Shown: positions 1 through 42,572 of the stretch, one piece after another
Position numbering within the stretch: position 1 is the stretch's first letter
Layout: each line of letters begins with the position of its first letter
Source of the DNA: a virus
Length of the DNA stretch: 42,572 nucleotides
Reading direction: 5' to 3' (one strand)
IMG/VR virus record: IMGVR_UViG_3300028597_000032
Location: 1 to 42,572 of that record
Program-made: the position numbers and the translations under genes
The notes under the pieces: generated by a model
What the model saw: only the letters and a program-made list of their open reading frames with translations
Told to the model about the DNA's origin: nothing
Databases searched by the model: none

Positions 1-354
1 CTGGATTCGCTGCCGAATGATGTCTACCATCCGTTGGCGAACATTGTTGCCGGTATCCGCTATGTCCTGGACCGGTACGGCAGCATTCCAAAGGGTATGC
101 GGGGCGTGGCTTATGACAGCGGCGGCTGGATCTTCCCATGGCAACAGCAAACGCCTGTCAACCTCACCCGTCGGCCGGAGCCGGTGCTCACTCCGCGTCA
201 ATGGGATGTGGCCGAAGCGGCTATTTCCGAGGTCACCCGATCCGTCGGCCGGCGGGTCGAGATGACGGTCAACCAATTGCCCGGTCAGAATGCCGCCGAA
301 CTGGCGCGTGAGATCGACCGGCGATTGGCGTTCGCAGGAGGGCGGTCGGCATGA
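1..354 (+). CDS. Tape measure protein, C-terminal part (continues from 42572)
   Basis: This is the last 117 residues of the tape measure protein. There is no start codon because the window opens inside the gene. Bases 1-126 repeat 42439-42564 in the same frame, so this joins the gene starting at 38827 across the circle junction, giving a 1,321-residue protein. The segment holds the end of a lysozyme-like (SLT) domain, then the AYDSGGW and RPEPVLTPRQW motifs typical of the C-termini of actinophage tape measures. It overlaps the next gene by 4 bp (ATGA). The join is read directly from the repeat; the role (tail length, delivery of hydrolase to the host wall) follows from the family. Confidence 0.9.
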   Translation: MDSLPNDVYHPLANIVAGIRYVLDRYGSIPKGMRGVAYDSGGWIFPWQQQTPVNLTRRPEPVLTPRQWDVAEAAISEVTRSVGRRVEMTVNQLPGQNAAELAREIDRRLAFAGGRSA

Positions 355-1223
355 GTGAGCCGGTCCTTTCGCAGACGATCATGGTGGACGGATTCACGGC
401 CTACGATTACGTGGATCCGCCCGCCGATACCGATGGCAACACCTTTATCTGGCAGACGATCGAGGGATGGTTCGGCGGAGTGGCCCCGCGCGGCAATCCG
501 GTGGACCGCCCCCTCCTCGACGGGGCGCATGATGGGCCGGCACCTTTCGAGGGCCGGACGGTGACCATCAGTGGAACCCTCCTCGCAGCCACCAGGAGCG
601 GCCTCCAGGTGGGGCTGGACCGACTGAGCGCCATCCTGTCGGCCGGCACCCGCCGGTCCGCCCTGGTGGTGAATGAGACGCAGCGCGGGGCATCCCGACA
701 GGCCATGGTCCGACTCGGCGGGCCGACGCTGGTCGACCGGAAGTCCACCTATCAGGCGGACTGGTCGCTGGTCCTCTACGCCGCCGATCCGCTGCGGTAT
801 TCCTCGATTGAGCATTCCCTCGACCTGCTGCCGTTCCTCGCCGGCTCCGGCCGGACCTACAACCTGATCCCGAATCGGCGGTACGGCGCGAACACCCGGC
901 CCGGCACCGGAACCGCGATGAACTACGGCAACACGGACACCCCTCCGGTGATCACCTTCACCGGTCCGTGCACCAATCCGGGGATCCGCATCGTCGGCGG
1001 GAATCAGATTCAGTACATGAGTACCCTGGTGGCCGAGGAATCGGTCATCATCGATTGCGGGGCAAGGACTGTCATGTTGTCGGGCGCCAATCGCCGGCGC
1101 AATCTGTCCGCTGCCTCGCGGTGGATCACGTTGGCCCCCGGGGCGAATCAGCTCTACCACTGGGTGGACAACATCGACAAGACCGGCAGTGCTCACGTCA
1201 CCTGGCGGGACGCATGGCTGTAG
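351..1223 (+). CDS. Minor tail protein (distal-tail-like)
   Basis: A 290-residue protein directly after the tape measure gene, the position of the distal tail protein in siphoviruses. The N-terminal part has the MVDGFTAYDYVDP and FEGRTVTISGTL type of motifs seen in Dit-like minor tail proteins; the C-terminal half is beta-rich and rich in Gly, Thr and Asn. It starts at an ATG overlapping the preceding stop by 4 bp, with a GCAGGAGG ribosome binding site at 334-341. It is likely the hub that joins the tail tube to the baseplate. Assignment rests on synteny and sequence style; no catalytic motif is visible. Confidence 0.75.
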   Translation: MSEPVLSQTIMVDGFTAYDYVDPPADTDGNTFIWQTIEGWFGGVAPRGNPVDRPLLDGAHDGPAPFEGRTVTISGTLLAATRSGLQVGLDRLSAILSAGTRRSALVVNETQRGASRQAMVRLGGPTLVDRKSTYQADWSLVLYAADPLRYSSIEHSLDLLPFLAGSGRTYNLIPNRRYGANTRPGTGTAMNYGNTDTPPVITFTGPCTNPGIRIVGGNQIQYMSTLVAEESVIIDCGARTVMLSGANRRRNLSAASRWITLAPGANQLYHWVDNIDKTGSAHVTWRDAWL

Positions 1224-2341
1224 AGGCGGACAACTGGGTCTTCTATGCGGTCGAGCTGACCAGCGGTGAGGTGCTGATCGACCTTCCGCTGGTCGACTTC
1301 TCCGGTGAGGTCTCGTTGACGATCGGCACGATGGGCGCGAAATGTCCGATTCTGGACCTGGATTCGGCGCAGCGGCAGGCCATCATCGAGAGCACCATCC
1401 CCGGGCGGTATTCGATCCTCGCCCTGCACCAGGGTAAGGTGGCCGGGGAGTGGATTATCTGGCAGCGGAGCCGGAGCAACGACCTGGCCGGCATCGACCT
1501 GGCCGGCTCGGAGACGATCAGCCTCCTCGACCGCCGCGTCACGCCCACCCGGTCCTGGATGCAGACCGAGCAACTCGATATCGCACGGGATCTCATCCTC
1601 ACGGGGTTCGGCCCGTCGCCGAAAGGTAACGGCGCGGTCGCACTCTCGTTCGGCACCTACTCCGCCTCCGGGCAGAAGAGGGATCGGGCGTACACGTTGG
1701 CCGATGGCACGATCGGCGGACGACTCAAGGAACTCGGCGCGGTGATCAACGGGTTCGACTACTACATCCAGCCGGAATGGGTGGAGGCGGTCGGCCAGCC
1801 GGTCAAGGTTCAGCGGACCGCCTATCTGAAATACCCTCGTGCCGGTGGCGATTACGACATCATGCTGGAGAATGCAACCCTGATCGACTTCCAGTTGACG
1901 GAGGATGCAACCTCTCTCGCCTCCACCTGTTACGCCATCGGCGAGGATGGGCTGATCTCCACCTACGAGGACGATGCCCTGATCACGGCGGAACGCCTGC
2001 CCTACCTGGAGAAGTCCGGATCGTTCACCTCGGTCAGCGTTCAGGCCACCCTCGACGGCCATGCGCGGGCAATGTGGGACGATGCGCAGGACGCGATGTT
2101 GCCGGGCGACCTGAACGTCCTCGCCAATCGCAGCCCGGGAATCGGCGACTGGTCGCTCGGCGACATCGTGACCCTGGTCCTCGATGAGTCGATCAACTTC
2201 CCGTTCGGGCTGCGGGTCGACGTTCGCGTTCTCGGCTGGCACTTCCAACAGGTCAGCTCCGGACCGGAAACCCTGGTCCTCAATATCGCGCAGGAGGGAC
2301 CAGTTGGCGATTACTCCGGAAACCCCCTCGCTGTCTGGTGA
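1214..2341 (+). CDS. Minor tail protein (baseplate hub/Tal-like)
   Basis: A 375-residue protein. The reading frame is open further upstream, but the ATG at 1214 is preferred because it overlaps the previous stop by 10 bp and gives a natural N-terminus ([15 protein letters not shown]). It follows the Dit-like gene and precedes the receptor-binding genes, the place of the second minor tail protein or tail-associated hub. The sequence is mixed alpha/beta with the recurring pattern of minor tail proteins that bind sugar or form the hub (for example [17 protein letters not shown] and [11 protein letters not shown]). I see no protease or lysozyme motif. Function is inferred from position. Confidence 0.7.
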
Positions 2342-2969
2342 CCTCCGCCAACTTGGCGACCGACTGCGAACGCTGGAACTGAAACCGCCGGGAGCCGGTC
2401 CGCAAGGCCCCCCAGGTCCGCAGGGACCGACCGGCGCCACTGGCGCCACCGGATCTCAAGGTCCGGCCGGCCCGACCGGTCCTACGGGACCTCAGGGCAC
2501 TCAAGGTGCCACTGGCGCGCAAGGTCCGCAAGGCATTCAGGGCCCCGCCGGTACCGGCTATCTGGTTCGATACGCCCGATATACGAGTACCAGTCATCTA
2601 ATGCTCAACGGCGGCTGGACCGTGCTCGATCCCTGGTCCGTTACCGACGACTATTCCACCCCAGTGTCGGTGTCCGCCAACACTTTCACCGCATTGGTGG
2701 CCGGGGTGTATCAACTGAACCTATTTGCCAAAACCAGTGTCCCGATTAACGCCGGGGCCTCGGCGGTGTCGCTGTACGTTGAGGCAGTCGAGCGGAGCCG
2801 GAATCCCATTGTGGCCGGGGCCGACCAGGCGGGCACGTCGCTGGTGGTCTATCTGGAGCCGGGCAAGGTCGGGTATCGGACGTTTGAGCCCAAGGTTTTC
2901 GCGTTCATTAATGCGGGTGCGACCGTGACCTCGCAACTTTCAATCGCCTTCCTCGGGCCGCACGCATAG
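2304..2969 (+). CDS. Collagen-like tail protein with C1q-like C-terminal domain
   Basis: A 221-residue protein. Its start is a TTG at 2304, chosen because AGGAGGG lies at 2292-2298, 5 bp upstream; the ATG at 2184 in the same frame lies inside the preceding gene and has no such site. Residues about 30-90 are a run of Gly-X-Y collagen repeats ([13 protein letters not shown] type), which form trimeric fibres. Residues about 95-221 look like a jelly-roll C1q/TNF-type head ([18 protein letters not shown], then beta-rich segments ending [14 protein letters not shown]). This fits a trimeric tail fibre with a receptor-binding tip. The C1q similarity is by eye. Confidence 0.75.
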
Positions 2970-2977
2970 GAGATTCC

Positions 2978-3994
2978 ATGACAGCCCCCGATCCGACCAA
3001 GCCGTGGGCCGGCTATATTCAGGACCAGCAATACACCGCGTTTCAGGATCGGATGATCCAGATCGGGAAGGTCAACCACCAGGCGACCGTCTCCGGCCTG
3101 AACACCCGGAACGGCGTTTTCCTGGGCGGCGGTGACGGCAATAGCAACATCAACCTGAACGTCCGGTCGAACGGCGGGATGAACCTCCTTATCGATGCCG
3201 GATCCGCCATCATCGACGGGTACTCGGTCATCAACCCGATTCAGGCCGCCCTCACCATCGCGCCATCGACCAGCACCGCGCGCCGAGATGCCGTGATCCT
3301 GCGGGTCTATGACACGGAGGCGGGCGATGCCGTATCCAAGACGCAACTGGAGATCGTCAAGGGGACCACGACATCCGATCCGCCCCTGCCCGCCCGCTGC
3401 CTCCTCCTGGCCGTGGTGGACGTTGCCGCCAACGCGGTCTCGGTGACCCCCTCCGACCGGCGGAAGTTCACCACCTCGGTCGGCGGCGTCGTCCCCTACT
3501 ACGGCACCCGGCCGGACATCACGACGATTGCGAACGGCCAGATCGTCCACTCGCTCGACACGATGCAGAATGACCAGCGGGACGGCGACAATTACTATCC
3601 GCTCGGTGCGAATTACAACAACCACGTCTATTACTCCACGGCCACCGCAGAGATTATTGGCGTCGGCGTCTGGGCATATAAGAATGCCTACATCAATCTG
3701 TCCCGCGTGGCCAACCTGGTGCTGATTCACTGCACCATCAATTTCCACCAGCAGGATCCGAACCTCAGTTCGGTCTGTGAATGGGGATGGGACTGGGACG
3801 GGGCGGGCGGTCTGCTACAAACGATCAACAATGGGTCCACGTACCAGTATGGCCGCAGCATGATGCATAGCGCGTTTGGTGTCGTCAGCCGAGCCGCCGC
3901 CGGGCAGCACCAGATCACGGCCCATATCAAGCCCACTCTGGGTAATGGCATTGAGGCCACGAACTGGACGATTACCGCAATCGCACTTTCCTAG
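2978..3994 (+). CDS. Minor tail protein (receptor-binding/baseplate upper type)
   Basis: A 338-residue protein starting at ATG 2978 with AGGAGA just upstream. The middle carries a pattern common to actinophage minor tail proteins (IIDGYSVIN, LTIAPSTSTARRDAVIL, RVYDTEAGD), where a beta-structured region is followed by a variable C-terminal head. The C-terminal 150 residues are rich in Asn, Tyr and Trp, as in carbohydrate-contacting tail tips. It sits between the collagen-like fibre and the lysis cassette. It is likely part of the tail tip that contacts the host surface. I cannot name the receptor. Confidence 0.7.
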   Translation: MTAPDPTKPWAGYIQDQQYTAFQDRMIQIGKVNHQATVSGLNTRNGVFLGGGDGNSNINLNVRSNGGMNLLIDAGSAIIDGYSVINPIQAALTIAPSTSTARRDAVILRVYDTEAGDAVSKTQLEIVKGTTTSDPPLPARCLLLAVVDVAANAVSVTPSDRRKFTTSVGGVVPYYGTRPDITTIANGQIVHSLDTMQNDQRDGDNYYPLGANYNNHVYYSTATAEIIGVGVWAYKNAYINLSRVANLVLIHCTINFHQQDPNLSSVCEWGWDWDGAGGLLQTINNGSTYQYGRSMMHSAFGVVSRAAAGQHQITAHIKPTLGNGIEATNWTITAIALS

Positions 3995-4002
3995 GAGGAA
4001 TC

Positions 4003-4311
4003 ATGGCATACGAAGACGTCTACAATCTGGGCACCGATCCCCGGTTCCGAAACCGCCTGGTGGCCACGCTGACCACCGAGTCGGCGGTGAAGACCAATGA
4101 CACGCTGGCCGATCAGGTTCTCCGCAATCCGGACGGGACCTCCCTCTGGTTCATGCCCTTCATTTCGTCCGCCCCCGGATTCGGCGATCAGTACGCGCAG
4201 GGCGGGCAGGAGGCCATCGAGGACTCCGAACTCCTGTCGGCGACTCAGGCGGCATGGCCGAAGGTGGCGGACCTGTATTCGGACGTTCTGAATCCGTCCC
4301 TGCCGATGTAA
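4003..4311 (+). CDS. Conserved-type phage protein upstream of the holin, unknown function
   Basis: A 102-residue acidic protein with an excellent ribosome binding site (AGGAGGAATC before the ATG at 4003). No membrane segment, Cys cluster or catalytic motif is visible. Proteins of this size sit between minor tail genes and the holin in many actinophages. Its TAA stop shares its last base with the ATG of the holin-like gene, suggesting co-translation with the lysis genes. Function is unknown. Confidence 0.75.
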   Translation: MAYEDVYNLGTDPRFRNRLVATLTTESAVKTNDTLADQVLRNPDGTSLWFMPFISSAPGFGDQYAQGGQEAIEDSELLSATQAAWPKVADLYSDVLNPSLPM

Positions 4312-4526
4312 TGGTCGAGGAGCCGCATACAAAGGCCTGGCGTATTTTCGAGGCAATCAGACGGGTCACGATATTCCTGCTCGGCACATTGATTATTGTG
4401 GACGGGTTGATCGGCCAGCAGGATAACCAGGTGCCGATCCTAATCATCGGCATGGTCATGGTCGGCGTGCTGCCGATCGAGAACCTGTTCATCCCATGGC
4501 TTCGCAAACGGAAGGAAGTTTCATGA
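4311..4526 (+). CDS. Holin (two membrane segments)
   Basis: A 71-residue protein. The ATG at 4311 overlaps the previous stop (TAATG) and is preferred to an in-frame start at 4254 inside the preceding gene. It has a charged N-terminus, a first membrane segment at residues about 19-34 (VTIFLLGTLIIVDGLI), a short polar loop (GQQDNQ), a second at about 41-60 (VPILIIGMVMVGVLP) and a basic tail (RKRKEV). Size, topology and position directly upstream of the amidase fit a holin that permeabilises the membrane to release endolysin. Overlaps the next gene by 4 bp. Confidence 0.8.
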   Translation: MVEEPHTKAWRIFEAIRRVTIFLLGTLIIVDGLIGQQDNQVPILIIGMVMVGVLPIENLFIPWLRKRKEVS

Positions 4527-4696
4527 CGGCACGGCGATGGGGTCCACGGCGAGGCGATGAGGAACGCATCCAACGACATCTCGACCGGCAGCGGGACGTG
4601 CCGGAGGGTTTCGTGAAGCTGGTCAAGGCGGACCTGACCTATGAGATCGTCCGCGTCGGCCATGATGCGGAGGGCGAGGGCAATGAGTGTGACTGA
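4523..4696 (+). CDS. Small protein within the lysis cassette, unknown
   Basis: A 57-residue charged, Arg-rich protein. Start ATG 4523 lies in an ATGA overlap with the holin stop and has GGAAGGAAG upstream. No membrane segment or known motif is seen. It overlaps the endolysin start by 14 bp, so all three genes are likely translated as one unit. It could modulate lysis, but there is no sequence evidence beyond position. Confidence 0.6.
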   Translation: MTARRWGPRRGDEERIQRHLDRQRDVPEGFVKLVKADLTYEIVRVGHDAEGEGNECD

Positions 4697-5558
4697 CGAC
4701 TTCGCTGCCGCAGTCGGGCATCTGCGGTCGTGGGGCTTTCAGGTCATCGAGTGGGATGGTTGCTATGGACGGTCCAACGGGATCGGCTGGAACTACGGCA
4801 CTCCAATCGGCCACATCAATCATCACTACGTGTGTAGCCTCAATCCTGATCAAGGTTACATCAATGGCCTTGTCGGCAATCTGGCAAGCGGTAGCGTGGT
4901 CAATTGGTTTGCCGATGTTCACGGCAAGGCGTACCTGATCGGCACCGGCCCGATGAACCATTCCGGCACCGGCAATTCCTCCGTCCTCAACCGGACGATG
5001 AACGATCAGCCGCCACCCGGGCCGGCCGGATCCTCCGGGGATATGACCGGCAACTCCTACTATTCCGGGACGGAATGCCAGCACCCTGGGGACTCAACAC
5101 CGTGGCCGCAACCGCTTCTCGATGTGATGGTGGCGATTAACGCGGCCGAGTTCGCGGTGTGGGGCTATTCCGCCAACCGCGCAATCAACCACTTTGAATG
5201 GACGAACCGCAAGATCGATATGTCCGCAGGAGGCGGGCCGGACTCCGGCGGATGGGCCGGCGATGAACTGAGGCGCCGAGTCGGCGCACGAATGAATGGC
5301 GTGGTGATTCCGCCGGAACCTGACGATGAGGAGGACCCGATGTTCTACGAGGTTGTGCGGCATGGCGGCGTTGATTACGCCTACCGGCCGGGGATGTTCC
5401 GGAAGATTCAGGATCCGGACGATTACCATTTCCTGGCCTCGACTCCCGGGTACATCGATGTGCCGCACGGCGAGGCCCCGGATATCGAGCGGAACCTGCT
5501 CGAATACATCCAGCGGGAGGCAGCGCGCATCGGGGGCGGACAGATCGACCCCATCTAA
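4683..5558 (+). CDS. Endolysin, N-acetylmuramoyl-L-alanine amidase (Amidase_2/PGRP-like)
   Basis: A 291-residue protein. Residues about 30-185 form an amidase_2-type zinc domain: the zinc histidine region HINHHYVCSLN, the MNHSGTGN segment, and the late INHFEWTNRKID motif, which matches the GHxEWTxRKxDP signature of phage amidases. The enzyme cuts the amide between MurNAc and L-Ala in peptidoglycan. A PPEPDDEED linker at about residue 215 leads to an approximately 75-residue C-terminal region that may bind the cell wall. Start ATG 4683 is preceded by GGAGGGCGAGGG. The stop overlaps the first methyltransferase (TAATG). Confidence 0.85.
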   Translation: MSVTDDFAAAVGHLRSWGFQVIEWDGCYGRSNGIGWNYGTPIGHINHHYVCSLNPDQGYINGLVGNLASGSVVNWFADVHGKAYLIGTGPMNHSGTGNSSVLNRTMNDQPPPGPAGSSGDMTGNSYYSGTECQHPGDSTPWPQPLLDVMVAINAAEFAVWGYSANRAINHFEWTNRKIDMSAGGGPDSGGWAGDELRRRVGARMNGVVIPPEPDDEEDPMFYEVVRHGGVDYAYRPGMFRKIQDPDDYHFLASTPGYIDVPHGEAPDIERNLLEYIQREAARIGGGQIDPI

Positions 5559-6214
5559 TGCGCCTCCTCGATCTCTACTGCGGGGCCGGCGGGGCCTCGG
5601 TCGGCTACCACCGCGCAGGGTTCGAGGTCATCGGGGTGGACATCCTGCCGCAGCCGCACTATCCGTTCGAGTTCGTCCAGGGCGATGCGCTCGATTTTCT
5701 CCAGAACCGCGCCGGCGCACTTGGTTTCGATGCGGTGCACGCGAGTCCGCCCTGTCAGGCCTACTCCTCGATGACGCGCGGCACGAACGCCGGGCAAGGG
5801 GATCACCCCACCCATGTCCGGATCGTCCGGCAGCGACTGATTCAGACCGGTCTGCCGTTCGTCATCGAGAATGTCATCGGCGCCCCGATGCGGAAGGATC
5901 TCCTCCTCTGCGGCACCATGTTCGGGCTGGACGTCCTCCGGCATCGGCTGTTCGAGCTGGGCGGCTGGCGGATCGGCAACCCCCCGATTCATCAGCGCCA
6001 CCGGGGCGGGGTCACCGACTGGCGCCATGGCAAGGCGAAGGTTGGTCCCTATTACGGGGTTTACGGCAGGCGGGCCGGCCGACGCGGGGTCATCGCCGAA
6101 TGGCAGGAGGCCATGGGTATCGACTGGATGGTCACCCGCCGAGAACTGACGCAGGCCATCCCGCCCGCCTACACCGATTGGATCGGACGCCGGCTGGCCC
6201 TGGTGGCGGCATGA
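5558..6214 (+). CDS. DNA (cytosine-5) methyltransferase, first of a tandem pair
   Basis: A 218-residue C5-cytosine methyltransferase. Visible motifs are the SAM-binding LDLYCGAGG (residues 4-12), the catalytic SPPCQ with Cys66, the ENV motif (FVIENV) and the late QAIPPAYT segment that corresponds to motif IX/X. It is short compared with bacterial Dcm-type enzymes (usually over 300 residues) and the target recognition region is compact, as in other phage enzymes. It likely methylates phage DNA to block host restriction. The start shares a base with the endolysin stop. It is paralogous to the next gene. Confidence 0.88.
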   Translation: MRLLDLYCGAGGASVGYHRAGFEVIGVDILPQPHYPFEFVQGDALDFLQNRAGALGFDAVHASPPCQAYSSMTRGTNAGQGDHPTHVRIVRQRLIQTGLPFVIENVIGAPMRKDLLLCGTMFGLDVLRHRLFELGGWRIGNPPIHQRHRGGVTDWRHGKAKVGPYYGVYGRRAGRRGVIAEWQEAMGIDWMVTRRELTQAIPPAYTDWIGRRLALVAA

Positions 6215-6861
6215 AGCCCCGTCTCCTCGACCTGTTCTGCGGGGCCGGCGGGGCGGCCATGGGTTACCATCGGGCCGGGTTCGAGGTCGTCGGGGTGGAC
6301 ATCGCGCGGCAGCCGCATTACCCGTTCGAGTTCCACCGCGCGGACGCCCTCGACTTCTTGTCCAGGACCGGCGGTTTCGATGCGGTGCACGCGAGTCCGC
6401 CTTGCCAGCACTGGTCGAGGGCGCAACAGCATGGCCTGACCTACGAGACCGGCCACCTTCTCTCGGCGACCCGCACGGCGCTGGTCGAGTTCGGCCGGCC
6501 ATGGGTGATCGAGAATGTGCCGGGTGCGTACATGCGTCCGGATTATCGCCTCTGCGGTTGCATGTTCGGATTGCCCGGCCTGCGCCGTGAACGATGGTTC
6601 GAGACAAGCTGGGTGGATTGGCAGCGTTTCAGAGCGAAGCATCGGCATGTGGGCCGAACGGTTACAGTTGCCGGGCATCCGGGGCGCCGATCCACCCGAG
6701 ACGGTTACGGAAACGGCACAACCGCCGAGTGGCGGGCCGCGATGGATATCGATTGGATGACCAATCGGGAGATGGCTCAGGCCATCCCTCCGGCCTTCAC
6801 ACAGATGATAGGCGGAAGACTCCTCGACCAGATACGATCCGCCGAGTCGGCAGCCGGCTAG
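6211..6861 (+). CDS. DNA (cytosine-5) methyltransferase, second of a tandem pair
   Basis: A 216-residue paralogue of the preceding enzyme. Motifs: LDLFCGAGG (residues 6-14), SPPCQ with Cys65, WVIENVPG and QAIPPAFT. Start ATG 6211 overlaps the previous stop by 4 bp; the frame is open far upstream but that part is a shadow of other genes. A 29-bp stretch around the catalytic Cys (5723-5751 and 6373-6401) is identical in the two genes, while the region between ENV and the C-terminus has diverged, as expected if the two recognise different targets. It is the last gene before the structured terminator region. Confidence 0.88.
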   Translation: MKPRLLDLFCGAGGAAMGYHRAGFEVVGVDIARQPHYPFEFHRADALDFLSRTGGFDAVHASPPCQHWSRAQQHGLTYETGHLLSATRTALVEFGRPWVIENVPGAYMRPDYRLCGCMFGLPGLRRERWFETSWVDWQRFRAKHRHVGRTVTVAGHPGRRSTRDGYGNGTTAEWRAAMDIDWMTNREMAQAIPPAFTQMIGGRLLDQIRSAESAAG

Positions 6862-6922
6862 GCATCCTGCGAGGTCCGTCCGGGATGGCTGCCGGCTGCC
6901 GACTCCTTCTGAGGGCTTAGAG

Positions 6923-6969
6923 GAGGCGCTCAGGTCGCCTCTACGGCACGATCCCGGCCTGGCCGGGGT
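6923..6969 (+). other. Hairpin-rich leader of the intergenic region
   Basis: Two small hairpins: GAGGCG/CGCCTC (6923-6928 and 6936-6941, 7-nt loop) and CCCGGCC/GGCCGGG (6953-6959 and 6962-6968, a near-palindrome). They lie downstream of the second methyltransferase and upstream of the three-way junction described separately. No gene was found here on the plus strand. I checked the 7-nt loop (CTCAGGT), which looks like an anticodon loop, but no T-arm or acceptor stem accompanies it. Confidence 0.4.
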
Positions 6970-6984
6970 GATCCCCTTGCCCGG

Positions 6985-7065
6985 CGGGACTGGCACCCGT
7001 ATCTGACGGGTGATCGGGGAAATAATCTGCAATAACCAGATTCCAGTCCCGCTCGAACGTCCCCG
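6985..7065 (+). ncRNA. Candidate structured RNA: three-way junction with possible pseudoknot
   Basis: An outer 10-bp perfect stem (GCGGGACTGG at 6985-6994 with CCAGTCCCGC at 7043-7052) directly encloses two hairpins with no unpaired bases at either join: CACCCG/CGGGTG (6995-7000 and 7008-7013, 7-nt loop) and AATCTG/CAGATT (7024-7029 and 7037-7042, 7-nt loop). The 10-nt segment between the hairpins includes CGGGGA (7016-7021), which can pair with TCCCCG at 7060-7065, forming a pseudoknot. The terminator follows 11 bases later. It could be a stable 3' UTR element, a small RNA or an unrecognised tRNA-like structure. The pairing is seen directly; transcription and function are inferred. Confidence 0.45.
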
Positions 7066-7075
7066 AATAATAGCA

Positions 7076-7113
7076 GCCCGCCCCCGGATCCCGACTCCGG
7101 GGGCGGGCCTTTT
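7076..7113 (+). terminator. Strong rho-independent terminator, probably bidirectional
   Basis: A perfect 13-bp GC-rich stem (7076-7088 with 7096-7108), 7-nt loop TCCCGAC, followed on the plus strand by CTTTT. It sits between two convergent transcription units: tail-lysis-methyltransferase genes from the left and the leftward small-gene operon from the right. On the minus strand the stem follows an A-run and is trailed by TGCTATTATT, so some termination there is possible too. Confidence 0.85.
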
Positions 7114-7118
7114 GCTAT

Positions 7119-7226
7119 TCAGTGGAGGGGCATATTCAGGGCGAGAATGACCACGGCACCCCAGACGATCAGGAATGCCGTGATGCCGAGTAGGGCGGAC
7201 CTATGCCTTCCGATTGAGAGCCTCAT
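7119..7226 (-). CDS. 35-residue single-membrane-span microprotein
   Basis: A minus-strand gene encoding 35 residues: basic N-terminus (MRLSIGRHRSA) followed by one hydrophobic span (LLGITAFLIVWGAVVILAL). The ATG at 7226 is preceded by GGGAGGT at ideal spacing, and the gene overlaps the 3' end of the next upstream gene by 26 bp in another frame. It is the last gene of the leftward operon, just before the terminator. Function unknown; a small membrane protein could be an exclusion or lysis-regulating factor, but nothing in the sequence decides this. Confidence 0.55.
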   Translation of the reverse strand: MRLSIGRHRSALLGITAFLIVWGAVVILALNMPLH

Positions 7227-7755
7227 TTAGTACCTCCCGCGCCATATCGATCTTGGCCATGGTTTGGCGGATATCGACGCAGACGGCGGCATGACCGGCG
7301 AGCGCCTCCTCCTCCGATTCATACCGGACGATGGCCTCCACGTAGGCCTCCAGTTCCGGATGGATATCCTCCTCCCCTGGGGTCCGGAACACCATGGTCT
7401 CGAATACAATCGGCGTCCACTCTCCTGCCGCCAATCGGTCGCCGAGTCCGGCGCCATAGCCCATGTCATGGCCGAGCCAAACCGTCGAGATCCACAGCGG
7501 CCCGATCGTCGCCTCATCCACCCGGCAATAGGACCGGAAGGAATGTAGGACCGCGAACTCATCCCACTCCAGCGGTTGATTCTGCCGGTCGTAGAACATC
7601 GGCCGGGTCATGGTGAATCGGAACGCGACCATCTCCAGTGGCGGCACCAGGAGCCGGAGGGGCTCACCCGTTCTCATCAGGAGTGGGCCGAACTTCCGGT
7701 GAATCCTTTCGTGCCGTCGCTTGTTGGCCGCGTTGATCCGCCTCGTCCGGCTCAT
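7201..7755 (-). CDS. Unknown phage protein, 184 residues
   Basis: A 184-residue protein with a basic N-terminus (MSRTRRINAANKRRHERIH), an aromatic central part and an acidic, helical C-terminal third (EEALAGHAAVCVDIR). No family is recognised with certainty. It belongs to the leftward operon and follows the small membrane protein gene (7756-8025) with no gap. The central segment (SFRSYCRVDEATIGPLWISTVWLG) resembles phage proteins of unknown function that contain a short beta-hairpin domain. Not assigned. Confidence 0.75.
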   Translation of the reverse strand: MSRTRRINAANKRRHERIHRKFGPLLMRTGEPLRLLVPPLEMVAFRFTMTRPMFYDRQNQPLEWDEFAVLHSFRSYCRVDEATIGPLWISTVWLGHDMGYGAGLGDRLAAGEWTPIVFETMVFRTPGEEDIHPELEAYVEAIVRYESEEEALAGHAAVCVDIRQTMAKIDMAREVLNEALNRKA

Positions 7756-8025
7756 TCAGTTCTCCGACGCCTGCCGCCGGACCGCCGCTCCGGCCAGATA
7801 CCAGCCATCATTGGCCCACATCCACACCTGGCCGGTCTCGGTATCGAGAACCTGCCACTTCTCCGGGCTTCGGGTGAAGAGGTGCGGCATCGGGATCGGC
7901 ACCGGCATGTTCGCGTTGATCTCCCTGATCGACCGAATGGTCCGCCGGGTGTGCAGGATCGACCACCAGGTCAAACCAATCACAATCCAGGTCGCGGCAA
8001 TCACGATAAACCATAGCCAATTCAT
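7756..8025 (-). CDS. Small membrane protein, one N-terminal span
   Basis: An 89-residue protein with one hydrophobic segment at residues 2-24 (MNWLWFIVIAATWIVIGLTW) followed by a basic stretch (HTRRTIRSIREI), predicting an N-terminal anchor with a cytoplasmic domain that contains WQVLDTETGQVWMWANDGW. ATG 8025 is chosen because GAGAGG lies 6 bp upstream and the codon forms an ATGA overlap with the stop of the preceding gene; an in-frame ATG at 8031 is an alternative. Function unknown. Confidence 0.7.
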   Translation of the reverse strand: MNWLWFIVIAATWIVIGLTWWSILHTRRTIRSIREINANMPVPIPMPHLFTRSPEKWQVLDTETGQVWMWANDGWYLAGAAVRRQASEN

Positions 8026-8204
8026 AACCATCCTCTCGCCAGATCGGTCCGGGCCAGGTGCATCGCGTTGATGTACTGCCGGCCGGAAACCGTTGGCTTG
8101 GTGCACTTCTCCCCGGGGTTCGACTGACAGTTGGGGCATTTCACGGTGAGTGGGTCAGTCTCCTCTGGATGGCGACCAGAACTCGGTGCCGGGGAACTCT
8201 TCAT
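8022..8204 (-). CDS. Zinc-finger microprotein, 60 residues
   Basis: A 60-residue protein with the pattern CPNCQSNPGEKCTKP...HLAR, that is CxxC-x6-C followed by a His about 17 residues on. This resembles the short phage zinc-binding domain (CPxC...PGxxC...GRxHxxR) common in actinophages. GAGGAGG precedes the ATG at 8204. It overlaps genes on both sides within the leftward operon. It may bind nucleic acid; role unknown. Confidence 0.7.
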   Translation of the reverse strand: MKSSPAPSSGRHPEETDPLTVKCPNCQSNPGEKCTKPTVSGRQYINAMHLARTDLARGWL

Positions 8205-8352
8205 TAGCCAGTGCCTCCTCCGCTGCCTCGCGCGGGGTCATCTCCGATTCGTACCAATCGCGCCATGTCTGATCGGCCAGGTCGGAATGATGCAGCCCCA
8301 CCGCAGCGATGAGGAGGGCATCCACCTGGCCGATCCACTGTTGATAACTCAC
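8155..8352 (-). CDS. Small acidic protein, DUF5419-like
   Basis: A 65-residue protein. GTG 8352 is chosen over the in-frame ATG at 8376: GGAGG lies 5 bp before the GTG, and the GTG forms a GTGA overlap with the upstream gene's stop. The sequence (QQWIGQVDALL, TWRDWYESEMTPREAAEEAL, followed by F) matches the layout of short phage proteins of the DUF5419 type, in which a Trp-rich helix precedes a PxEAAxEAL helix. Function unknown. Confidence 0.65.
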   Translation of the reverse strand: MSYQQWIGQVDALLIAAVGLHHSDLADQTWRDWYESEMTPREAAEEALANEEFPGTEFWSPSRGD

Positions 8353-8480
8353 GCATACCTCCGGAAGGCTCGGCATCGACGGCAGAGGAGGCCGGACATC
8401 TTCGGTATCCGGAAGTCATGGCCGCGCCACGAACACATCAACCAGGCCTGCCAAACCTCTTCCCAGAGATCCAGTTCCAT
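8349..8480 (-). CDS. Zinc-ribbon-like microprotein, 43 residues
   Basis: A 43-residue gene found inside a longer open frame. The ATG at 8480 starts 5 bases after the stop of the 181-residue protein; GAGAAGG immediately precedes it. The product has CSWRGHDFR...LLCRRCRAF, a C-x4-H...C-x2-C pattern like small phage zinc ribbons. The GTGA overlap with the next gene supports its reality. The longer version of the frame (to 8633) is antisense-like low-complexity sequence and is not favoured. Confidence 0.55.
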   Translation of the reverse strand: MELDLWEEVWQAWLMCSWRGHDFRIPKMSGLLCRRCRAFRRYA

Positions 8481-8485
8481 CCTTC

Positions 8486-9031
8486 TCAATGTGCGGACGC
8501 CTCCAGTTCCTCCCGCTCCCGGCCGGTGACCTTGTAGCCGTCGACCCGGGTCAACGCCTCGACCAGCGGATCCACCCCATGGTTCGCCTTCCGGTGCAGC
8601 GCCATCCCCTGCGCCTGGTACTTCTCCTTGCACTCCGGGCAGACGGAAGGGATCGGCGGGCGTTCGGTCCGGACGTGGGCTTTCCAGACGTGCGGAATGA
8701 TCGTGTTGCGCATCACCCGTTCATCGCAGACCGGACAATTCACCCGGAGTTCGTTCAGGGGCTTGGTCGCTGCCACCGCCGGGGGCGGACTCGGCTGACT
8801 GATCTGCGGTAGCTGGCCCACCTCGTGCAGGATCGGGATGAGGTCGGCGAACTGCTTTGCGTGCACGTCGCAGACATCGAGGACCTTCGGAGTCGGCCGG
8901 CTGCCTTCACCCTCGATGCATCCGATGGTGAAAGTATGCGTGGCCTCCGCCTTCTCGACAAATAAGGTATCCTGTTTGTTGCCCTCCTGAAAACAGATGT
9001 CGCACCACTTAACGACCTGAATCTCCCGCAT
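8486..9031 (-). CDS. C2H2-type zinc-finger protein, 181 residues
   Basis: A 181-residue protein with three metal-binding units: an N-terminal CDICFQEG with a later CDVH; CPVCDERVMRNTIIPHVWKAH at about residue 100, a C2H2 finger; and CPECKEKYQAQGMALHRKAN at about residue 130, a second C2H2 finger. The region between is a Pro/Ser linker. The first 80 residues resemble the zinc-containing N-terminal domain of actinobacterial Lsr2-like phage proteins (histone-like targets), but the C-terminal Lsr2 core is absent. It likely binds DNA or RNA. It overlaps the DUF3846-like gene by 23 bp. Confidence 0.7.
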   Translation of the reverse strand: MREIQVVKWCDICFQEGNKQDTLFVEKAEATHTFTIGCIEGEGSRPTPKVLDVCDVHAKQFADLIPILHEVGQLPQISQPSPPPAVAATKPLNELRVNCPVCDERVMRNTIIPHVWKAHVRTERPPIPSVCPECKEKYQAQGMALHRKANHGVDPLVEALTRVDGYKVTGREREELEASAH

Positions 9032-9380
9032 GTGCCCTCAACTCCTTCCGCTCCTGAACTCGCTGGATCCATTCGTCATCGATCGCCGTCACGTCGCCAT
9101 CCGCGTCCGCCTCGCCGGTGATGATCACATCGCCGACGATCGACTGGAGGGCGATCGTGCTGGCAAACCGGTTGAGGGGCAAGCCGTTCAGTGCCCCCTC
9201 CTCGTTGCACCAGAGGATGCCCATCAGTGGCAGCCGGACCGCCTCCAGGTATCCGCCGACCGCCGATTGTAGTTGTCGCAGTTGAGGTCCCGCCGTCCTG
9301 GACAGTTCCACCAGCTCCCAGTCGCGGTCCGGATCGGCCGGGATGAGGACGGCCGGCAGGCCTTCACGCGGTGCCGACAT
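9009..9380 (-). CDS. DUF3846-like protein
   Basis: A 123-residue protein with the features of the DUF3846 family: an LQSAVGGYLEAV helix, the WCNEEGALNGLPLNRFAS segment and VGDVIITGEADADGD. Such proteins occur in phages and mobile elements of Gram-positive bacteria; their function is not known. The ATG at 9380 overlaps the end of the preceding gene by 17 bp. Part of the leftward operon. Confidence 0.7.
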   Translation of the reverse strand: MSAPREGLPAVLIPADPDRDWELVELSRTAGPQLRQLQSAVGGYLEAVRLPLMGILWCNEEGALNGLPLNRFASTIALQSIVGDVIITGEADADGDVTAIDDEWIQRVQERKELRAHAGDSGR

Positions 9381-10089
9381 TGAGGTTCTCCATCACGGCC
9401 ATGATCGAGGCCAGCCGGATCACATCCCGATCGGTCCCGCTCAATCGGCCGAGCCCGTGGATCTGATATCCCTCGACGTAATCATAATTCGAGGAGACCA
9501 CCGCGCCGGTCCGATCATGCCATCGAGTCCTGATTGTCGTGCACCTCATGCACTTCAATTGGTACTCGTAAAGATTGAGTCGATTGACCCATTGTACTGA
9601 GAACGGCCGCCACGAATGTCCGAAGTCTCGGCACTGGAGATGTTCCACGTCCATCCCCTGAACCGCCTTCTCGACGGAAGGAGGTACCGGCGCCTCATGG
9701 ACTGGAACTCGTTTCTTCGGTTCATGATGCTTCACGGCGGTGACCGGCGCCGATGCTGCCGCACTCTTGCGCGCCATCCTCCCCTTCTCCGCTGCCTCCA
9801 CGGAGGCTAGGGCGCGCGCTGCCTGCCGATCCGCCGACTCCGGGATGATCCGCCGATCCCTAGCCGATGAGTCCGCCTGCGGCGACTTGAGCGCCTCTGC
9901 TGCCGGAGGGGCTGAGGTGGCCGCTGCCGGCCGGGATCCTCCTCCGGGGTCCTTCCGTGCCGGCCGGCCGGCTGGTCCGCCTCTGGCCGTCTGACCTGCG
10001 GTTCCGGTCCTCTTTCGAGGCGGGGTCGCTCTCTTCTGTCCCTCCGTTCTAGCCCGTTCCCTGCGTGCTTGCCGATCCTCTGCGGTCAT
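9364..10089 (-). CDS. Basic Ala/Arg-rich protein with C-terminal zinc-binding domain
   Basis: A 241-residue protein. The frame opens at a TTG (10146), but ATG 10089 has GGAAGGGG 4 bp upstream and is preferred. Residues 1-130 are low-complexity, rich in Arg, Ala and Pro, with no visible fold. Residues about 150-241 hold CRDFGHSWRPF...LKCMRCTTIRTRW, a CxxxxH...CxxC zinc ribbon, followed by a helical tail. The C-terminal part resembles a conserved actinophage zinc-ribbon domain. The basic N-terminal tail suggests nucleic-acid binding. Confidence 0.65.
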   Translation of the reverse strand: MTAEDRQARRERARTEGQKRATPPRKRTGTAGQTARGGPAGRPARKDPGGGSRPAAATSAPPAAEALKSPQADSSARDRRIIPESADRQAARALASVEAAEKGRMARKSAAASAPVTAVKHHEPKKRVPVHEAPVPPSVEKAVQGMDVEHLQCRDFGHSWRPFSVQWVNRLNLYEYQLKCMRCTTIRTRWHDRTGAVVSSNYDYVEGYQIHGLGRLSGTDRDVIRLASIMAVMENLNVGTA

Positions 10090-10310
10090 GAGTCCCCTTC
10101 CGACCCGTTCGGCTGATTCGCAGGTCATCCTAGGAGATGATGTCAATTCGTGGTCAAGACACTCCGGACAGCGAAGGAGGCGGACCCATGGCTGAGTCCG
10201 CCTCCTGCTGGTGAAGCTATTCAGTTTTGCGGATATTCATCGCTTATCCGCCGGAGATACCTACCCCTAGGGATGGAGGCCAATCGGAGGACGGCCATCC
10301 GGAGTGAGGG
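10090..10310. other. 221-bp gap in the leftward operon with an 11-bp inverted repeat
   Basis: No convincing gene. A perfect 11-bp stem (AGGAGGCGGAC at 10175-10185, GTCCGCCTCCT at 10196-10206, 10-nt loop) lies here. It has no T-run on either strand, so it may be an attenuator or an RNA-processing site rather than a strong terminator. A 25-codon minus-strand frame (10221-10298) is present but lacks a ribosome binding site. The gap separates the operon into two parts (10311-11437 and 7119-10089). Confidence 0.5.
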
Positions 10311-10394
10311 TCATCGGCGCCGACCGCCACATCCCGCATGGCCGCATCCTCCGCAGAACCCCCCGTGGTTGCATTCACACGGACACGGCCTCAT
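10311..10394 (-). CDS. Cys-rich 27-residue microprotein (possible)
   Basis: A minus-strand frame of 27 codons giving MRPCPCECNHGGFCGGCGHA and a short basic tail with one more Cys. Six Cys and two His could bind zinc. GAGGAGG lies 11 bp before the ATG at 10394, which overlaps the upstream gene by 20 bp. Similar tiny Cys-rich products occur in this operon. Size makes it uncertain. Confidence 0.35.
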   Translation of the reverse strand: MRPCPCECNHGGFCGGCGHAGCGGRRR

Positions 10395-10719
10395 CGGTTC
10401 CCGCCTCCTCCCGCGCGTAGAAGGTGAATCCGAGGGTGCCGAGGTCATAGAGGCCATCCGATCGTGCCGGCATCCGGTACTCCTCCTCATCCCCTGCGAA
10501 CTGCCACACGGCAACCTCCCCATCGAATCGAACGAGGGCGAGCGCCCCGTCCAGATTGGCATCGTCCTCCGATGCATTGGTTTCCTTCCAGTGATTCGCC
10601 ATGGCGGTCAGCGTGTCCTTGGTCACGACCGGGGTGACCCAGCCGTTCCAGCGCGGACCGAACTCCTCCGCCGGATAAACGGCGGAAGGATCCCAGTCCT
10701 CCGAGAAATAGAGGGTCAT
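10375..10719 (-). CDS. Unknown phage protein, 114 residues
   Basis: A 114-residue acidic protein. ATG 10719 forms an ATGA overlap with the upstream stop; an in-frame GTG at 10734 is less likely. Sequence features: an aromatic N-terminus (MTLYFSEDWDPSAVY), a beta-rich core (ALALVRFDGEVAVWQF) and LYDLGTLGFTFYA near the end. No family recognised. Leftward operon. Confidence 0.65.
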   Translation of the reverse strand: MTLYFSEDWDPSAVYPAEEFGPRWNGWVTPVVTKDTLTAMANHWKETNASEDDANLDGALALVRFDGEVAVWQFAGDEEEYRMPARSDGLYDLGTLGFTFYAREEAGTDEAVSV

Positions 10720-11150
10720 CGGCCGGTCTTCCACGGATTGGCGGCATTGAGTTCCGCCACGATGGCATCCACGTCGGCGTCCTGATTCACGAATCCGCTA
10801 TCGGAGGTATCGGCCAGTTCATCGAGGAATGCGCCATGGTCCATCGAGTAACCGATCTCCTGCGCGTAATCGGCAAGGACCCGCCAGAGTGTCCCGCCAT
10901 CCATTCGGCCGAGATCCCCGTCGAGGAGTCTTTCCGCCGATGTGATCAGTCCGGCCAGTGCCGGACGCATCACCCGATCCTCTTTGTAGAGAGGAACCAG
11001 CGCGTCGAGGGCGTCGAACAAATGGACGATCGGCGCCTCCTCCTTGGTCGGGAACTCGATCGCGGTCCGGTGCTGGCCCTGCCAGCCTCCGGCGGCATAG
11101 ATGCCGAAACCGATGGCCTCGGTCCGGAAAGGTTCGCGGAACTTGGTCAT
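10716..11150 (-). CDS. Unknown phage protein, 144 residues
   Basis: A 144-residue acidic protein. ATG 11150 is chosen because it forms an ATGA overlap with the upstream gene. The body is helical (HLFDALDALVPLYKED, LITSAERLLDGDLG) with an acidic C-terminal region (DADVDAIVAELN). No recognisable motif. Leftward operon, coupled to genes on both sides by 4-bp overlaps. Confidence 0.65.
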   Translation of the reverse strand: MTKFREPFRTEAIGFGIYAAGGWQGQHRTAIEFPTKEEAPIVHLFDALDALVPLYKEDRVMRPALAGLITSAERLLDGDLGRMDGGTLWRVLADYAQEIGYSMDHGAFLDELADTSDSGFVNQDADVDAIVAELNAANPWKTGR

Positions 11151-11422
11151 GCCTTCACAAACCCCTGTTCCGCCCACATCGCGTAGGCGCCGGTGAGGGT
11201 GCTGGAGGGATCCGCCTCATAGGAGATCGTCATCCGCTGGAGATCCCGATCGTTCGCCAGCACCTTCACCGGGGTGTGCTTCCGGCCGATGAGAAGGCGG
11301 TCGTTGGGGCGGGCCGCGCGGATCACCCGGAGGGATTCCTTCCGGACCTCCGCCCTCCTCTCGTCGTCCTCGGTCATCCAGTCCCTGCGGCCCACCGGCC
11401 GGTTCAGCCAGTCGCGTTCCAT
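11147..11422 (-). CDS. First gene of the leftward operon, unknown, 91 residues
   Basis: A 91-residue basic protein. ATG 11422 is chosen because GGAG lies 6 bp upstream; an in-frame ATG at 11437 is a plausible alternative that would add five residues. The frame stays open to 11566 but that part is attP-side DNA. The sequence has many Arg and Asp (RPVGRRDWMTEDDERRAEV) and a beta-rich middle (RLLIGRKHTPVKVLA). Function unknown. It lies downstream of a candidate promoter at 11475-11480. Confidence 0.6.
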   Translation of the reverse strand: MERDWLNRPVGRRDWMTEDDERRAEVRKESLRVIRAARPNDRLLIGRKHTPVKVLANDRDLQRMTISYEADPSSTLTGAYAMWAEQGFVKA

Positions 11423-11474
11423 GATCACTCCGATCATCGGGAGGCCCCCTGTCCGGCGCCTCGATTCCTCTCCG

Positions 11475-11498
11475 ATCCTAGGACCCGAACATGTTGGG
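11475..11498 (-). promoter_or_regulatory. Candidate leftward promoter with overlapping dyad operator
   Basis: On the minus strand TAGGAT (11475-11480) is a good actinobacterial -10 element, about 40-50 bases before the first leftward gene. The sequence just upstream on that strand, 11484-11498, is a 15-bp near-perfect dyad (CCCGAACATGTTGGG, mismatched only at one symmetric pair), placed between -10 and -35 where a repressor would block transcription. No convincing -35 box is seen. Confidence 0.35.
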
Positions 11499-11525
11499 AA
11501 CCTGTTGAGAAGTTGTCGCCTCCGA

Positions 11526-11886
11526 GTGCAATACCGGCGCCTATTGCACGGCCGGCCGGCGTGCAATAGAGGCCTTCCCTGGGCCGGCTGCCGGCGCAGA
11601 AGTTGATCATGGTCCTGATCTGCGGAGATGCCGCAACAAGATCAACTGAATCGTTCGATATTGCATCTATCTTGCACTGGCCGGTTGTTGATCTTGGTGA
11701 TATGGCCTCTGAACTGGGCAAACGTAGGGTGGGCGATACTGGGATCGAACCAGAGTCCCCTAGGCCTCCGGCATAGGCGCTGACCTGCGTAAACGCAGTT
11801 CAGACGGCACGACGGTGCAATATCGCCGGTGAACACATAGGATCTCATAGGACCTAGAGGGGGTCCGGATTGCACAGATGCAATAG
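11526..11886. repeat. attP arm region: repeated GTGCAATA integrase arm-type sites
   Basis: The octamer GTGCAATA or its complement occurs at 11526-11533 (+), 11542-11549 (-), 11561-11568 (+) and 11815-11822 (+); close variants are at 11659-11666 (TATTGCAT), 11671-11677 (CTTGCAC), 11869-11875 (ATTGCAC) and 11878-11885 (ATGCAATA). They flank the tRNA-like core on both sides, as arm-type sites flank the core of lambda- or L5-type attP. The pair at 11541-11549 and 11561-11569 forms a 9-bp inverted repeat. The last copies lie just before the integrase start and could allow self-regulation. Confidence 0.75.
11728..11760. other. attP: attP core matching the 3' end of a tRNA-Val gene
   Basis: Read on the minus strand this is the T-arm and acceptor end of a tRNA: CTGGTTCGATCCCAG then TATCGCCCACC. 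TTCGATC is the T-loop, and TATCGCCCACC is the acceptor end typical of actinobacterial tRNA-Val. There is no complete tRNA here, so this is the phage half of a tRNA attachment site: integration would rebuild the host gene. The integrase starts about 150 bp away. Exact core limits need the host attB. Intact attP next to intact int means the DNA is in the excised form. Confidence 0.75.
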
Positions 11887-11908
11887 AGTTGATCAAGGAG
11901 AGATGATC

Positions 11909-13075
11909 ATGGCAGGCACGAGGCAGCGGCGCCGATCGTTCGGCCGGATGAGGCGGACATCGGCCGGCCGGTTCCAGGTCGGCTACGTCGGTCCGGATGG
12001 GCGCCTCTGGAACGCTCCGGAGACGTTCGCCAACGAGGCGGATGCCAACCGCTGGCTGGAGATCAAGGAGGCGGAGATCCGGGACGGCCGCTGGGTCTCC
12101 CCGGCGGAGGAGAGGGTCGACAAGGAGGCCTACTTCCGGGATTGGGTGGCCGGCTGGCTGGAGACGAAGGTGAAGTCCGGAGAGTTCCGCCCGCGCACCG
12201 CAGAGGAATACTCCAAGTATCTCGACCGATTCATCCTGCCAAAGTTCGGCGACAAAAAGGTGAAGGCCATCACCGCCTCGATGGTGCGGGAATGGTATTA
12301 CGAGGACTTGAATCCGGATACCCCATCGATGCGTTCCCATGTTTATGAGGCCTTCCGCCACATGATGAACGGCGCCGTTGCCGAGGATATGCGCGACGAC
12401 AATGCCTGCAAAATTATCCAGCGGAAAACTCGCGCGCACAAGCCAGTCGTACTCAGCATTGTTGAACTCATCGAACTGGCGGAGGCAATCAATCCGCGTT
12501 ACAAACTGATGATCCTGATCGCCGGTTCCTCGACGTTGCGGTTCGGCGAAGTGACTGCGCTGCGTCGGTCGGACATTGTGTTTACCGAGGACGGCCGCTG
12601 CCTCATCCGCGTGGATAAGGGAGTTTCCCGGACGAAGGAGGGCTTCCATGTCGGCGACCCGAAGACGGAGGCGGGTCGGCGGACCCCCCGTCTCCCGGCC
12701 ATGTTTGTCGGCGACGTTCGGCGGCACCTTCTCGAATATGCGGCGCCCGGCAAGGATGGCCTTCTCTTCCCGGCCAAGGGCGATCCTGACAATCACCTGG
12801 CGACCTCGACCTTTGCCAAGGTGTTCACGGTGGCGAAGAAACGAACGGGACATGACCGCCTGACCTTTCACGATCTGCGGCATACGGCGGCAGTGATGGC
12901 CGCGCAGACGGGCGCCTCGTTGGCGGACCTCATGGAACGAATGGGTCATTCCTCCCCTAAGGCGGCGATGATCTATCAGCACGCCGCGCAGGGATCCGAC
13001 GATCGGATTGCCGAACGCATGAATGAAATGTGGGAGGCGCAGTTGGCTAAACAACCGAAGAGAACTTATCGCTAG
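11909..13075 (+). CDS. int: Tyrosine integrase
   Basis: A 388-residue phage integrase. The N-terminal approximately 60 residues (Arg-rich, beta) fit an arm-binding domain; residues about 75-165 form the core-binding SAM-like domain (RPRTAEEYSKYLDRFILP); the catalytic domain follows with Arg211 (STLRFGEVTALR), a Lys in DPKTEAGRRTPRL, His321-x-x-Arg324 (FHDLRH), a GHSS His and Tyr356 (MIYQHA). ATG 11909 has AAGGAG 8 bp upstream; ATG 11903 is too close to it. The gene lies beside attP and converges on the repressor gene, overlapping its 3' end by 29 bp. Confidence 0.92.
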   Translation: MAGTRQRRRSFGRMRRTSAGRFQVGYVGPDGRLWNAPETFANEADANRWLEIKEAEIRDGRWVSPAEERVDKEAYFRDWVAGWLETKVKSGEFRPRTAEEYSKYLDRFILPKFGDKKVKAITASMVREWYYEDLNPDTPSMRSHVYEAFRHMMNGAVAEDMRDDNACKIIQRKTRAHKPVVLSIVELIELAEAINPRYKLMILIAGSSTLRFGEVTALRRSDIVFTEDGRCLIRVDKGVSRTKEGFHVGDPKTEAGRRTPRLPAMFVGDVRRHLLEYAAPGKDGLLFPAKGDPDNHLATSTFAKVFTVAKKRTGHDRLTFHDLRHTAAVMAAQTGASLADLMERMGHSSPKAAMIYQHAAQGSDDRIAERMNEMWEAQLAKQPKRTYR

Positions 13076-13838
13076 ACGGATCATCACCGGCGCCCGCCTC
13101 CTCGACCTGAGGGGCGGGCGTTTCCTTTGTAATTTTGAAGTTCACGCGCAAAACATCATGCCAAAACTTCCGGCGATACTCCTCCGGAATCTCTATCGGT
13201 TGAAGCTCGAACGCCTGATCTTTTACTTCTGAGATTATCCAGCGCGTGGCATGGCCTCGCATGGCGCGGAACGAGGGATTATCTCCGGGGATGACAAACC
13301 AGCGGCGACCCTCTTCCGGCTGAACTTGTCGATAACAATCTATCCATGAGACGGGTTTCGGCAGCTGCATATGCCACATCACCAACTCGTCGCGCAGATA
13401 AAGAACGAACTTTCGACTGAACCTTTTCTCGAAATAGAAATGGAACTCCTCCGGATCCATGCCCGCCTTGCGGGACAGCCGCGCCACCTCATAGGGATCG
13501 TCCTCCTTCGGGACCTCCCCGGCGCCCTCCATCGGAACGCCACGTAGAGCGGCCTGAGCGGCACTGAGCGGGACTTCCCGGCCATCCGGCAGCAGGAGAC
13601 CCCCCGGCGGCCCCTCCTCGCCGAGAAGCTCCGCTAGGGAGACCTCGAACGCCGCGCAGAGCGCCATCAGTTCGGCCAGCCGATCGGCGCGTTGGACTCC
13701 CGCCTCGATCTGCGCCACGGTGCCGGGGCTCCAGGTGAGGCCTTGCCTCCGGACCTCGGTCGCCAGCCGCGACTGGGACCAGCCGCGTTCCTGCCGGAGG
13801 AGATGGAGGCGTAATGCCACGTGTTCCTGCGTATTCAT
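13047..13838 (-). CDS. Immunity repressor (Xre-type helix-turn-helix)
   Basis: A 263-residue protein. Residues about 8-75 are an Xre/cI-type helix-turn-helix (LRLHLLRQERGWSQSRLATE, then TVAQIEAG and a helix ending ELLGEE). The remainder is unlike LexA/cI peptidase domains: no Ser-Lys dyad is obvious; the C-terminal half is aromatic and basic (FEKRFSRKFVLYLRDELVMW, EEYRRKFWHDVLRVNF). Position beside int and divergent from the Cro/Xis-like gene fits a lysogeny repressor. There is no Shine-Dalgarno site before ATG 13838, and TACGCT lies 7 bp upstream, suggesting a leaderless mRNA. Confidence 0.8.
   Translation of the reverse strand: MNTQEHVALRLHLLRQERGWSQSRLATEVRRQGLTWSPGTVAQIEAGVQRADRLAELMALCAAFEVSLAELLGEEGPPGGLLLPDGREVPLSAAQAALRGVPMEGAGEVPKEDDPYEVARLSRKAGMDPEEFHFYFEKRFSRKFVLYLRDELVMWHMQLPKPVSWIDCYRQVQPEEGRRWFVIPGDNPSFRAMRGHATRWIISEVKDQAFELQPIEIPEEYRRKFWHDVLRVNFKITKETPAPQVEEAGAGDDPSSDKFSSVV
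13091..13128 (+). terminator. Integrase terminator embedded in the repressor gene
   Basis: Fifteen bases after the int stop, CGCCCGCC (13091-13098) pairs with GGCGGGCG (13113-13120), and inside it CCTC (13100-13103) pairs with GAGG (13109-13112), leaving one bulged T and a 5-nt loop. TTTCCTTT follows. This is a good rho-independent terminator on the plus strand. The same DNA encodes the C-terminus of the repressor on the minus strand. Confidence 0.7.
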
Positions 13839-13845
13839 AGGAACC

Positions 13846-13851
13846 AGCGTA
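13846..13851 (-). promoter_or_regulatory. Repressor -10 element, leaderless arrangement
   Basis: On the minus strand TACGCT lies 7 bp before the repressor ATG, so transcription would start at or next to the start codon. There is no ribosome binding site. The -35 region is weak, as is common for repressor promoters. Inferred from sequence only. Confidence 0.4.
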
Positions 13852-13877
13852 TCTCGGAACCTAGGAACGTCGAGGGG

Positions 13878-13906
13878 TTGACACGTCGAACGGCCGGGGA
13901 TAGCGT
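13878..13906 (+). promoter_or_regulatory. Rightward early promoter
   Basis: TTGACA (13878-13883), exactly 17 bp, then TAGCGT (13901-13906). This is the clearest sigma-A-type promoter in the window. Transcription would begin near 13913 and run into the excisionase/Cro-like gene and the early region. TAGGAAC operators lie on either side of it. Confidence 0.7.
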
Positions 13907-13989
13907 CTGCGTCATTGAGTTCCTAGGTGTGCCTAGTACCTCATATGAACTCCCGTTAACTGATCGAGTCAACCTGGAGGGGATGGCCG

Positions 13990-14199
13990 ATGGCAACCGC
14001 CAAACGAGGGAAGGCTCCGCCCCGTCTGGGGTCGCTGCCGGATGCCGCGCGTTACCTGGGCGTCAGCGTCGATGCCGTCCGGGGATACATCCGGACGGGC
14101 AAGCTGACCGGCTACCGGATCGGCGCGAAGCTCCTGCGGGTCGACATGGATGAAGTGGAGGCCATGGTCCAGCAGGTTCCGAAGCCGCGACCAGCGTAA
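13990..14199 (+). CDS. Excisionase/Cro-like helix-turn-helix protein
   Basis: A 69-residue basic protein with a MerR/HTH_17-type winged helix: SLPDAARYLGVSVDAVRGYI is the helix-turn-helix, followed by the wing RTGKLTGYRIGAKLLRV and a short helix with DEVEAMVQ. This is the usual shape of phage excisionases and small regulators. GGAGGGG lies upstream of ATG 13990. First gene under the rightward promoter, divergent from the repressor; it may act as Xis at attP, as a Cro-like switch, or both. Confidence 0.8.
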   Translation: MATAKRGKAPPRLGSLPDAARYLGVSVDAVRGYIRTGKLTGYRIGAKLLRVDMDEVEAMVQQVPKPRPA

Positions 14200-14454
14200 A
14201 AAGGCGTCCTGGGGAAGGGATGTCGCTACCGCGCTAGTCGCCGTTCACTTGAAAGGTCTTTCAAACCCCACCTTTCGGGGTGGAGACCAATTGGGTGAAG
14301 CTGAGTGATCAACTTGCCTCCGAACGGGTCGCCTTGACAGAATTTCTATGCAAGGGATCGACCAGTCGGGGACGAAAGGAACATCGGGACCCGCCGGATG
14401 GGCGCGGGTCGACAGCTAGAGGGTCCAAACAGCAGGCCCAGAGTTGAGCCGGAG
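14200..14454 (+). other. 255-bp regulatory region with a 7-bp dyad
   Basis: No gene seen. TTGAAAG-GT-CTTTCAA (14249-14264) is a perfect 7-bp dyad, operator-like. A small hairpin ACCCC/GGGGT (7-nt loop) follows at about 14265-14283. TTGACA occurs at 14334-14339 but there is no -10 at 17 bp. GATCAACT at 14307-14314 repeats an octamer present near attP. This may hold a second early promoter or antitermination site. Confidence 0.4.
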
Positions 14455-14838
14455 ATGAGTGCAGCACTAGCGGAAGGTGACCATCCTTCCGTACTACCGG
14501 GATTGTGGAATGAACTCGTGTCGGCAGAGGCGGACGTTGCCGACGCGGTAGCACACAAGGAGGCGGTTCGAGCCCAGATAGCGAGCTACCTGGAGGTCGG
14601 CGAGAGCTATGAGGCCAGACCAGGTGTCGGCATCAAGCTGGCCGACGGAAACCTTACGTTCAATCCGATCAAGGCCGTAGGAATTCTCGCGCAGGCGGAC
14701 CGCGACGAGGGAACCGACTGGCTTGCTCGGACACTGAGAACGATGCCCGACAAGGACCTGGCGCGAAAACATCTGCCGACCAGGCTCTACCGGGAATGCT
14801 GCGACAAGGGCCGGCCCGTCCTCCGCCGGTTCGGGTGA
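14455..14838 (+). CDS. Unknown early protein, 127 residues
   Basis: A 127-residue protein with an acidic helical N-terminal half (LWNELVSAEADVADAVAHKE) and a region VGESYEARPGVGIKLADGN that could form a small beta unit. No known motif. The start is uncertain: ATG 14455 is used, but GGAG directly abuts it; an in-frame ATG at 14398 exists. Its stop overlaps the next gene in a GTGA. Confidence 0.6.
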   Translation: MSAALAEGDHPSVLPGLWNELVSAEADVADAVAHKEAVRAQIASYLEVGESYEARPGVGIKLADGNLTFNPIKAVGILAQADRDEGTDWLARTLRTMPDKDLARKHLPTRLYRECCDKGRPVLRRFG

Positions 14839-15170
14839 AGGGGTTCACCGGTCAGGTATTTGTCTTCTCGCTGAACAAGTCGATTCCTCGCGTCGTGGGT
14901 GAAGTCTGCCCCGGCGGCGTGCGGGTCAACCATGTCAACGTCAAGGCTGCCTGGCCCAAACGAGCGGGATCCCGTCCAGCGGCAGACTTCTACCTCACCA
15001 CCGCCGGCCTCACCTTCCGATCCGAGCAATCGGCTATCGAGATGGGCGCGGTCGTCGCGGTCCTGCCGGAGGCCCACGATTGGGTCTCCTCCGCCATCCT
15101 GCAACTCCTTGCGCGGCAGGATGTCTACCTCTTCCACGCGCGGAAGATCGGTGATCGGTTCCCACCATGA
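14835..15170 (+). CDS. Unknown early protein, 111 residues
   Basis: A 111-residue protein starting at GTG 14835 in a GTGA overlap with the previous stop. The sequence begins VKGFTGQVFVFSLNKS and ends AILQLLARQDVYLFHARKIG; it is beta-rich then helical. No family recognised. It overlaps the next gene by 4 bp (ATGA). An upstream ATG at 14796 lies within the preceding gene and is not favoured. Confidence 0.6.
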   Translation: MKGFTGQVFVFSLNKSIPRVVGEVCPGGVRVNHVNVKAAWPKRAGSRPAADFYLTTAGLTFRSEQSAIEMGAVVAVLPEAHDWVSSAILQLLARQDVYLFHARKIGDRFPP

Positions 15171-15610
15171 AACCACTCTGGCATTACACCTGCGGTCACC
15201 GGGCCGCCGACCTGCACGAAGACGGCTATCTCCGTCCAGGACTGGAGGTTTCGCCTCCGGGAGCCCGCTACCTGGCGAAGCTCAACCCGATCCTGAACGC
15301 CATCGGCCACGTCGGCTGGGTGACCGATCTCGATGACCTCTGCGTCTACAACGGGCACAAGGTCGGGATCGCCCCGCCGGAACTGATCTCCTGCGATCGG
15401 ACGATGTTCCGGTTCCGGGTGCTGGAGCCGCGCGGGATCCTGCCGTGGATGATGGTGGCCCCCTGGTGGGGTCCGGTGGCGGAGATCCTCGAACAGGCGG
15501 TGCCGGGGTTTGAGCCGGTTCATGTGTTCGTCGCGACTCGGCCGGTGCCGGTGGAGTTTTCGCCTCACCATGCCGGCCAGACGATTCCGGTGAACCAACA
15601 TGCCGGATGA
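15167..15610 (+). CDS. Conserved actinophage protein, possible ADP-ribosyltransferase-like fold
   Basis: A 147-residue protein. The N-terminus (LWHYTCGHRAADLHEDGYLRP) has the H-Y-T/C ... G-x-L-R pattern shared by KptA/DarT/DUF952-like ADP-ribosyltransferase-fold proteins, followed by VGWVTDLDD and a later SCDRTMFRFRV. Actinophages commonly carry proteins of this pattern near replication genes. The fold suggestion is mine from the motif; no catalytic Glu is certain. If active it could modify host proteins or nucleic acid. ATGA overlap upstream. Confidence 0.55.
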   Translation: MKPLWHYTCGHRAADLHEDGYLRPGLEVSPPGARYLAKLNPILNAIGHVGWVTDLDDLCVYNGHKVGIAPPELISCDRTMFRFRVLEPRGILPWMMVAPWWGPVAEILEQAVPGFEPVHVFVATRPVPVEFSPHHAGQTIPVNQHAG

Positions 15611-15851
15611 GAACCGCGCCGGCGCAGGCGATCCCAACGAGTACCAGCTTCTCGACCCGAGTGACTGGCCGCCCGATCCCTACATAGACATGCCACTCTG
15701 GGACGAAGACGATGACAACGACAACCGCGCGGGACGCGATTATCAACATGCCGGAGGTCCTCTCGGAGGAACTCCTGTGGATGATCCGGACCGGGATGGC
15801 GATGCACCCGAGGAGCCTCCAGAAGGCGATTGGGGCATCCTCGCTTGGTAA
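15600..15851 (+). CDS. Acidic 83-residue protein (possible, overlapping)
   Basis: A very acidic, Asp/Pro-rich frame (DPSDWPPDPYIDMPLWDEDD). Its ATG at 15600 overlaps the preceding gene by 11 bp, and its first 37 codons fill the gap before the nuclease gene; the rest overlaps the nuclease 5' end by 140 bp in another frame. Either this is a real overlapping gene, or the nuclease starts later (ATG 15748), or this frame is by chance. An acidic mimic of DNA is imaginable but unsupported. Confidence 0.4.
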   Translation: MPDENRAGAGDPNEYQLLDPSDWPPDPYIDMPLWDEDDDNDNRAGRDYQHAGGPLGGTPVDDPDRDGDAPEEPPEGDWGILAW

Positions 15852-16443
15852 CCCGTGCAGCATAGCACTTATCCACGATCTTCTCGGAGACGCGCCATCG
15901 GGCGGCGGCTCTCGCACCGGATGGCTGGCGCAGATCGGTACCTGCGTCCATGCATGGCTGGAGCGGATCCTCCCGCTGATCAACGACGGCCAGTTCCAGA
16001 AACGGTTCCTGGTCGAGCAGGAGGTCACGGTTGGCGAGGTCGGCGGCATCCCGATCATGGGCCACCTCGATCTGTTCGACATCGACACCAGCACCGTCGT
16101 GGACTGGAAAGTCGTCTCCGCTAAGCGACTTGAGATGTTCCGGAATCAGGGTCCGGGCGAAACCTACCGCCGGCAGGCCCACCTGTACGGCTATGGCCTG
16201 TCCCGAATGGGCCACCATGTCCGATATGTCATGATTTACTTCCTCCCGCGCGAGCGCGAATTGGACACCGCCTATGCGTGGGCGGAGCCGTATGACGAGA
16301 CCGTTGCCCTCGAAACGATCTCGCGTGCGAACGGCCTGCTCGATCTGGTCAATAGTTGGGGGATCGAGCAGGTCGTCAACCTTTACCAACCCTGCGGCCA
16401 ACGGTACTGCCGCTGGTGCCCGCAACCAATCTTTCCCTCCTGA
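15712..16443 (+). CDS. Cas4/RecB-like PD-(D/E)XK exonuclease with Fe-S-type cysteines
   Basis: A 243-residue nuclease. The PD-(D/E)XK core is seen as GHLDLFD followed by TVVDWKV at about residues 118-133, and a QAHLYGYGL helix. Four Cys are placed as in Cas4/AddB iron-sulfur nucleases: Cys49 before the core (SSLGNPC) and Cys228, Cys233 and Cys236 at the end (PCGQRYCRWC). Phage enzymes of this type process DNA ends in recombination or replication. It precedes a candidate ssDNA-binding-like gene. Start ATG 15712 could instead be 15748. Confidence 0.8.
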   Translation: MTTTTARDAIINMPEVLSEELLWMIRTGMAMHPRSLQKAIGASSLGNPCSIALIHDLLGDAPSGGGSRTGWLAQIGTCVHAWLERILPLINDGQFQKRFLVEQEVTVGEVGGIPIMGHLDLFDIDTSTVVDWKVVSAKRLEMFRNQGPGETYRRQAHLYGYGLSRMGHHVRYVMIYFLPRERELDTAYAWAEPYDETVALETISRANGLLDLVNSWGIEQVVNLYQPCGQRYCRWCPQPIFPS

Positions 16444-16457
16444 AAGGATGTTCAGCC

Positions 16458-17150
16458 ATGGGCTTCTGGGATGTTGAATCCGGACCCGCAGTCAAGTTCG
16501 CGCGGATCGGCGATAGCGTCACTGGGACGATTACCCGCCCCTATGCACTGCGGGAGGCCACCGAGATCGGTTCCAATCGGCCGAAGCTCGACTCGCGCGG
16601 GCAGCCGGTACAAATGGCGGTGGTCGAACTCCAGACAGATGTTCGAGAAGGCCCGGATGACGACGGGATTCAGATCCTCTACGCGGACAAGTTCGCCATG
16701 CGCAAGGCCATCGGTCAGGCCATCCGGGAGGCGGGTGCCGACGACATGGAGGTCGGCGGGCGGCTGACCGTCACCTTCGTCTCCGAGAGTCCGTCCGATA
16801 AGGGCGCTCCGCAGAAAAACTTCAGCGCCAAGTATGTCCGACCGGGGGCGGCCTCCACCTGGGGCGCGGAACCGAACGCCTTGGTGAGCGCGGCCAGGAA
16901 CGCGCAGGTCTCCGCGTCGGCAGGATCAGCCCCGCCCGCTCCGCCGGCCCCTCCTGCGGCACCTCAGACGCCTCCTCCGGCCGTCAATGGCCGGACCACC
17001 ACGCCGGAGCAGGACATGAACAAGATTCGCGAACTCATCGGCTACGGCCTCGACGCCGGCATGATCCATCAGGCGGTCCCGCACCTGAGCATCGAGGCGG
17101 TCAACGCGCTGATCAACATTGCCAAGTCGCAGGTCGGGCAGCCGGCATGA
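16458..17150 (+). CDS. Candidate replication/recombination DNA-binding protein
   Basis: A 230-residue protein starting at ATG 16458 (AAAGGA upstream). Residues 1-135 look like an OB-type beta domain (KFARIGDSVTGTITRPYAL, VVELQTDVRE, VGGRLTVTFVSES). Then comes an Ala/Pro linker (PPAPPAPPAAPQTPPP), then a helical C-terminus (IRELIGYGLDAGMIHQAV) like a UBA-type bundle. Actinophages commonly have this protein between the nuclease and the primase. An ssDNA-binding or recombination mediator role is plausible by position only. Confidence 0.6.
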   Translation: MGFWDVESGPAVKFARIGDSVTGTITRPYALREATEIGSNRPKLDSRGQPVQMAVVELQTDVREGPDDDGIQILYADKFAMRKAIGQAIREAGADDMEVGGRLTVTFVSESPSDKGAPQKNFSAKYVRPGAASTWGAEPNALVSAARNAQVSASAGSAPPAPPAPPAAPQTPPPAVNGRTTTPEQDMNKIRELIGYGLDAGMIHQAVPHLSIEAVNALINIAKSQVGQPA

Positions 17151-17192
17151 CCTCGCCGGTTTCGGCGCACTGGTGATCGGCTGGCGAACGTC

Positions 17193-17384
17193 GTGCCGAA
17201 CGAATGTCTGCCGCCGATCGGGCGCGCGGTTTTCGGCCAACCGCTACCCGGTGAACTCTGCTCCTACGAGGAGGAGCCGGACCCCGGGGAATTCGACGGA
17301 TGCGACATGGAAGCTGTTGTCCTGGACGAGGAGTCCGGTAAACCGTTCTGCCGGCTGCACGCCCGGCCCGATTGGTGGGAATGA
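17193..17384 (+). CDS. Small Cys-containing protein, 63 residues
   Basis: A 63-residue acidic protein starting at GTG 17193. It has four Cys (MPNECLPP, ELCSYEE, DGCDMEA, PFCRLHARP), the last in a CxxH, possibly one zinc site. The ribosome binding site is weak. Its stop overlaps the next ATG (ATGATG). Function unknown. Confidence 0.5.
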   Translation: MPNECLPPIGRAVFGQPLPGELCSYEEEPDPGEFDGCDMEAVVLDEESGKPFCRLHARPDWWE

Positions 17385-17584
17385 TGAGACGTTTTCGCGA
17401 TGACGAGGGTAACCAGATCGTCCAATGTGGCGCCTACGCCTACGTCTGGCCGGCCTACTACAAACCGCTGATCGTCGGCGAGGAGGTCCTGATCGACCGG
17501 GGAACCGTCCGGGTCACCGAACTCGGCAGTGAACTCGGCGGGGCCATCGGCTGGATCCGGGGACGAGCGGGGCGGACCCGATGA
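17381..17584 (+). CDS. Unknown early protein, 67 residues
   Basis: A 67-residue basic, beta-rich protein (QIVQCGAYAYVWPAYYKP, VLIDRGTVRVTEL). Start ATG 17381 overlaps the preceding stop (ATGA). No motif recognised. Its own stop overlaps an 11-codon frame (17581-17616) that in turn overlaps the next microprotein start, forming a chain of coupled overlaps. Confidence 0.55.
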   Translation: MMRRFRDDEGNQIVQCGAYAYVWPAYYKPLIVGEEVLIDRGTVRVTELGSELGGAIGWIRGRAGRTR

Positions 17585-17612
17585 GGATCCGGATCACGAT
17601 CAGAGGCGAGTC

Positions 17613-17699
17613 ATGATGGGCCAGGATCTCCTGATCGTCGGGATCATCCTGTTCGCCCTGGTCATTATTGCCGGGATCCTCTGGGGCTCGGAACGATGA
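17613..17699 (+). CDS. 28-residue single-span membrane microprotein
   Basis: A 28-codon frame giving MMGQDLLIVGIILFALVIIA then GILWGSER. It is almost entirely one hydrophobic span with a charged end. GAGGCGAG precedes ATG 17613. The tight chain of overlaps from 17381 supports translation. Similar to tiny membrane peptides in actinophages; role unknown. Confidence 0.5.
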   Translation: MMGQDLLIVGIILFALVIIAGILWGSER

Positions 17700-17805
17700 C
17701 GTCCGCCCCCATGAGGCGGATGGGCTCGCAGCGATGACGACGGGAAGTCGTTTCCAGCATGGCGAGTCGACAACTAAATACGGCGGCTGGCATACCCGCT
17801 AGTTA

Positions 17806-17845
17806 CCCGCCTCTGAGATCCCGATCCCTCGGCAAAGGAGGCGGG
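17806..17845 (+). promoter_or_regulatory. Hairpin that can cover a ribosome binding site
   Basis: CCCGCCTC (17806-17813) is fully complementary to GAGGCGGG (17838-17845), which contains most of the AAAGGAGG ribosome binding site of the 42-residue gene at 17850. The loop is 24 nt. Folding would hide the site, so translation may be regulated. The 150 bp between 17700 and 17849 otherwise holds no visible gene. Confidence 0.35.
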
Positions 17846-17849
17846 GCGT

Positions 17850-17978
17850 ATGCCACGTAAACCCCTCGAAAAATGCGAATGGCCGGCGCGCACCTACTGC
17901 GTGATATGCGGTCGGCGCCAATGGTTCTCGGCGACCCGCTACGGCGTTAATATTGTCTGCTACGGAGATCATAAGTGA
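17850..17978 (+). CDS. 42-residue zinc-binding microprotein
   Basis: ATG 17850 follows AAAGGAGG. The product has Cys at CEWPARTYCVICGRRQW and later IVCYGDHK, i.e. C-x7-C-x2-C-x15-C plus a His, suggesting one zinc site. It ends one base before the primase start. Common type in this phage: tiny Cys proteins beside DNA-metabolism genes. Confidence 0.6.
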   Translation: MPRKPLEKCEWPARTYCVICGRRQWFSATRYGVNIVCYGDHK

Positions 17979-17979
17979 C

Positions 17980-20289
17980 ATGGCCGTTCCCTCCGAGAAG
18001 CCCGCCCCGTATCGGGAGGCCTTCCACTTCTACGCGGACGCCGGCTGGTCGGTGATCCCGATCATCGGCAAGTACCCTCCGCCGGAAGGCTGGACGGGCG
18101 CGGAGGCCGGCTACCCCTCCTATGCCGACATGCAGGCCTGGTCGGATGGCCGGGAAGGCGAACGGAACTTGGCAATCCGTCTGCCGCACGACGTTCTGGG
18201 CATCGACGTGGACGACTACCGGGACAAGCGGGGCGGCGCGACCGTCGCCGAGTGCGAGGAGGCCTACGATTGTCCGCTGCCCGCCACCTGGCGCTCGACC
18301 GCGCGGGACGACGGGGTGTCCGGGATCCGCCTCTATCGCATTCCCACCGGATTGTCGTGGCCGGGACAACTTCCCGGGGGTGGGGTGGAACTGATCCGCT
18401 GGGATCACCGCTACTGCATGTGCTGGCCGAGCATTCATCCGGAGGTCGCCAAGCCCTACCGATGGATCACCCCGGATGGCGCCATCGCGGTCAATCGGGT
18501 GCCGCTGATCACCGAGCTACCCCGATTGCCGGCCGGCTGGATCGCCGGTCTCATGCGCGGTCCCGAGCTGCACGAGCCGAAAGTCGAATTAGGGCAATCG
18601 GTCCTGGACTGGCTGACCTCGCTGCTCGGCGCGAACGAGGAGCCCTGCGCGTTCACCATCGCGCAGACCCGGCCGATCCTGTCGGCGCTGGCGCTGCCCT
18701 CCGGCCGGCATGAGGCGGTCAAGGCTCCCCTGCTCAATCTCATCCGGGTGTGCGAGGCCGGCCATCCGGGGATCGTCAAGGCCATCGGCGAGATTCAGAC
18801 CAGGTTTGTGAACGCGGTCACCGCCGATGGCAGCCGGGCCCCGGTGGCTGCCGCTGCCGAGTTCAAACGCCTCGCCACCGGGGCCTGTCAGCGGATTCAG
18901 GCGGACCGGACGTGGCCGGCACCGACCGGAGATCCGTGCCGCATCGGATCACCCCTGCCCGATGGTTCTGGTCCGGCTCCGGGGACCTGGGCGCCTCCGC
19001 TGGCCGGCTCCACGCCATGGCAGGAGGCCGGCCATGGGCAGAAGACGCCGGAGCAGCTACTCGCCGAACGGATCACCTGGCTCCGCGCGGATCGGGCCGC
19101 GCGGAAGTTCCTGGCGGCAGAGGAGGCACCCCCACCCGAAGAGATGCCGGAGGCGATTGACTTGGACGCTCTGATCAGCACGCCGCAGGATCCGGTGACC
19201 GAACGTATCGGCGGGTTGCTGCCGGTCGGCGGACGGGTACTCCTGACCGCCTCGATGAAGGCCGGCAAAACGACCCTGATTGCTAACCTGATTCGGACAT
19301 TGGCGGACGGGGTACCCCTCCTCGGTCAGTTCCCGATGGCCCACCCGCTCACTCCGGGCGAGCGGGTGGTCCTCCTCGACAACGAGATGAACCCGCCCAC
19401 CTTGGCCCGATGGCTAGGTGACCAGCGGATCGAGAACCGATCGGCCGTCTCGGTCATCCCGATGCTGGGCCGGACCCGCACATTCGATATCCGGATCCCG
19501 GAGATCCTCGATTACTGGGTAGCCCGCCTCCTCGAACTGCGGACCGCTATCCTCATCATTGACTGCCTGAAACCCATCCTTGATTCCCTGAATCTGGACG
19601 AACGCAAGGATACCGGCCTCATTACCACGCCGTTAACCGAGCTAAAGCTCCGGGCGCAGATATCAGAGATGATCCTCACCCATCACACCGGCCATGCCGG
19701 GGAGCGGGCGCGGGGCGATTCGGCACTGCGCGGGTGGCCGGAGGCGGAGTGGCAACTGGTGAGATTGGCCGAAAACGGGGAGGAGCCGGAACTCGATGCA
19801 CGCCGTTATTTCAAGGCCTATGGTCGTGACATTTATGTGCCCGAATCGGAAATGCATTTCTCCGCCGACGATCGGCACCTGACATTGGTCGGTGGTAATC
19901 GGCAAGAGGCCCGTCGAGGCGCCCGGCGGCAGGAGGATGTTGATCTTGGTCCGGCCGTCCTGGACGCCATCGAGGCGGACCCCGGAACCTCCAAAAACCG
20001 TCTCGCGAAGGGCCTCCGGGAGGCCGGCCATCGGGTGAGCAATCTGGCCCTTGATCGGACCATCGAGGACATGATCAGTCGCTCAGAGATCCGTCGAGAA
20101 GTTCACTCGCGGACGGATCACAGGCTCTATCCACTTCCCCGGAACACTTCCCCGACCACTTCCCCGGGCTTCTTCTCACTTCCCCGCGCTTCTTCTCCGA
20201 CGGGCCTCCCCTATGGGGCCCCGGAAGGAGAACGAAGAAGTGAAGTGAATTCGTCATACGATTACCCCGACGATCCGAGCACCGAATGA
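17980..20289 (+). CDS. Primase-polymerase/helicase fusion
   Basis: A 769-residue replication protein. Residues about 10-190 are an AEP-type primase-polymerase domain (YADAGWSVIPIIGK; metal-binding GIDVDDY at about residue 74; later GVELIRWDHRY). A linker follows. Residues about 400-640 are a RecA/RepA-like ATPase: Walker A ASMKAGKTT at about 423, VVLLDNEM, and Walker B AILIIDCLKP at about 525, then LTHHTGHAGERARGDSALRG. The end (ILDAIEADPGTSKNRLAKGL region) looks like a winged helix. It would prime and unwind phage DNA. ATG 17980 is used; a TTG at 17953 is possible. Confidence 0.88.
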   Translation: MAVPSEKPAPYREAFHFYADAGWSVIPIIGKYPPPEGWTGAEAGYPSYADMQAWSDGREGERNLAIRLPHDVLGIDVDDYRDKRGGATVAECEEAYDCPLPATWRSTARDDGVSGIRLYRIPTGLSWPGQLPGGGVELIRWDHRYCMCWPSIHPEVAKPYRWITPDGAIAVNRVPLITELPRLPAGWIAGLMRGPELHEPKVELGQSVLDWLTSLLGANEEPCAFTIAQTRPILSALALPSGRHEAVKAPLLNLIRVCEAGHPGIVKAIGEIQTRFVNAVTADGSRAPVAAAAEFKRLATGACQRIQADRTWPAPTGDPCRIGSPLPDGSGPAPGTWAPPLAGSTPWQEAGHGQKTPEQLLAERITWLRADRAARKFLAAEEAPPPEEMPEAIDLDALISTPQDPVTERIGGLLPVGGRVLLTASMKAGKTTLIANLIRTLADGVPLLGQFPMAHPLTPGERVVLLDNEMNPPTLARWLGDQRIENRSAVSVIPMLGRTRTFDIRIPEILDYWVARLLELRTAILIIDCLKPILDSLNLDERKDTGLITTPLTELKLRAQISEMILTHHTGHAGERARGDSALRGWPEAEWQLVRLAENGEEPELDARRYFKAYGRDIYVPESEMHFSADDRHLTLVGGNRQEARRGARRQEDVDLGPAVLDAIEADPGTSKNRLAKGLREAGHRVSNLALDRTIEDMISRSEIRREVHSRTDHRLYPLPRNTSPTTSPGFFSLPRASSPTGLPYGAPEGERRSEVNSSYDYPDDPSTE

Positions 20290-20657
20290 CAGGACAAACC
20301 ACGGCCGCCCGTATCGACCGCTGTGGCGGATGTGGGCGGACGATCTGGGTCGGTCTGGACGCGAACTACGGCCACCAGGTGATCGAGGCGGACCCGCATC
20401 CGGTCGGGTTGTGGGGCGAGGGGTTGGCACTGGCGGGCGGACGTGCTACGGTCGAGCTTCGCCTGATAGGTGGTTGTCGCTGGGAATTGTCCAAACGCGA
20501 TAACTTCCGAATTAGGGGAAGTCCCGCCGGAACTCCGGATCGTGACGTTCTCGTGGTCCACCATTGTGGCCTCGATTATGGCGGGGGCGTTCCCCATGTG
20601 GCCAGTAGTCTGCGAAGATTCACGGCCCCTATTTATTCGGAAATACCACCATTCTAG
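20286..20657 (+). CDS. Unknown protein with N-terminal zinc knuckle, 123 residues
   Basis: A 123-residue protein in ATGA overlap with the primase stop. The N-terminus has CGGCGRTIWVGLD (CxxC), with later Cys at GGCRWEL and HHCGLD, so one zinc ribbon is likely. The remainder has no recognised fold. Co-transcribed with the replication and modification genes. Confidence 0.6.
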   Translation: MTGQTTAARIDRCGGCGRTIWVGLDANYGHQVIEADPHPVGLWGEGLALAGGRATVELRLIGGCRWELSKRDNFRIRGSPAGTPDRDVLVVHHCGLDYGGGVPHVASSLRRFTAPIYSEIPPF

Positions 20658-20666
20658 GAAATTCCA

Positions 20667-21059
20667 ATGACGCGCAGTCGCGCATCCGCAAAAGGTGCCG
20701 GCACATCATTCGAGACATTGATGTCGGGTTACCTGAACTTCCATGTCGATGATCGGATCGAACGCCGCCGGCTGACCGGTGCCAACGATCGGGGCGATAT
20801 CGGCGGGGTCCGGATCCTCGGTCGAGGCCGGATGGTGCTGGAATGCAAGGACACCGCCGGTGAATATGCCGGCAAGCTCGGTACCTGGGTCAATGAGGCG
20901 GAAACCGAGCGCAATAATGATGATGCCGTCGCCTGCGCCGTTCTGGCGAAACGTAAAGGGACTCGGATCCCCGGTCAGCAGTTGGTGATCATGACCGCCG
21001 ATGACCTGGTGGCCCTGCTGACCGGGGAGAGACCCGAGCCCGGATGGAGACTCAAGTGA
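20667..21059 (+). CDS. Holliday-junction-resolvase-like endonuclease (PD-(D/E)XK)
   Basis: A 130-residue protein. The motif layout is that of small phage resolvases: basic N-terminus (MTRSRASAKGAGTSFE), GDIGGVRILGRGRMVLECKD giving the Asp ... Glu-x-Lys active site at about residues 38-57, then WVNEAETERNNDD and VIMTADDLVALL. It would resolve branched DNA before packaging or act in recombination. Confidence 0.8.
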   Translation: MTRSRASAKGAGTSFETLMSGYLNFHVDDRIERRRLTGANDRGDIGGVRILGRGRMVLECKDTAGEYAGKLGTWVNEAETERNNDDAVACAVLAKRKGTRIPGQQLVIMTADDLVALLTGERPEPGWRLK

Positions 21060-21163
21060 ACGTGATCCACCTCTGCCCTCGGTTCCGATGCTGCCGGGTC
21101 TGCGGCAAGCACGCCGAGCCCTGCACCTGCGAGGAGATGAACCATGACGAACACGGAGAGTGA
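21056..21163 (+). CDS. 35-residue Cys-rich microprotein
   Basis: GTG 21056 forms a GTGA overlap with the resolvase stop, and GGAG is 6 bp upstream. The product (MNVIHLCPRFRCCRVCGKHA, then EPCTCEE...) has six Cys and several His: probably zinc-binding. It overlaps the ParB-like gene by 20 bp. Present in the same operon as other tiny Cys proteins. Confidence 0.5.
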   Translation: MNVIHLCPRFRCCRVCGKHAEPCTCEEMNHDEHGE

Positions 21164-21734
21164 CCTTGCCCTGCACTGGGTCCCGCTGGCGGAGTTGACC
21201 CCGCACCCGATGAACCCACGTCGGGGCAATGTCGCGATGTTGGTGGAGTCGTTGCAGGAGAACAAGCAGTACGCGCCGATCGTGGTCAACAAGGGGACCA
21301 GAACCGGTCGGCCGAACGAGATCCTGGCCGGCCATCACCTGGTGCTGGCGGCTGCCGAACTCGGCTGGTCGGCCGTCAAGGCGGTCTACGTCGATGAGGA
21401 CGAGGAGGGCGCCAAGAGGATCCTGTTGGCGGACAATCGCTCGTCCGACCTGGCCGGATACGACGATCGGCTGCTCGCCGAACTCCTGTCCAGCCTCGAC
21501 CGCCTCGACGGCACCGGATTCAACGAGGAGGATCTCGCGTCCCTGATCAAGGTTCTCGACCTGCCGGAGATCGAGGTTCCGGACAACGATCAGGACGTCC
21601 TCGATTCCAGCGATGAGGCGATGTGGCCGGAGATCCGGGGCCGGGTCGCACCCAGCCTCTACGCGACGTTCCTCCTGCTACCGGGTGAGGATGATGCCGG
21701 GAAGCTGGCTCATTTGCTCGGAGAGGGACGATGA
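21144..21734 (+). CDS. ParB/Sulfiredoxin-domain protein linked to the DNA-modification cluster
   Basis: A 196-residue protein whose N-terminal half is a ParB/Srx domain: WVPLAELTPHPMNPRRGNV, SLQENKQYAPIVVNKG, EILAGHHLVLAAAELGW, then AKRILLADNRSSDLAGYDD. The C-terminal part is helical and acidic. ParB-type proteins in phages may bind or nick DNA; genes of this type often lie next to phage dpdA. It overlaps dpdA by 4 bp, so it may take part in placing the modified base or protecting DNA. Function in that process is inferred from position. Confidence 0.75.
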   Translation: MTNTESDLALHWVPLAELTPHPMNPRRGNVAMLVESLQENKQYAPIVVNKGTRTGRPNEILAGHHLVLAAAELGWSAVKAVYVDEDEEGAKRILLADNRSSDLAGYDDRLLAELLSSLDRLDGTGFNEEDLASLIKVLDLPEIEVPDNDQDVLDSSDEAMWPEIRGRVAPSLYATFLLLPGEDDAGKLAHLLGEGR

Positions 21735-22678
21735 GCTTCAACCTGCTGTTGTCCTATGCCCTGGTCGGTGGCGTCGATCTGAGACGAATCAGGGCGTCCA
21801 TGCCTTGCGGTCGGCTGATGATCGACTCCGGGGCCTTCTCGGTGCACAAGTCCAACCAGGGCAAGCTGACCCAGCCGGTGGTCGTCTCGCTGGACGATTA
21901 CGCCTCCTACCTGGAGGAATGGGCCGGATGTTGGGATTACGCGATTACCCTTGACGTGATCGGCGACCCGGCGGCGTCCCGCCGGAACACCCGGAAGTTG
22001 CACGAACGAGGATTGCCCGTTCTGCCCGTTTTCACCCGGGGCGACAAGATTACCGACCTCCGGGCGATGCTGGCCGAGACCCGGTATGTCTGCGCCGGTG
22101 GCCTGGTCGGGATGGCCGAGAAGTATCGCATACCGCGTCTCCAGGTGATCCAGCGACACGCCGCCGAGTTCGGTGGTGGAGTGCACGCTCTCGGCATCGG
22201 CAGTCTGCCGGCGTTACGCGCCACTCGTCCCTATTCGGCCGATACGTCCCGTTTCCTGATGGGTTACGGCTATCACACGGTGCAGGTGTTCGACGGCCGG
22301 GATCTCCACCCGGTCGACATCCTCGATCACAAACGGATGCTGAAATACCGGAACCTTCTGGTGAGCCATGGGTTCGGGGTGACCGCGCACCTGACCGACC
22401 GCCGGATGCCGGAAGGCAACAAGCCCGGCCTGCCCCGATGGCTGAACTCGCAAGCTCTCGGCGTGGCCGCTGCCTGCGCCGACGAATACCTGAAAACCAC
22501 CTACCCGGTCCCGATGGGCGACGACCCGGGAATGCACTTCTACGCGGTCGCCATCCGCACCGACGCCTATGCCATCGCCTCCACCGATGCCCTCATCCAC
22601 TCCGACACCCCGCCGCCCGTCTGGGAACGCTATCGGCGGCACCATGTTTGCACCCCGCGCAAGGAGAACGCCGCATGA
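21731..22678 (+). CDS. dpdA: DpdA-like DNA-guanine transglycosylase
   Basis: A 315-residue protein of the phage DpdA group, related to tRNA-guanine transglycosylase. Visible features: LMIDSGAFSVHKSNQGK near residue 35 (nucleophile/substrate Asp region), ITLDVIGDP at about 75, RYVCAGGLVGMAEKY, and HALGIGSLPALRATRPYSAD followed by TSRFLMGYG, matching the late GIxS...YSxD(S/T)S motif of DpdA. The family swaps guanine in DNA for a 7-deazaguanine such as preQ0. ATGA overlaps link it to the ParB-like gene and to queC. Confidence 0.85.
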   Translation: MSFNLLLSYALVGGVDLRRIRASMPCGRLMIDSGAFSVHKSNQGKLTQPVVVSLDDYASYLEEWAGCWDYAITLDVIGDPAASRRNTRKLHERGLPVLPVFTRGDKITDLRAMLAETRYVCAGGLVGMAEKYRIPRLQVIQRHAAEFGGGVHALGIGSLPALRATRPYSADTSRFLMGYGYHTVQVFDGRDLHPVDILDHKRMLKYRNLLVSHGFGVTAHLTDRRMPEGNKPGLPRWLNSQALGVAAACADEYLKTTYPVPMGDDPGMHFYAVAIRTDAYAIASTDALIHSDTPPPVWERYRRHHVCTPRKENAA

Positions 22679-23337
22679 CCGGATCATTGGTCCTCCTCTC
22701 CGGAGGCATGGACTCCACCGTCGCCCTCGCTCGCGAGGCCCTCGACCATCGCGCCAAGTTCGCACTATCCGTCGATTATGGGCAGCGTCACCGCAAGGAA
22801 TTGTCGGCCGCCGTCCGGATCGCCGCAGAATATCCGGAGATCGAGCATGAGGTCCTGGACCTGACCGGATGGGGACGCCTGCTAACGGGTTCCGCGCTTA
22901 CCGACCCGAGAGTGCCTGTCCCGCACGGCCATTACGCCGCGCCGGCCATGGCTATCACCATCGTGCCGAATCGGAATGCCGTCCTCCTCATGGCCGCTGC
23001 CGGGGTGGCCATCGCGGTCGGCTGCGATGAGGTGGTGATCGCGGTGCACGCCGGGGACCATCCGGTCTATCCTGATTGCCGCCCGGAGTTCATCGACCAG
23101 ATCAACCGCGCGACAGCCCTCGCCACCGATCAGGCGGTGACCATCCGGGCACCTTTCCTCAATTACACCAAGACCGACATCGCCCTCCAGTCGGCGATAT
23201 ACGCGGCCCCGGTTCACCTCTCCTGGTCCTGCTATGAGGGTGGGGAACGGCATTGTGGCCGGTGCGGGACCTGTCAGGAACGGATTGAGGCATTCCTCGA
23301 TGCCGGCATCCATGATCCGACATTGTACGCATTATGA
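22675..23337 (+). CDS. queC: 7-cyano-7-deazaguanine (preQ0) synthase QueC
   Basis: A 220-residue N-type ATP pyrophosphatase. The PP-loop SGGMDST is at residues 9-15, VDYGQRHRKE follows, and HAGDHPVYPDCRPEFID is typical of QueC. The C-terminal zinc site is complete: SCYEGGERHCGRCGTC. It converts carboxy-deazaguanine to preQ0 using ATP and ammonia. ATG 22675 lies in an ATGA overlap; the open frame further upstream is a shadow of dpdA. No glutamine-amidotransferase domain is fused, so it is not the Gat-QueC form. Confidence 0.92.
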   Translation: MTGSLVLLSGGMDSTVALAREALDHRAKFALSVDYGQRHRKELSAAVRIAAEYPEIEHEVLDLTGWGRLLTGSALTDPRVPVPHGHYAAPAMAITIVPNRNAVLLMAAAGVAIAVGCDEVVIAVHAGDHPVYPDCRPEFIDQINRATALATDQAVTIRAPFLNYTKTDIALQSAIYAAPVHLSWSCYEGGERHCGRCGTCQERIEAFLDAGIHDPTLYAL

Positions 23338-23768
23338 TCGTCCTGATATCGTGCGGGTCGAAGAAACGTACGTATCCGAGTGCGGCCATCAGTCTGTATG
23401 AGGGGTCGTATTTCCGGGCAACGAGAAAGTGGGCGTCCTCCGTGACGGATCCGGAGTACATCTACATTCTCTCTGCTAAATATGGGATCATCCGCTCGGA
23501 TAGGGTGATCCCGCCATACGAGGTCACAATCGGTTCGCGGGACGCTATCTCGCCGATGGATGTGGCCACTCAGATAGCCGCCCTGAACTGGCGGGGCCGG
23601 CTGATCACGCTGGCCGGAGTCGCCTACCTGCGGTTCCTCGACAAGGCGACCGATCGGGTGCTGCCGGTGAATCCCTTCGTCCGGCTCTGCCGGGAAGACG
23701 GGCATCCGGCCTCGCTCGGCTACCAGATACAGATGATGAAACGTTGGCATGGAAGGGTTCCGGCATGA
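23334..23768 (+). CDS. DUF6884-like protein in the deazaguanine cluster
   Basis: A 144-residue protein. The N-terminus (MIVLISCGSKKRTYPSAA) with a conserved SC-G-KK, then LYEGSYFRATRKWAS, YILSAKYGIIRSDRVIPPYE and a WRGRLITLAG beta strand, fits DUF6884. This family is repeatedly found near phage dpdA and queC genes, but its function is unknown. Coupled by ATGA overlaps between queC and queD. The S-C and K-Y-G motifs could be catalytic. Possible roles: nucleoside or base handling for DpdA. Confidence 0.7.
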   Translation: MIVLISCGSKKRTYPSAAISLYEGSYFRATRKWASSVTDPEYIYILSAKYGIIRSDRVIPPYEVTIGSRDAISPMDVATQIAALNWRGRLITLAGVAYLRFLDKATDRVLPVNPFVRLCREDGHPASLGYQIQMMKRWHGRVPA

Positions 23769-24151
23769 TCGCCGTCATCACCAAGGACTTTACGTTCTCG
23801 GCCAGTCACCGGCTGGAACTCCTGCCGGAAGGCCATCAGTGCGCAAGGTACCACGGCCACAACTACATTGCGCGGGTCGAGATCGAGGGTTCCGTTGATC
23901 GAACGGGTTTCGTCCTGGACTACGGCGACCTGGCCGAGTTCGGCCACTACATTGACGTCAACCTCGATCATCGGCACCTGAACGACGTTCTGCCGGACAA
24001 TCCGACCGCCGAGAACCTCGCTCGGCACCTGATCGGCGTTCTCCGCATGGTGATTAAGAACGTTTACGGGATGCCGAGTCATCCGCTATCCATCGGCGTC
24101 CATATCTCCGAGACCCCGAAAACCTGGGCCATCTACCGCGAAAAGTGGTGA
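23765..24151 (+). CDS. queD: 6-carboxy-5,6,7,8-tetrahydropterin synthase QueD
   Basis: A 128-residue protein of the 6-pyruvoyl-tetrahydropterin-synthase family. Zinc His15 (FSASHRL) and His30/His32 (YHGHNY) are present, with catalytic Cys26 (HQCARYHGH), the FVLDYGDL segment, LDHRHLND and PTAENLARHL, and a late Glu in SETPKTWAIY. It converts dihydroneopterin triphosphate to carboxytetrahydropterin. ATG 23765 is in an ATGA overlap with the preceding gene. Confidence 0.92.
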   Translation: MIAVITKDFTFSASHRLELLPEGHQCARYHGHNYIARVEIEGSVDRTGFVLDYGDLAEFGHYIDVNLDHRHLNDVLPDNPTAENLARHLIGVLRMVIKNVYGMPSHPLSIGVHISETPKTWAIYREKW

Positions 24152-24152
24152 A

Positions 24153-24851
24153 ATGATGAAGTTCCCGGTGGTCGAGACCTTCGGTCCGACCCTGCAAGGA
24201 GAAGGCCCCTACGCCGGCCAACAGGCGGCGTTCCTGCGGCTCGGCGGCTGCAACCTCTCCTGCTCCTGGTGCGATACCCCGTATTCGTGGGACGGCGAAC
24301 GATTCAACCTGCGGAAGGAGATGACCAACCTCACGGTGCCGGAGATCATGGACCGGATGCCGATGGCGAACTCCTGCGTGATCACCGGAGGAGAACCGTT
24401 GCTCCACCAGCACAATCCCTACTGGCGCAACCTCCTGTATGAACTCTGGTGCCGATACGGGGATCTGCACCTGGAGACGAACGGGACCATCGAACCGATC
24501 GAGGCCACTACCAATTTTTGCCAGTTCATCTCAGTGAGCCCGAAACTGCCGAACGCCGGAATGCATCGGCACAATCATGACGGTAATGCCGATATCTGGA
24601 CCGGCTGGTTGGACGTGCCGGCAGCCATCCTGAAATTCGTCTGCGAGGACGAGGCAGACGTGGAGATCGCTCTCCTCCGGTCCATCGGACTCGGATTCCA
24701 TCACCGCCGGGTCTGGGTGATGCCGCAGGGCGCCACCCGGGATGAACTCGACAAGCGATGGCCGATCATCGCCGACGCCGCCGCCCGGCGTGGTATCAAC
24801 GCAACCCATCGATTGCATATTCTGGCGTGGGATTCGGAAAGAGGTCACTGA
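24153..24851 (+). CDS. queE: 7-carboxy-7-deazaguanine synthase QueE (radical SAM)
   Basis: A 232-residue radical-SAM enzyme. ETFGPTLQGEGPYAGQQAAF is the QueE N-terminal motif; the cluster-binding CxxxCxxC is at Cys33, Cys37 and Cys40 (CNLSCSWCD); TGGEPLLH is the SAM-binding GGE motif; SVSPKL follows. It contracts carboxytetrahydropterin to carboxy-deazaguanine. Starts one base after the queD stop; ATG 24153 or 24156. Confidence 0.92.
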   Translation: MMKFPVVETFGPTLQGEGPYAGQQAAFLRLGGCNLSCSWCDTPYSWDGERFNLRKEMTNLTVPEIMDRMPMANSCVITGGEPLLHQHNPYWRNLLYELWCRYGDLHLETNGTIEPIEATTNFCQFISVSPKLPNAGMHRHNHDGNADIWTGWLDVPAAILKFVCEDEADVEIALLRSIGLGFHHRRVWVMPQGATRDELDKRWPIIADAAARRGINATHRLHILAWDSERGH

Positions 24852-25414
24852 TGTCCGAATGGACCGATGGACAGCTGGTATGGGAGGGCATCCATGCTCT
24901 CCTCCGCCTGGCCGGTGAGGATCCCGATCGGCCCGGTCTGGCACGCACTCCCGCGCGGTTCCTCGCTGCCTGGCAGGAGTTGACCAGTAAACCCGGTGAT
25001 CCGGCCGAGCTTCTCGCGACGACGTTCGATGATATCGGCCCGGTCGATGAGATGATCGCAGTTGGCCCGATGGAATTCGTCAGTATGTGCGAACATCACC
25101 TGATGCCGTTTTCCGGTACCGCATGGGTCGCCTACATTCCGCAGGACCGCATCGTGGGTCTGTCGAAACTCCCTCGCCTGGTGGAGCATTACGCCCGCCG
25201 GCTCCAGGTTCAGGAACGCCTCACCACGCAGATCACCGCCGCCCTCGACAAGTATGTTGGCCCGCTCGGATCGGCCGCTCTGCTGCGCGCTCAACACTCT
25301 TGCGCTGCCTTCCGGGGAGTGCGGAAGAATGCCCCCATGGTCACGTCATCCCTGACCGGTGCCTTCCGGCAGCCTGAGGTCCGTCAGGAGTTCCTCGCGC
25401 TGGCCCGGCCATGA
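24851..25414 (+). CDS. folE: GTP cyclohydrolase I FolE
   Basis: A 187-residue enzyme giving dihydroneopterin triphosphate, the first step of the deazaguanine route. Residues: zinc Cys80 and His83 (SMCEHHLMPFSG), GLSKLPRLVEHYARRLQVQE, and the later zinc Cys in AQHSCAAFRGVRK. ATG 24851 overlaps the queE stop by one base (TGATG) with AAAGAGG upstream. Having its own folE makes the phage independent of host folate flux. Overlaps the next gene by 4 bp. Confidence 0.92.
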   Translation: MSEWTDGQLVWEGIHALLRLAGEDPDRPGLARTPARFLAAWQELTSKPGDPAELLATTFDDIGPVDEMIAVGPMEFVSMCEHHLMPFSGTAWVAYIPQDRIVGLSKLPRLVEHYARRLQVQERLTTQITAALDKYVGPLGSAALLRAQHSCAAFRGVRKNAPMVTSSLTGAFRQPEVRQEFLALARP

Positions 25415-25968
25415 GGGAACAACTGATCCGGCTCGGTGGGATCTGGGACGATCTCAGCGGTGAAGTCGCCGGTGGCGCCTCGCCCGGTCCCCGCGCCCGG
25501 GGATCACGTCCGCCGATCAAGGTCTCAGTGGTGAGCCTGGTCATGGAGATCACGGTGGCCGCGCGGGAAGGTGCGGAGGATCTCGCCCACCGCTGGACGC
25601 CCGATTCCATCCACAATCTGTGGCTGATCCACGGCGCCCTCCTCGCCCGCCCCGATGATGACCTGATCACCTGGTGGTCGGATGCCGTGGAGGAGTGGGC
25701 CAATCGAGGAGACGCAATCCTCCAGCCCCACCTTCTCGAACGATTGTACGGAGCTAAATGCCCGACCTGCGGCAATGTCTCGGCGAACGCCTACCAGGAT
25801 GGTGAATGGGTGAAGGTGCCGGCCATCGAGGTCGGATGGGATGAGGATTCAATCAGGGTCATCGTCTGTCGACAATGCGGCTGCCGATGGGATCGGGAGG
25901 ACAACCTCTCCGAGCTGATCAATGTCATGATTGCGAACAACCGGCACGAGGTATTGCACATAACCTGA
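25411..25968 (+). CDS. Conserved actinophage zinc-ribbon protein, 185 residues
   Basis: A 185-residue protein in ATGA overlap with folE. The N-terminal two thirds are helical (VVSLVMEITVAAREGAEDLA, LWLIHGALLARPDDDLITWW); the C-terminal third has CPTCG...CRQCGCRW, a CxxC...CxxC zinc ribbon. Proteins of this design occur in many actinophages near terminase genes. Role unknown; perhaps a DNA-binding or assembly factor. Last gene of the modification operon. Confidence 0.65.
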   Translation: MREQLIRLGGIWDDLSGEVAGGASPGPRARGSRPPIKVSVVSLVMEITVAAREGAEDLAHRWTPDSIHNLWLIHGALLARPDDDLITWWSDAVEEWANRGDAILQPHLLERLYGAKCPTCGNVSANAYQDGEWVKVPAIEVGWDEDSIRVIVCRQCGCRWDREDNLSELINVMIANNRHEVLHIT

Positions 25969-26035
25969 TCATCCGTGCTAATGTCGGACCCGCCGTGGGT
26001 GACGTATGTCCGGGCTCGGACATTTCCATCCTGGT

Positions 26036-26074
26036 CGTCCTCACCAAGCCCTGTCAGAGTCCTTGGTGAGGACG
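26036..26074. terminator. Perfect 13-bp hairpin between convergent genes
   Basis: CGTCCTCACCAAG (26036-26048) pairs perfectly with CTTGGTGAGGACG (26062-26074), 13-nt loop. No T-run follows on either strand, so this is an atypical terminator or an RNA-processing site. It lies between the end of the rightward modification operon (25968) and the end of the minus-strand microprotein (26092), where a bidirectional stop is expected. Confidence 0.6.
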
Positions 26075-26091
26075 CACCCTCCATCCGAAGG

Positions 26092-26190
26092 TCAGCGTTC
26101 GCGAGGCTGGCGCGGCTCCTCCGGCGGCTGCGGATCACTCGTCGGCTGTGAAGGATCCACAGGGGTCGAGGGTTGATTAGGCTGGCTCAT
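26092..26190 (-). CDS. Pro/Gln-rich 32-residue microprotein on the opposite strand
   Basis: A short minus-strand gene (MSQPNQPSTPVDPSQP, then a run of Pro, Gln and Glu ending in Arg) with one of the best ribosome binding sites in the window: AGAGGAGGTAACC before the ATG at 26190. It is the only minus-strand gene in the rightward half. The product is disordered. Function unknown; divergent from the HNH gene with about 30 bp between starts. Confidence 0.5.
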   Translation of the reverse strand: MSQPNQPSTPVDPSQPTSDPQPPEEPRQPRER

Positions 26191-26223
26191 GGTTACCTCC
26201 TCTCTTGATTGGCCCTGTACCCG

Positions 26224-26613
26224 ATGCCGACGAGAGCCACGCGCGTTTGCCCCCGATGTCTGACTCCCCTGTCCGGTCGACGCTGCCTGGTCTGCGCCGA
26301 TCGGAGGCGCCACGTCTACGACCTGCGCACTGCCGGCCGGCCGGATCCCTACGATGACCCACGATGGGTGGCACTGAGCAGGGCATTCCGTCGAGCCCAT
26401 CCGTATTGTGAATCCGATCGGTGCGCCCGAAAGCCCGAGTTCAGACGACCTTTCAGTGCCGTGGTCGATCACATCGATGGCCTCGGTCCCGCCGGGCCGC
26501 GTGGCCTCGATGAAACGAATTTAAAAGCCCTCTGTCGGCCCTGTCACAATGCGAAGACGAATCGGCACGATGGTGGTTTTGGTAATCCTTTGAATCGTCT
26601 GACTCCTCCCTAA
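26224..26613 (+). CDS. HNH endonuclease
   Basis: A 129-residue nuclease (start ATG 26224; an in-frame TTG at 26209 is an alternative). Zinc Cys pairs (VCPRCLTPL, RRCLVCADR, CESDRC) surround the HNH core: VVDHIDGLG (the His-Asp), then DETNLKALCRPCHNAKT (the Asn and His). HNH enzymes next to the small terminase are typical of HK97-type phages and assist cutting of concatemers at cos. Confidence 0.85.
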   Translation: MPTRATRVCPRCLTPLSGRRCLVCADRRRHVYDLRTAGRPDPYDDPRWVALSRAFRRAHPYCESDRCARKPEFRRPFSAVVDHIDGLGPAGPRGLDETNLKALCRPCHNAKTNRHDGGFGNPLNRLTPP

Positions 26614-26802
26614 AGTTTCCAAAACAATGGGGAGGGGGGCCAATATCACGGCAGCCCCTCGCGAGTCCGGTTGCGCCGGTAGGCTCGCGTGCCCGCCGGG
26701 GTAAAGGCGCAACGGGGATATAGGTATACATACGTAATCCGGGCAATGCCTGCGCGCCGGCGCAACGCCCACTCCTGCAACGTGTTTCGGAGGTCCTGGA
26801 CG
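26614..26802 (+). other. 189-bp gap before the small terminase; candidate packaging site region
   Basis: No gene. The sequence holds a GGGGAGGGGGG purine run (26631-26640 area), an inverted repeat CGCGAG/CTCGCG (26660-26665 and 26684-26689) enclosing two CCGG, and an AT-rich ATATAGGTATACATACG stretch at about 26715-26733 that could melt or hold a -10 element. In HNH-TerS phages cos often lies in this region. The call is positional. Confidence 0.35.
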
Positions 26803-27285
26803 ATGGGTACGACGAGAGAGTCTGGCGGGCAACGCGGTCGGCCCCCGAAGCCCACCGCGCTCAAGGTGCTGCACGGCGACTTCAAGGGGCGGCCGGGAGA
26901 CCGGAATACCAAGGAGCCGATTGTTGAGGCGAAGGATGTCACGGCGCCCAAAACAATGTCGGCCCCGGCCCGCGAGGCATGGGATTACCTGCACCCAATC
27001 CTGACCAAGGCCAAGCTGTTCACGCCGGCCGACCTGCATATGCTGGCCGAATTCTGCGAGGCGGTCACAATTGTTCGGCTCGCGCGGCTGGACATTATCA
27101 AGCAGGCCACCGGCCAGGCCCCGGTCGTTGCCGGGGCGGCCAGTCCGTACAACGCCTATTCGCGCGCGGTGAATGTGATGACGAACCTCGGCGGTCGGCT
27201 CGGATTGTCGCCCGCCGATCGGACGCGGATCCAGGTGGATCTGCCCGTCCATGCCGGGGATGACCTGATCAGTGGGCTCGGCTAG
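26803..27285 (+). CDS. terS: Terminase small subunit (P27-like)
   Basis: A 160-residue protein. ATG 26803 follows GGAGG (26789-26793); the longer open frame is not favoured. GGQRGRPPKPTALKVLHGD is the N-terminal signature of P27-family small terminases, followed by a helical body (LTKAKLFTPADLHMLAEFCE) and LGLSPADRTR near the end. It recognises phage DNA for packaging. Between it and the large terminase lies an inserted three-gene fibre island. Confidence 0.85.
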   Translation: MGTTRESGGQRGRPPKPTALKVLHGDFKGRPGDRNTKEPIVEAKDVTAPKTMSAPAREAWDYLHPILTKAKLFTPADLHMLAEFCEAVTIVRLARLDIIKQATGQAPVVAGAASPYNAYSRAVNVMTNLGGRLGLSPADRTRIQVDLPVHAGDDLISGLG

Positions 27286-27299
27286 GGAGGCGGACCGAG

Positions 27300-27680
27300 A
27301 TGTCGTTGCCAGGAACGTACTCACTCGCCCTCTACCGGGGCGATAGCTATGCGTGGCGGTTCCTGGTTTGGAACGACGACGCCAAGACCGATCCGGCGGA
27401 CCTGGCCGGGGTGACGGCTAAGGCGGAGATCCGGGATCGGCCCGGCGGATCCTCGATCATGCCGCTGGTCTGCACCGTGACCCAGCCCAACATCGTCAAT
27501 GTCGAGTTGACGGCCGGCCTCTGGTTGACCTGGCAACTTCTCTCCGGAGCATGGGATCTCCAGTTGACCTATCCCTCCGGAGAGGTCCTCACCATCGTGG
27601 CCGGCAGCGTGACGGTGACAGCCGACGTGACCGATTCGACCGTTTCCTCCGGCATCCGAATGTTTGCGATTCCGCGATGA
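27300..27680 (+). CDS. Beta-rich baseplate/fibre-associated protein, 126 residues
   Basis: A 126-residue protein with GGGAGG upstream of ATG 27300. LALYRGDSYAWRFLVWNDD, AEIRDRPGG and a two-sheet pattern fit the N-terminal domain of BppU-type baseplate proteins, which connect fibres to the baseplate. First gene of the inserted fibre island, ATGA-coupled to the collagen-like gene. Confidence 0.6.
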   Translation: MSLPGTYSLALYRGDSYAWRFLVWNDDAKTDPADLAGVTAKAEIRDRPGGSSIMPLVCTVTQPNIVNVELTAGLWLTWQLLSGAWDLQLTYPSGEVLTIVAGSVTVTADVTDSTVSSGIRMFAIPR

Positions 27681-28885
27681 CCACGTTTGACGCGGTGGCC
27701 GATACGCACAACGAAACGGTCGATGTCACCCTCCGGAGCATCCTGATCGAGGCGGATGCCATCGCCGGTCCGCAGGGGCCGAAGGGCGACACCGGAGCGC
27801 AGGGTCCGCAGGGCGTTCCAGGTCCGCAGGGCGCGACCGGCGCGCAGGGGCCGACCGGTGCTGCCGGCCTTGGTGTGCCGGCTGGAGGCGCCACCTCGAC
27901 CCTCCTCCAAAAGAAGTCCGCCACCAACAATGACACGCAGTGGGCGGATCCGCTCACTCTGCCGCTCTCGACATCGACCCAGAATTACATTCTGGCCCGT
28001 AGCGGCAACCTGGTCACCAATGGCAACGGCTATCTGGGCGACCTGACGAATTTCAGCGGAATGTATTTCACCAAGACCGATCGGCCGGTCGGCGCGCCCG
28101 GTGCATTCACGACCAAGGGCGTCAACGTCTCCTATGCCTGCGATGAGTTCATTTCCTGTGATCCGGCCCGCACGTACGATATGACGTTTGCCGCAAAGCA
28201 GATCGTCAATCCGGATGGGATCCGCAAGACCTACTCGTTCATCAGCCCGTATGACGCGGAGAAGTTGTCGATCCAGCCATACCATTACATGGAGATCGCC
28301 AATACTCGGACCACCCTTGCGGCCCCGCTGAATGTCGGCGATACCACGGTCACGCTCACGAGCGGGGCCAACTGGTCGCAGACGAACGTTAATAACAAGC
28401 GCATTATCTTCTGGAACTACGTCGATGGCAATGGCTTTGCCTGGGCGCCGGGGACCTACTCGCGGAATGTGAGCGCGTCCGACCTCTGGGCAGATAATGC
28501 GATTGTCGGTAATGTCATCACCCTGCGCACGGCATGGGCCGGCCCCGCATATCCGGCCGGCACGGTGGTCGGCAACGGCGCCAATGGTGCCAATTATATG
28601 TACGGTTTGCAGTCGACGGTCATTCCCAATGTCTGGACCGATTACGGGCCGTATCGTTACGGCGGCATCCACACCGCGATTGCCAACGCGGCGACGTATG
28701 CGTTTCCGATCGGCACGGCGTTTATCAAGATCGGTTTCCTGCTGAATTACAATGGTCCGACGGCCGATGCCCTCGCAGCGGTCAGTAATATTTCGCTGGT
28801 ACCGGTCCCTGGGCCGAAAATTAAGGTTGGCACATCGGCACCGCCGAATCCGGTAGTCAATGACGTGTGGATTGATACGACGTAA
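27677..28885 (+). CDS. Collagen-like tail fibre protein
   Basis: A 402-residue protein. Residues 1-28 are a short N-terminal domain, about 30-65 Gly-X-Y collagen repeats ([16 protein letters not shown] type), followed by a linker (GVPAGGATSTLLQKKSAT) and approximately 300 residues of beta-rich sequence with many Tyr, Asn and Trp, like a carbohydrate-binding fibre head. It ends in APPNPVVNDVWIDTT, a common C-terminus of phage fibre proteins. ATG 27677 is in an ATGA overlap. Second collagen-like gene of the genome; the repeats resemble those at 2304-2969. Confidence 0.75.
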   Translation: MTTFDAVADTHNETVDVTLRSILIEADAIAGPQGPKGDTGAQGPQGVPGPQGATGAQGPTGAAGLGVPAGGATSTLLQKKSATNNDTQWADPLTLPLSTSTQNYILARSGNLVTNGNGYLGDLTNFSGMYFTKTDRPVGAPGAFTTKGVNVSYACDEFISCDPARTYDMTFAAKQIVNPDGIRKTYSFISPYDAEKLSIQPYHYMEIANTRTTLAAPLNVGDTTVTLTSGANWSQTNVNNKRIIFWNYVDGNGFAWAPGTYSRNVSASDLWADNAIVGNVITLRTAWAGPAYPAGTVVGNGANGANYMYGLQSTVIPNVWTDYGPYRYGGIHTAIANAATYAFPIGTAFIKIGFLLNYNGPTADALAAVSNISLVPVPGPKIKVGTSAPPNPVVNDVWIDTT

Positions 28886-29664
28886 TGGGAACATACGTGG
28901 CGTCCGCGCGAGGCGGCACCACGGCCGGATCATCGATCACGATGACGATTACCGTTCCTGCCGGAGTGACGACGGCCCATACCGGCCTCCTGTGCCTGGC
29001 GGGTGCGAATCCCACGATGCCCGCCTCGTTCACCATTACCGGTGGCAGCGCCGTGGTCGCAACGGTTTTCGCTCCGGCTGTGGCGAACAATATGTGGTTT
29101 GCGGCATATCGGGTCAGTAATGTCGCGGCGGGTACCGTCCTGACGATCACCGGCACAACGTCGAATCTGTTTGCCGGTGCGGTTCACTTCTTCACCGATG
29201 ACTTTCTCGTCGGCACCAAGGCCGATCGGGCGGGCGTGTCGCAGGCGTTCGTGAATGCGCCCACATTCGCGGTCGTCGGCGGCGCTCGGTGCTGGGTGGT
29301 GGCGAGCGATCGAACATCGGCAGCGACGGCGATATCGTCGGCGACGAATGCGAACAGCAACGCGATTACCCAGAAGTATTACAATGATCCGAACGTGACG
29401 AACGAGGGTGGAACGTCGTTCTTCCTGGGCGAGTTCATCTCGAATGTCGGTGCGGCCACCGGTCAATCGGTCGTCACCTGGAATGCCGCCTCCGGGAATG
29501 CGGTCGCCTTCCATATCGCTGAGGCCGTCACGATCAGTGGCCGCCCGAAGGTGTGGGACGGCACGCAGTGGGTCCGCAAGCCCGTCAAGGTCTGGGATGG
29601 CGCGGCATGGGTGATCAAGCCCGTCAAGGTCTGGGATGGCACCCAGTGGAAGATTGTTCAGTAA
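28885..29664 (+). CDS. Tail fibre/minor tail protein with C-terminal KVWDG repeats
   Basis: A 259-residue protein starting in TAATG overlap with the previous gene. Residues 1-210 are beta-rich and low in charge (Ala, Thr, Gly, Asn), like a fibre or adhesin head. The last 45 residues are three copies of a 13-residue repeat (KVWDGTQWVRKPV, KVWDGAAWVIKPV, KVWDGTQWKIVQ) encoded by a 39-bp tandem repeat. Trp-rich repeats of this kind end many actinophage tail proteins and may bind glycan. Confidence 0.7.
   Translation: MGTYVASARGGTTAGSSITMTITVPAGVTTAHTGLLCLAGANPTMPASFTITGGSAVVATVFAPAVANNMWFAAYRVSNVAAGTVLTITGTTSNLFAGAVHFFTDDFLVGTKADRAGVSQAFVNAPTFAVVGGARCWVVASDRTSAATAISSATNANSNAITQKYYNDPNVTNEGGTSFFLGEFISNVGAATGQSVVTWNAASGNAVAFHIAEAVTISGRPKVWDGTQWVRKPVKVWDGAAWVIKPVKVWDGTQWKIVQ
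29548..29661 (+). repeat. 39-bp tandem repeat, about three copies
   Basis: The AAGGT(G/C)TGGGA(C/T)GG unit starts at 29548, 29587 and 29626, a period of exactly 39 bp, encoding KVWDGxxWxxKPV. The third copy is incomplete at its 3' end. The repeat is in frame, so copy number change would not break the gene. Confidence 0.85.
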
Positions 29665-29676
29665 TCGGAGGTCGCC

Positions 29677-31437
29677 ATGGCCTCCAAGATTGTCCATATC
29701 GACCTCGACAAGCGGTGGCGGCCGAAGGATCGGCGAGGACCCGTCTGCGGGTACAAGTTCCGCACGAACATCTGTGCGAAACGGGGCGCGCATTACTGCG
29801 AACCCCGCGCCGATCACGTCGTCATGTTTTTCGCCTCGCACCTGCAACATACGCGCGGTGTCCATGTCCGGAAACCGTTTATTCTGGAGGGCTGGCAGGA
29901 ATGGGAGGTCATCCGACCCCTGTTCGGCGAGGTCCTCTACTCGCAGGAGCATCACCGCTACGTCCGGCGGTACCGGATCGGCCATATCGTGGTCGCCCGG
30001 AAAAACGGCAAGTCCGAACTGGCTGCCGGGATCCAGCTCTACATGTTGATCTCCGACGACGAGGAGGCGGCCGAGGTCTATTCGGCGGCCAAGGACACCA
30101 AACAGGCCGGAAAAGTGTTCGATCCGGCGGCCCGCATGATCCAGCTGAACGGGAAACTCAGCGACCATGTGAAGCTGTTCCGGAATGCCCGCCGATTGGT
30201 GGTCGAGCGGACGGCCAGCATCTACGAGGTGCTGACCGCCGATGCGGCAGGCGAACTCGGCCACAATCCGCACGCATTCAACCTCGATGAGGTCCTCGCG
30301 CAGCCCAACGGGACCCTCTGGGAGGCCATGACCACGGCGGTCGGCGCGCGGGCTCAGGAACTCCTCTACACGACCACCACCGAGACCAATGACTCCGCCT
30401 CGTTCGGCGCGTCGATGATCGAGGAGGCTGAACGGATTCAGGAGGACCCGACCCGGGCTCCCCACGTCTTCGCCTTCGTCCGCAAACTTCCGTCGACCAG
30501 AGAGGGCCTGGAGCGCCTCTACCGGCTGTTCCCCGGCCATCCGGATCTCCCGGTCTCGACGGATCCGTTCGATGAGCGCAACTGGAAGTGGCCGAACCCC
30601 GCCCTCGACGGGTTCAAGAGCCGCGAGGCCATGCGTCGGCAGGCCATCGATGCCCATGAGAACGCGGAGAAGGAGAACGGTTTCCGGCAGTTCCAGGTGA
30701 ACCAGCGTGTGCAGCAGGTCACCCGCTACATACAGATGGATCTGTGGGACGAGAACACCGGGGATCTCCTCATGACCCCCGACTGGAACTGGGAAACCTA
30801 TGCGGGGCAACGGTCCTGGGCGGGCCTGGACCTGTCCAGCAAGTTGGACATGACGGCCTGGTGCCTCCAGTTCGAGGATGGCCGGATCCGCTGGCGGTTC
30901 TGGATCCCGGAGTCCGTGGTGCCGACGCTATCCGAGCACACCGATGGGCAGTTCGAGCAATGGTGCCGGGATGGCTGGGTGGTCGCGACCGATGGCGATA
31001 CGATCGATTACGACCAGGTGATGGCCGATATCGCCATCGACTGCGAGCGGTTCAACATCGTTCGTTGCGTCTACGACCGCTGGTCGGGTGAGCCGATCCG
31101 GCAACGACTTTCCGGCGAAACCGGGCTCGACATGATCGAGTCCGGTACCACGTATACACAGATGACCGCGCCGATGAATGAGGCCATGCGCCTCCTCAAA
31201 GCTCGGAAGGTCCAGCATGGCGGCAATCCGGTCGCTCGTTGGATGGCGGACAACGTCGAGGCGAAACGGCCGGCCGATGACCCTGATCGGGTCCGCCCCG
31301 TCAAGCCTGATCGGCAGGCGACCGGGAAACGGATCGATGGGATGCCCGCCTGGTTCTTCGCTCTCGACGGTTGGCTGATGTCCAAACCCGAAGCCGTTTC
31401 CGCATATGAGGATCCGCAAACACGAATCTGGGGGTGA
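29677..31437 (+). CDS. terL: Terminase large subunit
   Basis: A 586-residue HK97-type large terminase. Walker A is VARKNGKS at about residues 105-112, the Walker B region AFNLDEV at about 205, and the coupling/TTTE motif follows (LLYTTTTETND). The nuclease half begins at about residue 380 with GLDLSSKLDMT (metal Asp), with later Asp in VYDRWSGEP. GGAGG precedes ATG 29677. It is the ATP-driven packaging motor and concatemer cutter. GTGA overlap with the portal gene. Confidence 0.92.
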   Translation: MASKIVHIDLDKRWRPKDRRGPVCGYKFRTNICAKRGAHYCEPRADHVVMFFASHLQHTRGVHVRKPFILEGWQEWEVIRPLFGEVLYSQEHHRYVRRYRIGHIVVARKNGKSELAAGIQLYMLISDDEEAAEVYSAAKDTKQAGKVFDPAARMIQLNGKLSDHVKLFRNARRLVVERTASIYEVLTADAAGELGHNPHAFNLDEVLAQPNGTLWEAMTTAVGARAQELLYTTTTETNDSASFGASMIEEAERIQEDPTRAPHVFAFVRKLPSTREGLERLYRLFPGHPDLPVSTDPFDERNWKWPNPALDGFKSREAMRRQAIDAHENAEKENGFRQFQVNQRVQQVTRYIQMDLWDENTGDLLMTPDWNWETYAGQRSWAGLDLSSKLDMTAWCLQFEDGRIRWRFWIPESVVPTLSEHTDGQFEQWCRDGWVVATDGDTIDYDQVMADIAIDCERFNIVRCVYDRWSGEPIRQRLSGETGLDMIESGTTYTQMTAPMNEAMRLLKARKVQHGGNPVARWMADNVEAKRPADDPDRVRPVKPDRQATGKRIDGMPAWFFALDGWLMSKPEAVSAYEDPQTRIWG

Positions 31438-33485
31438 CCATGGGCCGCTTCCGGGATTGGTGGTTGGGCACCAAGTCCACGCCATACCTCCCTGTTGTCC
31501 CGACCGCTCCGGTGACCTACGAGACCCCGAACCCTAATCCGCTGGTCGTCATCACGTCGATGGGGCAGGAGGTCCGGATCGATATCGACTGGATTCGTAA
31601 CCTCGATCCGGCTAGCCTGTTCCGGTCTCAGCCCTACCTCCGCGCGGTGATTAGTTTCCTTGGCCGGAATATCGCGCAGTTGGGACTCGGAGTGTATCTC
31701 CGACAGGGCGACGAGGAAAGGGAAAAGGCGAGCGATAGCACGGCGGCATCGCTCCTGCGCTCGCCGAACCCCTACATGACCCGGTACGAATTGTTCGATG
31801 CGCTGGTCTGTGACCTGGCCCTCTGGGATCGGGGCTACTGGTGGGTCCGGCCGGACACCCAGCGGGAGGTCGGCTGGCGGATCGATCCGCTGCCGGTCGC
31901 ATGGGTCCAGGACGCCTACGGCGGCAACGTAATTGACCCCGACACCTGGTGGGTCACGCAGCCCGGCAAGCCAACTCGGGAAGTTCCCGCGAAACAGATT
32001 ATCCACTTCCACGGCTGGAACCCCTCCAGTCTGTCGGACGGCACCCCGCCGACCGAAACACTCAAGGCCATACTTGAGGAACAGATTGCAGCGGTGATCT
32101 ATCGGGGCCAGCGATGGGAACGCGGCGCCCGCGTCGGGACGGTCATCACCCGGCCGGCCGACGCGCCCAAGTGGTCGCAGGAGGCGGAGGCCCGATTCCG
32201 GACAGAATGGTCCGAACGGTACTCCGGCCGGCACGGCACGGAGGCTGGCGGAACGCCGATCCTGCAAGACGGGATGACCCTGAGTCGGATCGGATTTAGC
32301 GCGGTCGAGGACGAATTCGTGGCGGCAGCCAAGTTGGCCCTGACCACGGTGGCATCCGTCTATCACGTCAACCCGACCATGCTGGGCCTTCTCGACAACG
32401 CCAATTACTCGAACGTCCGGGAATTCCGGCGGATGCTCTACGGCGACACCCTCGGTCCCTGGTTGTCGATGCTGGAGGGGCGGATCAACAATTTCCTGCT
32501 CCCGATGATCGGCGAACCGGCGAACGAATACGTCGAATTCAACATCGCCGAGAAACTACAGGGATCGTTCGAGGAACAGGCTCAGGTTGCCAGCATGGCG
32601 GTCGGCGGCCCGTACATGACCCGCAACGAATACCGCGCCCGGCAGAACCTCCCGCCGATCGAGGGCGGCGACGAACTGATCGTTCCGCTCAACGTGATCG
32701 AGGGCGGCCAGCCGTCACCACAGACGCCGCTCTCCGCGCCCGCGCCGATGCGGCTGGAGGGATCACCCCGGAACGTCGCCGATCGGCCGGCAGAACGGAT
32801 CTCAACGGCCGTCCTGTCGAAGTATCGGGCCACCGATCGGCAGATCGAGGCCACCCGCCGGATGCTGGAGCGGTTCTACGGCCGGCAATCCGCCGTCGTC
32901 CTCACCGCGCTGAACAACAAACGGGATGACCCCTGGTGGAATGAGGATCGCTGGAACGAGGAACTGACCGCCGACATCATGCGGATATCGGCGCAGGTCA
33001 CCGACCAGCTTGGTAACCGGGTCCTCGGCAAGCTCGACATGCCCGAGCCGTTCGATATGGAATCGGTGATCGATTACCTCACCGACGTGATGCGGTATCG
33101 CGCCGAGCAGATCAACGAGACGACCCGGGCGCAGATCGAGGATTGTCTGAACCGGGCCGGCGAGGAGAACGCCCCGCAACCGAAGGACGTTTTCACCACC
33201 GCCGCCACATCCCGGGCCGATCTCCAGTCGATCAGCCTGACCACCGTCATGGCCGGTATTGCGATGGTCGAGGCGGGCAAGCAGTCGGAACGTCAGGTCG
33301 GCGGGAAGGCCACCAAGACGTGGCGCGTCACCAGTAAGAACAGCCGGCATCCGAACCTGAACAACGAGACGGTCGATATCGACTCCAAGTTCAGTAATGG
33401 CGCCGACTGGCCGGGCGATGCCAATCTCGGACCGGACCAAACATCCGGCTGCAAGTGCGATCTCGTCATCATCAACCGTCACTAG
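31434..33485 (+). CDS. Portal protein fused to a MuF-like domain
   Basis: A 683-residue protein. Residues about 1-420 are an HK97-type portal (LFRSQPYLRAVISFLGRNIAQ; YHVNPTMLGLLDNANYSNVRE; the late KLQGSFEEQAQVA and NEYRARQNLPPIEGGDEL). Residues about 450-683 resemble a MuF C-terminal domain: helical region, then TWRVTSKNSRHPNLNNETVD, SNGADWPGDANLGPDQTSGC, KCDLV. Portals make the DNA entry ring; MuF is usually a separate minor head protein. Start is GTG 31434 or ATG 31440. Confidence 0.85.
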   Translation: MTMGRFRDWWLGTKSTPYLPVVPTAPVTYETPNPNPLVVITSMGQEVRIDIDWIRNLDPASLFRSQPYLRAVISFLGRNIAQLGLGVYLRQGDEEREKASDSTAASLLRSPNPYMTRYELFDALVCDLALWDRGYWWVRPDTQREVGWRIDPLPVAWVQDAYGGNVIDPDTWWVTQPGKPTREVPAKQIIHFHGWNPSSLSDGTPPTETLKAILEEQIAAVIYRGQRWERGARVGTVITRPADAPKWSQEAEARFRTEWSERYSGRHGTEAGGTPILQDGMTLSRIGFSAVEDEFVAAAKLALTTVASVYHVNPTMLGLLDNANYSNVREFRRMLYGDTLGPWLSMLEGRINNFLLPMIGEPANEYVEFNIAEKLQGSFEEQAQVASMAVGGPYMTRNEYRARQNLPPIEGGDELIVPLNVIEGGQPSPQTPLSAPAPMRLEGSPRNVADRPAERISTAVLSKYRATDRQIEATRRMLERFYGRQSAVVLTALNNKRDDPWWNEDRWNEELTADIMRISAQVTDQLGNRVLGKLDMPEPFDMESVIDYLTDVMRYRAEQINETTRAQIEDCLNRAGEENAPQPKDVFTTAATSRADLQSISLTTVMAGIAMVEAGKQSERQVGGKATKTWRVTSKNSRHPNLNNETVDIDSKFSNGADWPGDANLGPDQTSGCKCDLVIINRH

Positions 33486-33499
33486 CCTCTGGAGGGGCC

Positions 33500-34327
33500 A
33501 TGCGCACCAAGACATTTCCGGCCCGGATCAAGCTCCGGAGCAAGGATGACCCTGATGTCCCTGCGGATCCGGACGCCGAACCGGAGGCGGAGGTTGCTGC
33601 CGGTCAGTTCGAGGCCCTTGTGTCCGTGTTCGGCGTCAAGGACTCCTACGGCGAGGTGGTTATGCCGGGAGCATTCGCGCGGACCCTCTCCGAGTGGGAG
33701 GACTCGGGCGACCCGATTCCGGTCTATTGGTCGCATCGGCTGGACGATCCCGACTTCAATATCGGTCACGTCCTCGATGCGAAGGAAACGGATGAAGGCC
33801 TCTGGGTCAAGGCCCAGTTGGATCTGGACAATCCGAAAGCGGCTGCGACGCATAACCTTCTGCGGCAGCGGAGGGTGACTCAGTTCTCCTTCTCGTTCAA
33901 CGTCCCGCCGGGCGGAATGCAGGAGGGCGAGGATGCCGTCGAGCTGACGGATCTCGATCTGTACGAGGTCGGCCCCACCCCGGTCGGCGCCAATCCGGCC
34001 ACCGAACTCCTGGGCGTCAAGGGCTCGAATGCCCTGCGGGGCGTGGCTTATGACCTCGGTGGCATCCTCGGCAAGGCCGGCCGGGTGCTGAGTGAGAAGA
34101 ACGTCAAGACAATCAACGACGCCCGTGCCGCACTCAAGTCGGCCGATGAGGCACTCGGCGCCGTGCTGGCCGCTGCTGGAGGCAGCGACGACGAGAAGTC
34201 AAGTGCTGGAATCAAGGCCACGAACAAGGAGCCCGATGCGGCCACGTTCAAGGAGCCCGAAGTTCCGTCCCTGGACGCGGTTCTCGCCGTGATCGCAATC
34301 ACAGAGATGGAAGGAATCGGGAGATGA
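33500..34327 (+). CDS. Prohead protease with scaffold-like tail
   Basis: A 275-residue HK97-type (U35/S78) prohead protease. The fold starts FEALVSVFGVKDSYGEVVMP; the catalytic His is in VYWSHRLDD (about residue 80) and the Ser in TQFSFSF (about 131). After residue 185 comes a helical, Ala-rich region (NVKTINDARAALKSADEALG) likely serving as scaffold. ATG 33500 has GGAGGGG upstream. A 20-bp stretch (34035-34054) is identical to part of the tape measure gene. ATGA overlap with the capsid gene. Confidence 0.85.
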   Translation: MRTKTFPARIKLRSKDDPDVPADPDAEPEAEVAAGQFEALVSVFGVKDSYGEVVMPGAFARTLSEWEDSGDPIPVYWSHRLDDPDFNIGHVLDAKETDEGLWVKAQLDLDNPKAAATHNLLRQRRVTQFSFSFNVPPGGMQEGEDAVELTDLDLYEVGPTPVGANPATELLGVKGSNALRGVAYDLGGILGKAGRVLSEKNVKTINDARAALKSADEALGAVLAAAGGSDDEKSSAGIKATNKEPDAATFKEPEVPSLDAVLAVIAITEMEGIGR

Positions 34328-35550
34328 ATCTCCTCGAAACCCGGGACTCCTTCGTGAAGGCAGCCCGGAACGTGGCCGAGAAGGCCAAGACGGAGGGTCG
34401 ATCGCTGACCCCCCGCGAGATGGAACTGATCAACGAGCACCTCGGCAAGGCACGGGATCTCGATGCCCGGATTCAGGCCGGGGCCGAGTCCGACGAGGTT
34501 TTCAACGCCATCATGGCCGTTGACGGCAAGCATGAGAAGCGCGCCGGCGCACCTGCTCTCACGATCGGTGACCATTTCGTGAAGCACGCCGCGTCCCAGC
34601 TTGTGCAATTCAAGTACACGCCGGGCGCCTCGATCTCCGTGCCGGAATACAAGGCAGCCGGCGATCCTCATTACACCGGCGGTCCGACCGGCATGTATGG
34701 GCCGGCTCTGGTGCAGGTCGATGAGACGGTGACCCGGGCCTACCGCCCTCCGGTCGTGGTGGCGGACCTCCTCGCGTCCGGAACTCTTTCCGGTCAGGCC
34801 ATCACGTACTTCGTGGAGGGCGCGCGCGAAGGTAACTTCGGGACGGTGCCGGAAGGTGGGCATAAGCCCCAGCTTCACTACCTGTACTCCACCGTCACCG
34901 AGAACCTCACCAAGATCGCCGGTTTCATCAAGCTCTCCGACGAGATGCTCGATGACCTGGCATTCCTGGTCTCGGAGATCAACACCCGCCTGATGTACGA
35001 CCTGGCGGTATTCGAGGAACAGCAACTTCTCAACGGGGACGGCACCGCGCCGAACCTGCGGGGTCTGCTGAATCGGTCGGGCATTCAGACGGAGGCCGTC
35101 GCCGACGCCACCGATGGATTCAACGCGCTGTTCCGATCGATGACGAAGGTATCGACCGCGACCGGCCTGGCCCCCGATGGCCTGGTCATCAACCCCGCTG
35201 ATTACCAGACCCTTCGCCTGGCGGTCGACGGGAATGGTCAGTACCTCGGAGGCGGACCCTTCACCGGACAGTATGGGAATAACGGGTTCTCCAACCAGCC
35301 TCCGGTGTGGGGCCTGCGGACCGTCGTGACGGCGGCCATCGCGCAGGGCACCGCGCTGGTCGGTGCCTACCGGCAGGCGGCCACGGTCTACCGCCGGGGT
35401 GGCGTCACGGTTTCCTCGACCAATTCCAACGTGGATGACTTCGAGCACAACCTGGTGACGATTCGGGCGGAGGAGCGCCTCGCGCTGGCCGTCCGGGTTC
35501 CGGCTGCCTTCGTGAAGGTGACCGGATTCGTCCCGCCGGCTGGCCCGTAA
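34324..35550 (+). CDS. Major capsid protein (HK97 fold)
   Basis: A 408-residue protein. Residues 1-70 are a helical delta-type domain with coiled-coil character (SFVKAARNVAEKAKTEGRSL), removed by the protease in this family. The rest has the HK97 pattern: YTPGASISVPEYKAAG, VVVADLLASGTLSG, KIAGFIKLSDEMLDDLAFL, YDLAVFEEQQLLNGDGTAPN, GLVINPADYQTLRLA, and the final RAEERLALAVRVPAAFVKVT. Forms the capsid shell. A 9-bp hairpin (35560-35568/35592-35600) lies downstream. Confidence 0.92.
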   Translation: MNLLETRDSFVKAARNVAEKAKTEGRSLTPREMELINEHLGKARDLDARIQAGAESDEVFNAIMAVDGKHEKRAGAPALTIGDHFVKHAASQLVQFKYTPGASISVPEYKAAGDPHYTGGPTGMYGPALVQVDETVTRAYRPPVVVADLLASGTLSGQAITYFVEGAREGNFGTVPEGGHKPQLHYLYSTVTENLTKIAGFIKLSDEMLDDLAFLVSEINTRLMYDLAVFEEQQLLNGDGTAPNLRGLLNRSGIQTEAVADATDGFNALFRSMTKVSTATGLAPDGLVINPADYQTLRLAVDGNGQYLGGGPFTGQYGNNGFSNQPPVWGLRTVVTAAIAQGTALVGAYRQAATVYRRGGVTVSSTNSNVDDFEHNLVTIRAEERLALAVRVPAAFVKVTGFVPPAGP

Positions 35551-35559
35551 TCCATCAGC

Positions 35560-35600
35560 TCAGGCCGGTCGCTGACCATGCCCGGAGGCGGCCGGCCTGA
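35560..35600 (+). terminator. Hairpin after the major capsid gene
   Basis: TCAGGCCGG (35560-35568) pairs with CCGGCCTGA (35592-35600), 23-nt loop, no T-run. It lies directly after the capsid stop and before the next ribosome binding site. It may cause partial termination or protect the 3' end of the capsid message so that capsid protein is made in excess. Confidence 0.45.
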
Positions 35601-35617
35601 CACCAGGAGGGAAACCC

Positions 35618-35836
35618 ATGACTCGCAAGACAATTCGCGAACCGGAGGAGCCGGTCGAGGAGATCCCGGCACATACCACGGAAGAGGTGGTCAAGCCGTC
35701 CCGGGTCGCCACCGGGGACCTGGCCGAGTACGTCATCGACGGCCGGACCTATCTCCTCTCGGAGGCGGACGCAAAGGCTCGCGGGGCCAAGCGTCATCAG
35801 CCTCGCAACAAGGCGGTAACGCCAGACAACAAGTGA
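35618..35836 (+). CDS. Small head-region protein, 72 residues
   Basis: A 72-residue charged protein after AGGAGGG. The start (MTRKTIREPEEPVEEIPAHT) is acidic, the end basic (KARGAKRHQPRNKA). The middle contains YVIDGRTYLLSEADAKARG, seen in small actinophage proteins located after the capsid gene. Role unknown, perhaps a decoration or minor head protein. Confidence 0.6.
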   Translation: MTRKTIREPEEPVEEIPAHTTEEVVKPSRVATGDLAEYVIDGRTYLLSEADAKARGAKRHQPRNKAVTPDNK

Positions 35837-35843
35837 GGCAACC

Positions 35844-36422
35844 GTGACCGGTCCTGAACCTCTGCCGCCGCTCGCCACGAAAGAGCAATACGAGGCCATG
35901 ACCGGCACGGCGGCACCGGCCAACATCGATGACCTCCTCAACGCCGCATCGGCCGGCATCCGCCGGTATTGCGGATGGCATATCGCGCCGAACCTTTCGG
36001 ACCTGCGCGTCCTGGACGCCACCGGCGGACGGACTCTCGTCCTCCCGACGCTGCGGCTGAATCAGATCGAGTCCCTCAGTGAGGTTTTCGGCAGCACCAT
36101 CATTGAGTTCAATCCGACGACGGATCTGATCTACTCGCGGACCGGCCGGGTGCAGAAGGCGAATTACGGTTACTGGGGAAACGGTCTCGCGAACATTCGC
36201 GTCAAGATGATGCACGGATTCGACCTGGCCGACGTCGCCGACCTGAGTCAGCTGATCCTCTCCACCGTCGCCCGATCGGTCGCCAATCCCTACGGCTATA
36301 CCTCGCAGGCGGTGGGCGGGGTTACCTTGTCGATGGGATCGGCCGGCAACGGATCTGGGGTCAGCTTCACCGATACGCAGGCCTATCTGCTCGATTCCTA
36401 CCGATTGGAACGGCAGCCATGA
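35844..36422 (+). CDS. Head-tail connector (adaptor)
   Basis: A 192-residue protein starting at GTG 35844 with GAGG upstream. The N-terminal helix pattern (DLLNAASAGIRRYCGWHIAP) matches HK97 gp6-like head-tail adaptors, which form a ring below the portal. Then come beta strands (RTLVLPTLRLNQIESL) and a helical C-terminal region. Position directly after the capsid block supports this. ATGA overlap downstream. Confidence 0.75.
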   Translation: MTGPEPLPPLATKEQYEAMTGTAAPANIDDLLNAASAGIRRYCGWHIAPNLSDLRVLDATGGRTLVLPTLRLNQIESLSEVFGSTIIEFNPTTDLIYSRTGRVQKANYGYWGNGLANIRVKMMHGFDLADVADLSQLILSTVARSVANPYGYTSQAVGGVTLSMGSAGNGSGVSFTDTQAYLLDSYRLERQP

Positions 36423-36799
36423 TGACTACGCTATCCACGATCGGGCCGGGGTCGCTGCCTCCTGCCATCGCCAATCAGACGATTCAGGTTGCCCGCCCGA
36501 TCACCAAAACGGTCCATGGATCCGAGGTCGCCGACTGGTCGCAGGAACCGGAGGAGATCGTCACCGTCAACGGCTGCTCGGTGCAGCCGATGGCCGGGGA
36601 TGAGGATCGCGCCCATCGGGATCAACTCGGCGCGCGGATCCGCCTGTTTACGCCGGCTGGAGTCGTCATAGGCGCACTCGACCGGGTATGGCTGCCGGAT
36701 CACCCGGGGGAGTCCTTCCGGGCGGTCTCAGAGGCCATGGTCTGGAACCCCGGGTTCCTCGCCCATACCCAGTTTCTCCTCGCGGCATGGGAGGGGTAG
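36419..36799 (+). CDS. Head closure protein
   Basis: A 126-residue beta-rich protein (TIQVARPITKTVHGSEVADW, VNGCSVQPM, GARIRLFTPAGVVIGALDRV). Size and position after the adaptor match the head closure/stopper protein of siphoviruses. Start ATG 36419 is in an ATGA overlap. Confidence 0.65.
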   Translation: MMTTLSTIGPGSLPPAIANQTIQVARPITKTVHGSEVADWSQEPEEIVTVNGCSVQPMAGDEDRAHRDQLGARIRLFTPAGVVIGALDRVWLPDHPGESFRAVSEAMVWNPGFLAHTQFLLAAWEG

Positions 36800-37156
36800 A
36801 TGACGCCTAATCGGGATTCACGCGGTCGATTCGTGGCCGGGGCCGGAGCGCAGCCGACCGGATTCAAGGTCGGAAAGATCGAGATCAAGCTCCGGTCGGA
36901 GGAGATCCGCCGGATGCTCATGACCGATGAGGGAATCACCAAGGATGTCGCGGCCCGCGCCGACAACATTCGTGATTCGGCAGAGCGCAAGATGCCCGAG
37001 CCTCCCCGGCGGGCGGCCGAGCATTTCAATTCGGCCACATGGGTCGGCAAGGACCGCGTTCACGGGCGGGTGAAAACCGTCAGTCAGGAGGCACGAGTCG
37101 CAGAGGCAGAGGCGCATGTCCTCACCAGTTCCCTCGATGCCGGGAGGGACGCATGA
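36800..37156 (+). CDS. HK97 gp10-like neck/tail completion protein
   Basis: A 118-residue basic protein (MTPNRDSRGRFVAGAGAQPT, then EEIRRMLMTDEGITKDVAAR). The GRVKTVSQEARVAEAEAHVL C-terminus resembles the gp10-type neck protein. It follows the head closure gene with no gap and overlaps the tail terminator gene. Confidence 0.65.
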   Translation: MTPNRDSRGRFVAGAGAQPTGFKVGKIEIKLRSEEIRRMLMTDEGITKDVAARADNIRDSAERKMPEPPRRAAEHFNSATWVGKDRVHGRVKTVSQEARVAEAEAHVLTSSLDAGRDA

Positions 37157-37569
37157 TTGTTGATCCGGATGTCGAACAACTGATCATCGATTACCTCGAT
37201 AGCCGACTACCCGAGTTCGGGATCGACTGGCCGATTGCCGATCGGGTGCCACTCGGCGCGAACGACTACATCGTGGTGATCCGGACAGGCGGGGTCCGCC
37301 GGGATCTGGTCACCGACCAGGCGCAGATATCCATCGATATCGTCTCGGTCGACAACTCCTCCGTCATGCACGCGGCAAACACGGTGCGGGCGTTGATGAA
37401 CGACCTATGGGGCGGGGTCCGTCTCGGCGGCCATCCCGTCTACACCGTCCGGGAACTCTCCGGCCCTTACAGCAATCCGACCCGAACCGATCTCTTCCGG
37501 TATTCGCAATCGTTCCTGGTGGCCATCCGAGCCGCGCAGGTCACCTCAACGCAAGGAGTTCCGAAATGA
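37153..37569 (+). CDS. Tail terminator
   Basis: A 138-residue protein (ATG 37153 in an ATGA overlap). The alternation of VEQLIIDYLDSRLPEFGIDW, YIVVIRTGGVRRDLVTDQAQ, ISIDIVSVDN and MHAANTVRALMNDL is the fold pattern of lambda gpU-like tail terminators, which cap the tail tube and join it to the head. Confidence 0.75.
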   Translation: MIVDPDVEQLIIDYLDSRLPEFGIDWPIADRVPLGANDYIVVIRTGGVRRDLVTDQAQISIDIVSVDNSSVMHAANTVRALMNDLWGGVRLGGHPVYTVRELSGPYSNPTRTDLFRYSQSFLVAIRAAQVTSTQGVPK

Positions 37570-38144
37570 CCGCACCAGTAGGTGAATTCGACGCCGACCT
37601 GATCTACGTCGGCTCCCCGGATCGGGTGGCGGGCGCCATCATGTCCGCCCCGAAGGGCACCGCGCTGCCCACCGATGCCTCCGCCCCGGTCGGTGCCGGA
37701 TTCGAGGATTCCGGCTACATCTCGGAGGATGGCGTCACGCTGGCCGACGCGCAGACCTGGAACGACATCAAGGACTGGGGCGGAGATACCGTCCGCCGGA
37801 TCAAGTCCGAGTCTCAGGTGACCCTCGCGTTCTCTTTTCTGGAGATCAACGATCGGTCGGCGAAGTCCGCGTTCGGCGACGACAACGTGACCGATACCTC
37901 CGGTGCGCTGGAGATCCACCTCAACGTCAAGGAGGCGCCTCGCAAGGCATGGGTGGTCAATATGCTGGACGGGGATCGGCACCTGCGGATCACCGTGGCG
38001 GATGGGCAGATCACCGATCGGGGCGATCTGACGTTCACCCGGACCGGCGCCGTCCTCATCCCGGTTACCCTGACCTGCTACCCCGATGCCAACGGCGATA
38101 CCGCCATCATCTACGCGGATCCCACAGCGCCGGTGATCCCCTGA
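37566..38144 (+). CDS. Major tail tube protein
   Basis: A 192-residue beta-rich protein starting at ATG 37566 with AAGGAG upstream. DLIYVGSPDRVAGAIMSAPK, FEDSGYISEDGVTL, VTLAFSFLEIND and the last part with TFTRTGAVLIPVTLTCYPD are typical of actinophage major tail proteins. It lies between the terminator and the chaperones, the standard position. Confidence 0.88.
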   Translation: MTAPVGEFDADLIYVGSPDRVAGAIMSAPKGTALPTDASAPVGAGFEDSGYISEDGVTLADAQTWNDIKDWGGDTVRRIKSESQVTLAFSFLEINDRSAKSAFGDDNVTDTSGALEIHLNVKEAPRKAWVVNMLDGDRHLRITVADGQITDRGDLTFTRTGAVLIPVTLTCYPDANGDTAIIYADPTAPVIP

Positions 38145-38449
38145 TGACCGCAAAGTTGGCTAAGGCCAAGACAAACGGACAGACCGGAGCGGGCAGCAAC
38201 GAGCCGTTTACCTACGTCACCGATTCCGGCGTCGAGATTACCGTCACGTCGCTGGCGAAGCCGTTCAAGACCGCCGGGGAACTGCGTCGGATGCGGTCGA
38301 TGCCGCCGATCGAGATTGCCTACTTCGTGATCGAAAGGGATTGCAATAAGGAGCAACTCAAGGCCATCGATGAGATGGACTTCGAGGAGTTCAACGAGAA
38401 GTTTTCGCGCCAGTGGGCCGAGCATTCCGGGATCGACCTGGGGGAATAG
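38144..38449 (+). CDS. Tail assembly chaperone (upstream frame, gpG-like)
   Basis: A 101-residue protein. The N-terminus is basic and disordered; then FTYVTDSGVEITVTSLAKPF and helices (ELRRMRSMPPIEIAYFVIER, EQLKAIDEMDFEEFNEKFSR). Its last codons contain GGGGGAA (38440-38446), a slippery site just before the stop, from which a -1 shift enters the next frame. ATG 38144 overlaps the tail tube stop (TGATG). Confidence 0.85.
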   Translation: MTAKLAKAKTNGQTGAGSNEPFTYVTDSGVEITVTSLAKPFKTAGELRRMRSMPPIEIAYFVIERDCNKEQLKAIDEMDFEEFNEKFSRQWAEHSGIDLGE

Positions 38450-38823
38450 TCGGCCTCCTCTGCATGTCCGCCGAACGGTGGAGTGCGTTGGAGGCGGACC
38501 TTCTCGCGGCAGGATTCGTCCTGGACGATTATCCCGATCGGCTCACCCTGCGCGCCATGGTGTCCGCGATGAAGCACGCCAGCCCCGGATCCGCCGTCTA
38601 CCGGCTGGAGAAGGGGCCTAAGGCGGACTGGGGCTACACGCAGGAGCTATTGGCCGGCATCATGCTCGTCCTACAGGCGGCCAACTGGCAGCGGGCGGGG
38701 AATCGGACGGCGCCGAAACCGAAACCGCTGACCCGGCCGGGTGACCTTCCGGAGGGCGCGCGGCAGATCACCGGCGAAGTGATGAGCATCGCCGAATTCC
38801 GGAAACGTTGGAGGGGTGGGTAA
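38144..38823 (+). CDS. Tail assembly chaperone -1 frameshift product (gpGT-like)
   Basis: A -1 shift at GGGGGAA (38440-38446) joins the upstream chaperone to the frame ending at 38823, giving about 226 residues: the gpG-like part, then IVGLLCMSAERWSALEADLL, YPDRLTLRAMVSAMKHA and VMSIAEFRKRW at the end. The two frames overlap exactly here and the upstream stop follows the site by zero bases. The downstream frame alone would start at ATG 38464. Known for siphoviruses; the exact site here is inferred. Confidence 0.8.
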
Positions 38824-38826
38824 TTC

Positions 38827-41800
38827 ATGGCCGGCAAGGCGACTATCGCTGAGGCCTACATCCAACTGATTCCGACATTCGACGGAGTTCAGGGCGAGAT
38901 CGGTAAGGCGTTCAAACAGGTCGACATGGACGGGGCCGGCCGTGAGATGGGCGGCCGGCTGACCGGTGGCATCGGTAAGGCGATGGCCGGGCTCGGCGGG
39001 GTTCTGGCCGGCGCGTTTGCCGCTGGAAAGATCAAGGACGTCCTGGTCGAGAGCATCAACCAGGCCAGTGATCTCAACGAGGTCGCCACCAAGACGACAC
39101 AAATCTTCGGTGACGCTGCCGGCGGGGTTGAGGAGTTCGCCAAAAAGGGAGCCAAGAGCCTCGGCCAGTCGAACCTGGCGGTGAAAAACGCGGTCTCCGG
39201 GTTCGGCGTCTACGGCAAGGCTGCCGGCCTGGCGGGGGCGGATAACGTCAAGTTCTCCAGTGGCCTGGCCCAGCTAGCCACCGACATGGCGAGCTTCTCC
39301 AATACCAGCGTTGAGCAGGCCACTGACGCACTTTCGGCGGGCCTCCGGGGTGAGACGGAGCCCCTCCGGGCCTACGGCGTTCTGCTGGACGATGCGAGCC
39401 TGCGGCAGGAGGCGTTGGCTCAGGGCCTCATCACCACCACCAAGGAAGCCCTGACCCCGCAACAGAAGGTCCTCGCCTCGCAGGCGTTGATCATGAAGCA
39501 AACGTCTGATGCGCAAGGCGACTTCGAGCGGACGAGCGGCGGACTGGCGAACCAACAGCGGATCCTGGCCGCCTCGCTGGAGGACACCAAGGGCAAACTG
39601 GGCGCGGCATTCCTGCCGGCGGTCACCACGGCGGTCACCGTCCTCAACCAAACCCTGTTCCCGGCACTGGATGCCACCGGAAAGGCCCTTGGTGACTTCT
39701 GGTCGCTGATGAAAACAGGTGACTTCACCGGCCAGTTCGGGCTGGAGGAGGATAGCCCGATCATCGGCGGGCTGTTGACGTTTCGCGATATCGTCATCGA
39801 TATTGCGGGGGCGTTCAAGGGCCAGTTCAGTTCCGCTATGTCAACTCTCCTGCCGGTACTCAAGGAGGTCGGCGGGACCATCGGCGGCGCCCTGGTCCAG
39901 ATGTTCCAGACCTTGTGGCCGGCCGTCAAGGACCTCATCGGTCCGGTGCAGACTCTCCTATCGGCGTTCAACCCGATGTCGCTGATATTCAAGGTCATCA
40001 CCCCGCTCCTGCCGACATTGGCGAATCTGTTCGCCGACGTGGGAACCGTTCTGGCGCAGGGTATTGCGAAGGCCCTGCAAGCGGTCACGCCGCTGTTCCA
40101 AAAGATCGCCGACGTGATCAACCGGCTCCTGCCGTTCATCACCGATCTGGTGGCCAAGCTCCTGCCTCCGCTGGCGCGACTGCTGGAGAAGGTCGGGCCG
40201 CTGCTCGATAGCATTCTCGGCGCCCTGCTGCCGCTGATCGAGGCCATCATTGACGGCCTCATGCCGGTGATCGATGCCCTGATGCCCGTGGTCGAACGGG
40301 TCTTCACATTCATCGCGGATACGATCGGTAATCTGGTCACCGTTTTCGGCGGCGTGATCGATCTGATCACCGGAGTTCTGACCGGCGATTGGACCAAGGC
40401 ATGGAATGGCATCAAGGCAATTTTCGAGGGCCTCTGGAATCAGATCAAGAATGTCATTGGTACGGTGATCGATGTCGCCGTCCAGGTATTCACCAATCTG
40501 GTGCCGACGATATGGAATACCCTGTCCCAGTGGATGCAGTTCCTGAACGACAAGGGGACCGAATTCCTGGGCTGGCTCTGGCAAGGAATCAAGGACGCCG
40601 CCGTCGCGATGTTCGACTGGTTCTGGCAGTTGCCGACCGCGCTCTGGAACACCATCGTCGGGGCCTGGCAGGCGGCCGTCTCCTGGGGATCCCAACTGGT
40701 TCAATGGATCTGGCAGGGAACGGACGGCAACGGCGGCATCGTCGGTATGTGGGCGAATGTCATCCAGTGGTTCAAGGATCTGCCCGGTAATCTCTGGGCG
40801 GGCATTTCCGGGATCTGGACTCAGGTCGTCCAGTGGGGCAAGGACTTCATCACCTGGATCTGGAAAGGGACCGATGGTACCGGCGGTATCGTCGGAATGT
40901 GGAATACCGTCATCCAGTGGTTCAAGGATCTGCCGGCCAACCTCTGGGCGTCCATGTCCTCGTTCTGGCAGAAGGCGGTCGACTGGGGCTCGCAACTGAT
41001 CAGTTGGGTCAAGGATGGAATTACCACCACCGCGACCAACATCTGGAATTACTTCACTGGTGACATCAATGATCCGAACTCTTTCCTGGGCGGTATCTGG
41101 AAGGCCATTCTCACGCTGAAAGACAAGATCATCCAGATCGGTAAGGACTTTGTCGGCTGGATCATCGAGGGCGTCAAGGCGGTCGCCGAGAACATCTGGA
41201 AGGCCATCACCGACGCATTCACCGGGCAGGCCAACAGCTTTGCCGAGAACCCAACGCAATACATGGGCATGGTGGCCAAGGGCGGCCTGGTCGGCGACAA
41301 CATTGTGATGCTGGCCGGCGGTGGTCGATGGCTGGATCACCCGAAGGGGCGGATCTTCGGTTCCGGCTCCGACACCTCGGATACCGTGCCGGCCTTGGTC
41401 TCTCCGAACGAGTTCGTGGTCCGCGCGGCCATGGCTCGCCGGTACTACACCGATCTCGTCGCGATGAACGCCGGCAAGTACGCGGAGGGCGGCACCATCC
41501 AGTTCATCCCCGGACTGATGGATTCGTTCAAGGCCACGCTGACCAGCGCGTTCGAGTTCGGGAAAAACGTCACCAAGAAGTTGGCCGACGAGGCGCAGAA
41601 GGGCGCTCAACAGCCGATCGGCGCCACGCCGAACGGGGCCAAAGTCAACTCCTACGATCCCTCCTCGTTCGGGTGGATCCGGGGCGGCAACATCAACGGC
41701 GGGTACACCTGGAATGGAATCCCGTTCCCCGGCGGTGTTGCCGGTGGCACGGAGGGCACCTGGAACCAACTCCTGAACGAGCTGGTGCCGAAGATTCCGG

Positions 41801-42572
41801 GAGGTATTGGCGGAGGCGGCAACTGGGGCTATGAGATGCGGAACATTGCCGGATCGGGCAATGCCTCATTCCACAGCTACGGCCTGGCGCTGGACATCAA
41901 TGCTCCGCAGAACGGCCGGGGTCTGCCGGGCTACGGCCGGGCCGGCAACGGCGTCATCCCGGGTGAGCCGGCTCATGCCATCGCCGAGAAGCTCGGCATG
42001 GAGTGGGGCGGCGACTGGTCCTATACCGACCCGATGCACTTCGAGATCCATCTACCCCCGTCCGCCCTCGGTGCGGTGGTAGGGACGACCTCAGGGCCGG
42101 GAAACACCGGAATCATCGGTGGTCTGGTGCAGATCATCCGGAAGAAGTTGGGGCTGGACACGATCTCACCCGGCGGAGGCGGATCATCCGCCGATGCTCC
42201 GGCACCGGTCGCCGGTGGCAAGTGGGATCCGAATGTGGAACGCTGGCGGCCGACCGTCCTCGAAGCCCTCCGGCTGACGGGACAGGCCCCCGGATTCGCC
42301 GACTATGTTCTGAATCAGATTCGTTCGGAAAGTTCCGGAGATCCTAGGGCAATAAATTTGTGGGATTCTAATGCCCGCAAAGGAATTCCCTCGAAAGGGC
42401 TAATTCAGACCATTGATCCGACATTCCAGCATTACCGTCTGGATTCGCTGCCGAATGATGTCTACCATCCGTTGGCGAACATTGTTGCCGGTATCCGCTA
42501 TGTCCTGGACCGGTACGGCAGCATTCCAAAGGGTATGCGGGGCGTGGCTTATGACAGCGGCGGCATTCTGAC
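38827..42572 (+). CDS. Tape measure protein with M15-like peptidase and lysozyme-like domains (open at window end)
   Basis: A tape measure gene, continuing at base 1; total 1,321 residues. Residues 1-300 carry the phage tape measure motifs (QASDLNEVATKTTQIFGDAA, STEQ/SVEQATDALSAGLRG, the PLRAYGVLLDD segment). The middle is hydrophobic and repetitive; a 150-bp unit recurs (see separate entry). At about 985-1080 lies an M15-type peptidase: His1016-x6-Asp1023 (FHSYGLALDIN) and His1071 (DPMHFEI). At about 1145-1260 is an SLT/lysozyme domain with Glu1168 (QIRSESSGDPRA). These would open the host wall during DNA entry. Confidence 0.9.
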   Translation, partial: MAGKATIAEAYIQLIPTFDGVQGEIGKAFKQVDMDGAGREMGGRLTGGIGKAMAGLGGVLAGAFAAGKIKDVLVESINQASDLNEVATKTTQIFGDAAGGVEEFAKKGAKSLGQSNLAVKNAVSGFGVYGKAAGLAGADNVKFSSGLAQLATDMASFSNTSVEQATDALSAGLRGETEPLRAYGVLLDDASLRQEALAQGLITTTKEALTPQQKVLASQALIMKQTSDAQGDFERTSGGLANQQRILAASLEDTKGKLGAAFLPAVTTAVTVLNQTLFPALDATGKALGDFWSLMKTGDFTGQFGLEEDSPIIGGLLTFRDIVIDIAGAFKGQFSSAMSTLLPVLKEVGGTIGGALVQMFQTLWPAVKDLIGPVQTLLSAFNPMSLIFKVITPLLPTLANLFADVGTVLAQGIAKALQAVTPLFQKIADVINRLLPFITDLVAKLLPPLARLLEKVGPLLDSILGALLPLIEAIIDGLMPVIDALMPVVERVFTFIADTIGNLVTVFGGVIDLITGVLTGDWTKAWNGIKAIFEGLWNQIKNVIGTVIDVAVQVFTNLVPTIWNTLSQWMQFLNDKGTEFLGWLWQGIKDAAVAMFDWFWQLPTALWNTIVGAWQAAVSWGSQLVQWIWQGTDGNGGIVGMWANVIQWFKDLPGNLWAGISGIWTQVVQWGKDFITWIWKGTDGTGGIVGMWNTVIQWFKDLPANLWASMSSFWQKAVDWGSQLISWVKDGITTTATNIWNYFTGDINDPNSFLGGIWKAILTLKDKIIQIGKDFVGWIIEGVKAVAENIWKAITDAFTGQANSFAENPTQYMGMVAKGGLVGDNIVMLAGGGRWLDHPKGRIFGSGSDTSDTVPALVSPNEFVVRAAMARRYYTDLVAMNAGKYAEGGTIQFIPGLMDSFKATLTSAFEFGKNVTKKLADEAQKGAQQPIGATPNGAKVNSYDPSSFGWIRGGNINGGYTWNGIPFPGGVAGGTEGTWNQLLNELVPKIPGGIGGGGNWGYEMRNIAGSGNASFHSYGLALDINAPQNGRGLPGYGRAGNGVIPGEPAHAIAEKLGMEWGGDWSYTDPMHFEIHLPPSALGAVVGTTSGPGNTGIIGGLVQIIRKKLGLDTISPGGGGSSADAPAPVAGGKWDPNVERWRPTVLEALRLTGQAPGFADYVLNQIRSESSGDPRAINLWDSNARKGIPSKGLIQTIDPTFQHYRLDSLPNDVYHPLANIVAGIRYVLDRYGSIPKGMRGVAYDSGGIL
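40682..40985 (+). repeat. 150-bp repeat in the tape measure gene
   Basis: The segment GTCATCCAGTGGTTCAAGGA and onward occurs at 40759 and 40909, exactly 150 bp (50 codons) apart, with 26 identical bases. The encoded unit is Trp-rich (GGIVGMWANVIQWFKDLP versus GGIVGMWNTVIQWFKDLP). Two clear copies and a partial third are seen. Repeats in tape measure genes set tail length. Confidence 0.75.
42439..42564. repeat. Terminal direct repeat of bases 1-126 (circle junction)
   Basis: Bases 42439-42564 are identical to 1-126 and in the same tape measure frame. The last 8 bases of the window (ATTCTGAC, 42565-42572) differ from 127-134 (TGGATCTT). The simplest reading is a circularly closed contig of 42,438 bp with an assembly tip or a minor variant at the end. 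It is not a tail-end packaging repeat, because it lies inside a gene. Confidence 0.9.

What the first reader, a model, noticed from the sequence alone, without database searches (positions are those of the whole stretch)
21144..25414. Complete preQ0 DNA hypermodification cluster in a temperate actinophage
FolE, QueD, QueE and QueC are all present with intact catalytic and zinc residues, joined to a DpdA-type transglycosylase and a ParB-like gene, all overlapping by 1-4 bp or separated by 1 bp. Family knowledge gives GTP to preQ0 and then replacement of guanine in DNA. No amidotransferase-fused QueC, QueF-like or ArcS-like gene is seen, so the predicted base is dPreQ0 rather than archaeosine-like dG+. 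Known dpd phages are mostly lytic or poorly placed; a lysogen would have to prevent modification of its host chromosome or tolerate it, a question this genome raises.
Basis: partly seen in the sequence, partly recalled or inferred. Interest (0 to 1): 0.88.

Follow-up and report, generated by a model that had tools for sequence, protein, structure and literature searches.

The report
Phage operon replacing guanine with deazaguanine
A phage that can lie dormant in actinobacteria carries a complete set of genes to swap some of its DNA guanines for a modified base, a known anti-restriction disguise, plus an overlooked small gene that travels with this machinery in many unrelated viruses and probably alters the base further.

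Summary
The operon is real: ParB-like, DpdA, QueC, QueD, QueE and FolE lie head to tail at 21144-25414, with catalytic residues intact. DpdA has the transglycosylase fold, and D32, D75, H152 and D171 are invariant across 60 relatives. The phage is temperate (tyrosine integrase 11870-13075, repressor) and the genome is essentially complete. The same ParB-DpdA-QueC-QueD-QueE-FolE module is already known in mycobacterial, Gordonia, Rhodococcus and Arthrobacter phages, so the core is a new member of a known kind. Temperate examples also exist already: Sonali and Bipper carry integrases.

Its core is a distant relative of bacterial DpdC (dPreQ0 to dADG) and has the YaaA fold, with a weaker resemblance to ArcS. 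DUF6884 sits directly beside DpdA/Que genes in 37 of 80 sampled viral loci, in 19 gene orders, and in the cultured viruses phiFN37 and HRTV-29. So "dPreQ0 as final base" is not safe: a nitrile-modified base, most likely dADG, is about as likely. Against it: five phages with measured dADG lack DUF6884, and Rosebush-species phages carry a distant copy while Rosebush DNA is dPreQ0. Mass spectrometry decides.

The parts
21144..21734 (+). ParB-like nuclease/partition domain protein, 196 aa, first gene of the operon
   Evidence: phrog_723 E 6.6e-46; ParB_N weak; same place in Sonali, CRB2, Sour, Finch
21731..22678 (+). DpdA, DNA-guanine transglycosylase, 315 aa
   Evidence: phrog_887 E 1.2e-26; D32, D75, H152, D171 invariant in 60 relatives; AF2 model pLDDT 90, TGT fold Z 15.3 over 246 residues
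22675..23337 (+). QueC, preQ0 synthase, 220 aa, no glutamine amidotransferase domain
   Evidence: PF06508 E 1.2e-55; TIGR00364 above cut-off
23334..23768 (+).
   Evidence: PF21818 E 1.5e-20; PADLOC DpdC E 3.2e-7; AF2 pLDDT 94, YaaA 5caj Z 8.3, AF0587 2q07 Z 7.0; linkage
23765..24151 (+). QueD, 6-carboxytetrahydropterin synthase, 128 aa
   Evidence: PF01242 E 1.6e-27; TIGR03367 E 2.4e-24
24153..24851 (+). [quoted passage not shown]
   Evidence: phrog_2076 E 4.4e-61
24851..25414 (+). FolE, GTP cyclohydrolase I, 187 aa
   Evidence: PF01227 E 1.7e-55; NF006825 above cut-off
11870..13075 (+). tyrosine integrase (temperate lifestyle)
   Evidence: phrog_1 E 4.2e-56; PF00589 E 1.6e-21; R, HxxR and Y read in the sequence
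13047..13838 (-). HTH transcriptional repressor
   Evidence: phrog_5823 E 4.4e-11, phrog_8 and others

Best explanation
A seven-gene DNA base-replacement operon of a temperate actinophage. FolE, QueD, QueE and QueC turn GTP into preQ0; DpdA then exchanges guanines of the phage DNA, after replication, for preQ0 (inferred from family knowledge and conserved residues). DUF6884, a relative of the catalytic core of bacterial DpdC, most likely acts on the nitrile of the inserted dPreQ0 and hydrates it to dADG, probably through its conserved Cys7-x3-Lys11 motif (inferred). The ParB-like protein probably loads or guides DpdA on DNA (inferred). The product protects phage DNA from restriction during lytic growth, and the operon is silent in the lysogen because it lies on the + strand with the replication and terminase genes (inferred). 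The chain up to a 7-deazaguanine in the DNA is about 0.9 likely; the last step (nitrile modification, dADG) about 0.5.
For: Genes and residues. TGT fold of DpdA. Same core module in phages of several actinobacterial genera; Rosebush, with this module, has 28% of G as dPreQ0, and a CAjan dpdA knock-out loses the base (PMC6884629). DUF6884: DpdC profile match to the window protein E 3.2e-7, and to those of several other viruses; hhalign of 50 DUF6884 with a bacterial DpdC next to DpdB, E 1.1e-4, probability 56%. Fold of YaaA (the DUF328 family to which DpdC is assigned, PMC12839542) and, lower, of AF0587, which nt-1 ArcS matches by sequence E 3e-8; DpdC and ArcS both act on inserted preQ0 (PMC12839542, PMC11298593). 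Linkage: 48 of 80 DUF6884 loci hold DpdA/Que genes, 37 within 200 bp on the same strand, 19 gene orders; all 10 of 80 DpdA loci with DUF6884 carry it near DpdA; phiFN37 ParB-DpdA-DUF6884-preQ0 transporter; HRTV-29 DUF6884-DpdA. DUF6884 never with Gat-QueC, QueF or ArcS in 29 clusters versus 6 of 50 without DUF6884 (one-sided p 0.057: a trend; QueF and ArcS were searched in only 21 of the 50).
Against: DUF6884 is absent from phages in which dADG was measured (7-11, HVTV-1, nt-1, CP220, MED16; measurements PMC6884629, PMC8306585). Phages of the Rosebush species carry a DUF6884 gene, yet Rosebush DNA has dPreQ0 and only 0.003% dADG; that gene lies on the opposite strand and in a separate long clade, so it is not a clean test. 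The standalone protein (144 aa) lacks the second half of DpdC (312 positions); profile similarity covers about 55 residues. hhalign with nt-1 ArcS is not significant. YaaA itself is a DNA-binding protein with no known nitrile chemistry. Many dpd clusters lack DUF6884, and DUF6884 occurs without dpd genes annotated nearby.
Confidence: 0.5

Rival explanations
1. The final base is dPreQ0; DUF6884 is a DNA-binding or base-flipping accessory that helps DpdA reach or choose its sites and does no chemistry on the base.
For: YaaA fold and a positively charged DNA-binding cleft described for DUF6884, with YfjM binding damaged DNA (PMC11701544); the gene also pairs with DpdA where no preQ0 genes are present; Rosebush gives dPreQ0 with a distant DUF6884 in its species; DUF6884 is absent from measured dADG phages.
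Against: Conserved Cys7 and Lys11 in a putative active site; homology to the DpdC core rather than to DNA-binding proteins in general.
Confidence: 0.36
2. DUF6884 converts dPreQ0 to another nitrile adduct, such as the amidine dG+ or an amino-acid conjugate as ArcS makes, rather than the amide dADG.
For: Structural match to AF0587, an ArcS-type protein by its sequence match to nt-1 ArcS; ArcS transfers lysine to preQ0 (PMC11298593, title and abstract).
Against: No sequence-profile support for ArcS, Z only 7.0; the sequence relative with a described reaction is DpdC.
Confidence: 0.07
3. The preQ0 made by the phage feeds host tRNA queuosine or archaeosine rather than DNA.
For: QueC-E and FolE are the tRNA-queuosine precursor enzymes too (family knowledge).
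Against: The transglycosylase belongs to the phage DpdA family with its conserved His (H152) and aligns with phage relatives; no QueF.
Confidence: 0.04

Closest known systems
preQ0/DpdA module of Mycobacterium phage Rosebush species (Arbiter, JN618996) and CRB2
   Same: ParB or regulator - DpdA - QueC - QueD - QueE - FolE in this order, next to terminase; Rosebush DNA carries dPreQ0 in 28% of G (PMC6884629)
   Different: No DUF6884 inside the operon (Arbiter has a distant one on the other strand beyond terminase; CRB2 far away); no integrase match in these records
Arthrobacter phage Sonali (MK411746)
   Same: ParB - DpdA - QueC - QueD - QueE - FolE, tyrosine integrase, closest QueC (62%)
   Different: No DUF6884 in the record; DpdA only 25% identical
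Bacterial dpd island (dpdA-dpdB-dpdC, S. Montevideo type)
   Same: DpdA inserts preQ0; DpdC is related to DUF6884
   Different: Phage has no DndB-type DpdB, no restriction genes dpdD-K recognised, and only the N-terminal core of DpdC
Fusobacterium phage phiFN37 and Halorubrum virus HRTV-29
   Same: DpdA directly beside a DUF6884 gene
   Different: No preQ0 synthesis genes beside it; phiFN37 has a preQ0-type transporter; HRTV-29 DpdA is not matched by the profile built here, so of another subfamily

Membership tests
Phage DpdA (DNA-guanine transglycosylase) | TGT fold | tested here: met
   AF2 model Z 15.3 to 7nq4, 15.2 to 2ash
Phage DpdA (DNA-guanine transglycosylase) | conserved catalytic Asp residues and the DpdA His | tested here: met
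   D32 (DSGAF), D75, H152, D171 invariant in 60 sequences; that H152 corresponds to H196 of the literature and D32/D171 to TGT D102/D280 is inferred from motif order
Phage DpdA (DNA-guanine transglycosylase) | puts 7-deazaguanine into DNA | not testable with these tools
   needs LC-MS of virion DNA
preQ0 pathway (FolE-QueD-QueE-QueC) | all four enzymes with active-site residues | tested here: met
dG+ type phage (Gat-QueC, QueF-L or ArcS) | an amidotransferase or QueF-L/ArcS gene | tested here: not met
   QueC 220 aa; PF17884 no match; the only PF14489 match lies in FolE below cut-off
DpdC | sequence match to DpdC profile | tested here: inconclusive
   E 3.2e-7 but over 55 of 312 positions; hhalign E 1.1e-4, probability 56%
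DpdC | full-length protein of about 310 aa | tested here: not met
   window protein has 144 aa
DpdC | converts dPreQ0 to dADG | not testable with these tools
   biochemical
DUF6884 (PF21818) | profile above cut-off, CxxxK and LSAxxG motifs | tested here: met
   74.1 bits against 30; C7-x3-K11 and LSAKYG
DpdB (DndB-like) | PF14072 domain | tested here: not met
   ParB_N/PHROG ParB only; a bacterial DpdB hits PF14072
Temperate phage | integrase and repressor | tested here: met

The most novel reading that the evidence does not exclude
Standalone DUF6884 is an unrecognised, widespread partner enzyme of viral DpdA, in phages of unrelated bacteria and in a haloarchaeal virus, that processes the nitrile of dPreQ0 in DNA. 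It would define a hidden class of viral DNA hypermodification (phage-type DpdC) in phages now assumed to carry dPreQ0.
Probability: 0.42. Interest if true: 0.75.

Novelty: new variant of a known kind. Interest (0 to 1): 0.52.

Why it matters
The core operon adds one more temperate actinophage to a known modification class. The new point is the seventh gene: it recurs beside DpdA in many shuffled clusters, including cultured viruses, yet the authors who annotated it in HRTV-29 listed it as a peroxide-stress protein and did not connect it with DpdA in the passages read (PMC8651126). If it modifies the base, predictions of dPreQ0 made from Que gene content alone are wrong for this subset of phages, and restriction or sequencing readouts would differ. 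Cultured candidates make this directly testable.

Tried and rejected
1) Bipper gp4 and Megan gp06, 141-aa genes in the same slot, as DUF6884: rejected. 2) Association of DUF6884 with measured dADG: tested and not found. 3) Sequence homology of DUF6884 to ArcS by hhalign with one ArcS: not significant; only the fold match remains. 4) Exclusion between DUF6884 and Gat-QueC: the first count (9 of 50 against 0 of 29) was inflated by open overlapping frames; keeping true Gat starts (MCSI, plus Megan) and adding one QueF gives 6 of 50, one-sided p 0.057, so only a trend. 5) genome-contig scan with the actinophage DpdA profile: one hit only, a Pseudonocardiaceae MAG with ParB-DpdA-QueC-DUF6884-QueD-QueE-FolE (DUF6884 split over two frames). 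6) Cui et al. 2023 (gkad657), Gedara 2023, Yuan 2018 and Iyer 2013 are not held, so whether any of them already names phage DUF6884 could not be checked. 7) Rosebush itself is not in the collection; Arbiter of the same species was used. 8) Sampling bias: the DUF6884 loci came from an alignment partly made of dpd-linked seeds, so 48 of 80 is not a population rate; the DpdA-side rate is 10 of 80.

Full report
What is there. The window is an IMG/VR virus record of 42,572 bases. Bases 1-126 repeat 42439-42564 exactly and the tape-measure frame that runs off the right end resumes at the left end, so the genome is circularly permuted and essentially complete at about 42.4 kb. It is a siphophage: terminase, MuF-type portal, capsid, connectors, tail, endolysin; the nearest portals are Arthrobacter phages at 46-47% identity. 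A tyrosine integrase at 11870-13075 with its R, HxxR and Y residues, and a divergent HTH repressor, make it temperate.

The operon. At 21144-25414 seven genes, not six, lie head to tail: ParB-like, DpdA, QueC, DUF6884, QueD, QueE, FolE, overlapping by 4, 4, 4, 4 bp, then a 1-bp gap, then 1 bp. All pathway enzymes match their families strongly and keep their catalytic motifs. DpdA is a confident model (pLDDT 90) with the fold of tRNA-guanine transglycosylase (Z 15.3 over 246 residues), and D32, D75, H152 and D171 are invariant in 60 viral relatives. No Gat domain, ArcS or QueF is present.

What is known. The same module in the same order is annotated in Mycobacterium CRB2 and Arbiter, Gordonia Sour, Rhodococcus Finch and Arthrobacter Sonali; Microbacterium Megan and Mycobacterium Bipper carry variants of it. 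Hutinet et al. 2019 (PMC6884629) grouped 40 such phages, predicted preQ0 or ADG, and measured dPreQ0 in 28% of G for Rosebush and 32% for CAjan. Integrases accompany the module in Sonali and Bipper and in several metagenomic records, so temperate examples are not new.

The overlooked gene. DUF6884 at 23334-23768 matches PF21818 (E 1.5e-20), weakly YaaA, and PADLOC's DpdC models (E 3.2e-7). Its model (pLDDT 94) resembles E. coli YaaA (Z 8.3, 136 of 144 residues) and AF0587 (Z 7.0); Z values of this size are modest. AF0587 is matched by the ArcS of Vibrio phage nt-1 with E 3e-8. DpdC is assigned to the YaaA/DUF328 family and hydrolyses dPreQ0 to dADG (PMC12839542); a 2025 preprint gives DUF6884 as the domain of dpdC (PMC11888242). 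Fifty DUF6884 proteins aligned to one bacterial DpdC give hhalign E 1.1e-4, probability 56%.

Linkage. Of 80 DUF6884 loci fetched from viral contigs, 48 contain DpdA or Que genes and 37 have one within 200 bp on the same strand, in 19 gene orders. The seeds were partly dpd-linked, so this is not a population rate. From the other side, 10 of 80 DpdA loci hold DUF6884, all near DpdA. Cultured viruses show it too: phiFN37 ParB-DpdA-DUF6884-queuosine-precursor transporter, and the haloarchaeal virus HRTV-29, DUF6884 overlapping a DpdA of another subfamily. The authors of HRTV-29 listed the first as peroxide stress protein and discussed DpdA separately. On a tree of 66 proteins the dpd-linked label needs 7 changes against 21.9 in shuffles, and the Rosebush-type copy lies in a separate long clade.

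How it most likely works. FolE, QueD, QueE and QueC make preQ0; DpdA exchanges it for guanine in DNA; DUF6884 then most likely hydrates the nitrile to the amide (dADG), with Cys7 and Lys11 as candidate catalytic residues. The first two steps rest on family knowledge and intact residues; the third is inference at about even odds. The chief objection is that phages with measured dADG have no DUF6884, so dADG can arise otherwise, and that Rosebush has dPreQ0 although its species carries a distant DUF6884. The rival, DUF6884 as a DNA-binding helper of DpdA, fits the YaaA fold and the pairing with DpdA where no preQ0 genes are present.

Verdict. The core is a new member of a known kind; with the DUF6884 partner the cluster is a new variant. 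Whether the DUF6884 link was published in papers not held here could not be checked.

Noticed in passing
window 1-126 and 42439-42564: Exact 126-bp terminal redundancy with the last 8 bases of the record diverging; the tape-measure gene is cut by the record ends, so the record is a circularly permuted, near-complete genome.
   Followed up: yes
window 5558-6214 (+): DNA methyltransferase (phrog_363, E 3.3e-40), a second DNA modification gene in the same phage.
   Followed up: no
window 26209-26613 and 25411-25968 (+): HNH endonuclease (phrog_144) and a 185-aa protein of phrog_1467/DUF7341 that overlaps folE by 4 bp and extends the operon towards the terminase genes.
   Followed up: no
L055 (IMGVR_UViG_3300020048_003296) 6740-7855: The frame of a phage QueE carries an N-terminal HNH-like stretch (zinc-finger and HNH motifs by eye), in a cluster where DUF6884 overlaps DpdA.
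   Followed up: no
L103 and L106: Two DUF6884 genes in tandem within one preQ0 cluster.
   Followed up: no
L022, L023, L032, L068, L070, L096, L108: Two DpdA-like genes in tandem or near each other in one cluster.
   Followed up: no
L190 (WHTH01000031.1, Pseudonocardiaceae MAG) 9369-13809: Same seven-gene order as the window, but DUF6884 is split over two frames.
   Followed up: partly
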